A stretch of DNA of 64,000 nucleotides, from assembly GCA_021292105.1 (NCBI GenBank), contig CM037870.1, forward strand, positions 11,395,353-11,459,352, in the 5' to 3' direction. Of this stretch, positions 1 to 64,000 are shown in pieces. The notes below the pieces were generated by a model, which was not told the origin of the DNA, made no database searches, and worked only from the letters and a program-made list of their open reading frames with translations. Made by a program: the position numbers and the translations under genes. Source of the DNA: Anadara kagoshimensis (lineage: Eukaryota > Mollusca > Bivalvia > Arcoida > Arcidae). Numbering within the stretch: position 1 is the stretch's first letter; each line of letters begins with the position of its first letter.

Positions 1-321
1 TTGATTGCACTGTGTGTTCTGTTGCTGTTGATGTCCACTCTGTTCCACCATAACTTCTGCTGTTAAGTGTACAACTACTTAAATTGTGCATAGCATTCTG
101 CAGCACATGTGACATAAATTTCTATGTACTATACGAATTCTAGTGTAATTATTTTTCACATTTGCCCAAACTGAATCGGTTGTACAATGCATGATGTACC
201 GTTGTAGTGATGAATACCATGAAGAATCAGTGTAATGTTATTTACATCAAATTATTTATTATTATTATTATTATTATTATCATTATTATTATCTATTACT
301 CTTTTTATGTTTCTATTGCAG

Positions 322-1145
322 ACAATAACAGGGGAATGTCGACTGAATTTATTCTCCTTTACAATAATTATTTTCATATCTACATCATTTATAAATATTT
401 CATGGCATCTCAAAACATTTCCAGAAAATGCAACAAAAAGTCAAGAAAATGAAATCAGTTATCACAGAATTGCCATTGGTATTCTAGGTGGATTGGGAAA
501 ATGATCTGATGCTCCGTCACTTATCGACTATGATAAGGTCAACTGACTTTTTTAATACTACAGATATACTACTATTCAGTGACACAAAACCGGTTTCAAA
601 CATCAAGCAGGACCTAACACACCATACAATCGATTATGTCCCAATAAAGTGTCAATTTCTGCCAGGAATTAACGCCAGTGCAAAATCACCTTTTAGAGGA
701 CGGACAAAATGGGGTTATATCCATATGTGTAGATTTTGGCAATATCCAATCGTACAAAGATATCAGTATATAATGAGGTTCGACACAGATTCCTGTATGG
801 TTAAGAAAACATTTAAATTTAGGCTTGGCGATAAATATCAATATTTATATGGCAAGAGCTTGTTTGAATACAGCTATATCGACGATTTGAATAAAACCAT
901 ATTTCAATATATATCCAAACACAACATTATCCCAAAAAGTCAAGATTTGTTTCAAATTGATAAGGAAACAAAAGGAGAAGTACCAATGTGGTATAACAAC
1001 ATTGAAATAACTGACACTGGTTTTATGCTGTCTTCGGAAGTTCAACAAATCATGAACATGATTGCTTATACCCATGGGCAGTATAAATACAGATGGGGAG
1101 ATGCGCCACTGCGTTATGCAACAATGGCGTTATTCACATCACCAG
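322..1145 (+). pseudogene. GT15-like alpha-mannosyltransferase exon, copy 1 (broken)
   Basis: The exon follows the acceptor TTTCTATTGCAG (AG at 320-321) and ends at the donor CACCAG|GTAAGG. It first encodes a hydrophobic stretch (NLFSFTIIIFISTSF) that would suit the signal anchor of a type II Golgi enzyme. From 488 it reads about 220 residues with the GT15 (Kre2/Mnt1) pattern: a tract FRGRTKWGYIHMCRFW, then YQYIMRFDTDSC, the equivalent of the conserved Y-K-Y-Y-W-R-x-E-P block. GT15 enzymes transfer mannose from GDP-mannose in the Golgi. An in-frame TAG at 485-487 and an extra A near 425 (compared with copy 2) separate the anchor from the catalytic part. Upstream exons would lie left of the window. 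Family call is by motif memory and moderately sure. Confidence 0.62.
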
Positions 1146-1402
1146 GTAAGGTTGCACCTCTTAGTATGGGTAACAGTTATAAACATCTTTGTTGATGATA
1201 TATCACTATTTTGTGCGGTACTATACGAATTCGAGTGTAATTATTTTTCACATTTGCCTAAACTGAATCGGTTGCACAATCCATGATGTACCGTTGTAGT
1301 GATGAATACCATGAAGAATCAGTGTAATGTTGTTTACATCAATTATTGTTATTATCATTATCATTATTATTATCTATTACTCTTTTTATGTTTCTATTGC
1401 AG

Positions 1403-2226
1403 ACAATAACAGGGGAATGTCGACTGAATTTATTCTCCTTTACAATAATTATTTTCATATCTACATCATTTATAAATATTTCATGGCATCTCAAAAAATT
1501 TCCAGAAATGCAACAAAAAGTCCAGAAAATGAAAACAGTTATCACAGAATTGCCATTGGTATTCTAGGTGGATTGGGAAAATGATCTGATGCTCCGTCAC
1601 TTATCGACTATGATAAGGTCAACTGACTTTTTTAATACTACAGATATACTACTATTCAGTGACACAAAACCGGTTTCAAACATCAAGCAGGACATAACAC
1701 TCCATACAATCGATTATGTCCCAATAAAGTGTCAATTTCTGCCAGGAATTAACAGCAGTGCAAAATCACCTTTTAGAGGACGGACAAAATGGGGTTATAT
1801 CAATATGTGTAGATTTTGGCAATATCCAATCGTACAAAGATATAAGTATTTAATGAGGTTCGACACAGATTCCTGCATGGTTAAGAAAACATTTAAACTT
1901 AGGCTTGACGATAAATATAAATATTTATATGGCAAGAGCATGTTTGAATAAACTTAAATCGACGATTTGAATAAAACCATTTTTCAATATATATCCAAAC
2001 ACAACATTATCCCAAAAAAGTCAAGATTTGTTTCAAATTGATAAGGAAACAAAAGGAGAACTACCAATGTGGTATAAGAACATTGAAATAACTGACACTG
2101 GTTTTATGCTGTCTTCGGAAGTTCAACAAATCATGAACATGATTGATTATACCCATGGGCAGTATAAATACAGATGGGGAGATGCACCACTGCGTTATGC
2201 AACAATGGCGTTATTCACATCACCAG
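1403..2226 (+). pseudogene. GT15-like alpha-mannosyltransferase exon, copy 2 (broken)
   Basis: Second copy of the exon, again between a TTGCAG acceptor and a CACCAG|GTAAGG donor. Here the membrane-anchor part and the catalytic part share one frame, so copy 2 shows the original arrangement: anchor, short charged stem, then the strand before LLFSDTKP. It keeps the same TAG as copy 1 (1565-1567). It adds its own defects: TAA at 1949-1951, where copy 1 has a TAC codon, and a one-base A insertion near 2019 that shifts the last 80 codons (2028-2276 frame). The shared stop shows that the parent copy was damaged before duplication, unless that codon is bypassed by splicing (the TAG is preceded by a weak TATTCTAG acceptor-like string). 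Confidence 0.62.
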
Positions 2227-2376
2227 GTAAGGTTGCACCACTTGGTATGGGTAACAGTTATAAACATCTTTGTTGATGATATATCACTATTTTGTGCGGT
2301 ACTATACGAATTCGAGTGTAATTATTTTTCACATTTGCCCAAACTGAATCGGTTGCACAATCCATGATGTACCGTT

Positions 2377-2813
2377 GGTAGGAAGAGCTATTTCTCTGTT
2401 AGCAGTACAAATACAAGTTCAATCTCTGTGTGGGTAAAATGAAACACTTTAAAATTTTAGTTTCTGCATTCTGGTGTGGTGCTCAGAATTTACAGTATAC
2501 AGAAACAACTGGCTAACTTGGCCTCAGTATAATGGAGTGTTGTAAATGACATATTTCGTTGGTACATGTTATATCGACCAACTAGTACCTTAAAGTCTGC
2601 TAAACTCAACACTAGAACAATATAGACCACAAAACAACACAATGGGACCCCACCTCACTATATGAAAATGTTTAAGTTTAAAATATTGTTCTTGTAGAGA
2701 ATGACTGAACTATGTTGATTTAACTTTTGGCATCCAACAACACCACCACAACATGTAAACCATAAATTAACGTGCAATTACAGCATTTTAATGTTTACTA
2801 ATTTTTATTTCAG
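2377..2813. repeat. Intergenic or intronic stretch with a diverged SINE-like segment
   Basis: No open frame of note. About 2485-2760 resembles the SINE seen at 52628-52988 (shared pieces such as CAGTATAATGGA and ACTAGTACCTTAAAG), strongly diverged. Confidence 0.35.
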
Positions 2814-3351
2814 AGAAACACCTTTAAATGTGAGTTTAGATCAGCATCAAGGTCAAAGGAATTCAGCCAACACAAGTAAAAGATATCGATCAACTAGGTA
2901 TTTTATAGTTGTATAGTATATATATCACATTTTTCTCAAGAAATAAAACTAAAAAGTAACTAATAACTTAAAATGAATTGTGCATGTCATGTTTTACACA
3001 TTTTAAGTATGTGTGTAATGTTTTTATCTCATATGTACACTGTCTTCACTTATCTGTATTAAACTAGTCTGAACAAGGTCATAACCATTTTCAAATCAGC
3101 TTGATCTATCAGTTCATATCCAAGTTTTAGTTAATGTATGTTTTTTATGGTTCAGATTTTTGCATTCTTCTTCACGTGTATTGAGTAAATCCACAACCAA
3201 GATAGCCTTTATATCCTCTGTTTAAAATTTAAATGCTTTCAAGAGTTAGAAGTTAAACAATGAGTTTTGTAGGATTGGTTACTAGCTATAAAGGGCGTTT
3301 AAGGGGAAGCAGGCTGTTTTTAGCAGCGATTATTTGGTAAACATGTCTGTT

Positions 3352-3498
3352 GATTTTGTGATTATGTTGTTATATGGATATTTCAGGTGTTAATTTGGTG
3401 ATTATGTTGTTATGTGGATATTTCAGGTGTTATTTTGGTGATTATGTTGTTATGTGGATATTTCAGGTGTTATTTTGGTGATTATTTTGTTATATGGA
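3352..3498. repeat. 40-bp tandem repeat, about 3.5 copies
   Basis: ATTATGTTGTTATGTGGATA followed by TTTCAGGTGTTATTTTGGTG repeats with a period of 40 bp (starts at 3361, 3401, 3441, 3481). Units differ by one to three bases. Confidence 0.9.
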
Positions 3499-3539
3499 GT
3501 GTTTTAAAATTTGGCATACCGCTCACAATGCCTCTAGGT

Positions 3540-4200
3540 ATTTACAGGGTTGTTCCCCAGGTTTCAATCCCATGTTAAACAATTTCTAGTGTAAAACTTT
3601 GTCACTTGGCCTGTCAAGGCTAGGCGAATCTCCCCAATGTTACTGAATTGACCACATTGATATAAGTGAAATATTTTTGACTGACTCATTTAAATGCATT
3701 ACAGCAGAGGTAATGTTGTCAAAGGCTATTTTATTGGTTTTCATATGATAAATTGTATCTTGGTTGATATAACATCATTTGAGCTGTTGTATGACTTACA
3801 GACTAACCGTTTCAGAAGCTGAATTGATGGAAAATCTGCTTCGAGGACAGGCTTCTTGGGTTCAATCCCAGCTGGCCATGCCATACATAAGATGTTAAAA
3901 TTGATACATGCTGCTTTCTCTCCAGGCCCTCTGCATTTAGATGTTACAGCACCAACAGGTTAGCTCGGTGTCAGTATAATGTCTGAGTGGGGCAATTATT
4001 GACTATATTTGGCATGGTGCTTCAATTGGCTAGCACTTTAAAAACCAGTTATTCTGGCTATTACATGGAGATCTATTACACATTTACATATGATATTGTT
4101 CAATCATTAATCCACAGAGATTAATACAAAATTGTTCTTTTAGAAAATAGCTGAAAAATTGCTGAAAGTTGTTTAGCATTAACACAATGCCAGCTTACAG
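3540..4200. repeat. Two diverged SINE-like remnants
   Basis: 3540-3690 ends in GATATAAGTGAAATATTTTTGAC, nearly the same as the 3' part of the SINE at 54681-55025, and has a possible B box (GGTTTCAATCCC). 3850-4200 has a B-box-like GGGTTCAATCCC, then GTCAGTATAATG and AATAGCTGAAAAATTGCTG, shared with the SINE at 52628-52988. Both are old copies. This explains most of the sequence between the two candidate exons. Confidence 0.5.
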
Positions 4201-4689
4201 ACTGCTTTTGTTCTTATTCATACCTTCCTTACATAACCCAACCTTGATAAATTGAGATATATCCTTCTTTTATTTAATAGGTTGATTGTTACCAATTCAT
4301 AATAATATTGTCTGTTTGTGAAAACCTTGGGCCATTATGGTGTATATCTATTCATATGCTATTCATCAAACTATTTTTCATTTTTATTCAATATTGAAAG
4401 CATTTCTTCAGTTTCTCATTCTCCCTAATGTGGTGGATATTGAATAACGATAGCCTATTAAGTTTTCAAACAAATATCCTTTTCTTTTTCAGGGGAAAAC
4501 AAAAATTTTTGGAGCGTAAAATAAGACGCAAGTGGTTTCTTGATGACTCTTGCACTAATACTAAATAGTATGAAGGATATGTAATTTGAATAATAAGTGG
4601 AAAAGATGGTGACCAAGATGCAGTATATGAAATATTATATGAAGGAGACGACGACCCATATGAAGTAGAGCATTTATTGGAGGATTATA

Positions 4690-6119
4690 GTAAGTCTTTT
4701 GTGGAATTTTTAGACTTATAATTTCAAGGTATAACAACTGTAGCATCTGCTATAATGGTTTGATTGTAAATATGGACAAAATAGAGACCATTACATTAAA
4801 TCTTAGCATTGAAATATATCCATTAATACAGTAGTAATGCATTAACTACATGAATGATTTCATTATGACATTTTACTGGGAAAAATCTTGTTATTGTGCT
4901 ATTTTATTGTGACAAAAATACTGTGAATATATATCAACTTACTTCCCTTGTTCATTGAAAGAGAACTACCTTTAATATAAGGAACTATGATGGAGAAATG
5001 TGGAAAAAATACAATACAGCCATTAAAAACCCTTTTTAAATATATACAACAATGTATGTACGTGTAAGTGTGATATCTGAAATTGCAGAAAATTGTAACA
5101 AATATGCACCAATGGGCCTCCATACATTTATCATGAAAGTAGTCCCTTCTCAATTTGGAATCCATCTTTTTATAAGATTGCATATGATTTATACTTTTAA
5201 AATTCATCCCTAATTTGCATTAATTTTTACTGATTTGGCTTAGCTTAATATTTAATATATGTATAAGCTTCAAATATTTACAAATTTTGATGACATTATT
5301 TACTTCATAGACTCTGATCATTTTCAACGTTTTCAGCATTTTCTGCTTTGAGAGCTTCCTGTTGTTATCATTATATGCATTGTATCATACAGTTTTACAT
5401 TGTGATTAATTTGATACATAACTTGTATGAAAACTTCCATTAGATTTTGAAAAATTTTAAGTCAAAATATCATTAGTGAAATGGGCAGATAATCCTTAAA
5501 TAAATTAATAAAAAAAAATTATAAATAATAATACTTATCTTGTATGGAACACTGAAAGATTTTTCGATCTGCTTGCCTTCTGGTCAAAATCAAAAGTGAG
5601 GTGACCACGAGGAACGTGCACGATTTATATGCGTGAATGCCGCTTAACAATGAATGAAATCATACACGACGAGCCCCTTATGATTTAGACAAATAATAGC
5701 AGACGATAAATTGACCAAATTACTTCAATATAATAAATTAATTTAATTTTTATAAATTAAATTGTATTATTATTATTATTATCATTATCATTATTATTTA
5801 TTTGAAAGGCACATTGTTTACAACACCATTTTAATTTTTAGAGAAATAATTAGTTGCGTCTTTAGTTGTATATTTTTTATTCTTGGCGGATACACGAAAT
5901 CAGTCTTGTATTAAAAGGGAATTTTAGAACCCTGTTGTCTAACACTTTTCCGTTTCATAATTTTAAAACGTAATTGTTCTCCAGCATACTGGTTTTGTTC
6001 TGTGTACCAAAAATTTAGTTATTTTTCAAACACTATCATTCTTTATCTATATGTAAATTATATACATTGGATGAAGGGTAACTATTATACATATTCATTT
6101 TCATAAAACCTGAAATGCA
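4690..6119. other. Non-coding, AT-rich
   Basis: Nothing recognisable as gene or structured repeat except a short ATT/ATC microsatellite at 5765-5797. Open frames here are short and lack coding character. Confidence 0.5.
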
Positions 6120-6505
6120 TAAATCGCGAAGTTTTTCATGGTCACTAATCGGATTAACTCATAGGTGAAAGCATTTGCTTTGTATGATTAAAGTGTCGTA
6201 ACTAGCTTATGTCTATTCAGAATTAGTTTCCCCGGGTATTTAACTACGTATTCAATTAAGCAATTTACACCCACCCACCCATCTTCAAGATAACGAAAAT
6301 GAACACGTCTTGATTATCTACACATACAACAGATTATTGGTACCAAATTTCATCTAAATCCATCAAGCCGTTCCCGAGATAGGCTGCATCATATGGTCCT
6401 GGCGGAATAATAATAAAAATAAAAATAATAATAATAAGAAGAAGAAACAGAACGAAAACAATATGATTCCCCACCTTCGGTGGTGGGGAATCATAATAAT
6501 AATAA
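6120..6505 (+). repeat. Dispersed repeat, copy A, ending in a hairpin and AAT tract
   Basis: About 385 bp that matches 8040-8432 in the same orientation at roughly 95 percent by eye. It begins AAATCGCGAAGTTTTTCATGG, includes the string CCAAATTTCATCTAAATCCA seen in many invertebrate repeats, and ends in an (AAT)n tract and a perfect hairpin, GATTCCCCACC / GGTGGGGAATC around TTCGGT. A third hairpin half lies at 6537-6553. The (AAT)n before the hairpin suggests a retroposed or Helitron-like tail; class not determined. Confidence 0.75.
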
Positions 6506-8039
6506 CTAGAGATTGTAACTGGGATACCAGTGACGTATGATTCCCCACCATCCATAAATATCTGGTGAAAAACCCTAGCAGGGTTAGCGCTGGGTTGGAA
6601 AAGTCTGTCGCCAAGCAAATCGCCAGTTGTAAAATTTTGTCGCCAATTTCAGGATACTTTTTGACACATACAACATTTGACGTAATACAATAGTCGAGTC
6701 GGGTACCTGCATGTGCAGGTTGTCTTACATCAAAGTTACGGCCCTTCGTATATGAATTACAAGATTGAATAAAACAATAAATGAACAAGAGATGTTGTTG
6801 TTTAGGTATTAATCAACAGGTAAATTTTGTGATTTTCGCGTCACATGCGTTTTTAATGTTGTGTATATATTGCCTTGATGAACGGTTACATTCTAAAGGC
6901 AGTTGTGTTTGAAGTACATTTGTAAAGCGCCGACCTGGTAAACTAAAAAAATCAAACCTTGATTACTTTTTTTTAGATTTCTTTGAAAGTTAAAGCAGAT
7001 TTAAATTAAAGTTTTCGGTTGAGAAAAATCGTACATTGGAAGGCCTTCTTGGCATAGGAAGTGACGTTTTCAATGAATTTCATTGAATTCGAATAAGAAA
7101 ACTCGTAGAACCCCTCTCAGGCCTCTGATTCGGCGTCGCCGCGTGTTACAATGAATGGACACGTATAGGAGGGTTTGCGCTGGGCATCGAAAACGTCGCC
7201 AATTGCGATTTTTTTAACTGGCGACAAAAAAACGGCGCTTTGTGATTTTTCTGGCCACAAGTTTTCAAAGTTCACCGGTATCTTGGTCACCAGTAATTAA
7301 CATGTGATAACACATTGCAGCCAGTGACGGATCGGCGAGTGTCACTGAATAAACACAGTAATTAGCGACTGGTCTTAAAGAATGAGTTGATTAAGATCGT
7401 TGTCTTAGGTGTGAATGTAAGACCTTCTAATTATGGGCAGGTAGATCCAGGTAATATAGAAGCGTGTCGACATTGCATGAGGATATACCCAGGTGCCCTC
7501 CCGATGTCGTCAGACAGTATAGATAGTTCCCATGTGACATCACACTGTCCACTTCACAGGTAAAGTAGCGGCCATTTTGTAGGCATCTAGAAATTGAATC
7601 TTATTAACACCGATGGACTCAGATTTATGGTAAAATCCAAAATAAAGTATAATAAAAGTTACCCTTTGTGATGTTTATTTCATATTTTTTTTAAAAAGTG
7701 ATTCAATGCGCAATACACATCGTATTTTAATAAATACATGCATCACCAAAGCGTCAATTTTCCAATATATTTCAACACACTATATAAAGTCCTGTTAAAG
7801 GAAAAAAAAACGACATGCCGGTCATTAGGAAAGTGTCAGTCAGCAAAAGGAGAAATTTCATTGGTGTTTACTTAAAAAGTGGGCAGTCTTCTACTTCCAC
7901 AGTCAGTGATTAACAGAATACCCCGAAGCCATTTCGACACGCTTAACCTTCTTCGATCTATCAAGGCAAATTGTATACACCATTCAGCTCATTGTGTAAG
8001 GTTTTAATAACAGGCGTGTGACGTGACAAGCTGTGGTTT
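6506..8039. other. Non-coding between the two repeat copies
   Basis: 6565-6655 and 7165-7245 share GGGTT(A/T)GCGCTGGG followed by GTCGCCAA and AACTGGCGAC-like pieces, so they may be two partial copies of one element in the same direction. No gene seen. Confidence 0.4.
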
Positions 8040-8324
8040 TAAAAATCGCGAAGTTTTTGATGGTCACTAATCGGATTAACTCATAGGTGAAAGCATTTGC
8101 TTGGTATGATTAGTGTCGTAACCAGCTTATGTCCATTCAGAATTAGTTTTCCGGGTATTTAACTACGTATTCAATTAAGCAATTTACACCCACCTACCCA
8201 CCTTCAAGATAACGAAAATGAAAACGTCTTGGTTATCTACACAGACAACAGATTATTGGTACCAAATTTCATCTAAATCCATCAAGCCGTTCCCGAGATA
8301 TGCTTCAGCATATAGTCCTGACGG

Positions 8325-8356
<32 letters not shown>

Positions 8357-8432
8357 TAATAAGAATAAGAAGAAACAGAACGAAAACAATATGATTCCCC
8401 ACCTTCGGTGGTGGGGAATCATAATAATAATA
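8040..8432 (+). repeat. Dispersed repeat, copy B
   Basis: Same element as 6120-6505. Copy B has a longer (AAT)n tract (8326-8360) before the same TTCCCCACC hairpin, then another AAT tract. Its flank is unrelated to that of copy A, so these are separate insertions rather than a segmental duplication. Confidence 0.75.
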
Positions 8433-9439
8433 ATCATCATCATAATAAATACCATTGTCGTATTTGAGATTGCGGCAGACGACTGGAATCTGAGGGCGTC
8501 CTCCTCTTACTGTTCTAGTGTTAACAAAACTAGTATTTAGCTTGTCCCGTTACCAGTTTAAACGGCCTTGGTCTCGGTCTCGGTCTAGGCTTTCTTCTAC
8601 ATGAACATATTCCAATACAGACAATAGTGATTAAAATAAAAACCTTTAAATGCGCCCCCATTTCGTTCACTATCAGAAAATTATACTTCTTGATTATTTA
8701 AGAAACCGGGGTGTCTTGGTTGTTTTGTTTTATTGCTTAGATGATTTAACGAAAATGAGTCGAAGCTCGGCTGTCGACAATATATATAGCTAACGTATAA
8801 TCAGAAATGGATTACTCTCAGTTTTATGATTTTTTCTCAAAAACCGGTTGAAGATGAGAAACAGAAATTTGGCTGTGTATATAACATGACTCGGCCTAAT
8901 ATACCCTAAAGGTTTGAATTTTTCATCACTTAGGACTTCTGCCTCTGTATGGTATAAATTTTCGTCAAAAATGTTCAACCTGAAAAATTATAAGTTTTTT
9001 ACTCCACCTTTTAAGATAAACCCAACCCCTTTTACTATGTGTTTCATTCAATGTTTAAAAGGTGTCACAGATGATTGCCTTGAAGACTGGACAACAGTTT
9101 GATGACAACAAAATTAGGTCAAGGGAAAATAAACATTTGTGTATATGGTTATAGAGAGATTAAAAATGATCCAACAACTGTCCAGAAAATTGCAAAATCA
9201 CGTGCATTTGAAGTGAATACAATTTATACATGTTTATTTTGTTTAAATGTTTGTATAGTTAATTTAAGAACACGAGCATATCACTGACATTTGTTAATCC
9301 ATTGCTCAATTAAGCTACGGGTAGGTAGTACCAATGTTATGTTTGAGTCATGAGTATGTACTGGACAGTGGACATTTTTTCGTCTCCAAAAAAAAGCATT
9401 ATATTCGGTATTACTAGAACTACTGTCGTGTTACTGATT
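8433..9439. other. Non-coding
   Basis: No supported gene, RNA or repeat. Short open frames on both strands (for example around 8790-9100) overlap each other and show no known motif. Confidence 0.5.
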
Positions 9440-9464
9440 CAGTAAGAAGTCATAGAATACACAA

Positions 9465-10750
9465 ATGAGTCAAGAAATAAGTGAAAAACCTCCAAAAAAG
9501 AAACAGAGGCAAAGAAGTAAGGCAAGTGACCAATCTGGCATACCAACGCCCAATATGGCGACCCCCAGTACAAATGTAAACATGAACAATGACACTAGTC
9601 TTCACAATCTACAGCAAGCTCAACCTGTTTATACCCAGTTATTACCTCCTAGTCAGTGTCTAGGGAGTCCTGGTTTACAGAATTATTCGCCAATTACTCA
9701 CCAATCACCAAGTGGTCAGTTTTACCAGATACACAACGTGCCATCCCCCCCCCCCCTCAACAAACTCAAGTCCCACCATGGGCACAGGACCTTTTAAGCA
9801 AAGTTGACTTTCTTGCTACAAAATTAAACAAATTGGATGCAATTGATTCGCGGCTATCAGTTCTAGATAATAAGATAGACTGTGTAAATAGAGACGTTAG
9901 TTCTGTTAAAGTCAGGGTAGAGGAATTAGAGAAGAGTTCACAGTTTATAAGTGAATCATTTGATGAATTTAAAGTTACTTCGTCTGAAGCCACATCCGAT
10001 AGACAGAAAATTCACAATGAACTTGCAACAATCTCTTATGAAAATAAAAAGATGAAAGATGAAATTTTAAGTGAGAATAAAAGATTTAAGGATGAAACAA
10101 ACAAATTGAAGGAGGAAATAGTTGACATTCAGGCAAGGTCCATGAGGGACAATTTATTATTCTTTGGTTTGGCTGAAAATAGGGGTGAAAACTGTAAAGA
10201 TCTTGTGTTGAATTTCTGTGAAGATGTTATGAAAATTGAAGGGGCAAGAGAAAACTTTGAACTTGATAGGGCCTATAGAATTGGAGCATTTCTAGTGAAC
10301 AAAATAAGACCAGTCGTTGTCAAATTTAATAGGTTTAAACAGAGGGAAGAGGTCAGGATGAAAGCAAAAATTCTAAAAGACACTAACTATGCTGTGCGAC
10401 AGCAATTTCCCAAAGAGATACATGAAAGAAGGAAAACGCTTGTGCCAATTCTAAAGAAAGCAAAAGAAAACAAAAGGGAAGCATACCTAGTGAAGGATAG
10501 GCTATATATAGATGGTGAATTATACAAGGGTCAGGTAGAAAGTGAAAAGACGACACAGATAACAAGGACAGATTCTACGAGAGGACGAGGAGGAACATCA
10601 AGAGGACGTGGAGGAACATCAAGAGGACGTGGAGGAAGAGGAGGACAAAGACAAAACAACTCGAACAGATTTGAGATATTAACAACACACACAACAGGGA
10701 GTACAGACATTTCAAGTGATCATAGTGACAGTGCAAGTGCTCCATTATAG
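9465..10750 (+). pseudogene. LINE-1 ORF1, RNA-binding-type protein, frameshifted
   Basis: Starts at ATG 9465 with a lysine-rich KPPKKKQRQRSK stretch, then a Q/P/T-rich linker. The frame breaks at a run of C at 9747-9756; the downstream frame continues from QTQVPPWAQDLL to a TAG at 10748-10750. After the break there is a long heptad-type coiled coil (about 9800-10130), then NLLFFGL, LDRAYRIG and RPVVVKFNRFKQREEV, which are typical of LINE ORF1 RRM-type cores, and a C-terminal RGRGGTSRGRGG array (10577-10650), an RGG-box RNA-binding tail. Its role would be to coat the element RNA. The C-run length may be an assembly error or a true loss. Confidence 0.85.
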
Positions 10751-13700
10751 CACGATCAGGAGATTATTAATAAAACTTCCATTGACACTGGTTTGAAATT
10801 TCTATGTTGGAATATAAATGGAGGATTGCAAGATAAACTTAATAATGCTGCATTTTTTAATTATATATGTACTTATGATTTAGCTTTTCTTTCAGAATGT
10901 TGGATTGATCATAATTTTTGTGTTAATATACCAGGTTTCGAATGTAAACTATTTCCCCTTAAGCGCTCTAAGAATGTACAAGGAGGTGGTATGTTTGTTA
11001 TGGTTAGAAATAGTTATTTAGATGTTGTTGAAATATGTGAAAATGTGTTGGATACTTTTGTCGTTTTACGTATTGACAAATCTGTCAATAGCTATGGTCA
11101 AGATATTTTTTTTGATTTGTGCATATTTACCCCCTGCAAATTCTTCTTTTTACAAGTATTATAATTGCGATATATTTTATGAATTACAAAATATACTTGA
11201 ATCTTACAGTGAAAAGGGCAAATCAATTATCGCAGGTGATTTGAACTGCCGAACTGCCTGTTTTGATGATTTTATTATGAGCGACGAAATTCCAAACACC
11301 ATTGAAAAACACGTGTCATGTTTATTTACATATGCAAATGACATTCCTTTACCCGTTCGCACCAATCCGGACAAAATTTCAAACTCCTACGAACCAAAGT
11401 TATTAAGTTTATGTAAATCAACTGGACTCCGAATTCTAAATGGAAGGCATCCTGATAAACTAGATAATGATTACACGTACAATGTAGCAAGAGGTTTTAG
11501 TGTGATAGACTATTTTATAACTACTCCGGACATGTTTGAATTTGTTCACAAGTTTATTGTGTCTAATTTCAATCAACATAGTGACCACGCCCCCCTTCAT
11601 GCTATTCTTAAACTGCGATTGGATGTTAACAACGACATTGACATTTACCCCACGATTGACCGATTTTACAGACCACGTTTTACAGTGAGATGGAGAGAAG
11701 AAAACAGCCAAAAATGTGTTGATTCGTTTCATAATCACAAGGATGAATTAGATGAATTTCTGAATAAAGCTAATTTCTCTGATCAAGCCAACACAGATGA
11801 GAGTACCGACACTTTTACAAATATTTTACATAGTGTATTTAACCCGTTTTGTTCAGTTTCACAATCAAATAGAAATAAGAACTCGTCAGTAAATAATAAA
11901 CGTACTCGATCTGAGGATAAGCCATGGTTCACTGAACACTGTAAAAACTTATATCATAAATATCTGCGCTCTATCTCTGCATTCAACAAAAATAAAAATA
12001 AGGAAACACATAAACAGCTACATGTGGACAAAAAAGAATATAAAGACTTAGAAGCAAAATTAAAACGTGCTTACCTAAGACAGGAAGGTGACATGCTATC
12101 TAGCCTCCGACAATATAATCCAAAACAGTTTTATTCAAAATTTTCACGCCGTAAAATGCGATCAACTACCGTTTCATTGGATGAATTTGGAAAACATTTC
12201 AGTTACCTGTTTAATAATTACACTACGGATAATTCACGTGACATCTCGGATAGTGATATTGACTCGGAAAATCAATCTATTTTTGGGGAATTGGATCAAC
12301 CTATAACAACAGAGGAATAGATAAATGTAAAAAATTTAAAACGGGATAAAAGCAACGGAGAAGAAGAACTCTTGAACGAATTTTTTATAGAATCTAGTCC
12401 CTTTATTTTACCCTACCTGTCATTTATATTTAATAAAATTTTTGATTCAGGGATTTTCCCATCGACATGGTCTTCAGTGGTTATTTTACCAATTTTTAAG
12501 AAAGGTTCCCAAAATGACCCCCGTAATTATCGGGGAATCAGTTTAATCAGTCATTTTTGTAAACTGTTTACTTCTGTAATCAACACTCGACTTCTACAAT
12601 GGGCAGATAACTATGATGTATTGACTGATGCCCAGTTTGGTTTTCGCCCAGGACTAGGGACGCGTGATGCAATTTTTGCATTGCATTCTATTATAACCAA
12701 ATCTTTACTTAGTAAAAATAGATTATATTGTTGTTTTGTAGATTTTTCTTGTGCTTTTGACTCTATAAATAGACAGTTTTTATTTTATAAGTTAGCTAAA
12801 GAGGGTATTAAAGGTAAAATATTATCAGTTGTTAAATCAATGTATGATAAAGTGAGAGGTTGTGTAACCGTTGATGGTTTTTATTCCCATTATTTCAGTA
12901 ACAAAATGGGACTCATGCAAGGGGAGGTAATTTCCCCAATACTTTTTTCTTTTTATATGAATGATTTAGAAATCAATTTTTTATCTCAATGTGAATGTTG
13001 TTATGAACAGCAAGAACTGTCGTTATTTCTATTAATGTATGCAGATGATTTAGTGTTATTTTCTGAAACAAAAGAGGGTTTACAAAATATGTTGGATAAT
13101 TTGTATCAGTATACACTGACTTGGGATTTAAGAGTTAATATAAGTAAAACAAAAGTAGTGGTTTTTCGAAATGGTGGCTATGTAAAAGATACAGACAAAT
13201 GGTTTTATTATAATAATGAACAAGAAATTGTTGATAAGTTTAATTATTTGGGTTTTGTTTTAAATTATAATGGCAAATTTTACGCTACACAACAACAGTT
13301 TGGGCTACAAGGTAGAAAGGCAATGTACTCACTCCAAAGTAAAACTAAAAATTTGTATTTGAATATTGAAACACAATTGTCTCTATTTGACACCTACGTG
13401 TCTAGCGTTTTATTGTATTCGTGTGAAGTTTGGGCTGTGCATAATGGTCCTGCTGTAGAGCGTGTACATTTAGATTTTTGTAAAAAGATTTTAGGTGTCA
13501 AATGTTCAACTCCAAATGCTATGGTATATTTTGAATTAGGAAGATTGCCTCTTTTTGTAATTAGAAAAATATGTATGTTTAAATATTGGTTCCACTTATT
13601 GCATACTAATAATTGTATTTTATCAAATGTTTATTAAGTTTTGTTATCATTAGGTGCAAAATATACATCTAAAAATTTCATTTGGACTAATTTTATAAAA

Positions 13701-14178
13701 CAAGAGCTTGAGTCTCTTGGTCTTGGTTACATTTGGCTAAGCCAAAACAACATTTGCCCAAAACATGCATTGTCTATCATTAAACAGCGGTTGGAAGATA
13801 CTTGTAAACAAACACTGTACAATACTATTTTACTCTACAATATTATTTATGTAAACCTATTCCTATAATGTACAAAAAATGTTAGCAAAATTTAGACTCT
13901 CTTCGCATTGTTTGTCAATTGAAACTGGCCGTTATGGTAATACAAGGAGAAATAATAGATGTTGTAATTTTTGTTCTAAAATTGTCGAAGATGAGTACCA
14001 CTTTATTCTTGAATGTCCTGTTTATTCTAGTCTTAGAAAGCAATATATCAAGCCATATTTTTGGATCAAACCTAGTGTTTATAAACTTATTCAATTACTT
14101 AGTGTCAATACTGTAAAGCAACTGTGTAATCTAGGTAAATATCTCTGCAACGGTGTCAAATTCCGAAATGATTGTTAA
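10751..14178 (+). pseudogene. LINE-1 ORF2, endonuclease-reverse transcriptase, broken in four places
   Basis: The endonuclease begins KFLCWNINGG at about 10793, followed by LSECWIDH, IIAGDLNCR, VIDYFITTPD and HSDHAPLH. The RT starts near 12450 (VVILPIFKKGS, YRGISLIS, FGFRPGLGTRDAIF, FVDFSCAFDSI) and has the catalytic MYADDLVLF near 13035. After the thumb comes a CNFC...H-x4-C knuckle at about 13960-14010. Breaks: frameshift at an eight-T run near 11107, TAG at 12318-12320, TAA at 13635-13637, frameshift near 13865. ORF2 is in the same frame as the end of ORF1, separated by one TAG, with no ATG before the endonuclease motifs. Such a protein nicks DNA and copies the element RNA at the nick. Confidence 0.88.
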
Positions 14179-14221
14179 CTCGTTATATCTATAAATGTCT
14201 GTTTAGTATTATTATTATTAC

Positions 14222-14261
<40 letters not shown>

Positions 14262-14391
14262 TAATATATCTCCGATTATGTGCTACCATGTATCTACTGT
14301 TACAGTACTTAAATTGTTATATAATGTATTTATTGTACCAATAAGTTATATGAACTTACGGAATAAATGAATTGAAATTGAAATTGAGAAT

Positions 14392-14858
14392 ACAAGAATA
14401 AACATCTGCACATATTTCTGAAAATTAATGAAAATAAAAAATCCAGATACATACTTTAAGCCACCCACCTATGTAAGTAATCTGAATTCTATCACATAAA
14501 ACAGAACATGATTTGGTTTTGCCTTTACACAGGACACAGCACATGGCTGATTAGCCCTCCTTGCATAATAAACAGGTTATATGAATTAAACAGGTCATGG
14601 CATATCATTGTGCCTTATATGGTAAAAAGGGTGGAGTAAATAGACTTTGTTAATTTTCTATCATTGCAGAAATTGTAATTTTTTTCTCAGTAAAGCTGGA
14701 TTACTGCAAAATATACATTATGAAAACCTAAAGTGCATATTAAGCAGATTGATTATAAATACATTGTATCAAGAAAAAATAAAATATTTTCATTAATAAT
14801 TTTTTTATAGACAAATAACTGAGTGTAATCCATTTCTGTTTATACTTTAGAGTATGCT
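14392..14858. other. Non-coding
   Basis: Unremarkable AT-rich sequence between LINE-1 and the MITE; no gene seen. Confidence 0.5.
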
Positions 14859-15219
14859 ACCATTCTGTTTGTCACAGTGAAATACTCATATCCATAGAAA
14901 ATCAAATAAATTTAAATAAAAATTGAAATTTTTCACTTACTTGTACCTAGTCGTAACAGGAAATCTGTATGCGAATCCGCGATTAGCTCAGAATATATCT
15001 GCACAGGGTAAAACGTTGACACTATGGGAATTTAACATGTTGAAAATCCAGGCAAATGGCGGATTCTGTTGCGCGTATGACGTAAAACGTCACCAAGGTC
15101 ATCACTTCCGGTGTTATTTTCGCCATGAAAACCCCCACAACCATTTGACCAACATTTTCCTTTCTACAGACAATACTTTATTGATGTAAAGAGTATTTCA
15201 CTGTTACAAACAGAATGGT
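14859..15219. mobile_element. MITE with CCATTCTGTTTGT terminal inverted repeats
   Basis: Starts ACCATTCTGTTTGTCACAGT and ends with the inverse, ACTGTTACAAACAGAATGGT. About 361 bp, no coding capacity. Left flank ends TA, consistent with a TA target, but the right flank has diverged. A related copy sits in a KRIT1 intron (58021-58460), with the same internal ACTTACTTGTACCTAGTCG-like segment in the opposite half. Confidence 0.8.
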
Positions 15220-15342
15220 TCCTATAGTAATAGACGACTTCACACTTTGTTGTTGTAAGCGACAAATCGGTAAGGTCAAAGGGCAAAGGGGAAAAGTCGC
15301 TATCGTCAAAGAAAAAAAAAACATGCCTGGTAATATTAGCAG
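15220..15342. other. Short non-coding gap
   Basis: Between the MITE and a possible exon; ends in TATTAGCAG, a candidate acceptor. Confidence 0.4.
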
Positions 15343-15720
15343 GTGATTGGTACCATTCAAGTTAGTAGCAATTTTAAAGAAATCCAACACAGTGGAAACG
15401 CACACAGCTCTTCAGAATTTATAAATGCATGTCTTTTTTTCATCAGGCACTTGTTAAAATATTTCATACAGACTTTTTGTACTGAAAATCGTTCTGGAAG
15501 TCCATGCATGTCGGCCATGTTAATGATGTTGCCGCAAAATTTACATTTTGAAAATGAGTCGAATGACCAAAATCACATTGAAGAAAAACATTCAGTCCCA
15601 ACGTATTATTTAATTCTTCTGTCTATATTGGATAAAATGTCCGAAGCCTTGAGTGATATGAACTGTGATAATGTCTATGGCTATGCCCATAAATTTCAAG
15701 CCCTTTTCGACTGGAAATAA
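15343..15720 (+). CDS. Possible terminal exon of an unrecognised gene, 126 codons
   Basis: The open frame begins directly after an AG (TATTAGCAG|GTG) rather than at an ATG and ends at TAA 15718-15720, with an AATAAA about 30 bases later. The translation is of balanced composition (FINACLFFIRHLLKYF, then a C-terminal LSILDKMSEALSDM) and is unlike the low-complexity frames around it. I do not recognise the family. No matching upstream exon was found, so this could be an orphan exon of a decayed gene or chance. Confidence 0.3.
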   Translation: MIGTIQVSSNFKEIQHSGNAHSSSEFINACLFFIRHLLKYFIQTFCTENRSGSPCMSAMLMMLPQNLHFENESNDQNHIEEKHSVPTYYLILLSILDKMSEALSDMNCDNVYGYAHKFQALFDWK

Positions 15721-15926
15721 GAATCAAATATTTGTCGGATTAATTTCAATAAATAACAACAAAACATCTTATGTAAATCAAATCACTGAAATATTTATTA
15801 TTGTATGTTTTCTTCACATAGATCTAATAAACAATTTAAGATACATAATTTACTGTTAACTTATTTACTTTTCAAACAAGAACAAGATTGGACCTCTACT
15901 GATAATTTACTTTGCAAGTAGCACCA

Positions 15927-16179
15927 AGCCCCAGTTTCACAATCATTCCTTAGCAAAGATTTTCCTAAACTTAATATTTAGCAAATTTATGTAATCTCTT
16001 TTTGGAACTACTATTGAATATTTTTGTCAAAATTAAATACAAATGTTTTAATCTAGATTAGAAGTGATCTTAAAAAATGACACCTTCAATTCCTCAATAT
16101 CTTGAAAATTAACATAATTATAAAGATTTGAAATTTTGCAAGAAAATCTTAGCTAAGGAATGATTGTGAAACCAGGGCC
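15927..16179 (+). mobile_element. MITE family M252, copy 1
   Basis: About 252 bp with terminal inverted repeats GGCCCCGGTTTCACAATCAT (here GCCCCAGTTTCACAATCAT at the left, ATGATTGTGAAACCAGGGCC at the right). It matches 30331-30582 in reverse over its whole length, including the internal TTTTTGGAACTACT segment. No coding potential. Confidence 0.88.
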
Positions 16180-17220
16180 TGGGCGTAGAAACTTGTACAA
16201 ATAGGGATACTGCATATAGTGTGCAAACTGATCTTACTTAAACAAACACAAAAGTACCTATCCATTGATCAACAAGAACTGAAAAATAACGGACGCATTA
16301 TCAAAAATCCACAAACCCCAAGTTAATGGAGGCGAGACCTGGTTCTAAGGAACAGTAAGCACCTTCTGTTTTGCTAGCGACACAAGTCATGACTTAAGAA
16401 ATTTATTAAGAAAATAACGAGAATAAAAATAATTATAATAAAACCCCAATTGAGAATGAAATCTAATAATAAGTCTGATAAAGACCCTTTAGAAATATTG
16501 CATATGCCAACAGCAAGAATAACATCTCTTGATATAAGTAAAAAAAATTACATATAGTAGAATACTTAAACTAAATTAGGGATTTTCAACAAACACAGTG
16601 TAAAGATTGTTTGTACCCTTATTATAAAGTAATTGGGATTGTTAGGGTCCTACACAAGTACATAAACCACACCACTTGACACCAGTTCATCTGGTGTCTG
16701 TCCAGAATCGGGAGTTGTATAAATCAGTAGAATGTTATTATTTCTTTACTAGATCATAGATGTATTCTTGGTGCTCTGGCTGTTTCCATGTTTATCCGGC
16801 TACAATTTTGTTTATCATTCTATCCGAGTTCATCTAAATTATTTTTGCTGTTACTGTTAGCCTTAAATCATAATAAGACCTGCTAAATACAACACACTAT
16901 TTGTTACACTTAATGTTGTTTTCATGAATATTTCTTATATTTTTGAAATTTCAAACAAAGGAGTATACATCAATATACACTATGCGTATCTTATTTGCAT
17001 ACCATTTTAAAACTGATAGGGAAAAAACCCTCTGGATTTAAGTCGTCATTGTTGAAATTATTAGCTGCATGTTGTGCAATTTTAATAAAAACTTTGCTAC
17101 TAGTAACTTCTAAATGAACTTTTGTTGATTTTAGGACATCATTTTTTTTTTCATTTTAAGAACCTTCCCAATAAGTACATTTCTGATAGCTTTTTTCAAG
17201 AGGGTGGTGTTATATATATA

Positions 17221-17270
<50 letters not shown>

Positions 17271-17575
17271 TAGATAGATATATATATGCTCCTATGTTTG
17301 ATTTATTATGGTGATAATTTTTGTTGAATTTATTTTATAAATTAAATGGTGTGTTGTGTTTGACTGGCATTCTTACAGTGTAATGCATTGATTCAAATTA
17401 TGTACAAAGTACCGGTAATGCCGAATCATTTATTCATTACAAATTAGACATTTTAAGATATCTGTCTATAATTCATTTTCAAATATTCAGTTAATCGGTA
17501 GGAATAAGTTGATTTAATATACAGTTTATTTCATTCATTGTTTATGTGATTGTTACCAGTTTCTTTTGTGTTGTG
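16180..17575. other. Non-coding with an AT microsatellite
   Basis: (TA)n at 17212-17285 with a short GATA run. No gene recognised; the region directly before 17576 may hold the 5' end of the DNA transposon described next. Confidence 0.5.
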
Positions 17576-19169
17576 ATGTCAAAAAACCTATCACGAAGAA
17601 GTTGTTCAGTACTTTCCTGTACTAACAGTTGGTACACGCTCGAACAATGGAGCAAGAACATATGTGAAAAACACAAATGCAATTTGGGCCAAGCGTCATG
17701 TGTCTGCCCTCCTCCATTTAAGCTTTTCCCTTTCCCAACTGAACGAAAGAATCCACAGGGTCGGTTAAAATGGATAAGTCTTGTGAATAGGAAGGAAGGA
17801 TCAGCTAACTGGATTCCAACAACAGAATCCAGAATTTGCTCAAAACACTTTGTTGATGGAGAGCCCAGTCAAATGCATCCCTTTCCCACTTTGGAGCTAG
17901 GGTATTTGCCTTTTGCAGAATTCAAACCAGCAAGACCAGCTCCACGTGACAGATCAGACCAAATACCCAGAAAGAAAACAAAATTTGAAGAGAACACTTC
18001 ACTGCAATCATATAACATAAATGTAAATAAAGAAAATATATGTGAGCAATCTGAGCATGATGATAACTATCATGTAAAAAGCGATCATGATTATACATGT
18101 ATTCCAAAATGTGAACCATGTGTCAAAAAATCAAATGAAATAAAAAGATTACAAAATAAAATTAAAGATTTGACAGAGCAGGTTGATTTTTATAAAAAGA
18201 AATATGAAATTAAAACTAAAAAAGAATTTGTAGTTAGCACAGTGTTGAAGGATGACAAAAAGTGTAAGTACTACACAGGCATCCAAACAATAAATTCCTT
18301 CAACAAAACATTCAAAATAATAACAAAGAAAGTAAAAACTATTAATTATTGGAAAGGTCCGAAAAAACATGCAACCCACTGAAGACCAAGAAAAAAGTCA
18401 TCACACAAAGAGAAAGGTGTTTAACCAGAAAAGATGAATTTATTATGACTCTTATGAAGTTAAGATTAGGTTTAACACTGGAGGATTTGTCTGACTGTTT
18501 GGTATATCTACTGCTCATGCTTCCTCTATTTTTACAACTTGGGTAAAATTATTGGCTAAAACACTAGGAGCTATGGTTTTCAAGCCCCCTAAGGAAATTG
18601 TCAAGTCCAACTTGCACCCATCCTTTAAAAATCATAAATATGGTAATGTAAGACACATTATTGATTGTACAGAGGTATTTTTAGAAACTCCCAATAATCC
18701 AAATTTGGCTTACAAAACTTGGAGTGATTACAAGTCCCACCACACAGCCAAATTTTTATTAAGTATAAACCCATCTGGTTTAATTAATTTTGTATCTGAC
18801 TGCTATGGTGGTAGACATAGCGACAAGTTCATAACTAAGAATTGTGGCTTCATGGATATGCTACAAATGTATGACACCATAATGGCTGATAAGGGATTTT
18901 TAATCAGAGAAGATTTGGCCCTTAAGGGAGCTGAACTGTTGATACCACCTGGTCGTAGAGGTGCCGCTCAAATGTCATCTTCAGATGTTAGATTGACAAA
19001 ACAAATTGCCAATCGAAGGATACATGTTGAGCAGGCTATTAAACGCATTTAAAGCTTCCGCTCATTAAAGTTTGAAGTTCCACTTGCTCTTCTGCCTCTC
19101 TTGGATGATATGATCCAAACTATATGTGCTATTGGTAACATGTACCCTCCAATTCCAAGATACAAATAG
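17576..19169 (+). pseudogene. THAP-domain DDE transposase, ISL2EU/IS4EU-like, frameshifted
   Basis: ATG at 17576 (MSKNLSRRSC). An N-terminal THAP C2CH finger uses CSVLSC and ICSKHF with the W and P expected between them; this would bind the transposon ends. A coiled coil follows (EIKRLQNKIKDLTEQ, near 18135). After a frameshift near 18372 there is the helix-turn-helix of DDE_4 transposases (TRKDEFIMTLMKLRLG), a second shift near 18500, and the catalytic domain with IIDCTEVF (first D), MADKGF (second D) and HVEQAIKR (E). A third shift at 19049 separates the last residues, ending at TAG 19167-19169. With its frames joined it would cut and paste DNA; as it stands it is dead. Its partner gene converges on the opposite strand 230 bases away. 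Confidence 0.85.
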
Positions 19170-20160
19170 TTGATTTTCTGTCTAAACTAGTTCAAACTAA
19201 ATTGCTTTAGTAGATTCAGGGGAGTACACCTCTGTATACCTTCTCAATATACAACCATTTATATATGAAAACTTAAAAAAATTACCATTGCTAACCAAGA
19301 GAGCTATAAACAATGCCCTTGTACAGTACTATTTACATTGGCAATGCCACAGATAGATTTTTTCAAAATTGCTTAGTTCATGGAATTTAAACAATTCAAT
19401 TTGTTTTCTGTGTACATTGTGGACATGTCCAATTAACAATCTTGGCAACTTTGCTCTTATTCATTTTGACACATTTAAAATGGAACCAGAAGTTACAAAC
19501 ATCACAACTTAAACTCTGGTCACTAAACATTTTTACATTTTCGACTTCTTTAACAACATTATGACACATAGGGCAAAAATAAGTTGTTTGTAAATTGATA
19601 TTTACAGTCTGTGTTTCAGATTCAGTCTGCAAATTACAGACCTGGTTATTCTTTAAAGTTCTATATATAATTTCAGGAGCAATTATGTGTTCAAAAAAGT
19701 ATATTAAATTTTTCAATATTTTTGAAAAATATGAACTGTCAAAATTTAGTCTTTGTGTGAAGTAACCATTACATGTATAAACAAAATTATCACAATAATG
19801 CCGGTTGGAAAGTGCCAGCTGCCCCTGTATCTGTGCATAGTATGCATGATTGTGTTTTAATGATATATTACCGTTGTCTCTTTGTAAAAAGGCTGGTAAT
19901 TTACAACTACAGAAATCTGTACATGTTTGACATCTGTCAATAAGTGGACACTTGATCTCAACTACACCCTGACCACAACATTCACATGAGACAAGCAAGT
20001 CTGGACTACTACCAAGATAAGGGAAACTTGCATGAATAAACAAGCCACACTCTTCCACTTGAATGGCAGTATATCCAGATGACTTGATTACTCTTTTCTA
20101 TATTTCCTTTGCCTCTGGCTCGGTTTCCCTCCCATGCTTTATTGCTCTTATATTAGGATT

Positions 20161-20532
20161 TTTTTACAAATACACATACAAATACTTTATTGTACAAATA
20201 CACCCTCTAGGGGCCGTGTACAGTTAATACAAGTATAATAATTACATTTACATACAAATAGGAACACAAACAGTTAATGACATTTTAAGATATTTTGTCT
20301 AAGTGAGAAACAATTATGTACAAATCTTGCAATAAGGGCAGAGTGTCTTTCAGGGGGATTGAACATGAATGTAGATAGTTCAGAGAAATTATATTTTAAG
20401 ATGTCTGGGAAGACATGAGATAAAATAGTAAATATGTTTTTACGATAGGCGGCATATGCCGAGCAGGATAATAAGAGATGAAGCTCATCTTCTATATGAT
20501 CCCCTGTGCATAACTTGCATGTGCGTTCTAAA
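20161..20532 (-). mobile_element. 5'-truncated LINE tail inserted in the YqaJ exon
   Basis: On the minus strand this reads the C-terminal knuckle of a LINE ORF2 (RTCKLCTGDHIEDELHLLL...C) to a stop at about 20275, then a 3' UTR ending GTATTTGTAAAAAAA. The nuclease frame is interrupted cleanly between RFTN and PNIR, with AAT present on both sides, so the target duplication is at least 3 bp. The family differs from LINE-1 and LINE-2 in the knuckle sequence. Confidence 0.82.
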
Positions 20533-20903
20533 ATTGGTAAACCTTAATATCTCCCGCGCTCTAGGAGTACAATACCCTAATACATTACTTACTAAGTACT
20601 CACAGTTAGTGTTTTCTTTAGTAAGTAATGTATTAACTTTTGTTACAATTGCATGAAATTTTGATGATGTAATCCTGTCCTTCCTCATGTCATGCCAAAG
20701 TTGATTTGTCCACTGAACCACAGTTACAGCTGAAATATGATCAACTTCTTGTTTTGTGTAAACTGGCATCTTCTGCAACAATTCCTCAACATTTTCAGTG
20801 CCATTGGTAATACTGGCCATAGTGTACCTCTGTACATCAAGATTCTTGGGATCTGTAAAACTCTTTAATTCTGGAATTTCACTTTCTTTATCACATTCAA
20901 TAC

Positions 20904-21164
20904 CTAAATGGTAAAAGTAGAAACATTTACCTAAGAGTGTTTACAGAATTTTAGGTCACTTAATATCCATGATCTATATACAACTGAAAATTTAGTCTAC
21001 ACGACAAAAAAGTTTAGGACAATTTCAAAAATATAACTACACACTACTGGTCTTCATGAATACATGTAATAGTATTACTGAAAATTAGACAAACAGAAAT
21101 AAAATCAACCTAATACCGTCTTACAAATCTTTAAAACAATGATATTTAAAACAATGAATGTTTT

Positions 21165-21245
<81 letters not shown>

Positions 21246-21993
21246 ATATAAGTATGTACATAACTTGTACTGACTACTTACTAGTTAACTTCATTGGTTA
21301 CTTTCTAGTTAATTATCATAATGTGAATATGATCATTAATGAGTATAGTTTTGTTCCTGAATTTTAAACATTTTTTAACATATTCTTGAATGTTGAGAGG
21401 TAATGGCTAATGAATTTATTAGGAAAATACATACCTTGTTAAGGTAGATTTTGATTCAACCTTAAATTTCAGTCCATTTACTTTTGTGGAGTGATTTAGA
21501 TTTCAAAACAATCATAGCATCTGATGAGCTAAATCACTATTCTCAGGCAGGAGTTATCAACCTAACATATTTGTGTATTGTTAAATTAGGCTTTATATAG
21601 ATTTCTTTTAAAACTCCAAATGTCTAAAAAAATATTTCCTTGAATGTTCTTGGTTAGTTGCTTGAATGCATTATTTCACTTGTTAGTTGTTTGAATATTT
21701 CACTTATATTAATATTAAGGCATTTAGTTCTGGGGAAAACCAGAGTACCAAATGAAATCCACCAAACATTGGCAAGAGAACTGACAAACATTTTTTCACT
21801 AAGAACTGTGCTTAGTGAGACTGTGAGAGATATTGCGATCTGTAAGTAAATGTCAAGAATGTGTTTTGAAAAGTGCCAGTCAAAAGTTTGAAACTTCAGC
21901 TATCAAGTCTTTAAACTTTTAGTTTTGATAGTCAGAATCACCAAGTTAGCTAGGTATTCACCTCAACATTGATCATCACTAAATGTATCATAC
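20904..21993. other. Intron of the SWIM-YqaJ gene
   Basis: AT-rich; holds a perfect (TA)n microsatellite at 21167-21240. No other feature seen. Confidence 0.6.
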
Positions 21994-22122
21994 CTTTAAA
22001 CAAACAAGCATTGGGAAGATCATCTTTTAATGCAGAAGCCAATTCTTTCAACATTTCTGACTTGTCAATATCTTCACATGGCCGATAGGTATTCTTTGAC
22101 TGGTTCACCAGAGGTCTTTTAG
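21994..22122 (-). pseudogene. Exon 3 seen of the SWIM-YqaJ gene
   Basis: 129 nt, acceptor TTTTAACAG, donor TAAAG|GTATGA. Encodes KRPLVNQSKNTY and LPNACLFK. Joins as LFK-GIECD to the last exon. Confidence 0.78.
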
Positions 22123-22961
22123 CTGTTAAAAGCAAAATATGAGTCTTTAACAAAAAATTTAACAAATATTAACAATTCAAGATGAAAAATTTATATAACT
22201 TAAGTTGTCCATGTAGTTTCTGCCTGAAATATATGTACCGGTACATGTTTTCCATGTTGTAATATGTGTATTTGTATATGTGCAAAAAGGCAATTCTTTA
22301 CAAGAAATTTAATTAAATGAACTATTGATAAGAGTTTAATTTTATACATTTGATGTACATGTAATTAAGCCATCACATATTTTCGATATTAAACACCCAG
22401 CAGTGTAATATTGGCATTGTGACATCACTCTAATTCCTTTTAATTTAAGATTTTATGTCACATCACTCAGTGTTGATTGTTATGTCACACTTTTCCCATG
22501 TAAATCTTGATTTTTAACCTGAAAACACACTATCTTATAAGGTAAGAAGACATTGTTTTCTTTCATTTTTGCATATTTTATCACTTATCACTTATGTGAT
22601 AGAAAAGAATCTTACAAGTTACAAGAAAGATTGCCAAGGCTCATGGCACATGAAAATAATTAAACTTGTTTAATAAATTGATATTAAACCTCCAGTATAT
22701 ATGTGTGTGTGTATTTACCGGTAGTCATTGGTAATTGTTGCCTTAATATTTTTTGTTGAATGATCATGAATTCAGTAACTCTTAGAACATTTTACCACAT
22801 AATCATATTATGCATTATTTGTACAAATTAATATAAACATATTAAAGGATAGTTAAATCTATTTTGATTTGTACAAAAAAAAGAGTCTTACAGGCATTTA
22901 TTATGGGTATTTTAGTTCTAGTTAATGCATGTATTCAATAAAATTATGCAGATCAATTTAC
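22123..22961. other. Intron of the SWIM-YqaJ gene
   Basis: No repeat or gene recognised. Contains a short TGTGTGTG run near 22702. Confidence 0.6.
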
Positions 22962-23146
22962 CAAGTTTTCCATGTCTTGATTTCTTTACATTAACATCAA
23001 CTAGTCTTTCTGGACAGGCATCTACAATTGTATTCATTGGGGCTGATGGTGTATTCCATTCACATGATACAGATGTACATGCAGTCTGTCCCAATTTATT
23101 TGCTGCTTCGACTCTGAATAAGAGACCAGCTATGTGGTTACAGGTA
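22962..23146 (-). pseudogene. Exon 2 seen of the SWIM-YqaJ gene (SWIM C-x-H half)
   Basis: 185 nt, acceptor GGTTAG, donor CTTG|GTAAAT. Encodes TCNHIAGLLF and ends KKSRHGKL. Phase matches both neighbours. Confidence 0.78.
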
Positions 23147-23575
23147 CTAACCAATCTACAAAGCAAGAATTTATATAGTTTGCTACAAAGAAGGAGCTAT
23201 AAAGTCATCATATTGTACTTGTAACAGTTTTTCACCGTCAAATATTATTTTGAATTAGCCAATCCATAATAGTAGAGTTGGTAATTGGGTTAATGTTAGT
23301 CATGTATACATTCAAATTTTAGCAAAAGAAAAAAAAAAAAAAATTTCATTATATTGATGGTGAAAAACTGTAATCACTGTAATCAGAGCTAAATAACAAT
23401 TGTTTTTATAAATATACTGACTAAAGTTTGAGTAATATATATTGAAATTATCTTTTAAAATTCCAATGATATTGACATATAGTAACTAGACACAGTCATG
23501 TTTATATATTATTATTATATATTTGGCCTAGTGCTAATGTTTTAGTCAATAGTTATAGAATAAATCTGAACTTAC
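23147..23575. other. Intron of the SWIM-YqaJ gene
   Basis: Contains an A-run at 23327-23342. GTAATCACTGTAATCA and TTTTTCACC pieces around it form a small imperfect inverted repeat (TTTTTCACCGTCAAATA / GATGGTGAAAAA, 23228-23368). Confidence 0.45.
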
Positions 23576-23946
23576 CCTGCTGTACAAGTGCAATATGCTG
23601 ACTTTATAACTCCCTCTTTGTTGCAAACTACCCATACTTGATGGGGGTCTTCCTTCACTTTCAGGGATGGAATGCATGTTGACTTTAAAATGCACAAATC
23701 AGCTCCTCCTTGAACATCATGATAGTACATCATGATAGTATACCTGTCCTAAATATCCAGCTCTATAATACTCATAGGCTTTTCCTATTTTATAATCATT
23801 TAACCTTGATTGTATATTTCCCTGGGAATCTGTATTTATCATCATGTACGTATTGATAATGTCCGACAAATAAATTGGAGGCCAACGTCTCACACCTATT
23901 TTTTCATCAAGCCAATTGTCGAAGGGGTATAAAATGTGTAGGCGGG
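23576..23946 (-). pseudogene. Exon 1 seen of the SWIM-YqaJ gene
   Basis: Acceptor-like TTTTGCCAG precedes 23946; donor CAGG|GTAAG at 23576/23575. A 13-bp tandem duplication (ACATCATGATAGT twice, 23718-23743) shifts the frame; removing one unit restores the reading from GQVYYHDV to QGGADLC. More 5' coding sequence is missing or not recognised. Confidence 0.7.
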
Positions 23947-23949
23947 CTG

Positions 23950-24324
23950 GCAAAATCTTACACCCAATTTTCAATGATCTATATTTCAATAAATATCTAT
24001 TGGATTTTTATAATATTTTCACACAATATTAGGAATGATCTCAATTTTTAAAATATATTTTGATTTAAAAAAAAATATTTGATATTTTTGAAGTTATTAC
24101 AAAAAACATGGGCTACACTTTTTTCAATCGGTCAAAATTCATCCGAGACAGGATAACAAAATTTTACAACACAATTTTCAATTATCAATATTTCCATAAA
24201 TATGTATTGGATTTATATAGTATTTTGACATAATATCCGGCATTACCTAAATTTTTTAAATATGTTTTTGATTTTAAAAAATATTTAATATTTTTGAAGT
24301 TATTAAAGAAAATACGGGCTACAC
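23950..24324. repeat. Two-copy tandem repeat of about 207 bp
   Basis: GCAAAATCTTACACCCAATT to CATGGGCTACAC is followed by a diverged second unit (ACAAAATTTTACAACACAAT to ACGGGCTACAC). Between units the sequence runs GGGCTACACTTTTTTCAATC. A further unit start lies beyond the big element, at 29167 (GTTTTCCAATCAGTCAAAAT). The CACTA-like element is inserted in this array. Confidence 0.75.
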
Positions 24325-24591
24325 CACAAGACCAACTCCCTCCTTTAAGGGTCTTTAAGGAATCCTTAAAGATCCTTAAAGATGTCCTTAAAGATCCTTA
24401 AAGCCTCCTTAAAGACCCCTTTAAGGACCACCATCTTTTTTAAGGATCTTTAAGGCTTCCTTACAGATCCTTAATGGAACTGAAATTTTAAGGATCTTTA
24501 ATGCGGCTTTAAGGATCACCCTGACATACACATGTATTTAAATGATATAATGGTGTTTTTTCAACCATCCTGAATTGGCTAAGGATGCACC

Positions 24592-24623
<32 letters not shown>

Positions 24624-24716
24624 TTTGGTATATATTACACAAATACTTGGAGAGAAACGCGATTAAAAATAAATGTCCGGTGATAAAATTCCATGATTGT
24701 TTTCAAAGTAATTAAT

Positions 24717-24781
<65 letters not shown>

Positions 24782-24850
24782 TTTATAATCTATACTGCTC
24801 CGATTATTATGTGCCAGCTCTAAATTGATTCAATGTACAACTTCTTATTT

Positions 24851-24881
<31 letters not shown>

Positions 24882-24919
24882 AAACTAAAAAAAGTGTAGT
24901 TTTGACTATTTATCATTAT

Positions 24920-25258
24920 GGATTTATGCCCATAGGTTATAAACAGATCATGGTTCCTAATTGATGATCATCAACATTTCCCCGTTATCTCATCAACAAC
25001 TTACCTAACTAATTGATAACAGAAGCAAATTCAAACTCATTTTAACCAGACGATAGTATATTCTACCTGAAAAATTTACCGTATGTTGTTAATCTCTTTA
25101 ATTACCTAGATGGATTTGAATTTTAATGGAATCTGATGATTAATCTACATGAGTAGTAATGTTAGGGATACTTTAGATACTTTTTACCAATTGTTATTTG
25201 TGTGTAAATAAATAAATAAATAAATAAATATTTTTAAAAACTTTAATAAGTATATGAA

Positions 25259-25305
<47 letters not shown>

Positions 25306-25560
25306 GGCAGAGCGAAGACTTGTACATCATCAGTTTTTAAACTACCATTATTTGATATTTCTTATTTCATGACCTTGAAATGTGCATTCATATAAATAAA
25401 TAAATAAATAAATTATCATATAAATTAATAAATAAATAATCAAATAAATATATAAATAATCATATAAATAAATAAATAAATAATCAAATAAATAAATAAA
25501 CACTCATATAAATATAAATAAATAAATAAATAAACCACAATTTCATAGACAAAACTGGTA
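24920..25560 (+). repeat. Diverged third copy of the segment in the large palindrome arms
   Basis: GATAACAGAAGCAAATTC, then GATAGTATATTCTACC, TGTTAATCTCTTTAATTACC and TTATTTCATGACCT line up in order with 34960-35200 (left arm), including the (AAAT)n that follows. So this segment is a dispersed repeat, not unique sequence. Confidence 0.65.
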
Positions 25561-25644
25561 GATTCATTTGCACTATCTTCTTCATGTAATAATTTCTCGA
25601 TCGATCCAGTAAAATAACTTGTATTCTCTGATCAAGTTGTTTAT

Positions 25645-25675
<31 letters not shown>

Positions 25676-25719
25676 AACTCGGAGCTGAGAGTTGTCTATC
25701 GGAACTTTTTCCCACAAGC

Positions 25720-27687
25720 GAAAACTATAAGCATGATTTTCTAATCATAGAATAGGTCCGCAATCCAAGTTAACGAATTTCGGGCTAATAAAGTTGTGAT
25801 TTATAATGAAACAATTAAAAGAAAAAAACATTTATATCATCGGCATTTATTTAAGTTAATTATCGTTTTAATTTGTTTTCTTGCCGAAAATGGGGTTCTC
25901 TGTGTGTTTCCGTTTCATTAATAATCCTAGAACTGACAGCCTCAATATAACTAGCAAAATCTTGATCTCACTGTCTTGGTTCACATCTTTAGGGAAAATC
26001 TAGTGTGAGAAAACTCGCTTGTCGAATATTGGTTCTAATCTCAATGCACTTCGATTTCTTTCACTATCCTTGAACTTAAAGTCTCTACACAAGACTACAC
26101 AATTTTGTTACAAACTGACAAAATATTAAACTGGGACAGGCCATAATCTCAGAAAATTTGTCAGTTCGCTCAGGTTTTACATTCTTGGCCATTCTAGAAT
26201 TCTTATTCATTGAATCAAATACATGTAATGATATAAGTGAAATAATCTTGACACAGGAATGAAACTCTATACTCTGCTATCCCGTTATCCTGATTATGTT
26301 GAGAAATGTCCAGAAATAAATCAAATGGTGTTGTTCAAACACAAAAAGATATTAGCAGTCTGCAGCTGACGTTGAAATATTGTCATATCTAGGAGAGAAA
26401 GAGAGAGAGAGGAGAGAGAATTTGGATTTGCAGTGTCGTGTACTTTTTTCGTTCTATTTAAAAATAATTCAAAAATGGTAAATCATGCAGTGTCAGATCC
26501 AGCGGGATGGAGGTAGGTGGGCGGGGAGGGGGGGCACCCCAACGTTTGTCCCTGCTTTCCGACTTTTTTCCCTCTCGCTTACCGCAAATTGTCAAGCAAC
26601 CAGTGGATGGACCAGTTAATTAGTGGTACTGATTAATTAATTCGTGTACAGGTAGGTAATTGCAATCAGAGGATGATGTAATGTACCAGTTCGCTGAGGT
26701 ATGAAAGAATTCAGGTAGTGCTGACCAGTCTTAGGTGATAATGTTATTTACCTGATCACTTAGGCATGAAAGAACCCAGTTAGTATTAGTAAATGACGTT
26801 AATTAGTAATACTAATTAAGACACTTCTGTCTTGTCAGAAAGCATGAATTTTAAACTGGGCTGTTATCAGTACTTCAAAAATAATTCTTATTCAAGGACA
26901 GATTCCATAAAGAGTGATTCCATTAATCATAAATGAATATTGGGACCAAGGGTCAGGGCCCAGAGAGAGAGAGAAGAGAGAGAGAGAGAGCTAATTAGAA
27001 TGGTACATTTTTAGCACATAAGATTATCTTTTTGTATATTTTTATAGCGCAAAGTACTATTTTCATATAAAAGTCCCAATTTTTGTACATTTTTTGTACA
27101 TTTTTTTTTTATTTTTAATTGGTTTTAATAGATAAATTCCATCTCATTTGACTTTTTATTCTATCCGTCCGTTATTGGCTTTATGGAACAAATCTAAAAT
27201 GATAAGTGCTATTTTCTGGTAAAAAGGATTCTTGTGTGTTGCACCATTATACTGATTATTTCACAGGGGCCAGTTTCATAATAAAATTTAAAAAATACCG
27301 ATAAGTATATAAAAAAAGAGTAAAGGGGAACAACGAATCGGATCTTTCAAGTGTAGGTGCTCCGACAAAACTCTACATTACTTTTTTATTTTGTGTCCGA
27401 TCATCGTGATCTTGGTGTCATTTTGTTCCCAGATAAATATTCTTTAAGTTGGCATTCAATTTTTGGACATAATTTAAAATCTAAATAAAATGTTCAAACG
27501 GAAAACACAGAAAAACAGTGTAATTTTGCCCGATGTAGCTAAGCCCGTCCATGTAAAAGTAGCTTAAAATTCGCATTACGCTCATGTTTTTCACTACCAG
27601 CGTCCGTGTCAACTACAAATGCTGATGTGTATCGAAGAACTAAATAAAAAGTAATAAATTTCAAAGGTAACCGTTACTCACTTCTAA
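25720..27687. other. Interior of the CACTA-like element, non-coding
   Basis: No open frame with coding character. Short GA-rich runs at 26393-26420 and 26961-26990. A poly-G/C patch at 26518-26540. Confidence 0.5.
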
Positions 27688-27787
27688 ATCTACAAGCTAT
27701 TATATCCTATTTTGTTCCAACACGGACCAACTTTCCTCTTTTCTCTTTTCCGTGTTGGATTAAAATAGGATATAATAGCTTGTAGAT
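27688..27787. repeat. Hairpin with 39-bp arms
   Basis: ATCTACAAGCTATTATATCC at 27688 continues to AACACGGA at 27726 and is matched in reverse by TCCGTGTTGG to GCTTGTAGAT (27749-27787), with a 22-base pyrimidine-rich loop. Near-perfect pairing; one bulge near the loop. Either a palindromic MITE or a transcribed hairpin. Confidence 0.85.
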
Positions 27788-27812
27788 AATATAATGTTTA
27801 ACATGTGCACAC

Positions 27813-27858
<46 letters not shown>

Positions 27859-28542
27859 GTGAATTGAATTAATTTCTGAAATTATTTTATTTAACATTCT
27901 TACTGTTTCCCTCATAAAACAGTCATTTAAGTTAAATGCGAGATTTTGAAGGATAGATTAAGATTATAACAAATTATCATTAAAACTCGTCCTTCCATTT
28001 TGTACAGATTATTAAATGTCGCTGGTACAATATTATAGTTGTTTATCAAACAAGGAATTAAGTATTGATATTACAACAAAAATGTAACTAAATTATAAAA
28101 GACAATTTTAAATAAAATTTACTTGAAATTATTGTTTTAATTTCAAGAATTATTGAAATATTTTAAGAAAAAAGCAGTAGTATGATGAAGATTATACAAA
28201 TAGGAATGGATATCTGATCGATAATTGATCTTTATAAAAGTGATGTTTGCCAGTCAGATAAATAAGTGTATTACAGGTAAAGGTTTGATATGCCCGTCTT
28301 CCTTTGATCAGAAATCTTAAGTCAGTTAAATTAACCTAAAAATTATTCCTCTCAAGAATGAAAGAGCAAACTATAATAATAAAAATAATAATAATAATGA
28401 TAATAAAATATATTTTAAATGGAGTAAAACATTTTATTTATATATTTTATTATTAAATCTGAAAGATTTAGAGCTAGTCACGTGATCCTTAGGCTACCGG
28501 GTACTAATATAGTTTAAAATATAAAATGCACATTCATGTCTT

Positions 28543-28625
28543 CCGTGGCCTAATGGATAAGGATGTAGAGTCAGGAAAGGATGTAATCTGGGGAACTAAG
28601 GGTAGTGAGTTCAAGTCCCGCTGCG
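28543..28625 (+). repeat. tRNA-like SINE head fragment
   Basis: A-box-like GTGGCCTAATGGATAAG and B-box-like GAGTTCAAGTCCC with a 55-base gap. The ends do not form an acceptor stem. It resembles the head at 52628-52710. Confidence 0.5.
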
Positions 28626-29289
28626 AGCGAAAGTAGATAAGTAAATTTGTAATAAATGATGTTAAATAATGTGTTCTTCTTTATTTGTGATTTCAGGACT
28701 GCTTGCAAAACAACCAAAATTAGTATAAAATGATAAAGAAAAATGATTAAATAAATAAGTTTATTTTTTATAAATTTACAAATTTTATAAATAAATAAAA
28801 AAATAAAATAAAATAAAATTAAATAATTTTTTTTAAATAAAACAATAAAATATAATAAAAACAGTGTAAGAGTATAATAAGTTAAATAATTATATTTAAC
28901 ATCACATTTATATAAATTAAAAATTTAAAAAAATGTTAAGAAATTTGTTTTCTGTGTTTATTGAACGAATCCTTAAAGATCCTTAAAGCCGCATTAAAGA
29001 TCCTTAAAATTTCAGTTCCATTAAGGATTTTTAAGGATGTCCTTAAAGAGACCTTAAAGACACATTTAAGGTCCTTAAAGACCCCTTAAAGATCCTTAAA
29101 GCCCAATTTAATGAGTCTTTAAGGGGGCTTTAGGGATCCTTAAAGGTGACTTTTCTTCTTGTGCACGTTTTCCAATCAGTCAAAATTCATCCGAGGCAGG
29201 ACGGGTAAGCTTTGAACATTGATTGATATCTCTTCAAATGATTATGCTTGCCTATTAAAATTTGCAACATTTACGCGGTGGATATGTAA

Positions 29290-29632
29290 TAGCACAACTT
29301 AGATGTTGGTCTTTAAAATTATCTATAGAATCGGGTAGATACCTAATATTCCGAGAGAGCAGAGAATTTGTAGATGCTGCAACATGAACTTTTTAGAAGA
29401 CGAATATCATTCTATACTCATATGTCCACTATATCAAGAAATAAGGAAACAGTTTTTACCAAAATATTATAATCATTGGCCTAGTATATATAAACTTTAT
29501 AATCTTATTATTTGTAATTCAGAGTCTCTTATTTTAAAATTATCAAAGTATTTATTTCATGCATTTAAATTAAGACTGTCGCTATCTATCTTTACCTTTA
29601 TATATTTTTGTAATATTGCTACAAGTTGTTAA
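29290..29632 (+). mobile_element. 5'-truncated LINE fragment, ORF2 C-terminus
   Basis: Reads AQLRCWSLKLSIESGRY, then after a break LEDEYHSILICPLYQEIRKQ and a tail ending at TAA 29630-29632. Same protein family as the end of LINE-1 ORF2 (VEDEYHFILECPVYSSLRKQ). The cysteine pair of the knuckle is degraded. Confidence 0.75.
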
Positions 29633-30164
29633 TACTTTATGCAAATAAACTATTATTGCTATATTTACATATACAATACCCTTTTCATAAGATTTATTTG
29701 AAGTATGTCTCTTTTGATGCCCGCGCTTCTTTGTGTTTGTAGAACGTTCCCTGTGAAATGACTATCCCAATATTTTGCATCTTAACCCACGCTGCTTAAC
29801 AAACATACCGAACAACAAAAGCTTGTGGAAAAATGGTTTGTTTTCATTTTTCGTGAAAAAAAAATAATAATCAGTATTCCCGATCAGTTTATCTGTTTAT
29901 TGACCATTTCGAAAACACGACAGGGGAGATAACACCTATGAACGAAAACGAGGCTTGGGGGGCAAGCTACATCCGTCCAGCATAGTTGCAGCGTAGACTG
30001 ATATGACGATTGAAACGGAGAAAAAAAGACTTTTGTTGTACCCCAGGTTGTACAAAAGTCTTAAGTATATCACAATCTTCACAATTTATAATCCAAAAAT
30101 ATTTGTCAAAGAGTTTTGATTATTAAAGCATTTATTTGATGTATTTATTACAGCCGAAAATCAT

Positions 30165-30325
30165 CTGTCAAAATTACTGGACAGTAGACATCAAGAAATG
30201 AATTTCATCTTCTATAGAATTACTATAACATTTAGTGCATAATTTATCTTTTTTTCTATTTTTGAATAACGTCCAATTTCAATTTTTTATCTGTGATGTA
30301 ATTCTTAATCTGGTTATATTTAAAT
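30165..30325 (-). mobile_element. Old LINE ORF2 tail in the left arm
   Basis: Minus-strand sequence matches the fragment described at 45665-45840: knuckle-like residues with a downstream EDEIHFLM-type reading. It is part of the duplicated segment. Confidence 0.55.
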
Positions 30326-30330
30326 AATCA

Positions 30331-30582
30331 GGCCCCGGTTTCACTATCATTCCTTAGCTAAGATTTTCCTTAACTTGCAAAATTTCAAATCTTTATAATT
30401 TGGTTAATTTTGAAGATATGGAGGAATTTAATGTGTCATTTGTAAGATCACCTCTAGAATAAAACATTTGCATTTAGTTTTGATAAAAATATTCACCAGT
30501 AGTTCCAAAAAGAGATTAACAAAATTTGCTAAATTTAAGTTAAGGAAATTCTTAGCTAAGGAATGATTGTGAAACCGGGGCC
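30331..30582 (-). mobile_element. MITE family M252, copy 2, inserted in the left arm
   Basis: GGCCCCGGTTTCACTATCAT ... ATGATTGTGAAACCGGGGCC, 252 bp, reverse of 15927-16179. The right arm has the uninterrupted site AATAATCAGTTTTG (as its complement at 45680-45692). The ends allow a 2- to 3-bp duplication (CA). Confidence 0.9.
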
Positions 30583-30936
30583 AGTTTTGTTTTCCTTATA
30601 TCTGTGTATGGCTAATGTAAAATTTAATATTTTATAATGTATTAAAATCAGTTTGGCAGTCTTTTTTAAGGTAAAATAAACAAAAATTTTCGAAAGAATG
30701 AAACTTTACTCTAAAAATCTTCATATTTAATTTGATCAACGCCCGTGACATTTAATAGAGTCTTTAAAGTATTCTGTGTTCAACGTCGCAGATTATATAT
30801 ATTACATTTCTTCTTCCTTATTTAACTTTTTTTCATTTTAAGAGGTTCTGAATATATTAAACAAATTTAAACCGCACAAACATTTTAAACTGTTCATTTT
30901 GAAAATTTTATATTTTGATTATTTTTTATTATCATA

Positions 30937-32110
30937 AGTAGTATTGTATCCGCAGAATCCTACCTTGTTAAGCTGCGCTGCTGCGCCAATCTCAGTTTGC
31001 ATGACGTCAAAGGTGACAGGGTCACACCTGGAGGTGTTAAAGAAAGAGGGGAAGGTCCCGGATGTGAGGTTACCGGAAGGGAATCCCTAGGTCTAAGAAG
31101 AGTTCGAGAAAACCGGATCAAAGTAAAGGACTCCGAAGTCCGGGATGACCCCCGAAGGTCCGGAGTTGCGAAAATGCGCGTCGGGACTCGATCTTTCACC
31201 GAAAGTAGACATGTGATATACCGTCGTGTCCGGCTCAAAGAGAGAAATCGATCGTCGCTAATGCGGAGGTGATCAGACAAACCGTGACAGAGTTATCGCC
31301 CTTGAAAGGAATTTCGCGTATTCGCACTGGGTGAACCACTCGGCCATTGCGCGTTCCAACAACATAGAAGGATATTCCTCGATCTCCCGAACACGTGGAT
31401 ACCTCATTTGTACAAATCCGTCCAAAAATAAAGATGTGACGGCTCGAAAACGTTATTGAAAATGTCCCATAGACTTAACATGGAAACACTTCGGATCAGA
31501 TTCTGGGTGAACCACCACTCTATACGACATATCATTATACGCGTCTGATCGAGACGAATACGTAGAGATCTTGTTGTTAAAGACCGGTTGAGTCATAAGA
31601 AAGTTATTACAAAACACATTACTCTATGGGAAATCCCGTGTTAAAATTTCTCTATAGACTTATATAGGGAAATTGACAGATCGCCTTAAAGCACGAACCA
31701 CTCAACCTCCAGTAGAACTGAATACATTTTCAGATAGGTGTCATAAAAACGAGCATTTCGATATAAACGTCGTCGAAATCCATACAGAAATAAGCGAGAT
31801 ATAGGTGTTAGAAGTTGAAAAGTTTACGTCTTTGTTTACGAAAATTTGAATTTGAAATGCTGCATTCTGATTGGTCGAGAGGTTTTAGGCCCATAATTTC
31901 GTTATTATTCCACTTAGAGAGACGAGGGAGGTAACGTTAGACTCGGAAGACCGAGCCCCATACGTTGATGATAAAAGTCGAACTCGAAAAACGGACACGG
32001 AACGGATATAGTCCGGAATGCGCCGTCCCCTTCCCCTTGCCCTTCCCCTTCCCCTGAGAGCGAGGAGGAGGAGGAGGAGGGAGGGAGGGAGGAGGAGGAG
32101 GAGAAAGAGG
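30937..32110 (+). repeat. Left terminal inverted repeat of the Polinton-like element
   Basis: Pairs with 34788-33645. The inner end fades into a (GGA)n purine tract (32058-32110). The frames that run through it on both strands (30960-31280, 31937-32221) are mirrored in the right repeat with indels and are probably not genes. Confidence 0.88.
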
Positions 32111-32177
32111 AGGGAGGATCTCTTGTAAAATTATAAAAGTGAGTGATTTCATGAAGTTGCTATCATAATCGTTCGAC

Positions 32178-32594
32178 ATGACCGTGCGAATGGTTCTCAG
32201 CTCCAACGACTCCAAAGACATCTATCCCGATAACAAACCGTACGATTTCCGAGTCCATCTGTCTAAACCCTTTCAGTTTTTAGGAAATTGGGAAGTGGCC
32301 TTATTGGAATTTACCTTTCAAGGGGCCAAGAAATCGGTGGAATCGGAATTGTTTGTGTGTTGTGACTTGGTAGATAGTTCCATCGTAGGACACCGGGAAG
32401 TACCATTACTAAGACGGGTTTTCCTACAACGGAAACAAGAAAACTTGATTTACAATCAACCTTTAGGAGTACATGTGAGAAACCGCGAGTTTCAGGACGT
32501 TCACGTCTATATAAACACTTCCAAACACGAATTAGCTTCATTTCTCACTGGAGAAGTGACCGTGACACTACACGTCAAGAGAGTAATTTTTTAA
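32178..32594 (+). CDS. Penton-like capsid protein of the Polinton-like element
   Basis: 138 codons from ATG 32178. The start LSSNDSKDIYPDNKPYDFRV, then FLGNWEVALLEF, fits the N-terminus of single-jelly-roll minor capsid (penton-like) proteins in Polintons and adintoviruses, whose usual pattern is LPSN...YPDN...L...W-E-V-L-E. It is shorter than complete versions I recall, so it may be a partial or minimal form. It is intact, with TAA at 32592-32594, and the next frame begins 2 bases later, an operon-like packing. Assignment is by motif memory; structure comparison would decide. Confidence 0.6.
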   Translation: MTVRMVLSSNDSKDIYPDNKPYDFRVHLSKPFQFLGNWEVALLEFTFQGAKKSVESELFVCCDLVDSSIVGHREVPLLRRVFLQRKQENLIYNQPLGVHVRNREFQDVHVYINTSKHELASFLTGEVTVTLHVKRVIF

Positions 32595-32596
32595 CT

Positions 32597-32986
32597 ATGG
32601 CAGGTTCTACTTACGTCTCTGATCCAGAAATGTGGCGAAGATTCTACAAAAACATGTTAGGCGGAAAATTTCAACCGGAACAATACAGACCTAACCAGAC
32701 GGGAGGATCGGGAATAGCCGGTATGTATGCAGACAGGGCATATATGATTCCGGTTAATCCTCATGCTCAAAAAGAAGAAGGAGAGAAAATTGTCGTGGGA
32801 AAACAAGTCACGCCCATGGCAGCGGAGGTAGAAAGAGCCAGATCGGAATATAAAAGAAATATAGAGGAAGGGCACCCCGTGGTACCTCTCATCCAAACGG
32901 GTAATGGGAAGAGGAAACTGAATAAAGATCACCGAACAACAGTTAAAGTTCAAAAAGTGGGAGACAAATGGATGTCGTTCTTTTAA
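32597..32986 (+). CDS. Small virion-type protein of the Polinton-like element
   Basis: 129 codons from ATG 32597. Features: an aromatic start (MWRRFYKNML), a glycine turn TGGSGIAGMY, then YMIPVNPHA and VVGKQVTPMAAEVERA, and a basic C-terminus (KRKLNK, KVQKVGDKW). No enzyme motif. Small basic proteins with a central Gly-rich turn occur next to penton genes in such elements and may be core or minor capsid proteins; that role is inference. Intact frame. Confidence 0.5.
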   Translation: MAGSTYVSDPEMWRRFYKNMLGGKFQPEQYRPNQTGGSGIAGMYADRAYMIPVNPHAQKEEGEKIVVGKQVTPMAAEVERARSEYKRNIEEGHPVVPLIQTGNGKRKLNKDHRTTVKVQKVGDKWMSFF

Positions 32987-33017
32987 TACATTTCAATATC
33001 TGCAAGTCATCTTAACA

Positions 33018-33116
33018 GAAGGAGGAGGAGGAGGAAGAAGGAGGAGGAGAGGAGGAGGAGGAGGTGGAAGGAGGAGGAGGGAAGAGGAGGAGGAGGAGGA
33101 GGATGGAGGAGGAGGC
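33018..33116 (+). repeat. (GGA)n purine tract
   Basis: Almost pure GGA/GAA repeats between the second and third frames of the Polinton-like element, similar to the purine tract at the inner end of its left terminal repeat. Confidence 0.9.
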
Positions 33117-33174
33117 ATATATCCACCGTACATAAAAAAACTCTCATTTACAATTTACACGTTGAAGAGTCAGC

Positions 33175-33624
33175 ATGTATCAGTGTCCCATATGCAGTAA
33201 ACAATTTTCCAGAAAAGACAACATGCTTAGACACGTTCAGCAAAAACATCATGGATCAGTTGACTTATCCACGGCATCAGAGGACGTCATGTTTCATCAT
33301 CTCTTTACCATGCAGATTACTGCACCATCCATGGAAGGCAAAACAACGTGGCTACATCGTCTACTCGGCGAAAGGTATCGACTCATTGATCCAGTACCAC
33401 AAAGTATAATATACTGTTACTCTCAGAATCAACCTGCTTATGGCGATATCAAGACCATCATTCCAGACACAGAGTTTGTCAGAGGCATTCCGGACGAATT
33501 GGAAGGCGAGATATCTTCCATATGTTGTGGTCGGTGGTTTCCTCTATCTCTTCCAACCGAGGTCGCTTTGCTCCTCTACCTTCTTGATTTTGGAATCTTT
33601 CTATTTGTTGATACCGTGGGGTAA
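33175..33624 (+). pseudogene. C2H2 zinc finger + packaging-type ATPase start, truncated by an internal deletion
   Basis: ATG 33175. One C2H2 finger (CPICSKQFSRKDNMLRHVQQ, ending KHH), a short linker, then a P-loop region: FTMQITAPSMEGKT, with a degenerate Walker A (A instead of the usual first G), followed by PQSIIYCYSQNQPAYGDI and EFVRGIPDELEGE. This resembles zinc-finger P-loop ATPases of dsDNA viruses and related elements. The Walker B is missing: beyond about 33508 the plus frame loses sense, while the minus strand has an open reading with KRPRLEEIEETTDH. So an internal deletion appears to have joined the ATPase to the start of an opposing gene. Confidence 0.55.
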
Positions 33625-33644
33625 CCAAGGGATCTGCTCTTCCC

Positions 33645-34788
33645 CCTCCGCCTCCTCCTCCTCCTCTCTCTCAGGGAAAGGGCAAGGGGAAGGGGACGGC
33701 GCATTCCGGACTATATCCGTTCCGTGTCCGTTTTTCGAGTTCGATTTTTATCATCAACGTATGGGGCTCGGTCTTCCGAGTCTAACGTTACCTCCCTCGT
33801 CTCTCTAAGTGGAATAATAACGAAATTATGGGCCTAAAACCTCTCGACCAATCAGATTGCAGCATTTCGAATTCAAATTTTAGTAAACAAAGACGTAAAA
33901 TTTCCAACTTCTAACACCCATATCCCGCTTAATTCTGTATGGATTTCGATAAACTTTATATCGAAATGTTCGTTTTTATAACACCTATCTGAAAATGTAT
34001 TCAGTTCTACTGGAGGTCGAGTGGTTCGTGCGTTAAGGCGAGATGTCAATTTTCCTATATAAGTCTATGGAGAAAATTTAACACGGGATTTCCCATAGAG
34101 AATTGTATTTCCTTATAACTTTCTTATGACTCAACCGATCTTTACCAACAAGATCTCTACGTATTCGTCTCGATCAGACGCGTATAATGATATGTCGTAT
34201 AGGGCCAAGTGGTTCACCCAGAATCTGATCCGAAGAGTTCCCATGTTAAGTCTATGGGACATTTTCAATAACGTTTTCGAGCCGTCACATCTTTATTTTT
34301 GGACGGATTTGTACAAATGAGGTATCCACGTGTTCGGGAGATCGAGGAATATCCTTCTATGTTGTTGGAACGCGCAATGGCCGAGTGGTTCACCCAGTGC
34401 GAATACGCGAAATTCCTTTCAAGGGCGATAACTCTGTCACGGTTTGTCTGATCACCTCCGCATTAGCGACGATCGATTTCTCTCTTTGAGCCGGACACGA
34501 CGGTATATCACATGTCTACTTTCGGTTAAAAGATCGAGTCCCGACGCGCATTTTCGCAACTCCGGACCTTCGGGGGTCATCCCGGACTTCGGAGTCCTTT
34601 ACTTTGATCCGGTTTTCTCGAACTCTTCTTAGACCTAGGGATTCCCTTCCGGTATCCTCACATCCGGGACCTTCCCCTCTTTCTTTAACACCTCCAGGTG
34701 TGACCCTGTAACCTCTGACGTCATGCAAACTGAGATTGGCGCAGCAGCGCAGCTTAACAAGGTAGGATTCTGCGGATACAATACTACT
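33645..34788 (-). repeat. Right terminal inverted repeat of the Polinton-like element
   Basis: Inverse of 30937-32110, ending ...CTGCGGATACAATACTACT. Small differences (for example GTTAAAAGATCG against GATCTTTCACCG) show some age since insertion. Confidence 0.88.
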
Positions 34789-35195
34789 ATCATAATTTCA
34801 TTCTGTAAATATTTCTCGAAGTCAGAACTTCTGTAATAGAAAATTACTGGAACCGAGAATCTTTATTTCAAAAGTGATAGTTTTGACTTGTACGAAAGTG
34901 TATATTACATATTTTTACCCACAGGTAAAGGTTGTTAATTAATGTTGATAATCTGCATACCTTATCAACAGACGCGATAACGGAAGCAAATTCCAAATTC
35001 CCATTGGATCAGATGATAGTATATTATAAGTGGAAAATGTACCTACATGGTGTTAATCTCATTAACAGATTAATTAATTACCTTGATTTATGATGAATAT
35101 TATGATTCTGAATTACTAGTACCCACACTAGTTTTGAAACTGCCGTGAATTAATACTTCTAATTTCATGACTTCGTATAGTTAATGACTGTGTAT

Positions 35196-35200
35196 TCAAA

Positions 35201-35235
<35 letters not shown>

Positions 35236-35308
35236 ATTCATTCATTCATTCATTCATTCATTCATTCATTCATTCATTCATTCATTCATTCATTCATTCA
35301 TTCATTCT
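35196..35308. repeat. (AAAT)n then (ATTC)n microsatellite, left arm
   Basis: Mirrored by (GAAT)n at 45004-45105 in the right arm; lengths differ. Confidence 0.9.
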
Positions 35309-36126
35309 AAACTTACCGTTGAAGAGCACATGAAATAAAATTCTGTGACGTTGAACCAGCTACAATTATAGATGTTTGAACTATATTCTCAAAATGATTT
35401 TTAATTTTAATTTTTATTACTATTATTATTTTTTGTTAAAAAAGACTTTATAATGAAATAAAATTCAAATTCTTTAATTTCTAAAACGGAAAACTTTGGG
35501 TGTAAATTCTGTAACGATATGCGGTTACCTGTGAAATACCGGTAAAAATCCGGCGTATAATTTTGTCATCTTTAACGCAAATCGGAAGCAAAAAGTCGTT
35601 TATAAAAATGTAAAAATATCCTGAGAAACAACAAATGTCGAAAAATGTAACCATAATCAAGATTTTGGATACTATAAGGGAAAATTTTTAAACAAAAATA
35701 GCAGGAAAGACATCAGATATAAAAATAATTTTTACACCATAGGCACGGGATTATTTCGATCTTTTATAACTTATGATAACAAATTGATAGTTTAATGGTA
35801 AAAAATACTTTTTCAACGATTTTATTCACGTTCCTTCATAATTTAATTACTGTAAATCGGAACTTGAGCTATTCGGGGTCTATCGATGAGGAAAAGTTGT
35901 ACTATGGCAAGTGAGTGGTTTATTTATCTTTTTTAAATAGAAACAATTACTAGTTCTTACTCTCAACTAATAACTGTTTTTACTTATTTATATACCACTT
36001 TATTTGACACATAGGAAAGATATATCAACTACAGATAAATTTACAAACGTAGACATTTTTTTAACAGCCGTGTCAATTTTCGGTTTCCTTTTTGGTTGCT
36101 GTAATTTAAATAATTTCTACAAATAA

Positions 36127-36345
36127 ATGATTAATACACACTGTTTCACTTTCTGTATTATTTTATTTCTTTTATTCGTCATAATTGTTGGTGAAAACGA
36201 TAACGAAGAACTACTAATTCACAATTTTCGACAGCGTAACCGCATCTCAATGTAGTCTTTCTTCAGCAACCTGTTGGACTTGCCCCCCCACGAGACTTAA
36301 ACGAGACTTCGGTAGACGCGAGACTTTGTGTTTTCGAAATGGTGA
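36127..36345 (+). pseudogene. Left-arm copy of the small secreted-protein frame, with a premature stop
   Basis: ATG 36127 starts the same hydrophobic leader (CFTFCIILFLLFVIIVG) as the right-arm frame at 43136-42873, but CAG has become TAG at 36253-36255, after 42 codons. Further divergence follows at 36345. Confidence 0.55.
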
Positions 36346-36350
36346 ATGGC

Positions 36351-36918
36351 TTTAAAGTTTATTCAACTTCACTTAATATGAAAATAATTAAATTTTATTC
36401 ACAAAATAATAATAATAATAATAAAACAAAAAACAAATGAATAAATAATATTTATTTATCTCTTTTAGATAATATAACAATGTTACGAAATGTCTTGGGA
36501 CGAAAAGTCCTATGGTACGAAACGTCTTACAAATATGGGACGAAAAGTCCTGAATATGGTACGAAATGGCATGGGACGAAAAGTCCTATGGGACGAAACG
36601 TCTGTAATCCGTGCCGTCTTTGGTAAGACCCCTTTCGGTTAGAAAAAATCTTAACGATTCCACTTTCCACGTCAAAAATTCATTGAAAGTTATAGTTTGA
36701 TCACCAGGATCCATTGTAAGATATGTAGCAAAAATAAATATATGCGCAAAAAAATAAAAAATTAATAAAATCGAAAATTTAGACAATATACCCACTGTTA
36801 TCTAAAGATGACAGTTGTGTTTACATTCGTCACCGCTATTTTCTGTTTCGTTTTACCGGGGTTTTTTCCCTTTGACCTTTGACCTCTGAAGAGCGAATTA
36901 AAAAAGGGAGCTTTCAAT
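36351..36918. repeat. Spacer before LINE-2 with GGGACGAAAAGTCC-type repeats
   Basis: From 36488 to 36603 the strings GGGACGAAAAGTCC and GGTACGAAACGTC alternate, three and two to three times. Each GGACGAAAAGTCC can fold as GGAC/GTCC around GAAAA. (AAT)n at 36405-36424. This could be the 5' end of LINE-2 or an independent element. Confidence 0.6.
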
Positions 36919-39120
36919 ATGGCGTCGACCTGCTCGAACGGGTCGTACCGACTCAGTGAAAGTAATGTATGTGGAAGTAATATAGAGCACCTTACATTGA
37001 CTGAACTTGTACCAGCTAGTTTAGATCATATGGTAGTTTCAAATGACAGTATTCAGACGGCATTAAACATGCCACCAGAGGAAAATAACAGTGATCCAAG
37101 TCAGGATAGCACAAATGGTAGGTCAAACAATGGCGACTGCGAACTGGACATTCCCGACCAACAAGGACAGTACTGTCAGTATGAAAACACACAAAATACT
37201 ATCGGTGCTAATCAACAATATCTTGAAAAACTAGATATAGAACTATTCAATTTGCCCAAAGATGACTATATTGATAAACTTTTGAGACTTTCAAACAGTT
37301 CTGAAAATATCATATCCTGGTATCGTACAGTACTAGTCACAAGAGCACAGTCAATCCCCCATTGTCCAACTGGTAAACTTGTCATGAGAAAATCTACCAA
37401 TAGAAGCTCTAGTGCTTTTAAATATGCTAAAGACTGTTTTAGTGTACATATGTTTATAATGGGTGACCCATCCGAGATAGATGAAGTATTCAGTAAGGGC
37501 AAACCCGGGGGAGAGCCCCTAGACACAACACAAGTTGGGGACCAATCATCCAGTAAGGTATCTGTTGACATTCATATCATGGTACACAATTTATTAGAAC
37601 GAGTGAATACTCTCACTGAACAACAAGAATCTTTTGCTAAAAAAGAAGAGAAGCTTGTAGATAGAATTAAATCGTCAGAAGACAAATATGACAAACTAAG
37701 ATTGGAATTCGATCGCTTTGTTTCACAACTTACACCACAGGTTGTCAAAATAGAATCTTTTATCAAAAGTTCCAAATCAGATCTATGTGATAAAAACGTT
37801 AGTACAGACTCCGAAAATTCTAAATTTAAAAGTCGAGTGAACGGACAACTGCGTTCTCTACAAAAAACAGTAGATGATTTAAAAAATAAAATAAAAAACG
37901 CATGTCCAAACACAAGTACTAAACCCATTGAGAGCCCCAGTCGTGAATACCTAAACAGCCACATTTCAAATTCCAGTACGCTACAACCAGTTATTACCGA
38001 CAGTGAGCGGTCAGACAATGTTCTAAGTCACATAAAAACCGTTATACACAACCACTCATCCGATAAAATGTGTGCTGAGAACTTATTCACGGTAAGCGAA
38101 TGCGTTCAGCAGGATTTCGGAAGCAGCTCTTTATCAAAGACTGACGAACCATGTGAACCAAGCGCATCGTCTAATTGCAGAAACAATACTGCGCCCACAT
38201 CTTCCACATCTGATGACGATAGTGATATCAATATGGATTGCAGTAATAGTATTATATCGACGCCTAACACATCTTTTGAACAGAGAGATATAACTATTGA
38301 TTGTGGCAATATGACTGTATTTGAGCCAAGCACACGTTACGATCGTAACGGCATTTCCTTGGATTGCGGTAATAGGACTGCATCCGAGACCAACTCACGT
38401 CACGATCGTAACGGTACTTTCTTTGATTGCGGTAATAGGACTGCGTCCGAGACCAACTCACGTCACGATCGCTATGGTATATTCCCGGATTGCGGTAATA
38501 GGACTGCATTCGAGACCAACACACGTCACGGCCGTAACGATATATTCCCGGATTGCGGTAATAGGACTGCTTCCGCGCATATATCGCGTCCTATCGATGA
38601 TTGCGCTACTCGTAAGAAACAACCAAATCAGAGTAACATCTATCGAAATTCATCAACGAAACAGGATCCAAGTGCGTTATCAAATAATAAAGAAATGAGT
38701 GATCAAACCCTTGTTATTGAGAACGACACTAACGATTACCGAAAAAGGAATGTAACTCTGGGTGAAAATTCTAGACTACAAATTAACATTACACGACAAG
38801 GATCCAAGGATGCTGGTAACGAACCTAATATCTTTGTTGGATACATACCTAGGAAGCGAACTGCACGCTTTTACCTGGGAAACATTGGATTAGAATCAAC
38901 ACGAACTGGTATCATTCATTTCCTCCAAGACAATGGCGTCCGCGTGACTCAGTTTACCCTTTTTAAAAGCAAATGGGGTCGTGTTTCGGGTAAACTAAAT
39001 GTAAATATGGGTGATGCTGATACTGTACAGCAGCCAGGATTCTGGCCTGAAGGTGTCATATGTAGACCATGGCTAAACAGTCGTGAATGGTATGATAAGC
39101 TCGAAAGAGAGCAAATTTAA
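36919..39120 (+). CDS. LINE-2 ORF1, 733 codons, open
   Basis: ATG 36919 with a plausible start (MASTCSNGS). Coiled coil in the middle (about 37600-37720 and 37860-37900: KEEKLVDRIKSSEDKYDKL). A tandem array of a 63-bp (21-residue) unit, DCGNRTASETNSRHDRNG, repeats five times from 38299 to about 38590. The C-terminal part has RFYLGNIGLESTRTGIIHFL and KWGRVSGKLNV, an RRM-like fold seen in ORF1 proteins of mollusc LINEs, and ends at TAA 39118-39120. Expected role: binding the element RNA. It is the only LINE frame here without a break. Confidence 0.82.
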   Translation: MASTCSNGSYRLSESNVCGSNIEHLTLTELVPASLDHMVVSNDSIQTALNMPPEENNSDPSQDSTNGRSNNGDCELDIPDQQGQYCQYENTQNTIGANQQYLEKLDIELFNLPKDDYIDKLLRLSNSSENIISWYRTVLVTRAQSIPHCPTGKLVMRKSTNRSSSAFKYAKDCFSVHMFIMGDPSEIDEVFSKGKPGGEPLDTTQVGDQSSSKVSVDIHIMVHNLLERVNTLTEQQESFAKKEEKLVDRIKSSEDKYDKLRLEFDRFVSQLTPQVVKIESFIKSSKSDLCDKNVSTDSENSKFKSRVNGQLRSLQKTVDDLKNKIKNACPNTSTKPIESPSREYLNSHISNSSTLQPVITDSERSDNVLSHIKTVIHNHSSDKMCAENLFTVSECVQQDFGSSSLSKTDEPCEPSASSNCRNNTAPTSSTSDDDSDINMDCSNSIISTPNTSFEQRDITIDCGNMTVFEPSTRYDRNGISLDCGNRTASETNSRHDRNGTFFDCGNRTASETNSRHDRYGIFPDCGNRTAFETNTRHGRNDIFPDCGNRTASAHISRPIDDCATRKKQPNQSNIYRNSSTKQDPSALSNNKEMSDQTLVIENDTNDYRKRNVTLGENSRLQINITRQGSKDAGNEPNIFVGYIPRKRTARFYLGNIGLESTRTGIIHFLQDNGVRVTQFTLFKSKWGRVSGKLNVNMGDADTVQQPGFWPEGVICRPWLNSREWYDKLEREQI

Positions 39121-39134
39121 ATATTGTAAATAGA

Positions 39135-42100
39135 TTGTTTATTTCTTTAATTATGTATATTGTTTATTGTGTTACTTTACATTGTGTTTACTTTTACTGT
39201 TATATGATTTTGAATCTACTATCATGGAATGTCAGGGGTGTAATGTCATCTGCCATCTGTATAAGCGATATGCTTTCAAAGTATAATTGTGACATAGCCG
39301 TTTTATCTGAACATAAGCTTCAAAGCTTCAACAAAGACTTTCTAAACACAATTGACAAGAATTACACCAGTGTAGCAAGTTGTGACTCTAGTGCAGATAG
39401 CTATGTTAGATGTGGTAAGTCAGGTGTAGCTATACTTTATAAGGTATCGCTTTGTAGTAATATTATACCAATAACAGATAATTTGTCTGACAGAATAGTG
39501 GGTATTCAGGTAAAAGATAGTCAGAACTTACCTCTTTTTATATTTGGTGTATACTTACCTGCAGATAATTGTATTGATACTTACAGGTATGAACTAGATA
39601 CACTAGAGACTATGTACACTTATTATAAACAATACGGTCATGTAATTATTGCCGGCGATTTCAATGCTAGCTGTAGACCTTTAGATAATGGTAGGTCAAA
39701 TGTATATAAATCATTTGATTTTGCCAATTTTTGTATAATGTTGATTTAATCCCCATTAACACATCTGACAAATGTAATGGTAGTAGTTACAGTTATACAA
39801 GAACATGTACAATGATAGATTATGTCCTCACTGACCAAGTTATCTTTGAACAACTCAAATGCTGTGAAATCCCTGTTGAAGGTACGTTCGGAAATACATC
39901 TGATCATCTACCAATTTTTGTGTCATTAGACTACGAATTAAAGATATTCAAAGACGGAACTAGCAAACACAAATGGCCAGCATGGCACAAAATGGATGAA
40001 AAAGTTCTGGAACGTTATAGAAGATCTCTTGATGAATAATTAGACAGTGTAACATCAGACCAAATGAGCGATGTTAATGATCTCAATAATATAATAGTAA
40101 ACGCGGCTCTTCAAGCATCGCGAGCATGTGTTCCACTATCGTCATATAACCCTCACACAAAGCCATACTGGAACAAAGACGTTAAACAGGCGCATAGTAA
40201 CGAAAGAAAGATGCGAAACATATTGGCTATTGGATGGTAAACCACGAGGGTTTCAACATGTGTCATATGCAAATTACAAAGCTGCAAAAGACTGTTTCCG
40301 ACGAGTACAGAAAGCCGCAAGCGAAAAACATTTGGAGGAAACATATAGTGATATTGACAGAGCAGCCGGGCTTGACATTCGGTTGTTCTGGAAGTTAATC
40401 AATGCTAAACGTAAAAAGACAAACAAAGTTTACCCAGAGATCATAGTTAATGGCGAAATGTTCACCAATCCCGAAGAAGTCACAGGCGCGTTTTCATTAT
40501 ATTTTGAACAAGTGTATGAACGAAGTGATGGTCAGAATTTTGATGGTGACTTTGAGCAATTGGTGGAAAATGCGATAGATAAACTGCGTAAAGAAAATAT
40601 CAAAGAAGATGAACTACTTCCTGGAGGTTTAATATTAGCGTCGGAAGTAGCCACACAAATCAAAACACTCAAAAGACGTAAGGCTGCTGGGCATGACAGA
40701 ATACAAAATGAACACTTACTATATGCTAGTGAAACATTCTACAAATATGTAACATGCCTGTTCAACAACATCGTGAAAACTGGTAGAATACCACTGGAAT
40801 GGAAAAACAGTATCATCGTCCCTATACACAAAGGAAACGGTAAATCAACAACCGATCCAAATAATTACAGACCTATCTCGTTACTACCGACTATTTTCAA
40901 ACTATTTGAAAAAATTATTTATGAAAGACTCACAAAGTATAACGTCATAAACCAACGCTTTCCAAACGTCCAGCAACAGGGGTTTCAAAGGAATTTGAGT
41001 TGTTCAACAGCATCTTTTAACTTGCAAGAAGCTAATCTTTATAATATTGAACAGGGTAGCAAAGTTTACGCTGCTTTCCTTGACAGCCAGAAAGCATTTG
41101 ATACCGTATGGCGCAATGGTGTCTTATACAAGTTAGATCAATTAGGCATAAAGAATAAGCTTTGGCATATTATAGATGACTGCCACACAAACACCAGAGG
41201 TTGTGTTGTCTTTGGTAACAACCATTCAGATTGGTTTCCCGTGGAGCAAGGCATCAGACAGGGTGGCGTCTTATCTACCCTACTGTATTGTGTCTTCATA
41301 AATGATTTATTGAACATACTTGAAAATCATTCAACTTCTATATGCATAGGTAATATAAAAGCTGGTAATACAGCCTTTGCAGATGATATTACCTGCTTAA
41401 GTATCTCCCCAAAAGGTCTTCAGTCTATGCTTGATGCTTGTTATCATTATGCTTGTCAGTGGAGATTTAAATTCAATTCTAACAAGTCTGTAGTGATGAT
41501 ATTTAACAAGAGGCACAACTCTCATCAACATGGAGAAGCGAAATTCAGCATCGGCGGAAATGAGATCAACAGTGTTAATCAAACGGATCATCTTGGTATT
41601 AAGTTGGACTCTAAATTTCAATCTATAGAGCGGACTCTAGACAGATGTAAAAGATGCCGTAATTCATTCTTTGCATTAAATGGAATCGGGACATCCAATC
41701 TAAACCCAGTAACAACGATAAACCTTTACAAAAAAGTTGTCATACCAACGGTCTTATACGGTTGTGATGTCTGGTATAATCTGAAAACTGCTGACTATAA
41801 TGCACTAAACAAGCTACAACACTTCATAGTCAAATACATCCAAAGACTGAATCCAAGAACTCGATCTGACATTGCAGAAAGTATGTGTGGACTGTACCCC
41901 TTAACAGCCGAAGTTCAAAAGCGAAAATTACTCTTTTTAGGAAAGTTATGCTCAATGAACAATATGTGTCTAACAAAGCAAATATTTAAGAGAAGATTAT
42001 TTGAACATTTTCTATGCCAGAAATCGAGCACGGGTTTTATCCCAGAAATCTGCGATATACTGCATCAGTACCAACTGCAACACTATTTACAGAACTACAT

Positions 42101-42643
42101 TAATTATGGCCTCTTTCCAACAGTTAATGAATGGAAGAATATAGTCAGCAAAACCGTCAAAACCGTGCAGTTTAACGCTTGGTTACAAAGAACAATTATT
42201 CACCCGGATTTCAATAGATTCTTGTGTCTTCATAACACCGACAGATCACCAGCTCTTGCATGGACAATCGCCAAGTGTAACAATGAACTAGAACTTTGCT
42301 ACTTTATTATACAATATTATGGGCAAATCCGTTTCAATCTAATACAACACGTTACTGCAACGCATGTTTTTCTGACATCACTGAAGAATCCATTCAGCAT
42401 GCGGTGTGCACATGCCCTGCGACGGGCCGACACAGAACCGCATTTCTTAATTCCGTGTACATGTTTGACAAAGACTTACACAGTTACATCATCAATCTAC
42501 AAACAAGCAGTAAAGAAAACGTTGTCTGTTTCCTCCTATCGGGAAGATACCAACACGCCGAATACACCCGAAATTGGACATTATCGGTCTTTAGATTTAT
42601 AAGACATTGTATTGTTGCATGTAGTATCAAGCACCAACCATAG
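39135..42643 (+). pseudogene. LINE-2 ORF2, endonuclease-reverse transcriptase, frameshifted
   Basis: Likely start ATG 39153 or 39204 (MILNLLSWNVRG). Endonuclease motifs: LSWNVRG, VLSEHKL, FGVYLPAD, IIAGDFNAS, then after a frameshift near 39738 MIDYVLTD and TSDHLPIFV. A TAA at 40037-40039 and a frameshift near 40215 follow. RT: SIIVPIHKGNG, NYRPISLLP, FLDSQKAFDTVW, QGIRQGGVLS and AFADDITCL near 41380. The C-terminal knuckle CNACF...H-x3-C lies after another shift near 42335, in a frame ending at 42643. Same enzymatic role as in LINE-1. Confidence 0.86.
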
Positions 42644-42872
42644 ACTGAAGACTTCCGATATCCCACACCAATAGTAAAAGTCCATTAATACTGGACTTCT
42701 GATATATATATATATATATATATGGTGAACTTGTGTTATTATGTATAATATATAGTGTACATATGTTTATCTGTTAAAATTATGTTGCTTTTTTCATACA
42801 TTGTATCTTTAATATAGAGGAAATAAATAAATGATGATGATGATGAGATAAAGTATACGTGACTGAAGTCGT

Positions 42873-43136
42873 CTATATGACACACCATGCTGTACACCTT
42901 GTGCTCACGGAATATTCACGATTTCGAAAACACAAAGTCTCGCGTCTACCGAAGTCTCGTTTAAGTCTCGTGAGGGGGGGCAAGTCCAACAGGTTGCTGA
43001 AGCAAGACTGCATTGAGATGCGGTTACGCTGTTGAAAATTGTGAATTAGTAGTTCTTCGTTATCGTTTTCACCAACAATTATGACGAATAAAAGAAATAA
43101 AATAATACAGAAAGTGAAACAGTGTGTATTAATCAT
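42873..43136 (-). CDS. Possible small secreted protein, 87 codons, unknown
   Basis: ATG at 43136. Residues 5-22 form a strong hydrophobic leader, followed by an acidic stretch (ENDNEELL), a dibasic RLKRDFGRR and four cysteines in the last 45 residues. That is the layout of a secreted precursor, but the family is not recognised and no splice or expression evidence exists. It lies at the inner end of the right palindrome arm; the left-arm copy is truncated. It may be chance: the arms are otherwise non-coding. Moderate doubt. Confidence 0.3.
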   Translation of the reverse strand: MINTHCFTFCIILFLLFVIIVGENDNEELLIHNFQQRNRISMQSCFSNLLDLPPLTRLKRDFGRRETLCFRNREYSVSTRCTAWCVI

Positions 43137-43717
43137 TTATTTGTAGAAATTATTTAAATTACAGCAACCAAAAAGGAAACCGAAAGTTGACACGGCTGTT
43201 AAAAAAAAGATGTCTACGTTTGTAAATTTATCTGTAGTTGATATATCTTTCCTATGTGTCAAATAAAGTGGTATATAAATAAGTAAAAACCGTTATTAGT
43301 TAAGAGTAAAAACTAGTAATTAAAATAAATAAACCACTCACTTGTCATAGTACTATCGATAGGCCCCGCCGAGTAGCTGTCCGATTTACAGTAATTAAAT
43401 TATGAAGGAACGTGAATAAAATAGTTGAAAAAGTATTTTTTACCATTAAACCATCAAGTTTGTTATCATAAGTTATAAAAGATCGAAATAATCCTGTGCC
43501 TATGGTGTAAAAATTATTTTTATATCTGATGTCTTTCCTTCTATTTTTGTTTAAAAAATTGCCTTTTTTCACCCTTTTTCCCTTATAGTATCCAAAATCT
43601 TGATTATGGTTACATTTTCGACATTTTTTGTTTCTCAGGATATTTTTACATTTTTTTATAAACGACTTTTTGCTTCCAATTTGCGTTAAAGATGACAAAA
43701 TTCTAGGTCGGATTTTT

Positions 43718-44773
43718 CCTGTAGTCTCACTTAGCATACATTTTGAATTTCAAGGTAAAAAGGTAGGATTTTTATGTATGCTAAGTGAGACTTGAACATG
43801 GTTGTGGACCATGGAGAGAACAATAGAAATTAATTACAGGTAAACTAAAGTCTGTTTCAAAATAAAATGACATTAATGCAGATCATACAAGAACCATACA
43901 ACCAATTTAACAAGAATTAAATGTGTTCAATTCTATTTTAATCTGAATACTGAAAACTGTTGAAAATGTTAGCCAATATCTGTTTAGAAATTTTATAATA
44001 ATAATATCATCAAAATTATTTTTTTAATATTTACATTTTCAAATTGTGAAAAAGACAGAATTTTCACTATAATTAGCAGGTTATTAATTAGAGCTAAATT
44101 CATTTACCAATAAATAACAAGAGGCCCATGGGCCTTAACGCTCACCTGTGACCTTGACCTTTGAACCCATGAGCTTCATTCAAATACTAAAATGATAATT
44201 AGGCCAATATTCTAATATACATCCCTATACAAAAAGTTTATAGTTTTTGAGATAAATAATCATTTCAGTACTTGTTTGTATCTGATCTTGACATTTGAAC
44301 CCATGTCCTTCATTCATATATCAAAATGACCATTGTGCCAGTACCAACAATATTCTAATATACATGCCTAAGTTAATAGTTTTCAATATAATTAACCATT
44401 AAGATATTTATTCGCATCTGTGACCTTGACCTTTGAACCCAATACCTTCATTCATATATCAAAATGATCGTTAGGATAATACCTAAAATATTCTAATATA
44501 CATGCCTATACAAAAAGTTTATAGTTTTTGAGATAAATAATCATTTCAGTACTTGTTTACATCTGTGACCTTGACCTTTGAATTCATGACCTTTATTCAT
44601 ATATCACAATGACCATTGGGCCATTACCTACAATATTCTAATATACATGCCTATACAAAAAGTCTATAGTTTTTTGAGATAAATAATCATTTCAGTACTT
44701 GTTTACATTGTGACCTTGACCTTTGAACTCATGACCTTTATTCATATATCAAAATGACCATTGGGCCATTTTT
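43718..44773 (-). mobile_element. Pearl/HINE-like element in the right arm
   Basis: Absent from the left arm, where the site is one ATTTTT (complement at 35543-35548); here ATTTTT stands at both sides (43712-43717, 44768-44773). One end has a hairpin, AGTCTCACTTAGCATACA (43723) and its inverse (43775-43792), loop 34. The other part is a tandem array of five units of 135-145 bp, each with GTGACCTTGACCTTTGAAC (44148, 44283, 44420, 44565, 44710). A GGCCCATGGGCC palindrome precedes the array. Bivalve pearl elements and other Helentron-associated elements have such a core array and terminal hairpin. Strand shown is a guess from the hairpin. Confidence 0.65.
44148..44767. repeat. Five-unit tandem array, 135-145 bp period
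   Basis: Each unit runs GTGACCTTGACCTTTGAAC, CATGACCTTCATTCATATATC, AAAATGACCATT, ATTCTAATATACATGCC, TATAGTTTTTGAGATAAATA. The units differ by about 10 percent by eye. Confidence 0.9.
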
Positions 44774-45664
44774 ACCGGTATTTCAAAAGTAACCGGCATA
44801 TCGTTACAGAATTTACACCCAAAGTTTTCCGTTTTAGAAATTAAAGAATTTTATTTCATTACAAAGTTTTTTTTCACAAAAAATAATAGTAATAAAAATT
44901 AAAATTGAAAATCATTTTGAGAATACAGTTCAAACATCTATAATTGTAGCTGGTTCAACGTCACCGAATTTTATTTCATGTGCTCTTCAACAGTAAGTTT
45001 AGAATAAATGAATGAATGAATGAATGAATGAATGAATGAATGAATGAATGAATGAATGAATGAATGAATGAATGAATGAATGAATGAATGAATGAATGAA
45101 TGAATTTCTTTATTTGAATACACAGTCATTAACGATACGAAGTCATGAAATTAGAAGTATTAATTCACGGCAGTTTCAAAGCTGGTGTGGGTACTAGTAA
45201 TTCAGAATCATAATATTCATCATAAATCAACGTAATTAATTAATTAATCCGTTAATGAGATTAACACCATGTAGGTACATTTTCCACGTATAATCATCTG
45301 ATCCAATGAGAAATATTTACAGAATGGAATTATGATAATAAAAAAAATCAAAATATAAAATTTTCAAAATGAAAAGTTAAAAATGTTTGTGCGGTTTAAA
45401 TTTGTTAAATATATTGAGAACCTCTTGAAATGAAAAAAAAAGTTAAATAAGGAAGAAGAAATGTGATATATATATAATTAGCGACGTTGAACACAGAATA
45501 CTTTAAAGACTATTAAATGTCACGGGCGTTGATCAAATTAAATATGAAGATTTTTAGAGTAAAGTTTCAATCTTTCGAAATTTTTTGTTTTATCTTACCT
45601 TAAAAAATACTGACAAACTGATTTTAATACATTATAAAATATTAAATTTTACATTGGCCATACA

Positions 45665-45840
45665 CAGATATAAGGAAAACAAAACTGATTATTTATAACC
45701 AGATTAAGAATTACATCACAGATTAAAAATTGAAATTGGACGTTATTCAAAAATAGAAAAAAAGATAAATTATGCACTAAATGTAATAGTAATTCTATAG
45801 AAGATGAAATTCATATCTTGATATCTACTGTCCAGTAATT
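45665..45840 (+). mobile_element. Old LINE ORF2 tail in the right arm
   Basis: Reads DKLCTKCNSNSIEDEIHILI, the C-x2-C...H knuckle context of LINE ORF2 C-termini, with stops nearby. Mirrored at 30165-30325. Confidence 0.7.
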
Positions 45841-46193
45841 TTGACAGATGATAGAAATAAACTATTTTCGGCTGTAATAAATACATCAAATAAATGCTTT
45901 AATAATCAAAACTCTTTGACAAATATTTTTGGATTATAAATTGTGAAGATTGTGATATACTTAAGACTTTTGTACAACCTGGGGTACAACAAAAGTCTTT
46001 TTTCCCCCGTTTCAATCGTCATATTCTACGCTGCAACTATACTGGACGGATGTAGCTTCCCCCCCCCCCCAGCCTCGTTTTCGTTCATAGGTGTTATCTC
46101 CCCTGTCGTGTTTTCGAAATGGTCAAGAAACAGATAAACTGATCGGGAATACTGATTATTATGTTTTCATTTTTCGTGAAAAAAAATAATAAT

Positions 46194-47655
46194 GGAATAA
46201 TAATCATGATTTTTTAAATTACTATTGATTCACGATTTATCAGAAAATACTTCATGAAAAATTATTAAAACAAAAGTTGTTGTTCAAACATGTAGTTATA
46301 GGCATATTCGCATTTGCATTACGATCCTGTTGACGTCGATTTGTTGAAACTCGCTATATCCAGTGTACGACTTGACAAGGGAGAAATTATTCAATAGATT
46401 TCGTAAATTGCATTTCTTGCAATGGTCTAGATATCAAGTTAAATACATATTTTGAAGTTACTCTTTTAATTTTATTTTATATTATTTTCTAAATCTTCAT
46501 TATCAGCCATGCAAAGTGTATATTTTCTTGTTTTTATGATAAATGTTAATAAACTCTCCCCGCCACTTCCGTGAAAACTTGTCTTCCAGCCAACGTAAGT
46601 ATTTTCTTCAAAACAAAACACAGGGTACACAATCTTTTTATTTTTACGAAGTTATTGGACGGTGTCCATGAAAAACAATAACATCTGCACAAACTGTTTT
46701 ACCAATTCCCGTCTTAAGTTGTAAACATTCATATTTACTGAACTAGTATCGAGGATACTTTTGGGACAAATTATTTCTGCAAGGTAACAGGAAGTTCGAT
46801 TTTGGAGGTGGGAGAATTATTTTAATGAAGTTGAATCTTTACTTCATCGTGTAGTTCCACTCTGCATGTATTATATGTGAGGAAAGGATACAAAACTAAG
46901 AGGGACTTTGCAGTCTAGTAGTGTAGCCTAATCATATATCCAAACAATTTTGTAAAAATCACTAAACATGCTGAAGGGAACTACAGTTTCATAATTTTTG
47001 ACATGGCAGGTGAAGATGACAATTTTAGATACTTTGAATAGGATGAAACTGTCACGTTTGATAAAATTATTAATAACTGCTTATTACAGACGGTGAAACC
47101 AATATTTAAACATTCTTGTTGCCAATTCATTTTCAACAAAGCATTGGCAGTGCCAAATTGAATTTCACAATGCGAAGTGATATGACATCAACAATAGGTT
47201 ATGACATCACACACGTTTGTAGTCATATGACATCATTAGTTTATGGCAGAATTTAATCTCAATAACATTTTGCTTTTTTGTTTGGTTTACAAAAAGAAGT
47301 ATTTCTTAGTCTTTTAACAAAGAGTTGTCAATTCCATTGAAAGGACATATGTGTTCGTGTGACAGGCAGCTGGTAGAGTACACATATGTCCATTTGGCAG
47401 CAGAAGGGTTAAAAATGGGTTAAAATATGTAAGTTTGGCAAGGTTATGATGCTGTACGGTGATTCTGGGCATTCGATCCTTGCATGATTATGGAGTTAAA
47501 TATGTATATATATAACTAAAGAAGAAATTCTTGGTTATTGTGAATGCAACCAAGAACACAACATAAGTCAAACAAGACGAGAAAAGACAAACACATTGGG
47601 ACCACTGCATTGATTTCAAGTGACCATAAAATTTTGATTGAAACCAGAAGGTATA
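46194..47655. other. Non-coding, with a candidate first exon end for KRIT1
   Basis: CGCCACTTCCGTG at 46561, an ETS-type promoter motif, is followed 25 bases later by CCAAC|GTAAGTATT, a strong donor at 46594/46595. This would suit an untranslated first exon spliced to 48874. Only the motif and donor support it. The rest is unremarkable. Confidence 0.3.
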
Positions 47656-47892
47656 AAAAAAATCCAAGACATCAGCAACTTTGTTAAAAATGCTCAAAAT
47701 AAGACAATGCGTATCACTTTTTCCTTGAATGCAATCTAAATGTAGAACAAAGAAAAGAATTAATTGAAAATTTTAACAAACTATATCATGATTTTGATCA
47801 ATCTAAATACAAAGAGAAAATAATTAAAATACTAAACCCATCAACACCTGAACAAATTTGGATTGTTACGTCTTTCGTTAAACATTGTCATT
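47656..47892 (+). mobile_element. 5'-truncated LINE ORF2 tail
   Basis: Reads DNAYHFFLECNLNVEQRKEL, then ends at TAG (47890-47892) after FVKHCH. This is the knuckle-proximal part of a LINE ORF2, with a third family signature. Confidence 0.7.
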
Positions 47893-48006
47893 AGGACTGA
47901 GGCGGGATTGATTTATGCAGTCTTAATATTATATGAACTACTAATTATTTTATTTAATTGTCATGTACTGGTTTTGTTGTTTTAAATATGTTTTTTAATG
48001 TCATGA

Positions 48007-48761
48007 CAGGGTTTTACGGGACGCGCAATTCTGCGTTTTTTACGCAAAATAAATTATGTTGGACGCAAAAAAATTATATGCGTCCAGAAGGACACAAAAA
48101 ATCTGTAAAACCAATTTGAATTCAATTGAAAAACATGTTTTAAATTTCTGTTAATATGGACAAGGATTTTTCGAAAACCTTCTAAATGTTGGAATTCCCT
48201 GCATACTAAAAACACATTGGTGTGTAAAAATAGCACTCGTAAATTTCCGGCAAAATTTTGATTGGCCCATAGTGGAATTCGCTTTGTATTGGTTAGACAC
48301 GTGATGCTGATGTCCTTGACATCAGTAGCTTGCATGAACTGTCATAATGGCTAAACGGCAAAGTAATATTGGCGATTTTCTTAAGTGTACACCAAAAGAA
48401 AAAGACATCCTATTCAGAACTTGTGCAGTCGGGCTCATCTGACTTGACATTTAAAAGAGAACAAGTGTTTTTAACAGCATGGTTAACTCATGATGTCCAT
48501 GTGTGAAATACAATGCAAAATAAGGTGATAGCTTGTGATTCATGCATCCATGCATCGAAAAACAATGCATTCACAGTCGGTTGTAACAATTTTCAAAATT
48601 CAACATTATCGCGACACAAGGACTATATATAATTACAATTATATAATTAATATTTTTAATTTAATTCAGTTATGGGACCCACATTTGGAAGTTTGGACCC
48701 CATTTATTTTTTTATTGGAGTCTCAAAAACCCACATTTTTGAAAAGTTGTGTAAAACCCTG
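48007..48761 (+). mobile_element. hAT relic with a TTF-type zinc finger remnant
   Basis: Ends CAGGGTTTTAC ... GTAAAACCCTG, flanked by GTCATGA on both sides (48000-48006, 48762-48768). CAGGG ends and a 7-8-bp duplication are hAT traits. Inside, 48347-48627 encodes in broken frames MAKRQSNIGDFLKC, FKREQVFLTAWLTHDVHV, then C..C and NAFTVGCNNFQNSTLSRHKD, the N-terminal TTF/MYM-type finger of hAT transposases of the ZMYM/KIAA1586 group. A frameshift near 48402 and a TGA near 48507 break it, and the catalytic domain is missing. It lies in the presumed first intron of KRIT1. Confidence 0.82.
48347..48627 (+). pseudogene. hAT transposase N-terminal zinc-finger fragment
   Basis: See the surrounding element. 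Reading begins at ATG 48347; DNA-end binding would have been its role. Ends at HKD before non-coding sequence. Confidence 0.72.
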
Positions 48762-48873
48762 GTCATGACTCATAAGAGGTCTCATGTTTGCATTTAAAAA
48801 AAATAAATAAATAAAATGATTTTAACCATAAAAGCACTCTTGATGTCTTATGTACATTTTCATTTTGTTTTAG

Positions 48874-51800
48874 ATACAGATACAGAAACTGCTCTGCTGT
48901 ATGAAGAATTCACAATCAGGATTTGTTCATAAAGGATAGGCCAACAGATCAAGATGTAATACAGAGAAAAGGCACCAATGAACTATCTTCTATCTGTATA
49001 GTTTGAAGACTGATGTAGAAAGAGAATTCCAAATACAAAATGTAACAGTTTGTCTGATTCGTGAATCAATGGAAATCATTTTGGCTGTTCTCAGGCCGAA
49101 GCAGAACACCAGCAGCCATGATTACCGACCCAAACTGTATGAGATTTTACTTCTTGACCATAAGTCTCAGTCAGGGGATAAAGTGAAGCCAACAAAGTTT
49201 CTACCAGCATTTCCGCTAACTAACTCTGAGGAAGAACCAAGGGATGAAGTTCTTACTAACTTGTACCAGCTGACTGGAGGAGAGCATCATGGAGGAATTA
49301 AAGGCGAGTGCAGTAAAACCTCAAGAAATATTATATCGCCCTTCCATGATTTTGCCTCCTTATGTACATAATATTATGAATACATCAGAGGTCCGGAAAT
49401 GGTCATATTTGCTGGACATGTCTGGCAAAAATTTATTTTGACCGACGTAAAAAATCACCAGTCGGACTTTTTCTGTTTTCGGACATTTTCAATTTTACAA
49501 CAGGAATATCAAAAGGACAAATCAGTTTTTGGTCCGACAACGGTAAACTACCGTCTGTCTTTTAAACTCTACCGTTTAATAATTTGTCCTTAGCACGTGT
49601 TTACCTGTCAACTACAACTAATATACAACAGTAAGATCTAATAATCAGGTGATTGTTTATTAATCAGTAAATACCTGTGGACTTAAGTAGTCGCATGCTT
49701 CACGTCTATTTCTTTTGTTTCCCAGTCCGAATCATAATGACTTTCTTTAAATGTGTGTTTGTTTAATAATAAGTGCATGGTTGTAACTGTGTTGATTACA
49801 GAAGCCATAATGAGTGTCGGTCACAATACAATACATGTATAGTGAATAGATTCTTTCACTAATATTGAGGCAGTCAGTTGAAAACCTGAGAACCAGGGGA
49901 AACCACAGAACTTCAGTAAGGGACCTGATAAACATTCTCATCTTGAATCTGTTCTAAGCTTGGGTGAATCTTAATTCTTACCTACCGGTAGGTGGTGAAA
50001 AGCGCTGTAATTCATAAGTTCATGCTTTAGACCACTCAGCCACCAAGGCCCCAACATATTTTTATACCCCCCCCCCCCCCTGCTTAAAAAGTGGGGGGGT
50101 ATATAGTGATAGGGGTGTCCGTCCGTCCTTCCGTTGCACCTTAGGGTACCTATCTCTTATCCGCAACTCCTCCTAAACCCTTCAATGGATTTTCATGAAA
50201 CTTTCAAACAATCTTTGTGATATAATGTAGATGTGCACCTCCTATTTAAAAATTTGATGCGATGGGTTTTTGGGAGTGGGGGGTATTTTTTGTGAGCTTG
50301 TGGCTCACAGTTTTCTAGTTTTAATGACTTTATGTCTGTATTACTGAATAAGAGGGATTTGCCTACAATATGATCAAATGTGGGCAGCAGAAGCTACCAA
50401 CCTAGTATGAGAAAGAAGGGTTTAAGGGTATGCATAGTTTTGATTTGATCCCACTAAAGATCAAACATATTCATGATATTGGTAGCTTTGTATCTAAGGA
50501 GGGGGTAACTCTAACAACTGAACCGTCAAAATGATTGAAATGTCTTGCTAGATGAGTTATTATGCATCTCTTATAATGTACACCTATTTGTTGAGTTTTT
50601 ATACACTGTTTGACATATAAAAAAATGACACTGATAAATCTGTGTTTAAGTCACATTGGGGAACCTTGCCTGATCTGGCTGACACTAGTTAGTACCATCA
50701 GTGCAAAGACTAAAATGTGCCCCTACAAGCCTAAAGCTTACTGAAGGTGTTAGTGATACTGAAAATATTTTTGAATGTTTTGTTTTACAATTTGTTACAG
50801 GTGAAAGAGCATTAATGATACCATGGAATAATAAAGAATATAGAGAGTCACTGTCTAGATTCTGTCTGTATTGTGTTCCTGTCAATGCTAGGGGTAAGTC
50901 AAAAACACCCTTCTTAGTCTAGAAGTTTTCCTTTTAATATACGCTTATCAATGCAAACATATCCTGGTTATGACTGAAACCATTTTTTTATAATATTATT
51001 ACACCTTTAAAATCACAAAATGATCTAAGAGTTATAGTTGAACAATTTTATGAAAATGTCCTACAATAGAAGCAATTCTACAATTCATATTAATTGGACC
51101 ACTTGTTTGAACATTTTTGTACATCTGTCACATGGGTCACAGAGAAAAACTTATGGTGGTCCAAATGTCTAAATTTTAATAGAGATTGCAGGAGAACAAA
51201 AAAGTAATTTTAAAAAATAAACCCCCAAAAAACTGAATTTCATTGATGAGGTTCCAGCAACTGAAAAACTAGGTATTACTGGTCAGTGAAAGAAAACTTG
51301 AACCATTCAAATTTCACTATAGATTGAAAGAAAATGATATAGATACGTCTTATAATATAAGCTTAGATTAGCATGGGTTGATATCTACCATAGAGAGAAA
51401 AATATCCAAGACATTTTTCACAAAAAGTGCCTTTTCAAATCTCCTATTTACAGGTATATTTTTAATAAAATTCATATTTTACAAAAACCAAAAGTAAGTT
51501 TAAATATATGAACTAATTTGTTATTGCAGAAAAGCTAAGCAGAAGTTTTGTGGAGAAACTTGCCAGCAGTCCTGGTTTTTATTCTCTGGATAGTGTGATA
51601 GATTCACTGAATAATAACTCCACAAATTACAGACCTCCAACAAGAACATTTATAACACAGCTAGAAAGGTGGGTGGTTTATTTAAATGTTTATAGTCGTC
51701 TATATACTGTATATTGCTTTATTTTCACGGCGTCAAATTTTCGTGTGGTTTGACGATGACTAGTTTATTCGCGGTGTCAAATTTTCGCGGTCTTATCTGA

Positions 51801-54800
51801 TTAAAAGAAAATGACTCTAGGAAGATATTCGCAGCGGTTTATTTTCGCGGGAATACACTTGACCGCGAATAAAGCGAAAATAAAACCACAGCGAAATAAA
51901 AGCATTATACAGTACCAGTAGTTTAGTTTGAGCAGATCAAGAACTCTTATATCAACTGAATGCTTGAGAATAGAAATCTTTGTCCGATAGTGAGAAAAAT
52001 TGTTCCCAACTGCTGATTCTACACATACATGTATTATACAAATGTATGTGTAAGTTTTAAAAATGCAGTTTACCTGGTGAATTTAATTTTGTTTAACAAC
52101 ACACTTAAATAAAGCAAAACAAATACAGTATTTAGGGCCTCAATGGCAGAGTGCTCTAAAACACAGGTGTACTTAACCATTGAAATGTCTAGATAAGGCG
52201 TTTATAGTGCTATAACTGCCATTGTCAAGCAAAGCAAACTGAATAATGCCTGTTAGCGCATTATGATGAGTTTGCTTTGCACCGCAATGGCAGTTATAGC
52301 ACTATAAACGCCTTTTCTAGACAGTTCAATGGTTATATTTACATTTCCCATTTTTTGAAAATCTTATTTTGGTATTTTAATCCTAAAAAACCTTTAAAAC
52401 ACTGTCGTGTACGACATGTATTTCCAATCTCTGGAACAGCCAATCAATGATGTCATGCATATAGCCACAAGAAAGAGATGAGTGACGTCACATTAGCAAT
52501 GGCATTTATACTCCTATAACTACCATCTGGTCTTAAACACAGTTTAATACATAAAAACATCACAAATGTAAATATTGTGTTTTATTCCTCTTGCCACCTA
52601 GGTTTAAATCCCACTTTGGTTAGATAGAGGGCGCGGTGGCCTAATGGATAAGACGTTAGTCTTCAAATCCAGGGTCTCTCACCGCTGTGAGTTCGAGTCC
52701 CGCTCGGGCCATATGTGGGAAAGTGAATTTTCCTTGCCGTTGGCCTTTACTGATTCACCTGGTATCAGTATAATGGACTGGGGGAGTGGTACGCTCGTCT
52801 GCGGCGTACTGACTCTGTGAGCTAGCACGGTAAAGTCGCCCTGAGTGCGCACTAGTACAAGGCAGACCATACAACACACTCGCACTTCACATGCATACAC
52901 CAAATTGTTCATATATTAATCCATAGAGATTAATTAAATAGTTCTCGTCGCGAATAGCTGAAAAATTGCTGATGCAACGTTAAGCAACATTCAACCAACC
53001 AACCACTTTGGTTAGATCCTAGTGTGAGAAAGTTTATCAATTTGCATGCCAAAGGTTAGTGGTTTTCTCCAGAATATTGAGTCCATATAATCCAGTTTCC
53101 TCCACCATTCCAGAACTGACCTCCTCAATAGAAGTGAGACAATTTTGACTGGGACATAAACTACATTACTCCACTCATCTATCCTCTTTAATGTTGCTAT
53201 CTATATGTTTTTTTTTGTGTGTGTTGTAGCTGGTTAAAAGACAAACATACCAGACCAGGGTCTGTTGATATACTGTTCAGAAACAGGGCAGAATACCGGG
53301 TGAAGTATAGTGTGAATAATCCAGCATTTCTTCCCAGCCGATTTGACCTTCCACTGGAAAACAATGGAATCCGAACTACTGAAAATCCGGAGGAAATGCG
53401 GCTTACAGCCAATGAAGCCCTGGCAAAAATGTTGGCCATCGAAAAATGTGAAATTGTTAAAATTAATCCATTATTTGGATCTGGACTTCCTTATAAAACA
53501 AAGGTATGGATCAGGGCCCCACAAACACCGATAAGGTCATTCGCTGGTAAAAATCACCGCTTAAAAAAAAAAAAAAAAAAAAAAAACTCATTCATAACAC
53601 CCCCCCTTTCTTCATTGGTTTATAGAGCTTTTTGGTGGAGCTTACATTTCGTCTGGAATGTTACACAGCAAAAATCTACTTTCAGATGCTTCCTTTCTTT
53701 CTTCATTTTATTCATGAAAAACTTTATTCATCCAAACAGTCACCACAAAGTCACAAAGTCGGGAAAGACTACAGCCATGTGCCTTGTTTACTTTCTGTCA
53801 CTATCATGATCATATCCCTTTAATACATGTTATTCAAAGCAGAGTGGGTAACGACTATTTGTCGGGTTAAAGTAAAAAAAAAAAATGGCTGTCACATGTT
53901 TTACTGCCTACATGGTCTTAATCATTAAAATTTGGGTTTATTTAGAAGAATATTAAAGAGATCATGATTTTATTATCGTCATACAGCATTCCTATGAATA
54001 AGGAATATATAATAAGGTAATTTTGTTCATCTGCCTTGTGCAATACACATCGTTTGCAGATGGAGATTTTCTTTTTTGTGCCGAATATTCAAATAGGATT
54101 CGAAAAACAGCCAACTAATATAAATGCTTAATTTGGTATTCTTTTAAGCTCTTTTGTTTCACCTGGCTGTTTGAATCATCTCCTTAAAACATGAAACAAG
54201 GCATAAATAAAACTAAGGCCTCGTAAGGTATTTTGTTTACACGGTTTGTTGAACACACGTGGTCTCGGTAATAATTAAGTGATTAGTGGATTCACTCTGG
54301 TGTTGATTATACACAGCCAAAAATTAATTAATTATCACACCGATTGTACACCTGTGGGACACGTGGCTTCATCTTAAAGTCTTGTGTGATTTCTCGATTG
54401 TGATCTAATCTTAATTGACAAGACAAAATTTGGAAGGTTTATAGGGGGGGAAAAACCGAATCACCGAATTTCAATTCGGCGTTTTATTTGCCAATTCGGT
54501 GATTTTTAGCCGATTTTGGCGATTTGTGGGGCCCTGGTATGGATCATTGACCTCTGCTAAAGTACAGTCACACTGCCTGTCTATAAAGGTCACCCAAGTG
54601 AACCAGTAATAGTGGTTTATGTAGATAAGTGGCCCTCACATCAGGATAACATTTTACTGGTCATATGCATCAACAGCAGGTGAAACCACTGTGGTAGATC
54701 AGTTGGTAGAGTGCTCGCTCCGTAAGTGGGAGGTCGTGGGTTCAAACCCCGGTCGGGTCTGACCCAAGACTTAAAAGTGGGTAGTGACTGTTCTTTCATC

Positions 54801-57800
54801 AAACACTCGGCATTACGAAATGAAAGTCACGGTTCTTTCGGATGGGAACTTAAAATAAACGAGGTCCCGTGTCTTGGTAGGCTTGGCACGATAAAGAACC
54901 CTGCTGTATAATGCCATAAGCGCAATGCACAGGCAAAATTTCTGCACCTTCGCCTATAGCTGGCGACGTCTCGATATAAGTGAAATATTCTTGACTGTGA
55001 CGTTAAACACCATTACTCAACTCAACTCAAGAACAGGTGACTTTTAAGGCAGGTTTGACTGTATTGCAAATGAAAGATTCAGACATGTTTTATGAATATA
55101 GAATTGAATCATTTAAAGGGCAGTGCAGGGGTTAGCAGTGCATTGAACTGAGATGTATTACAGATTATGTACTATGCAAACCCAGTTCAATCATGTAGTA
55201 GATGCTATAACATAATTTACTCTCCACTTTACACAGTTTATTACCACTTTATAGACTTCTTAAAGTAAATACAATCCATTTCTAATATGTTTGTCCCCCC
55301 AGCAAACTTAGTTTGAGGAGGTATAAAGGAATCAAATGTCTGTTTCTCTGTGTAAAATAATGTCCACTCAATAAAATTCACATCTATTGATGGATTTTAG
55401 TAATTTTTTCCATTTTTGGTGCAAATGTACTGGTACACAAACTTGAGGCAATGTGTCAATACCACATTAGGTTTGTAGGTCAAGTGTCATGGTCACCAGG
55501 TCAAATTTAAGTCTGAGTAAACAGTTTTTTTTGGCTCTCAATTTTCTTTATAAGCCTCCCTCAATTTATTTCCAAATGTCATTATAACATCAAAATTTGA
55601 ACAAAAGGTGGCAATGAACTCTGGTTTTACTGATTTCTTATTCTGCAGGGGCATTTGGCTCTCAATTTTCTTTATAAACCTCACTCATTTTATTGCCAAA
55701 CCCCATTACAATGTCAAAACTCAAACAAATGTTGACAATGAGTTTAGGTTTTACAGTGAAAAAATTGCAGCATTACTTATATTTAGCTCTTTATTACATA
55801 TTACAGGTAAATAATGTAGTAACCAATCTGTATTGGGGTTCAGCAGCTCCTGATTATGACACAGTAACATCAAGAAGAAGTAGTACAGCAAGTTCTATAG
55901 AGGGGTGAGTAGTATTTGATAGATTCTTTTTATTATCCCCCACCTTTTAAAGAATGGATGTTTAATTTGGACATCTGTCTTTCCAACCTTCCTTTCAGAC
56001 ACTTCTTTTCTGGAGTAATTATCCAAAGTTGTGAAGCACTATTTTACAAATACTTGTTGCAAAGCATCAACATTGATAAGAGATGCACATATTATTATCT
56101 GAAGGTGGTTTTTGCTCATTTTCCTAGGAGTTATGGCCCTTTGAACATGAGTGCAAATTGCAAAAATACCTACTGGCAGAGGATCCTTATCCACTGAATT
56201 TGCTTGTTTCAACAGTCTTATAGTTTTTGAGCATTTGTAAATATGTGAAATACAAATACAAATCCAAGAGTACAAGCACTGTATTATTGGAATCTTACAC
56301 CAGTAACAGGGTAAGACAGAGATATCTCAAACTCGGATGAATATTTTCCTGTCCAGAAGGAGCTTTAGCGAGTTCTGGACATTGAAAATATTCATCCGAG
56401 TTTGAGATATCACTGTCTTACCCTGTTACTGGTGTATGATTCTTTTTCTCACATATTTGCAACATAAAACATGATTTGTAAACAAAAAATTGCATCAAAT
56501 GTTCAGTTGTAGTCAATTTTTGTTGAAATTCTCACGTAAAATGATTATGACGTCATTAATTAAGTGTGTGTAAGTGATTGTGACGTTGAGAAATTGTTGG
56601 TTGACTTCGGAACTTTTCTCAACTTATTAAGTCTTCTCAACGATAAATCCAGAGCAGGTGTAACTACGTGGGAAATTCAGATTGTAGCCTGTCTCAACCC
56701 TAGGGTGAGACAAGGAAATCCCACATGGGTAAAAACAAGGGATTTCCATGTCACAGGTGTGAGAAAAATGAATCCAAGATTAAATATTTTTATGTATGTT
56801 TTACCTACTGTAAAACATGAAATTTTGGCGTAATTCGTGAGTTCATAAATAATCGCGAAAATCATATGCGCAGAAATAAATTTGATCAAATAAATATGAA
56901 TGGACTTTTACATGAGGGGCTCACGATGGAATCGGGCTCACAACGGGATATCCCGAAAATTTCATGCCGCGAAATGACTTTGATACAAATATCGCGAAAA
57001 TATCATGCCACGAAAATAAAGTGTTTTACAGTATTATGTTTGGCAGGACAAAGTGTCTCTTTAAATCCACATGGGAACATTTTTTTTTTAAATTTTCTAA
57101 ATTAAAACTCTGTCGTTAAGGATACATTATTTTCATCAAAACACTAAAAAAAGGCAAATCCAGGCGATAACTTTATAAAACAGACATGGCTACTTCTAGA
57201 ACTTTTTTATCTTTATGAACTTAGCAAGAGCTGGACATGGGTTGTGGTTTTCATTAGTCTCCTGTAGAAATAGGTTTGTATGAAGATATGTGGAAAGTGA
57301 GCTACATTCATTTTTTGACAGGTCTTGTTCAGTTTTACGGTAGTTGTTCTTAAATTCTTCATTTTGTTATGTGTCATATATGTACATTTCCCATGATTAT
57401 TTATCATTTCAATTTTCAAAACAAATGTATTAAATGACTATTTTTTCTTTATTTTGATGTTTCAGATATCACATTAACTTGGATCGGTACAGGCTACATA
57501 AGTTGGCAGCAGATGGTAATAATATCATCGCCATTAGGGATTTCCTTAAACAAGGTTACACTTACGTAGAGCAGGACCCACAGGGATGGACACCAATGCA
57601 TTGGGCCTCATGGTGAGATATACATGAATAAGTGTCTGAATAAGTACGGTAGATTTAACAGATTAACTGTGTACATTTAAGACAGTTTATTTAGCAAGTT
57701 ACAAATGTAAAATTCAAAGACTTTAAAGAAAAAAATACATATTGGAAATATGGTTTATTTTTGCATGGAAAATTTTAGCAATTGATAGACCATCAAATAA

Positions 57801-60800
57801 AAAATGATGTGAATTGAAAAAATTTTATAATTTGACATTAAATGTAAAAATATTTTTCAAAGAAATTTATTAATATATGTCAAATGTGAAAAACACCATT
57901 AGATGTAAATAGTATTTGATGTAAAATGTACATTTATAAAAGAAAATTCTATGCAAAATGAAAAAAAAAATGCTAAATTTTAATGTCTCTCAAGAGACTG
58001 CACTAGTGTTGGAATCACTGTGTTTGTGACAGTAAAATACTATTTCCAAAGAAAATCAAAAAATTTGAATAATGTTTGTTATCGTTTCACTCATTTGTAC
58101 CTGCTGTAGTCGTAATTGAAAATCAATATGCACATCTGCAGTTGTCATTAGTTATTTCTGTAGATAGGAAAATGTTGGCTCTATGAGGATTTTACATGGC
58201 GAAAATGGAGATGTTTACAATGGAAGTGATGTCATTCATGACATTTTACATTATATGAACAGCAGGATCCACCATTTGACTGGTTTTTTCAACATATTTA
58301 ATCCCCATAGCACCAACATTGTACTTTAGGCTAGACACGGATGCGCATACATATTTCCTGTTATGACTAGGTACAAGTAAGTGGTAAATATCAATCTTTA
58401 TTCAAGTTTATTTGATTTTCTATGGAAAAAAAGAGTAATTCACCGTCACAAACAGAATGGCGCAGACAGTAGTTGGATACTGATACCTGTTATAATATTT
58501 TCAGGCATAATAATGGTGAAGTTATAAAGGTGTTACTAGAACATGGATGTTCACCAAACATTGTAAATAATAGTGGTGATTCTCCCCTTCATATAGCCGC
58601 TCGTTATGGCCATGTCCGTGTTGCAGAGATCCTGCTACGACACAGAGAAATCAACTTGGTAAGTACATATTTATAATTGCAAAATGGAATACACAATTAT
58701 TTTTTTTCTTAAAACCATGAAAATTGGACACCACGAAAGTAAATGATTTCACTGTTTATGGTCTTCATCTACAAATTTTGACATTTCTTGTAATGAGATG
58801 AAGAAATTTAATGAAATGTTAATTCTGATACCTTTTTATGCTGTTTTTACAGGAGTTGTTAGACAAAGAAGGGAAAACTGCTTTGGGAATATGTGAACAG
58901 AAGAGAAGTAGAACTGAACAACATCAGCAGATTGCAAACTTGTTACGCTCGTTTTATAACCAATCAGTGAGTACATGTATATGTGATTGTATCAAGTACA
59001 AATTGGTTGAAATCTCAAATTGTCACAAAAATATTTTTTGTCTTTAAAATAAATAAAAATTCATTCTCTATCTTTTTACAAAATTTTACTTAAAAATTCT
59101 CACGAATACCAAAGTCATGGTGTCATTTATGACGTAGCTATTTACGTATCACCCAATTGTAAATGCGCGCAAAACTACTTGAATTTGTAAAATTTTTCAG
59201 AAATTCTAACAATATAGGGACCTTAGGTCAAGTACAATTTTTCAGTCACATGCAGAATAAATGTAGTATTCATTTGCTTGTTGTATAAAATATCTGTCTC
59301 CATGTTGAGCACTGTGTTGTTGATGAAGGCGCACAGGTACCTGTTTTCACGGCAATGATCGCGGTATAATGATGACGTCGTTCTTCCAACTGTTACGTCA
59401 CAATACTGAAAATGTTGGCGTGGAGATTTTGACCGATTTCTACTTGATACAATCACATATGTTTGTTCTAGATCCCACAACCCCCTCACACTTGAGAGGC
59501 CTTGTTTTCCCCAAAAACTTAGTGGGCTAAAGTGTTGGCTTGTGGTTTACAGCACCTCTACGCAGATGACAATAGACACTCTCGTAAAATGTTTTCCTAA
59601 GATTCAAAACTGTAGTACTCCTGCCTCTTCCTGAGTGTGTATTCATTCTACCTACAAACTTTATTTTACCCGAAAGGGGTGAGCCAATATTGGCTGGATT
59701 TGAGATGGTTTTAATAAATTCTGAAACTAACTGTCGGTGACATACATTCTGTTAATAGATCAGTGCAGGAGTATTATATTGTTGTGAACGTTGATAAAAT
59801 TGGTTCAATCTTGTTTCAATGCATGTGTCTCAGTCTAAGGGAGATAACTGGTAATTATTAAATCATATAGATAATTACAGTAATCTAGATGCAGTATTGT
59901 TTCTCATCATCTTTTAAATAGATGTACATATTTCCTGGTCAAGCCCTTTAAAAAAACAAGTGTTGATGTTGAATAGGCTTCCGTTGTTTTTGATAACATG
60001 ACACATATAACTTGTTTGACAGACTAAATCAGATGCTTTAAAAGCCATGGTTTTTTTTTTTTTTTTTTTTTACAGAGTCCAATACAGGTTTTCTTAATGG
60101 ATGGAACCATGAGGATGTTACGACTAGCTAATGGTGACAAGACCACAGTACATCAACTCAATCTACAGCTACTAGATGTATGTGCATATACAATTCCATT
60201 ATAAATGTTTAGGTTTCAAGGGGAAATAACTTAATTTGAATTAGACATGGTTAACACTCATTATGTGCTTGATTTGCAAAGTAGACTGTTTCATTTGAGT
60301 TAAACAAAATAAAACTAAAAAGTCCTTGTGAGTTTTTCATTTGGCTCATTTATGCTTCTTTTACTTGTTTCTGAAGCAAGCATAATGCATTAATAAATTA
60401 TACAATAATTTGATGAAAATAAAAGTTTTGTGTTCATGTTATTCAGCTCCTCTATATAAATGATTCTGTATAAGAGTGTTGATTTTATTTCAATGATTCC
60501 ATGCAATAGGAAACATAATTATGCTGCATTTCCTCGTTTATACCAACAATTATGTCAAAAATAAGAATTCGAGAAAGGGGGTGCAAGTTTCAATTATACC
60601 ACTGGTAGATTTCCACAAATATAAAATAATTACATGTAGTAGCAAAATTTCAAAAATTTGTTAAAGAATTTCTCAGAAATTAGTAGTCAATGCCGATTTT
60701 AGCTACCAGGAATGAAAACATATCATGATGTTGTATAACAGGGTTCGTACAGGCCTGGAAAAGTCCTTAAATTTTGAGGTTTGCCCTAAAAAGACCCTAA

Positions 60801-63800
60801 AAACAAGTCTGACCCTAAAAAGCCCTTGAATTTATCCTGAAGGCCCTAAAAAGCCCTTGAATTTAGTCAGTTGGGTGTCTGTGTTTCGATATTAAGTGGT
60901 TGCAAATAGTCTGATAAAAATAAATTATTAATTGGTGTTACATTGAAATGTGCAATTTGAAGATACCTGGCTCAACCGAATGCCCAACTTCAACCTCCAC
61001 TTCAAGTGTCGTTTCTATGGACACTTTTGATTGATTTAGTTGCCTTTGCACCAATATTTTTTTTGCTAAAATTGTCCCTCTGATTAGGCCTTAAATTTGC
61101 AAGTAAGGCCCTGGAAAGACCCTAAAAAGTCCTTAAATTTGTAGTCCAAATGTCTGTACGAACCCAGTATAAGAGTGTTATGTTTATTGCAATGATTTTA
61201 TACTGGAAGAAACATATATGTAATCATACTTTACAGTAGGATAGCCAACCCGGCCAGCGCATTGATTCATCAAACAAAATTTCACGCGCAGACAAAGTAA
61301 AAAAATTGTCAAAAATTTGAATTCACTCGAGGCGGTAAAATTACATAATATTTATTTCACTGCGAGTTTTTAATACTATTTGTAGTATTTTTTCGTCTTT
61401 TAAGGACAAAAGTAAGTCATTAAAGACGATTTTTATCAAAGTCGATGAGAATTTAACAATTTAAATCGTAATTGAATGTTAGGCACCGGCGAAAAATTGA
61501 AAACTGAAACTTTAAAAAATATCATTCTGTGTACGCAGTTCCTCATGCACCAAAGATGTTTTTACATGAACGGAAAGAACTTTTTCTCACGATTATTTTG
61601 ATGTATAATTTGTCAAATAATTTTCTTTACACAAAAAACGTACCAGTTTCAAATGTCGAAAAAATCGATGACATTGCCGGATTCTCGATCATGGGCCGCC
61701 CCCTTTCCGGCTAATTTGACACAGAAAAAATGCTAAGACAGCTTCCTTATTGTATGCAATGTATAAATTTGATAATCGAGAGACGCTGTGGAGGTATTTT
61801 TGTTGAAATAAAGTAATTTTTTCCTTAAAAATATTGTATTTTCTCCCCATTTCTTGTCTAATCTGCCGATTTTTTGGAACTACTTCCAGTCGGACATATT
61901 TGATAAGCATTCGTCCCGCTTCGATCACAATTTTAGCATGCAGAAAATGTCATCGTGTATTTTGGACAAAATAGTCAAGCTTTTTTGCCTTATTTGTCAA
62001 GTATGATCGATCTGCATGGCTGTCGAACACATTAGATACGCATGAGTTTTAATTTTACCCATATGGACTCGGGATCTGTACCAATACAGTGTACAGTGCA
62101 ACCTGCTCATGTAGAGCTAGTTAGGGACTCAGAATTACTGAAAATTACCAACTGAATTTGCTTTGCTGGCAAAATATAAACAGGACCTGTCTGTCATATC
62201 AGTACATATCATTGGATAAATAAGCTAACATCATTAAAGAGGGTTAGAATGGATTTTTCTTTATGAAATATTTCCCAAAATGAGGAAACATCTCCCATGT
62301 TAGTTTAGCCAGAGTCAACACAACATTGGTCTTTATTATTTAATTTTTTGTTTCTGTTCTGATGCCAATTACCCCGGCATTATTATTTTAGTACAATTTA
62401 GACATGAAAAGTTGATTATTTTGCTTCATTAACAGTTTTAAGTCAACTTGACATAGCACAAATAACATTTAAAATAGACTATGTGGAAGTAGGAAAAGTG
62501 AATATGAATCATGTGGATTTCATTTGACTTGGTTAAAAATTTAACTCCATATTATAATGCTTAAATACAGATCTGTAAAATATTTAGGAATTTCAGTAAT
62601 TTCTGTAAAATTGTAAAATTCTGATAAATAAATATCACCTTCTTTCAGGAAAATTCATGGGAACTGGTTTGATAATAACATCAAGAAATAAGTTTATGCA
62701 AATGCAGTGAAATTCATGACACAGTGTATCCAAATGGGCATTATTAGTTTGAAAGAATTAAAAATAATTGTAACACACTAGGACTATTCCAGATTTATTG
62801 ATTTATCAGTTAAATTTAGAATTGATTGGTTGGTATACACACTCCATTCAAGATTATTTCAATTATAATCAGGTAAATGAGATTAAGGGGGAAACTAGGT
62901 ACAGGGGTGAAGATTTGCAGGGGCCCAGTAGCCAATGGCTTCTAAAATCTAGTGTGGGTCACTTAATGTTTATACATTTAAGCCATTTATTACTGTTACA
63001 AATTCTTTTATGAAGTGAGCTGGCCCCAAACTCAAAATAGTTCATCCCTGAGGTAAAACACACCCCTCAACAAGAGAACTGGCAAAGTTTCTGACATAGT
63101 AAGATTTTAACCTATGCTGTTACCTGTATGCTACACTTCAGACAAGGGTGCATGAAAAGCATTCATGTGGTGAAAAAAGAGGTATTCAGTATCAAGAGAA
63201 GCATTCAATTCATAAATGTGTAATGGTATATAATTCCCAGTATATTAAGGATATTGATATGTGTTGATTTTTAATTCTATATAAAATGAAACATTCATAA
63301 ATGTCTGATGATATCTAATTCCTAGTGTATTAAAGATATTGTTATGTTTTAATTTTACATGAAATGAGACATTCAACATTATTACAATTTACAAAGTTGG
63401 TTTAGTCACACATGATGCATTTTTCTTTGAAAATTGTTCCATTATGTGTAAACAGTAATAACCATGAGTGTTCATTCTAGGATTTTTTTCAGATGGGTTC
63501 ATTTCTAATAAAATTCCTCTAATAACAAGTTGAATAACATCAATAATTTTGCAAACATCTAATGTTTGATGTGACTTGTAGTCTTTTAGGCTGATGTAAA
63601 AGCTTTTGTAATGAAGTATTTAAAAGTTTCATATAATGTACCTTTTATATATATGACAATGCTATCAAATATTTTGAACTTGCATTTGATATCTTTTTTC
63701 AAATGTGGTCCACTATGGCCTTTACAATGGTGCCATTTGGCAAAATAAAGGATCAACAGCCCCCTTCTAGAATGAACACTGCCATATGATCCCATAGTTT

Positions 63801-64000
63801 TTGATTTATTTGTAAATGATTTATCTATTTATCACAGCCGGAACAACTAGAAAGTACCTAACCCCCATAAAATCACCTGTTTGTGTAGTTTCTAAATTAA
63901 ATTTGATAATTTAGACAATTTTAGTCCTTTTAAATGCTATTATGGCCCACTTGTCATTCATTTAACAAACAACAGTATGACAAAATTTCTAACTATCTGC
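48874..64000 (+). CDS. KRIT1: KRIT1 (CCM1), 5' part, nine exons, continues past the window
   Basis: Coding exons: 49069-49303, 50801-50893, 51530-51668, 53230-53503, 55807-55904, 57466-57612, 58505-58658, 58853-58966, 60076-60177; all join in phase (452 codons; human KRIT1 has 736). Start ATG 49069 (MEIILAVLRPK, compare human AVIRPKNTASL); an in-frame TGA at 48979 lies upstream. Residues 1-150: Nudix-like domain. NPAF (186-189, ICAP1-type site) and NPLF (235-238) are present; the third motif, NPYF in human, is NLYW (254-257). Ankyrin repeats span about residues 285-415 (WTPMHWASW, SPLHIAARYGHVRVAEILL). The FERM F1 start reads IQVFLMDGTMRMLRLANGDK. KRIT1 is a scaffold at cell junctions that binds Rap1, ICAP1, HEG1 and CCM2. 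The remaining FERM exons must lie beyond 64,000. Confidence 0.93.
49069..49303 (+). CDS. KRIT1: KRIT1 first coding exon
   Basis: The exon opens at 48874 after TTGTTTTAG with 195 bases of leader. Coding from 49069. It ends ATTAAAG|GCGAGT, a GC donor; the next exon supplies GT-GAA to give IKGERAL. Confidence 0.88.
49304..50800. other. KRIT1 intron (GC-AG), with a polyC-ended repeat
   Basis: 50055-50322 is an element starting TATACCCCCCCCC...AAGTGGGGGGGTATATAG and ending GAGCTTGTGGCTCACAGTTT, with a GTCCGTCCGTCC tract; the type is common in mollusc genomes. A CAGAGGTCCGG at 49385 could be one end of a hAT-type repeat; no partner end found. Confidence 0.5.
50801..50893 (+). CDS. KRIT1: KRIT1 coding exon 2
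   Basis: Acceptor TTTGTTACAG, donor AGGG|GTAAGT. Encodes ALMIPWNNKEYRESLSRF, end of the Nudix-like fold (human KRVVLMKKFPLDGEK). Confidence 0.9.
51530..51668 (+). CDS. KRIT1: KRIT1 coding exon 3
   Basis: Acceptor TTATTGCAG, donor GAAAG|GTGGGT. Encodes VEKLASSPGFYSLDSVID and ends TQLE, corresponding to human ...FYCLQDIMRV... . Confidence 0.9.
51705..51914. mobile_element. MITE with TACTGTA ends
   Basis: TACTGTATATTGCTTTATTTTC at the left and its inverse GCGAAATAAAAGCATTATACAGTA at the right, with several CGCGAAAATAAA-type internal repeats. Same family style as 56806-57033. Confidence 0.75.
52175..52334. repeat. 160-bp near-perfect palindrome
   Basis: AACCATTGAA at 52175 pairs with TTCAATGGTT at 52334; arms of about 75 bp share AAGGCGTTTATAGTGCTATA and ACTGCCATTG. 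A snapback-type MITE or recent inverted duplication in a KRIT1 intron. Confidence 0.88.
52628..52988 (+). mobile_element. tRNA-derived SINE, family A
   Basis: A box GTGGCCTAATGGATAAG, B box GAGTTCGAGTCCC, then a body with GGTATCAGTATAATGGAC, GCTAGCACGGTAAAG, ATTAATCCATAGAGATTAAT and a 3' part GCTGAAAAATTGCTGATG, ending in AACCAACC repeats. Related older copies lie at 2485-2760 and 3850-4200. A further SINE-like piece follows at 52990-53170. Confidence 0.8.
53230..53503 (+). CDS. KRIT1: KRIT1 coding exon 4, with NPAF and NPLF motifs
   Basis: Acceptor GTTGTAG, donor ACAAAG|GTATGG. Contains NNPAFLPSRF and AKMLAIEKCEIVKINPLFGS; human has AYATES and NPLFGSDLQYTN at these places. A hAT element begins 8 bases into the following intron. 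Confidence 0.93.
53512..54536. mobile_element. Non-autonomous hAT element at the KRIT1 exon 4 splice donor
   Basis: CAGGGCCCCACAAACACCGA ... TTTGTGGGGCCCTG, 1025 bp, flanked by a perfect 8-bp duplication GTATGGAT (53504-53511, 54537-54544). The left duplication is the first 8 bases of the intron, so the donor AAAG|GTATGG is kept. An A-run of about 25 lies at 53562-53586. The reading frames inside show no transposase. Confidence 0.92.
54681..55025 (+). mobile_element. tRNA-derived SINE, family B
   Basis: Head AGATCAGTTGGTAGAGTGCT with B box GGGTTCAAACCCC, body with AAGTCACGGTTCTTTCGGAT, and 3' part CGATATAAGTGAAATATTCT then TGACGTTAAACACC and an (ACTCA)n tail. The 3' part is shared with the remnant at 3540-3690 and resembles the conserved 3' domain of Meta/Deu-type SINEs, from memory. 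Confidence 0.78.
55290..55806. repeat. KRIT1 intron segment with a two-unit tandem repeat
   Basis: TGGCTCTCAATTTTCTTTAT starts at 55532 and 55656, so about 124 bp is duplicated. 55297-55330 (CCCCCCAGCAAACTTAGTTT) is like the polyC-ended elements at 50055 and 55935. Confidence 0.6.
55807..55904 (+). CDS. KRIT1: KRIT1 coding exon 5, third NPxF site altered
   Basis: Acceptor CATATTACAG, donor AGAGG|GGTGAG region (GT at 55905). Encodes NLYWGSAAPDYDTVTS against human NPYFGLGAPDYSKI, then a Ser/Arg-rich linker. Confidence 0.9.
55935..56240. repeat. PolyC-ended repeat in a KRIT1 intron
   Basis: TTATCCCCCACCTTTTAAAG, then GGACATCTGTCTTTCCAACC, TCTGGAGTAATTATCC and AGGAGTTATGGCCCTTTGAA, strings shared by many mollusc intronic repeats. 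Frames here are not coding. Confidence 0.5.
56290..56442. repeat. 153-bp near-perfect palindrome
   Basis: AATCTTACACCAGTAACAGG at 56291 pairs with CCTGTTACTGGTGTATGATT ending at 56441; arms of about 70 bp include ATATTCATCCGAGTTTGAGA. The loop is about 10 bases. Confidence 0.9.
56806..57033. mobile_element. MITE with TACTGTAAAACA ends
   Basis: TACTGTAAAACATGAAATTTT at the left and AATAAAGTGTTTTACAGTA at the right; 228 bp; internal CGCGAAAAT-type repeats like 51705-51914. Confidence 0.8.
57466..57612 (+). CDS. KRIT1: KRIT1 coding exon 6, first ankyrin repeat
   Basis: Acceptor GATGTTTCAG, donor CATG|GTGAGA. Encodes LDRYRLHKLAADGNN and DPQGWTPMHWAS (human HWAPIHYACW). Confidence 0.92.
57613..58504. 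other. KRIT1 intron with a MITE
   Basis: 58021-58460 is a MITE related to 14859-15219 (ends ...CTGTGTTTGTGACAGTAAAATAC and CACCGTCACAAACAGAATGG). The remainder, 57613-58020, is AT-rich without features. Confidence 0.65.
58505..58658 (+). CDS. KRIT1: KRIT1 coding exon 7, ankyrin repeats
   Basis: Acceptor ATTTTCAG, donor ACTTG|GTAAGT. Encodes VIKVLLEHGCSPN and SPLHIAARYGHVRVAEILL (human SPLHFAAGGGHAEIVQILL). Confidence 0.94.
58853..58966 (+). CDS. KRIT1: KRIT1 coding exon 8, last ankyrin repeat
   Basis: Acceptor TTTTTACAG, donor CAATCA|GTGAGT. Encodes LLDKEGKTALGICEQKR (human ITDQQGRSPLNICEENK). Confidence 0.93.
58967..60075. other. KRIT1 intron, no repeat recognised
   Basis: Ends in a 25-T tract next to the acceptor. 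No gene or repeat identified. Confidence 0.5.
60076..60177 (+). CDS. KRIT1: KRIT1 coding exon 9, start of the FERM domain
   Basis: Acceptor preceded by an unbroken run of about 25 T. Donor TAGAT|GTATGT. Encodes SPIQVFLMDGTMRMLRL (human KVRIYRMDGSYRSVEL). Confidence 0.93.
60178..60738. other. KRIT1 intron, plain
   Basis: AT-rich sequence without recognised features. Confidence 0.5.
60739..61167. mobile_element. hAT-like MITE with CAGGGTTCGTACAG ends
   Basis: CAGGGTTCGTACAGGCCTGG ... CTGTACGAACCCAG, 429 bp. Subterminal repeats AAAGTCCTTAAATTT, GACCCTAAAAAG and AAGGCCCTAAAAAG occur on both sides. GTATAA lies at both flanks, possibly the remains of an 8-bp duplication. Such GGGTTCGTAC elements are widespread in animals. 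Confidence 0.75.
61168..64000. other. KRIT1 intron, continues past the window
   Basis: I looked for FERM-domain exons and found none. A two-unit repeat of about 88 bp spans 63203-63372 (CATTCATAAATGTCTGATGA and variants). No other gene seen. Confidence 0.5.

Follow-up and report, generated by a model that had tools for sequence, protein, structure and literature searches.

The window, a stretch of 64,000 nucleotides of the Anadara kagoshimensis genome, contained an insertion of 3,852 bp with long inverted ends at positions 30937-34788. It was bordered by the target-site duplication ATCATA, read in the sequence at 30931-30936 (left) and 34789-34794 (right), and its terminal inverted repeats covered approximately 30937-32085 (+ strand) and 33644-34788 (- strand). 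The outermost 30 bases of both ends were perfect reverse complements. Overall the two inverted ends were 95.4% alike and differed by 3.8% over 1 kb, with 4 mismatches at 500 positions in the outer 500 bp and 34 at 497 in the next stretch. The insertion lay in the left arm (29859-36347, + strand) of a surrounding inverted repeat, the right arm of which (42914-46167, - strand) was without it. Alignment of the arms located an empty site with a single TATGAT (ATCATA on the - strand) at 45331-45336, and the joined flanks of the insertion aligned with this arm across one ATCATA and 23 bp further (one mismatch), the right flank being matched over such a short stretch only because an indel between the arms follows. 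The first-pass annotation had described a 6-bp duplication with a paralogous empty site, and this is what the locus contains.

Three frames on the + strand, previously described as penton-like, small virion-like and the start of an ATPase, were confirmed. The penton-like frame (32178-32594, 138 aa) was intact. For its product we predicted an all-beta structure (mean pLDDT 73) with an adintovirus protein as best viral match (TM 0.72); in PDB nothing matched at E 0.001, and TNF-type and enterovirus capsid chains ranked highest. The adjoining virion-type frame (32597-32986, 129 aa) combined an N-terminus typical of a Polinton lineage termed A with the C-terminal tail of the small element family described below. 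The third frame encoded a C2H2 finger and the first 112 of 447 residues of a packaging-type ATPase (33175-33510). This frame continues to 33624, but 33511-33624 is not native sequence because 33500-33619, at the rearrangement junction, is an inverted (- strand) match to a later part of that gene (residues 302-341). When the whole window was searched at E 0.01 with lineage A queries, none of integrase, polymerase, major capsid, protease or PC4 was matched. The earlier claim of a non-autonomous Polinton relative was right.

A family of small elements and its genes

In the 1.1 Gb of the host genome we counted 28 ATPase loci of a family of ~5.6-kb elements (small A), not counting two loci where one stretch is at 85-91% and others are at 63-73%. 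The gene set consisted of four frames, encoding a penton, a virion protein, a C2H2 packaging-type ATPase and a 109-aa protein (P109). Judged by its sequence, the window element is a rearranged copy of this family. A deletion-inversion would have removed its P109 and the C-terminal part of its ATPase, either prior to, during or following its insertion into an arm of the pre-existing inverted repeat. Twenty further copies were fetched (rows 2-21 of the penton-score ranking, 77-97% identity), 16 of them small and 4 large. None of the 16 small copies gave a match to INT, MCP, PRO, PolB or PC4 at E 0.001. Ends of the AGT...ACT type with 6-bp duplications were present in 10 of the 16, and two more had 6-bp duplications at other, longer ends. 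A third end type was seen in L014, L023 and L027. The insertion architecture is not due to chance, since many further loci show it with different 6-bp duplications, and an assembly artefact was ruled out by the many loci, the paired ends and the differing duplications.

The aligned small copies had one architecture in common, with shortened versions of about 4.4 kb each in L010 and L026. By our rules, frames were intact for the penton in 9, the virion protein in 8, the ATPase in 5 and P109 in 8 of the 16 copies. The two ends differed by 0-1.8% over ~1 kb within seven small copies, and by a mean of 17.6% between different copies, which indicates mostly recent insertions of long-separated lineages. 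The two ends were less alike in L028 (3.5% over 1 kb), and in the outer 400 bp of L016 (4.3%) and L028 (9%).

Across the small copies, dN/dS (intervals from codon bootstrap) was 0.20 (0.13-0.31) for the penton, 0.28 (0.16-0.46) for the virion protein, 0.26 (0.20-0.35) for the ATPase and 0.45 (0.24-0.98) for P109, the weakest case of the four with an upper bound of almost 1. Codon positions 1+2 differed by 2.0-3.9% and fourfold sites by 5.3-14.4% among 10 small copies, in which noncoding DNA 3' of P109 differed by 9.5%. In the closest pairs (dS < 0.03) dN/dS was 1.03 for the penton (9 pairs) and 0.96 for the virion protein (13 pairs); for the three closest ATPase pairs it was 0.41 and thus not 1. 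Gene trees of small copies conflicted in part, which indicates exchange and makes the pairwise counts less sharp. Low overall ratios together with values of about 1 in the closest penton and virion pairs point to genes selected during spread and decaying after insertion, and these codon comparisons show purifying selection on small-element genes in the spreading lineage. Near-neutral closest pairs would also suit a passive non-autonomous Polinton in which the ends alone matter, the four genes are cargo, and polymerase and integrase act in trans. So would the lack of any mobility gene match in the window or the 16 small copies, the loss of ATPase and P109 sequence from the window copy and the shortening of L010 and L026. 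We consider this explanation unlikely in view of the ratios of 0.2-0.3 for three genes, the single architecture and the repeated pairing of one ATPase module with matching pentons reported below.

The ATPase matched Pox_A32 below its cut-off, and its homologues carry Pox_A32 and Adeno_IVa2. Its loop reads APSMGGKT in L011, as in a third Polinton lineage (C), whereas in most of the aligned relatives it is GPSGSGKT or AGMTGSGKT. We regard it as a packaging-type ATPase of putative activity. A profile of the ATPase yielded 14 pattern matches in IMG/VR, none of them confirmed, and nearly all zinc fingers among the PDB matches listed (60 of 116). P109 showed weak similarity in a single comparison (18% over 74 aa, E 0.002) to a 103-aa protein of large elements. 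The name pX was rejected for P109, since PX denotes the penton in Polintons (PMC4028283).

Small elements as chimeras of two Polinton lineages

The first-pass annotation had proposed a genome search for longer relatives, and longer copies encoding polymerase, integrase and capsid-type proteins indeed had the ends of the window element. Two 15-kb Polintons with ends matching small A were examined. Inverted ends with 6-bp duplications were present in two large copies, and the outer ~570 bp of the window element's left end matched one end of the lineage A loci L021 and L022 at 85%. The two ends of L021 differed by 12.6% over 400 bp. The window penton frame was 51-87% identical to frames that lie next to integrase and capsid-type genes. 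Among large relatives we found rve and Chromo matches (L022), a PC4 match and, adjoining two of them, DNA_pol_B_2 in L030 and a polymerase match in L029. Peptidase_C5 (adenovirus-type protease) was above cut-off in the lineage C locus L036 and not above it in L020; the top PDB rows for the protease candidate were adenoviral protease, but at E of only 0.066-0.11. The major capsid candidate, assigned solely from its size and its place in the gene order, had no Pfam hit above cut-off and no PDB match.

Large copies of lineages A and B carried a penton, a virion protein and a protease-type gene of their own. An ATPase match of ~30% identity was present in all four lineage A loci and in two of three lineage B loci (L032 and L033), and was absent from 10 kb of L031. 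One could imagine that the two kinds of element are segments of one multipartite virus and are both required for particles, and the common ends and differing gene sets fit this. Having their own versions of these genes, however, the large elements of A and B should not need those of the small element, and we regard this explanation as highly improbable.

Ends, penton and virion N-terminus of small A matched lineage A, and its ATPase and P109 matched lineage C. Plain deletion of a 15-kb Polinton was rejected, as the ATPases of large lineage A and of the small element share only 27-42% identity, depending on the piece. A second small family, small B (three copies, one of them read), combines the same ATPase module with a lineage B penton. 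The small A and small B ATPases differed at dS 0.54-0.57 (dN/dS 0.12-0.13, again speaking against passive cargo), and the virion tail was common to both families. Their pentons were at dS 2.1 or unmeasurable from each other, compared with 0.24-0.47 (A) and 0.67-0.91 (B) from their own large lineages. The outer ~100-150 bp of the small B ends matched sequences bracketing pentons at three loci other than L031-L033, with pentons 50-56% identical to that of the window; from these short end matches we infer that lineage B may be the helper of small B. Large-element ends fell among small-element ends. A monophyly check on the gene trees was negative, and we rely on a branch with support 100 that separated large from small copies in the penton, virion and joint trees. 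The tail found in the small-element virion protein was also present in Tegillarca granosa proteins. Together, these sequence comparisons show that the small elements are chimeras of two Polinton lineages. The earlier description as a Polinton deletion derivative mobilised in trans holds as far as Polinton descent and non-autonomy are concerned; it is incomplete because the ATPase matches another lineage and the genes are under purifying selection, and the direct parent is a repeated ~5.6-kb chimera.

A defence kept by the host, in which small elements would persist since their penton and ATPase hamper infection by Polintons, would likewise be compatible with purifying selection and chimeric capsid-type genes. 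Antiviral roles are claimed for protist virophages and PLVs (PMC8547959, PMC12220804). Selection here acted on a moving lineage, however, the closest penton and virion copies look neutral, and most copies have nearly identical ends and are hence recent, which makes host defence improbable.

A possible satellite system and known counterparts

We propose that the window element is probably a broken member of a ~5.6-kb satellite family of animal Polintons. The window element and the 16 small copies gave no match to replication genes, and the small elements had termini in common with the presumed helper (in small B over short stretches only) and carried their own genes under selection, least clearly so for P109. 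Against this reading, the small copies are mostly decayed, and none of the four large lineage A copies examined had a complete set of intact frames, so that we encountered no living lineage A helper. The DNA polymerase, integrase, major capsid protein and protease would come from a helper Polinton, of lineage A in the case of small A and of lineage B in that of small B, and the helper's polymerase and integrase would read the satellite ends. Penton and virion N-terminus would have to fit the helper capsid and might for this reason be exchanged with the helper, while the satellite's own ATPase, P109 and virion tail would direct packaging of its DNA. Packaging and helper use are what we infer, and the swap of ends and penton suggests helper switching. 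We are evenly divided on whether animal Polintons here have their first satellite system, in which a conserved module for packaging (ATPase, P109, virion tail) would track different helpers and take up their ends, penton and virion N-terminus by recombination.

To our knowledge, virion formation by animal Polintons is an open question. A parasite of theirs that retains nothing but vertex and packaging genes, selected and helper-matched, would make little sense unless particles are made. If true, the satellite reading would provide indirect genomic evidence for particle formation, a question that becomes testable via protected 5.6-kb DNA, and a eukaryotic counterpart of capsid-stealing phage satellites.

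With Polinton/Maverick elements and adintoviruses the small elements share the 6-bp duplication, AGT...ACT inverted ends, penton and a putative packaging-type ATPase. They differ in that the window element and the 16 small copies had no polymerase, integrase, major capsid or protease match, in their size (about 5.6 kb compared with 15-20 kb) and in being a chimera of two lineages. Of the Polinton hallmarks, the window element had the 6-bp duplication with inverted ends and the penton, and neither it nor the 16 small copies showed a match to polymerase, RVE integrase or adenovirus-type protease, or, as regards the double jelly-roll MCP, to the capsid-type proteins of the large relatives. Adintoviruses are defined by PolB with an OTU-like domain, a recognisable Hexon and an rve integrase with chromodomain (PMC11071296); nothing in the window element matched PolB, integrase or capsid-type proteins.

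In the giant-virus world, transpovirons and virophages are satellites. Both are named, for example, in PMC8877843. Like them, the small elements would be small DNA elements dependent on a bigger virus, but their presumed helper is a Polinton integrated in an animal genome, and their capsid and packaging genes are limited to penton, virion protein and ATPase. Among phage satellites, P4 and cf-PICI redirect capsids. PICI are likewise described as redirecting capsids (PMC6431247). The small elements would resemble phage satellites in size, in packaging-type genes and in the presumed exploitation of a helper capsid. Unlike phage satellites, they are eukaryotic, belong to an adenovirus-like lineage and have exchanged penton and ends in a helper-matched manner.

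The window insertion and its small relatives

The first-pass annotation had proposed an insertion with a perfect 6-bp duplication and a paralogous empty site, and this was borne out. The element comprises 3,852 bp at 30937-34788 (termini AGTAGTATTG...CAATACTACT) with ATCATA on both sides, and the other arm of the surrounding inverted repeat carries a single TATGAT (45331-45336). Past the duplication, 23 bp of the right flank align to the other arm with one mismatch before an indel between the arms, so that the duplication pins the empty site precisely while the matched right flank is short. Three frames lie in the element: a penton of 138 aa, a virion protein of 129 aa and an ATPase cut off after residue 112 of 447. 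The junction toward the right end is made up of a segment of that ATPase gene, residues 302-341, in inverted orientation. Its ends are 95.4% alike, and their inner halves have different best matches. The differences are unevenly spread, with 4 in the outer 500 bp versus 34 in the following 497, so these inner halves may derive from different sublineages. A LINE-type element lies between the arms (36919-42602; 733-aa frame, endonuclease 39135-39749, reverse transcriptase 40128-42602), and a second reverse transcriptase-bearing element is found at 9656-13637 (RVT_1 at 12372-13637).

A penton search of the host genome (1.115 Gb, 36 contigs) scored 150 of 193 candidates, and its counts are lower bounds. 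We compared 10 kb around rows 2-21 of the penton list (penton identity 77-97%) and found small elements at 16 of the 20 fetched loci and large ones at four. Ten small copies with AGT...ACT-type ends measured 4.4-5.8 kb. The small elements encode, partly decayed or deleted, a penton, a virion protein, a C2H2-ATPase (447 aa) and the 109-aa protein P109; integrase, polymerase, major capsid, protease and PC4 gave no match in any of the 16. Duplications of 6 bp flank L009, L010, L011, L012, L015, L016, L018, L025, L026 and L028. L023 and L027 (7.1-7.2 kb) have them too, but at other, longer ends, and no credible one was found in L013, L014, L017 and L019. Simple repeats aside, the spacer upstream of the ATPase can be aligned across the window and 14 small copies, as can the sequence downstream of P109 across 10 copies, which speaks for one origin of the small copies. 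Contig C3, about 6% of the genome, holds 41 of the 150 scored penton rows (hand count; some copies form two rows). Two end pairs without a nearby penton row, C3:68928046-68934098 (6.05 kb) and C1:41454592-41458724 (4.1 kb), are read as further shortened or different relatives. A 300-aa frame adjoining the decayed copy L013 (6654-7556) appeared DDE-type transposase-like by eye.

Large relatives and shared ends

Two large relatives of lineage A, L021/L029 (15.75 kb, duplication CCTAAC) and L022/L030 (15.09 kb, duplication TGCGGG), matched polymerase, ATPase, integrase, penton, virion, capsid-type, protease-type and 103-aa proteins and PC4. Their inverted ends of about 350-410 bp match those of the window's family (small A), and their ATPases share 27-42% identity with that of the small elements. 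The capsid-type gene is a major capsid candidate by position and size alone; the protease-type gene is putatively a protease on the strength of its relative in lineage C, where Peptidase_C5 scored above its cut-off. None of four large lineage A copies had every frame intact.

For the second small family (small B), a 647-bp end query against the host genome gave 17 candidates with 32 matches and recovered its three copies. The outer 30-150 bp also gave 76-97% matches bracketing pentons at C3:15.83-15.84 Mb (12.7 kb apart; penton 56% to the window's), C3:32.55-32.57 Mb (23.4 kb; 55%) and C12:13.68-13.70 Mb (16.8 kb; 50%). We infer that these are elements of the large lineage B, whose loci L031-L033 are absent from the 32 matches. 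The small A copies L023, L027 and L014 have different, internally repetitive outer ends (in L023 and L027 the inverted ends, AGCAGCATG..., extend for about 2 kb), possibly a third end type derived from another helper.

Chimeric composition and selection

An ATPase search of the host genome gave 98 matches (94 of 533 candidates scored). Counting by hand the rows at ≥81% identity, we took at least 28 loci, the window among them, as small A and at least three as small B, most assigned from ATPase identity. The 78% group includes L036, a lineage C Polinton in which ATPase and P109 (both 76%) accompany penton (27% to the window's), virion, capsid-type (39%), protease and BIR genes. The ATPase and P109 matches mark small A as a chimera, joining lineage A-type ends, penton and virion N-terminus to a lineage C-type ATPase and P109. 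Small B, read in L035 and known from matches alone on C6 and C12 (each within paired ends 5.6-5.7 kb apart), combines the same module with a lineage B penton and virion N-terminus (82% over 717 bp to L032; 80% to L031 and L033). In both families nucleotide similarity to the large element breaks off near virion codon 80, and among seven aligned proteins the tail beyond is common to small A and small B only. BIR/IAP-type genes were seen in lineage C (L036:3620-3955, minus strand, above the Pfam cut-off) and lineage B (L031, reverse complement, 6169-6660, judged by eye from the frame).

Pairwise comparison of 17 copies, one of them the window's (ATPase, 16 copies; P109, 13), gave a dN/dS of 0.20 for penton, 0.28 for virion, 0.26 for ATPase and 0.45 for P109, with rough intervals, since pairs are non-independent and the small copies seem to recombine. 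Closest pairs gave about 1 for penton (9 pairs) and virion (13 pairs) and 0.41 for ATPase (3 pairs); between small A and small B, the ATPase value was 0.12-0.13. By our criteria (neither frameshift nor stop, and >92% of codons), frames were intact in 9/16 pentons, 8/16 virion proteins, 5/16 ATPases and 8/16 P109.

Architecture, shared ends, chimerism and selection are matters of observation. As helper-dependent satellites, the small elements would use polymerase, integrase and capsid in trans, the ATPase and P109 would be the satellite's own packaging parts, and penton exchange would serve matching to the helper.

Separate histories and known systems

ATPase synonymous distances were 0.54-0.57 between small A and small B and 0.82-0.93 between small elements and lineage C. 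Penton distances were 0.24-0.47 (small A-lineage A), 0.67-0.91 (small B-lineage B) and 2.1, 3.1 or beyond measure (small A-small B); judged by these unlike distances, ATPase and penton have separate histories. Large-element ends are interspersed with those of different small copies (L022-L015 3%, L021-L016 4.8%, L020-L018 8%). Over about 1 kb, the two ends of a copy differ by 0.006 (L009), 0.016 (L010), 0.000 (L011), 0.001 (L012), 0.002 (L015), 0.018 (L016), 0.003 (L018), 0.035 (L028) and 0.038 (window), and over the outer 400 bp by 0.043 (L016), 0.09 (L028), 0.000 (L022) and 0.126 (L021).

Among 47 virion homologues, three have the small-type tail (P0133 and P0167, both Tegillarca granosa, and P0135), 27 another tail, and 17 lack the motif. 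Given this tail in Tegillarca granosa, the small type probably predates Anadara kagoshimensis. No satellites of animal Polintons were found by title or abstract in the literature searched, which excluded subscription papers; related work is PMC4028283, PMC6431247, PMC11071296 and PMC8504770. Among named organisms, the ATPase family is represented in Mytilus and the coral Oculina.
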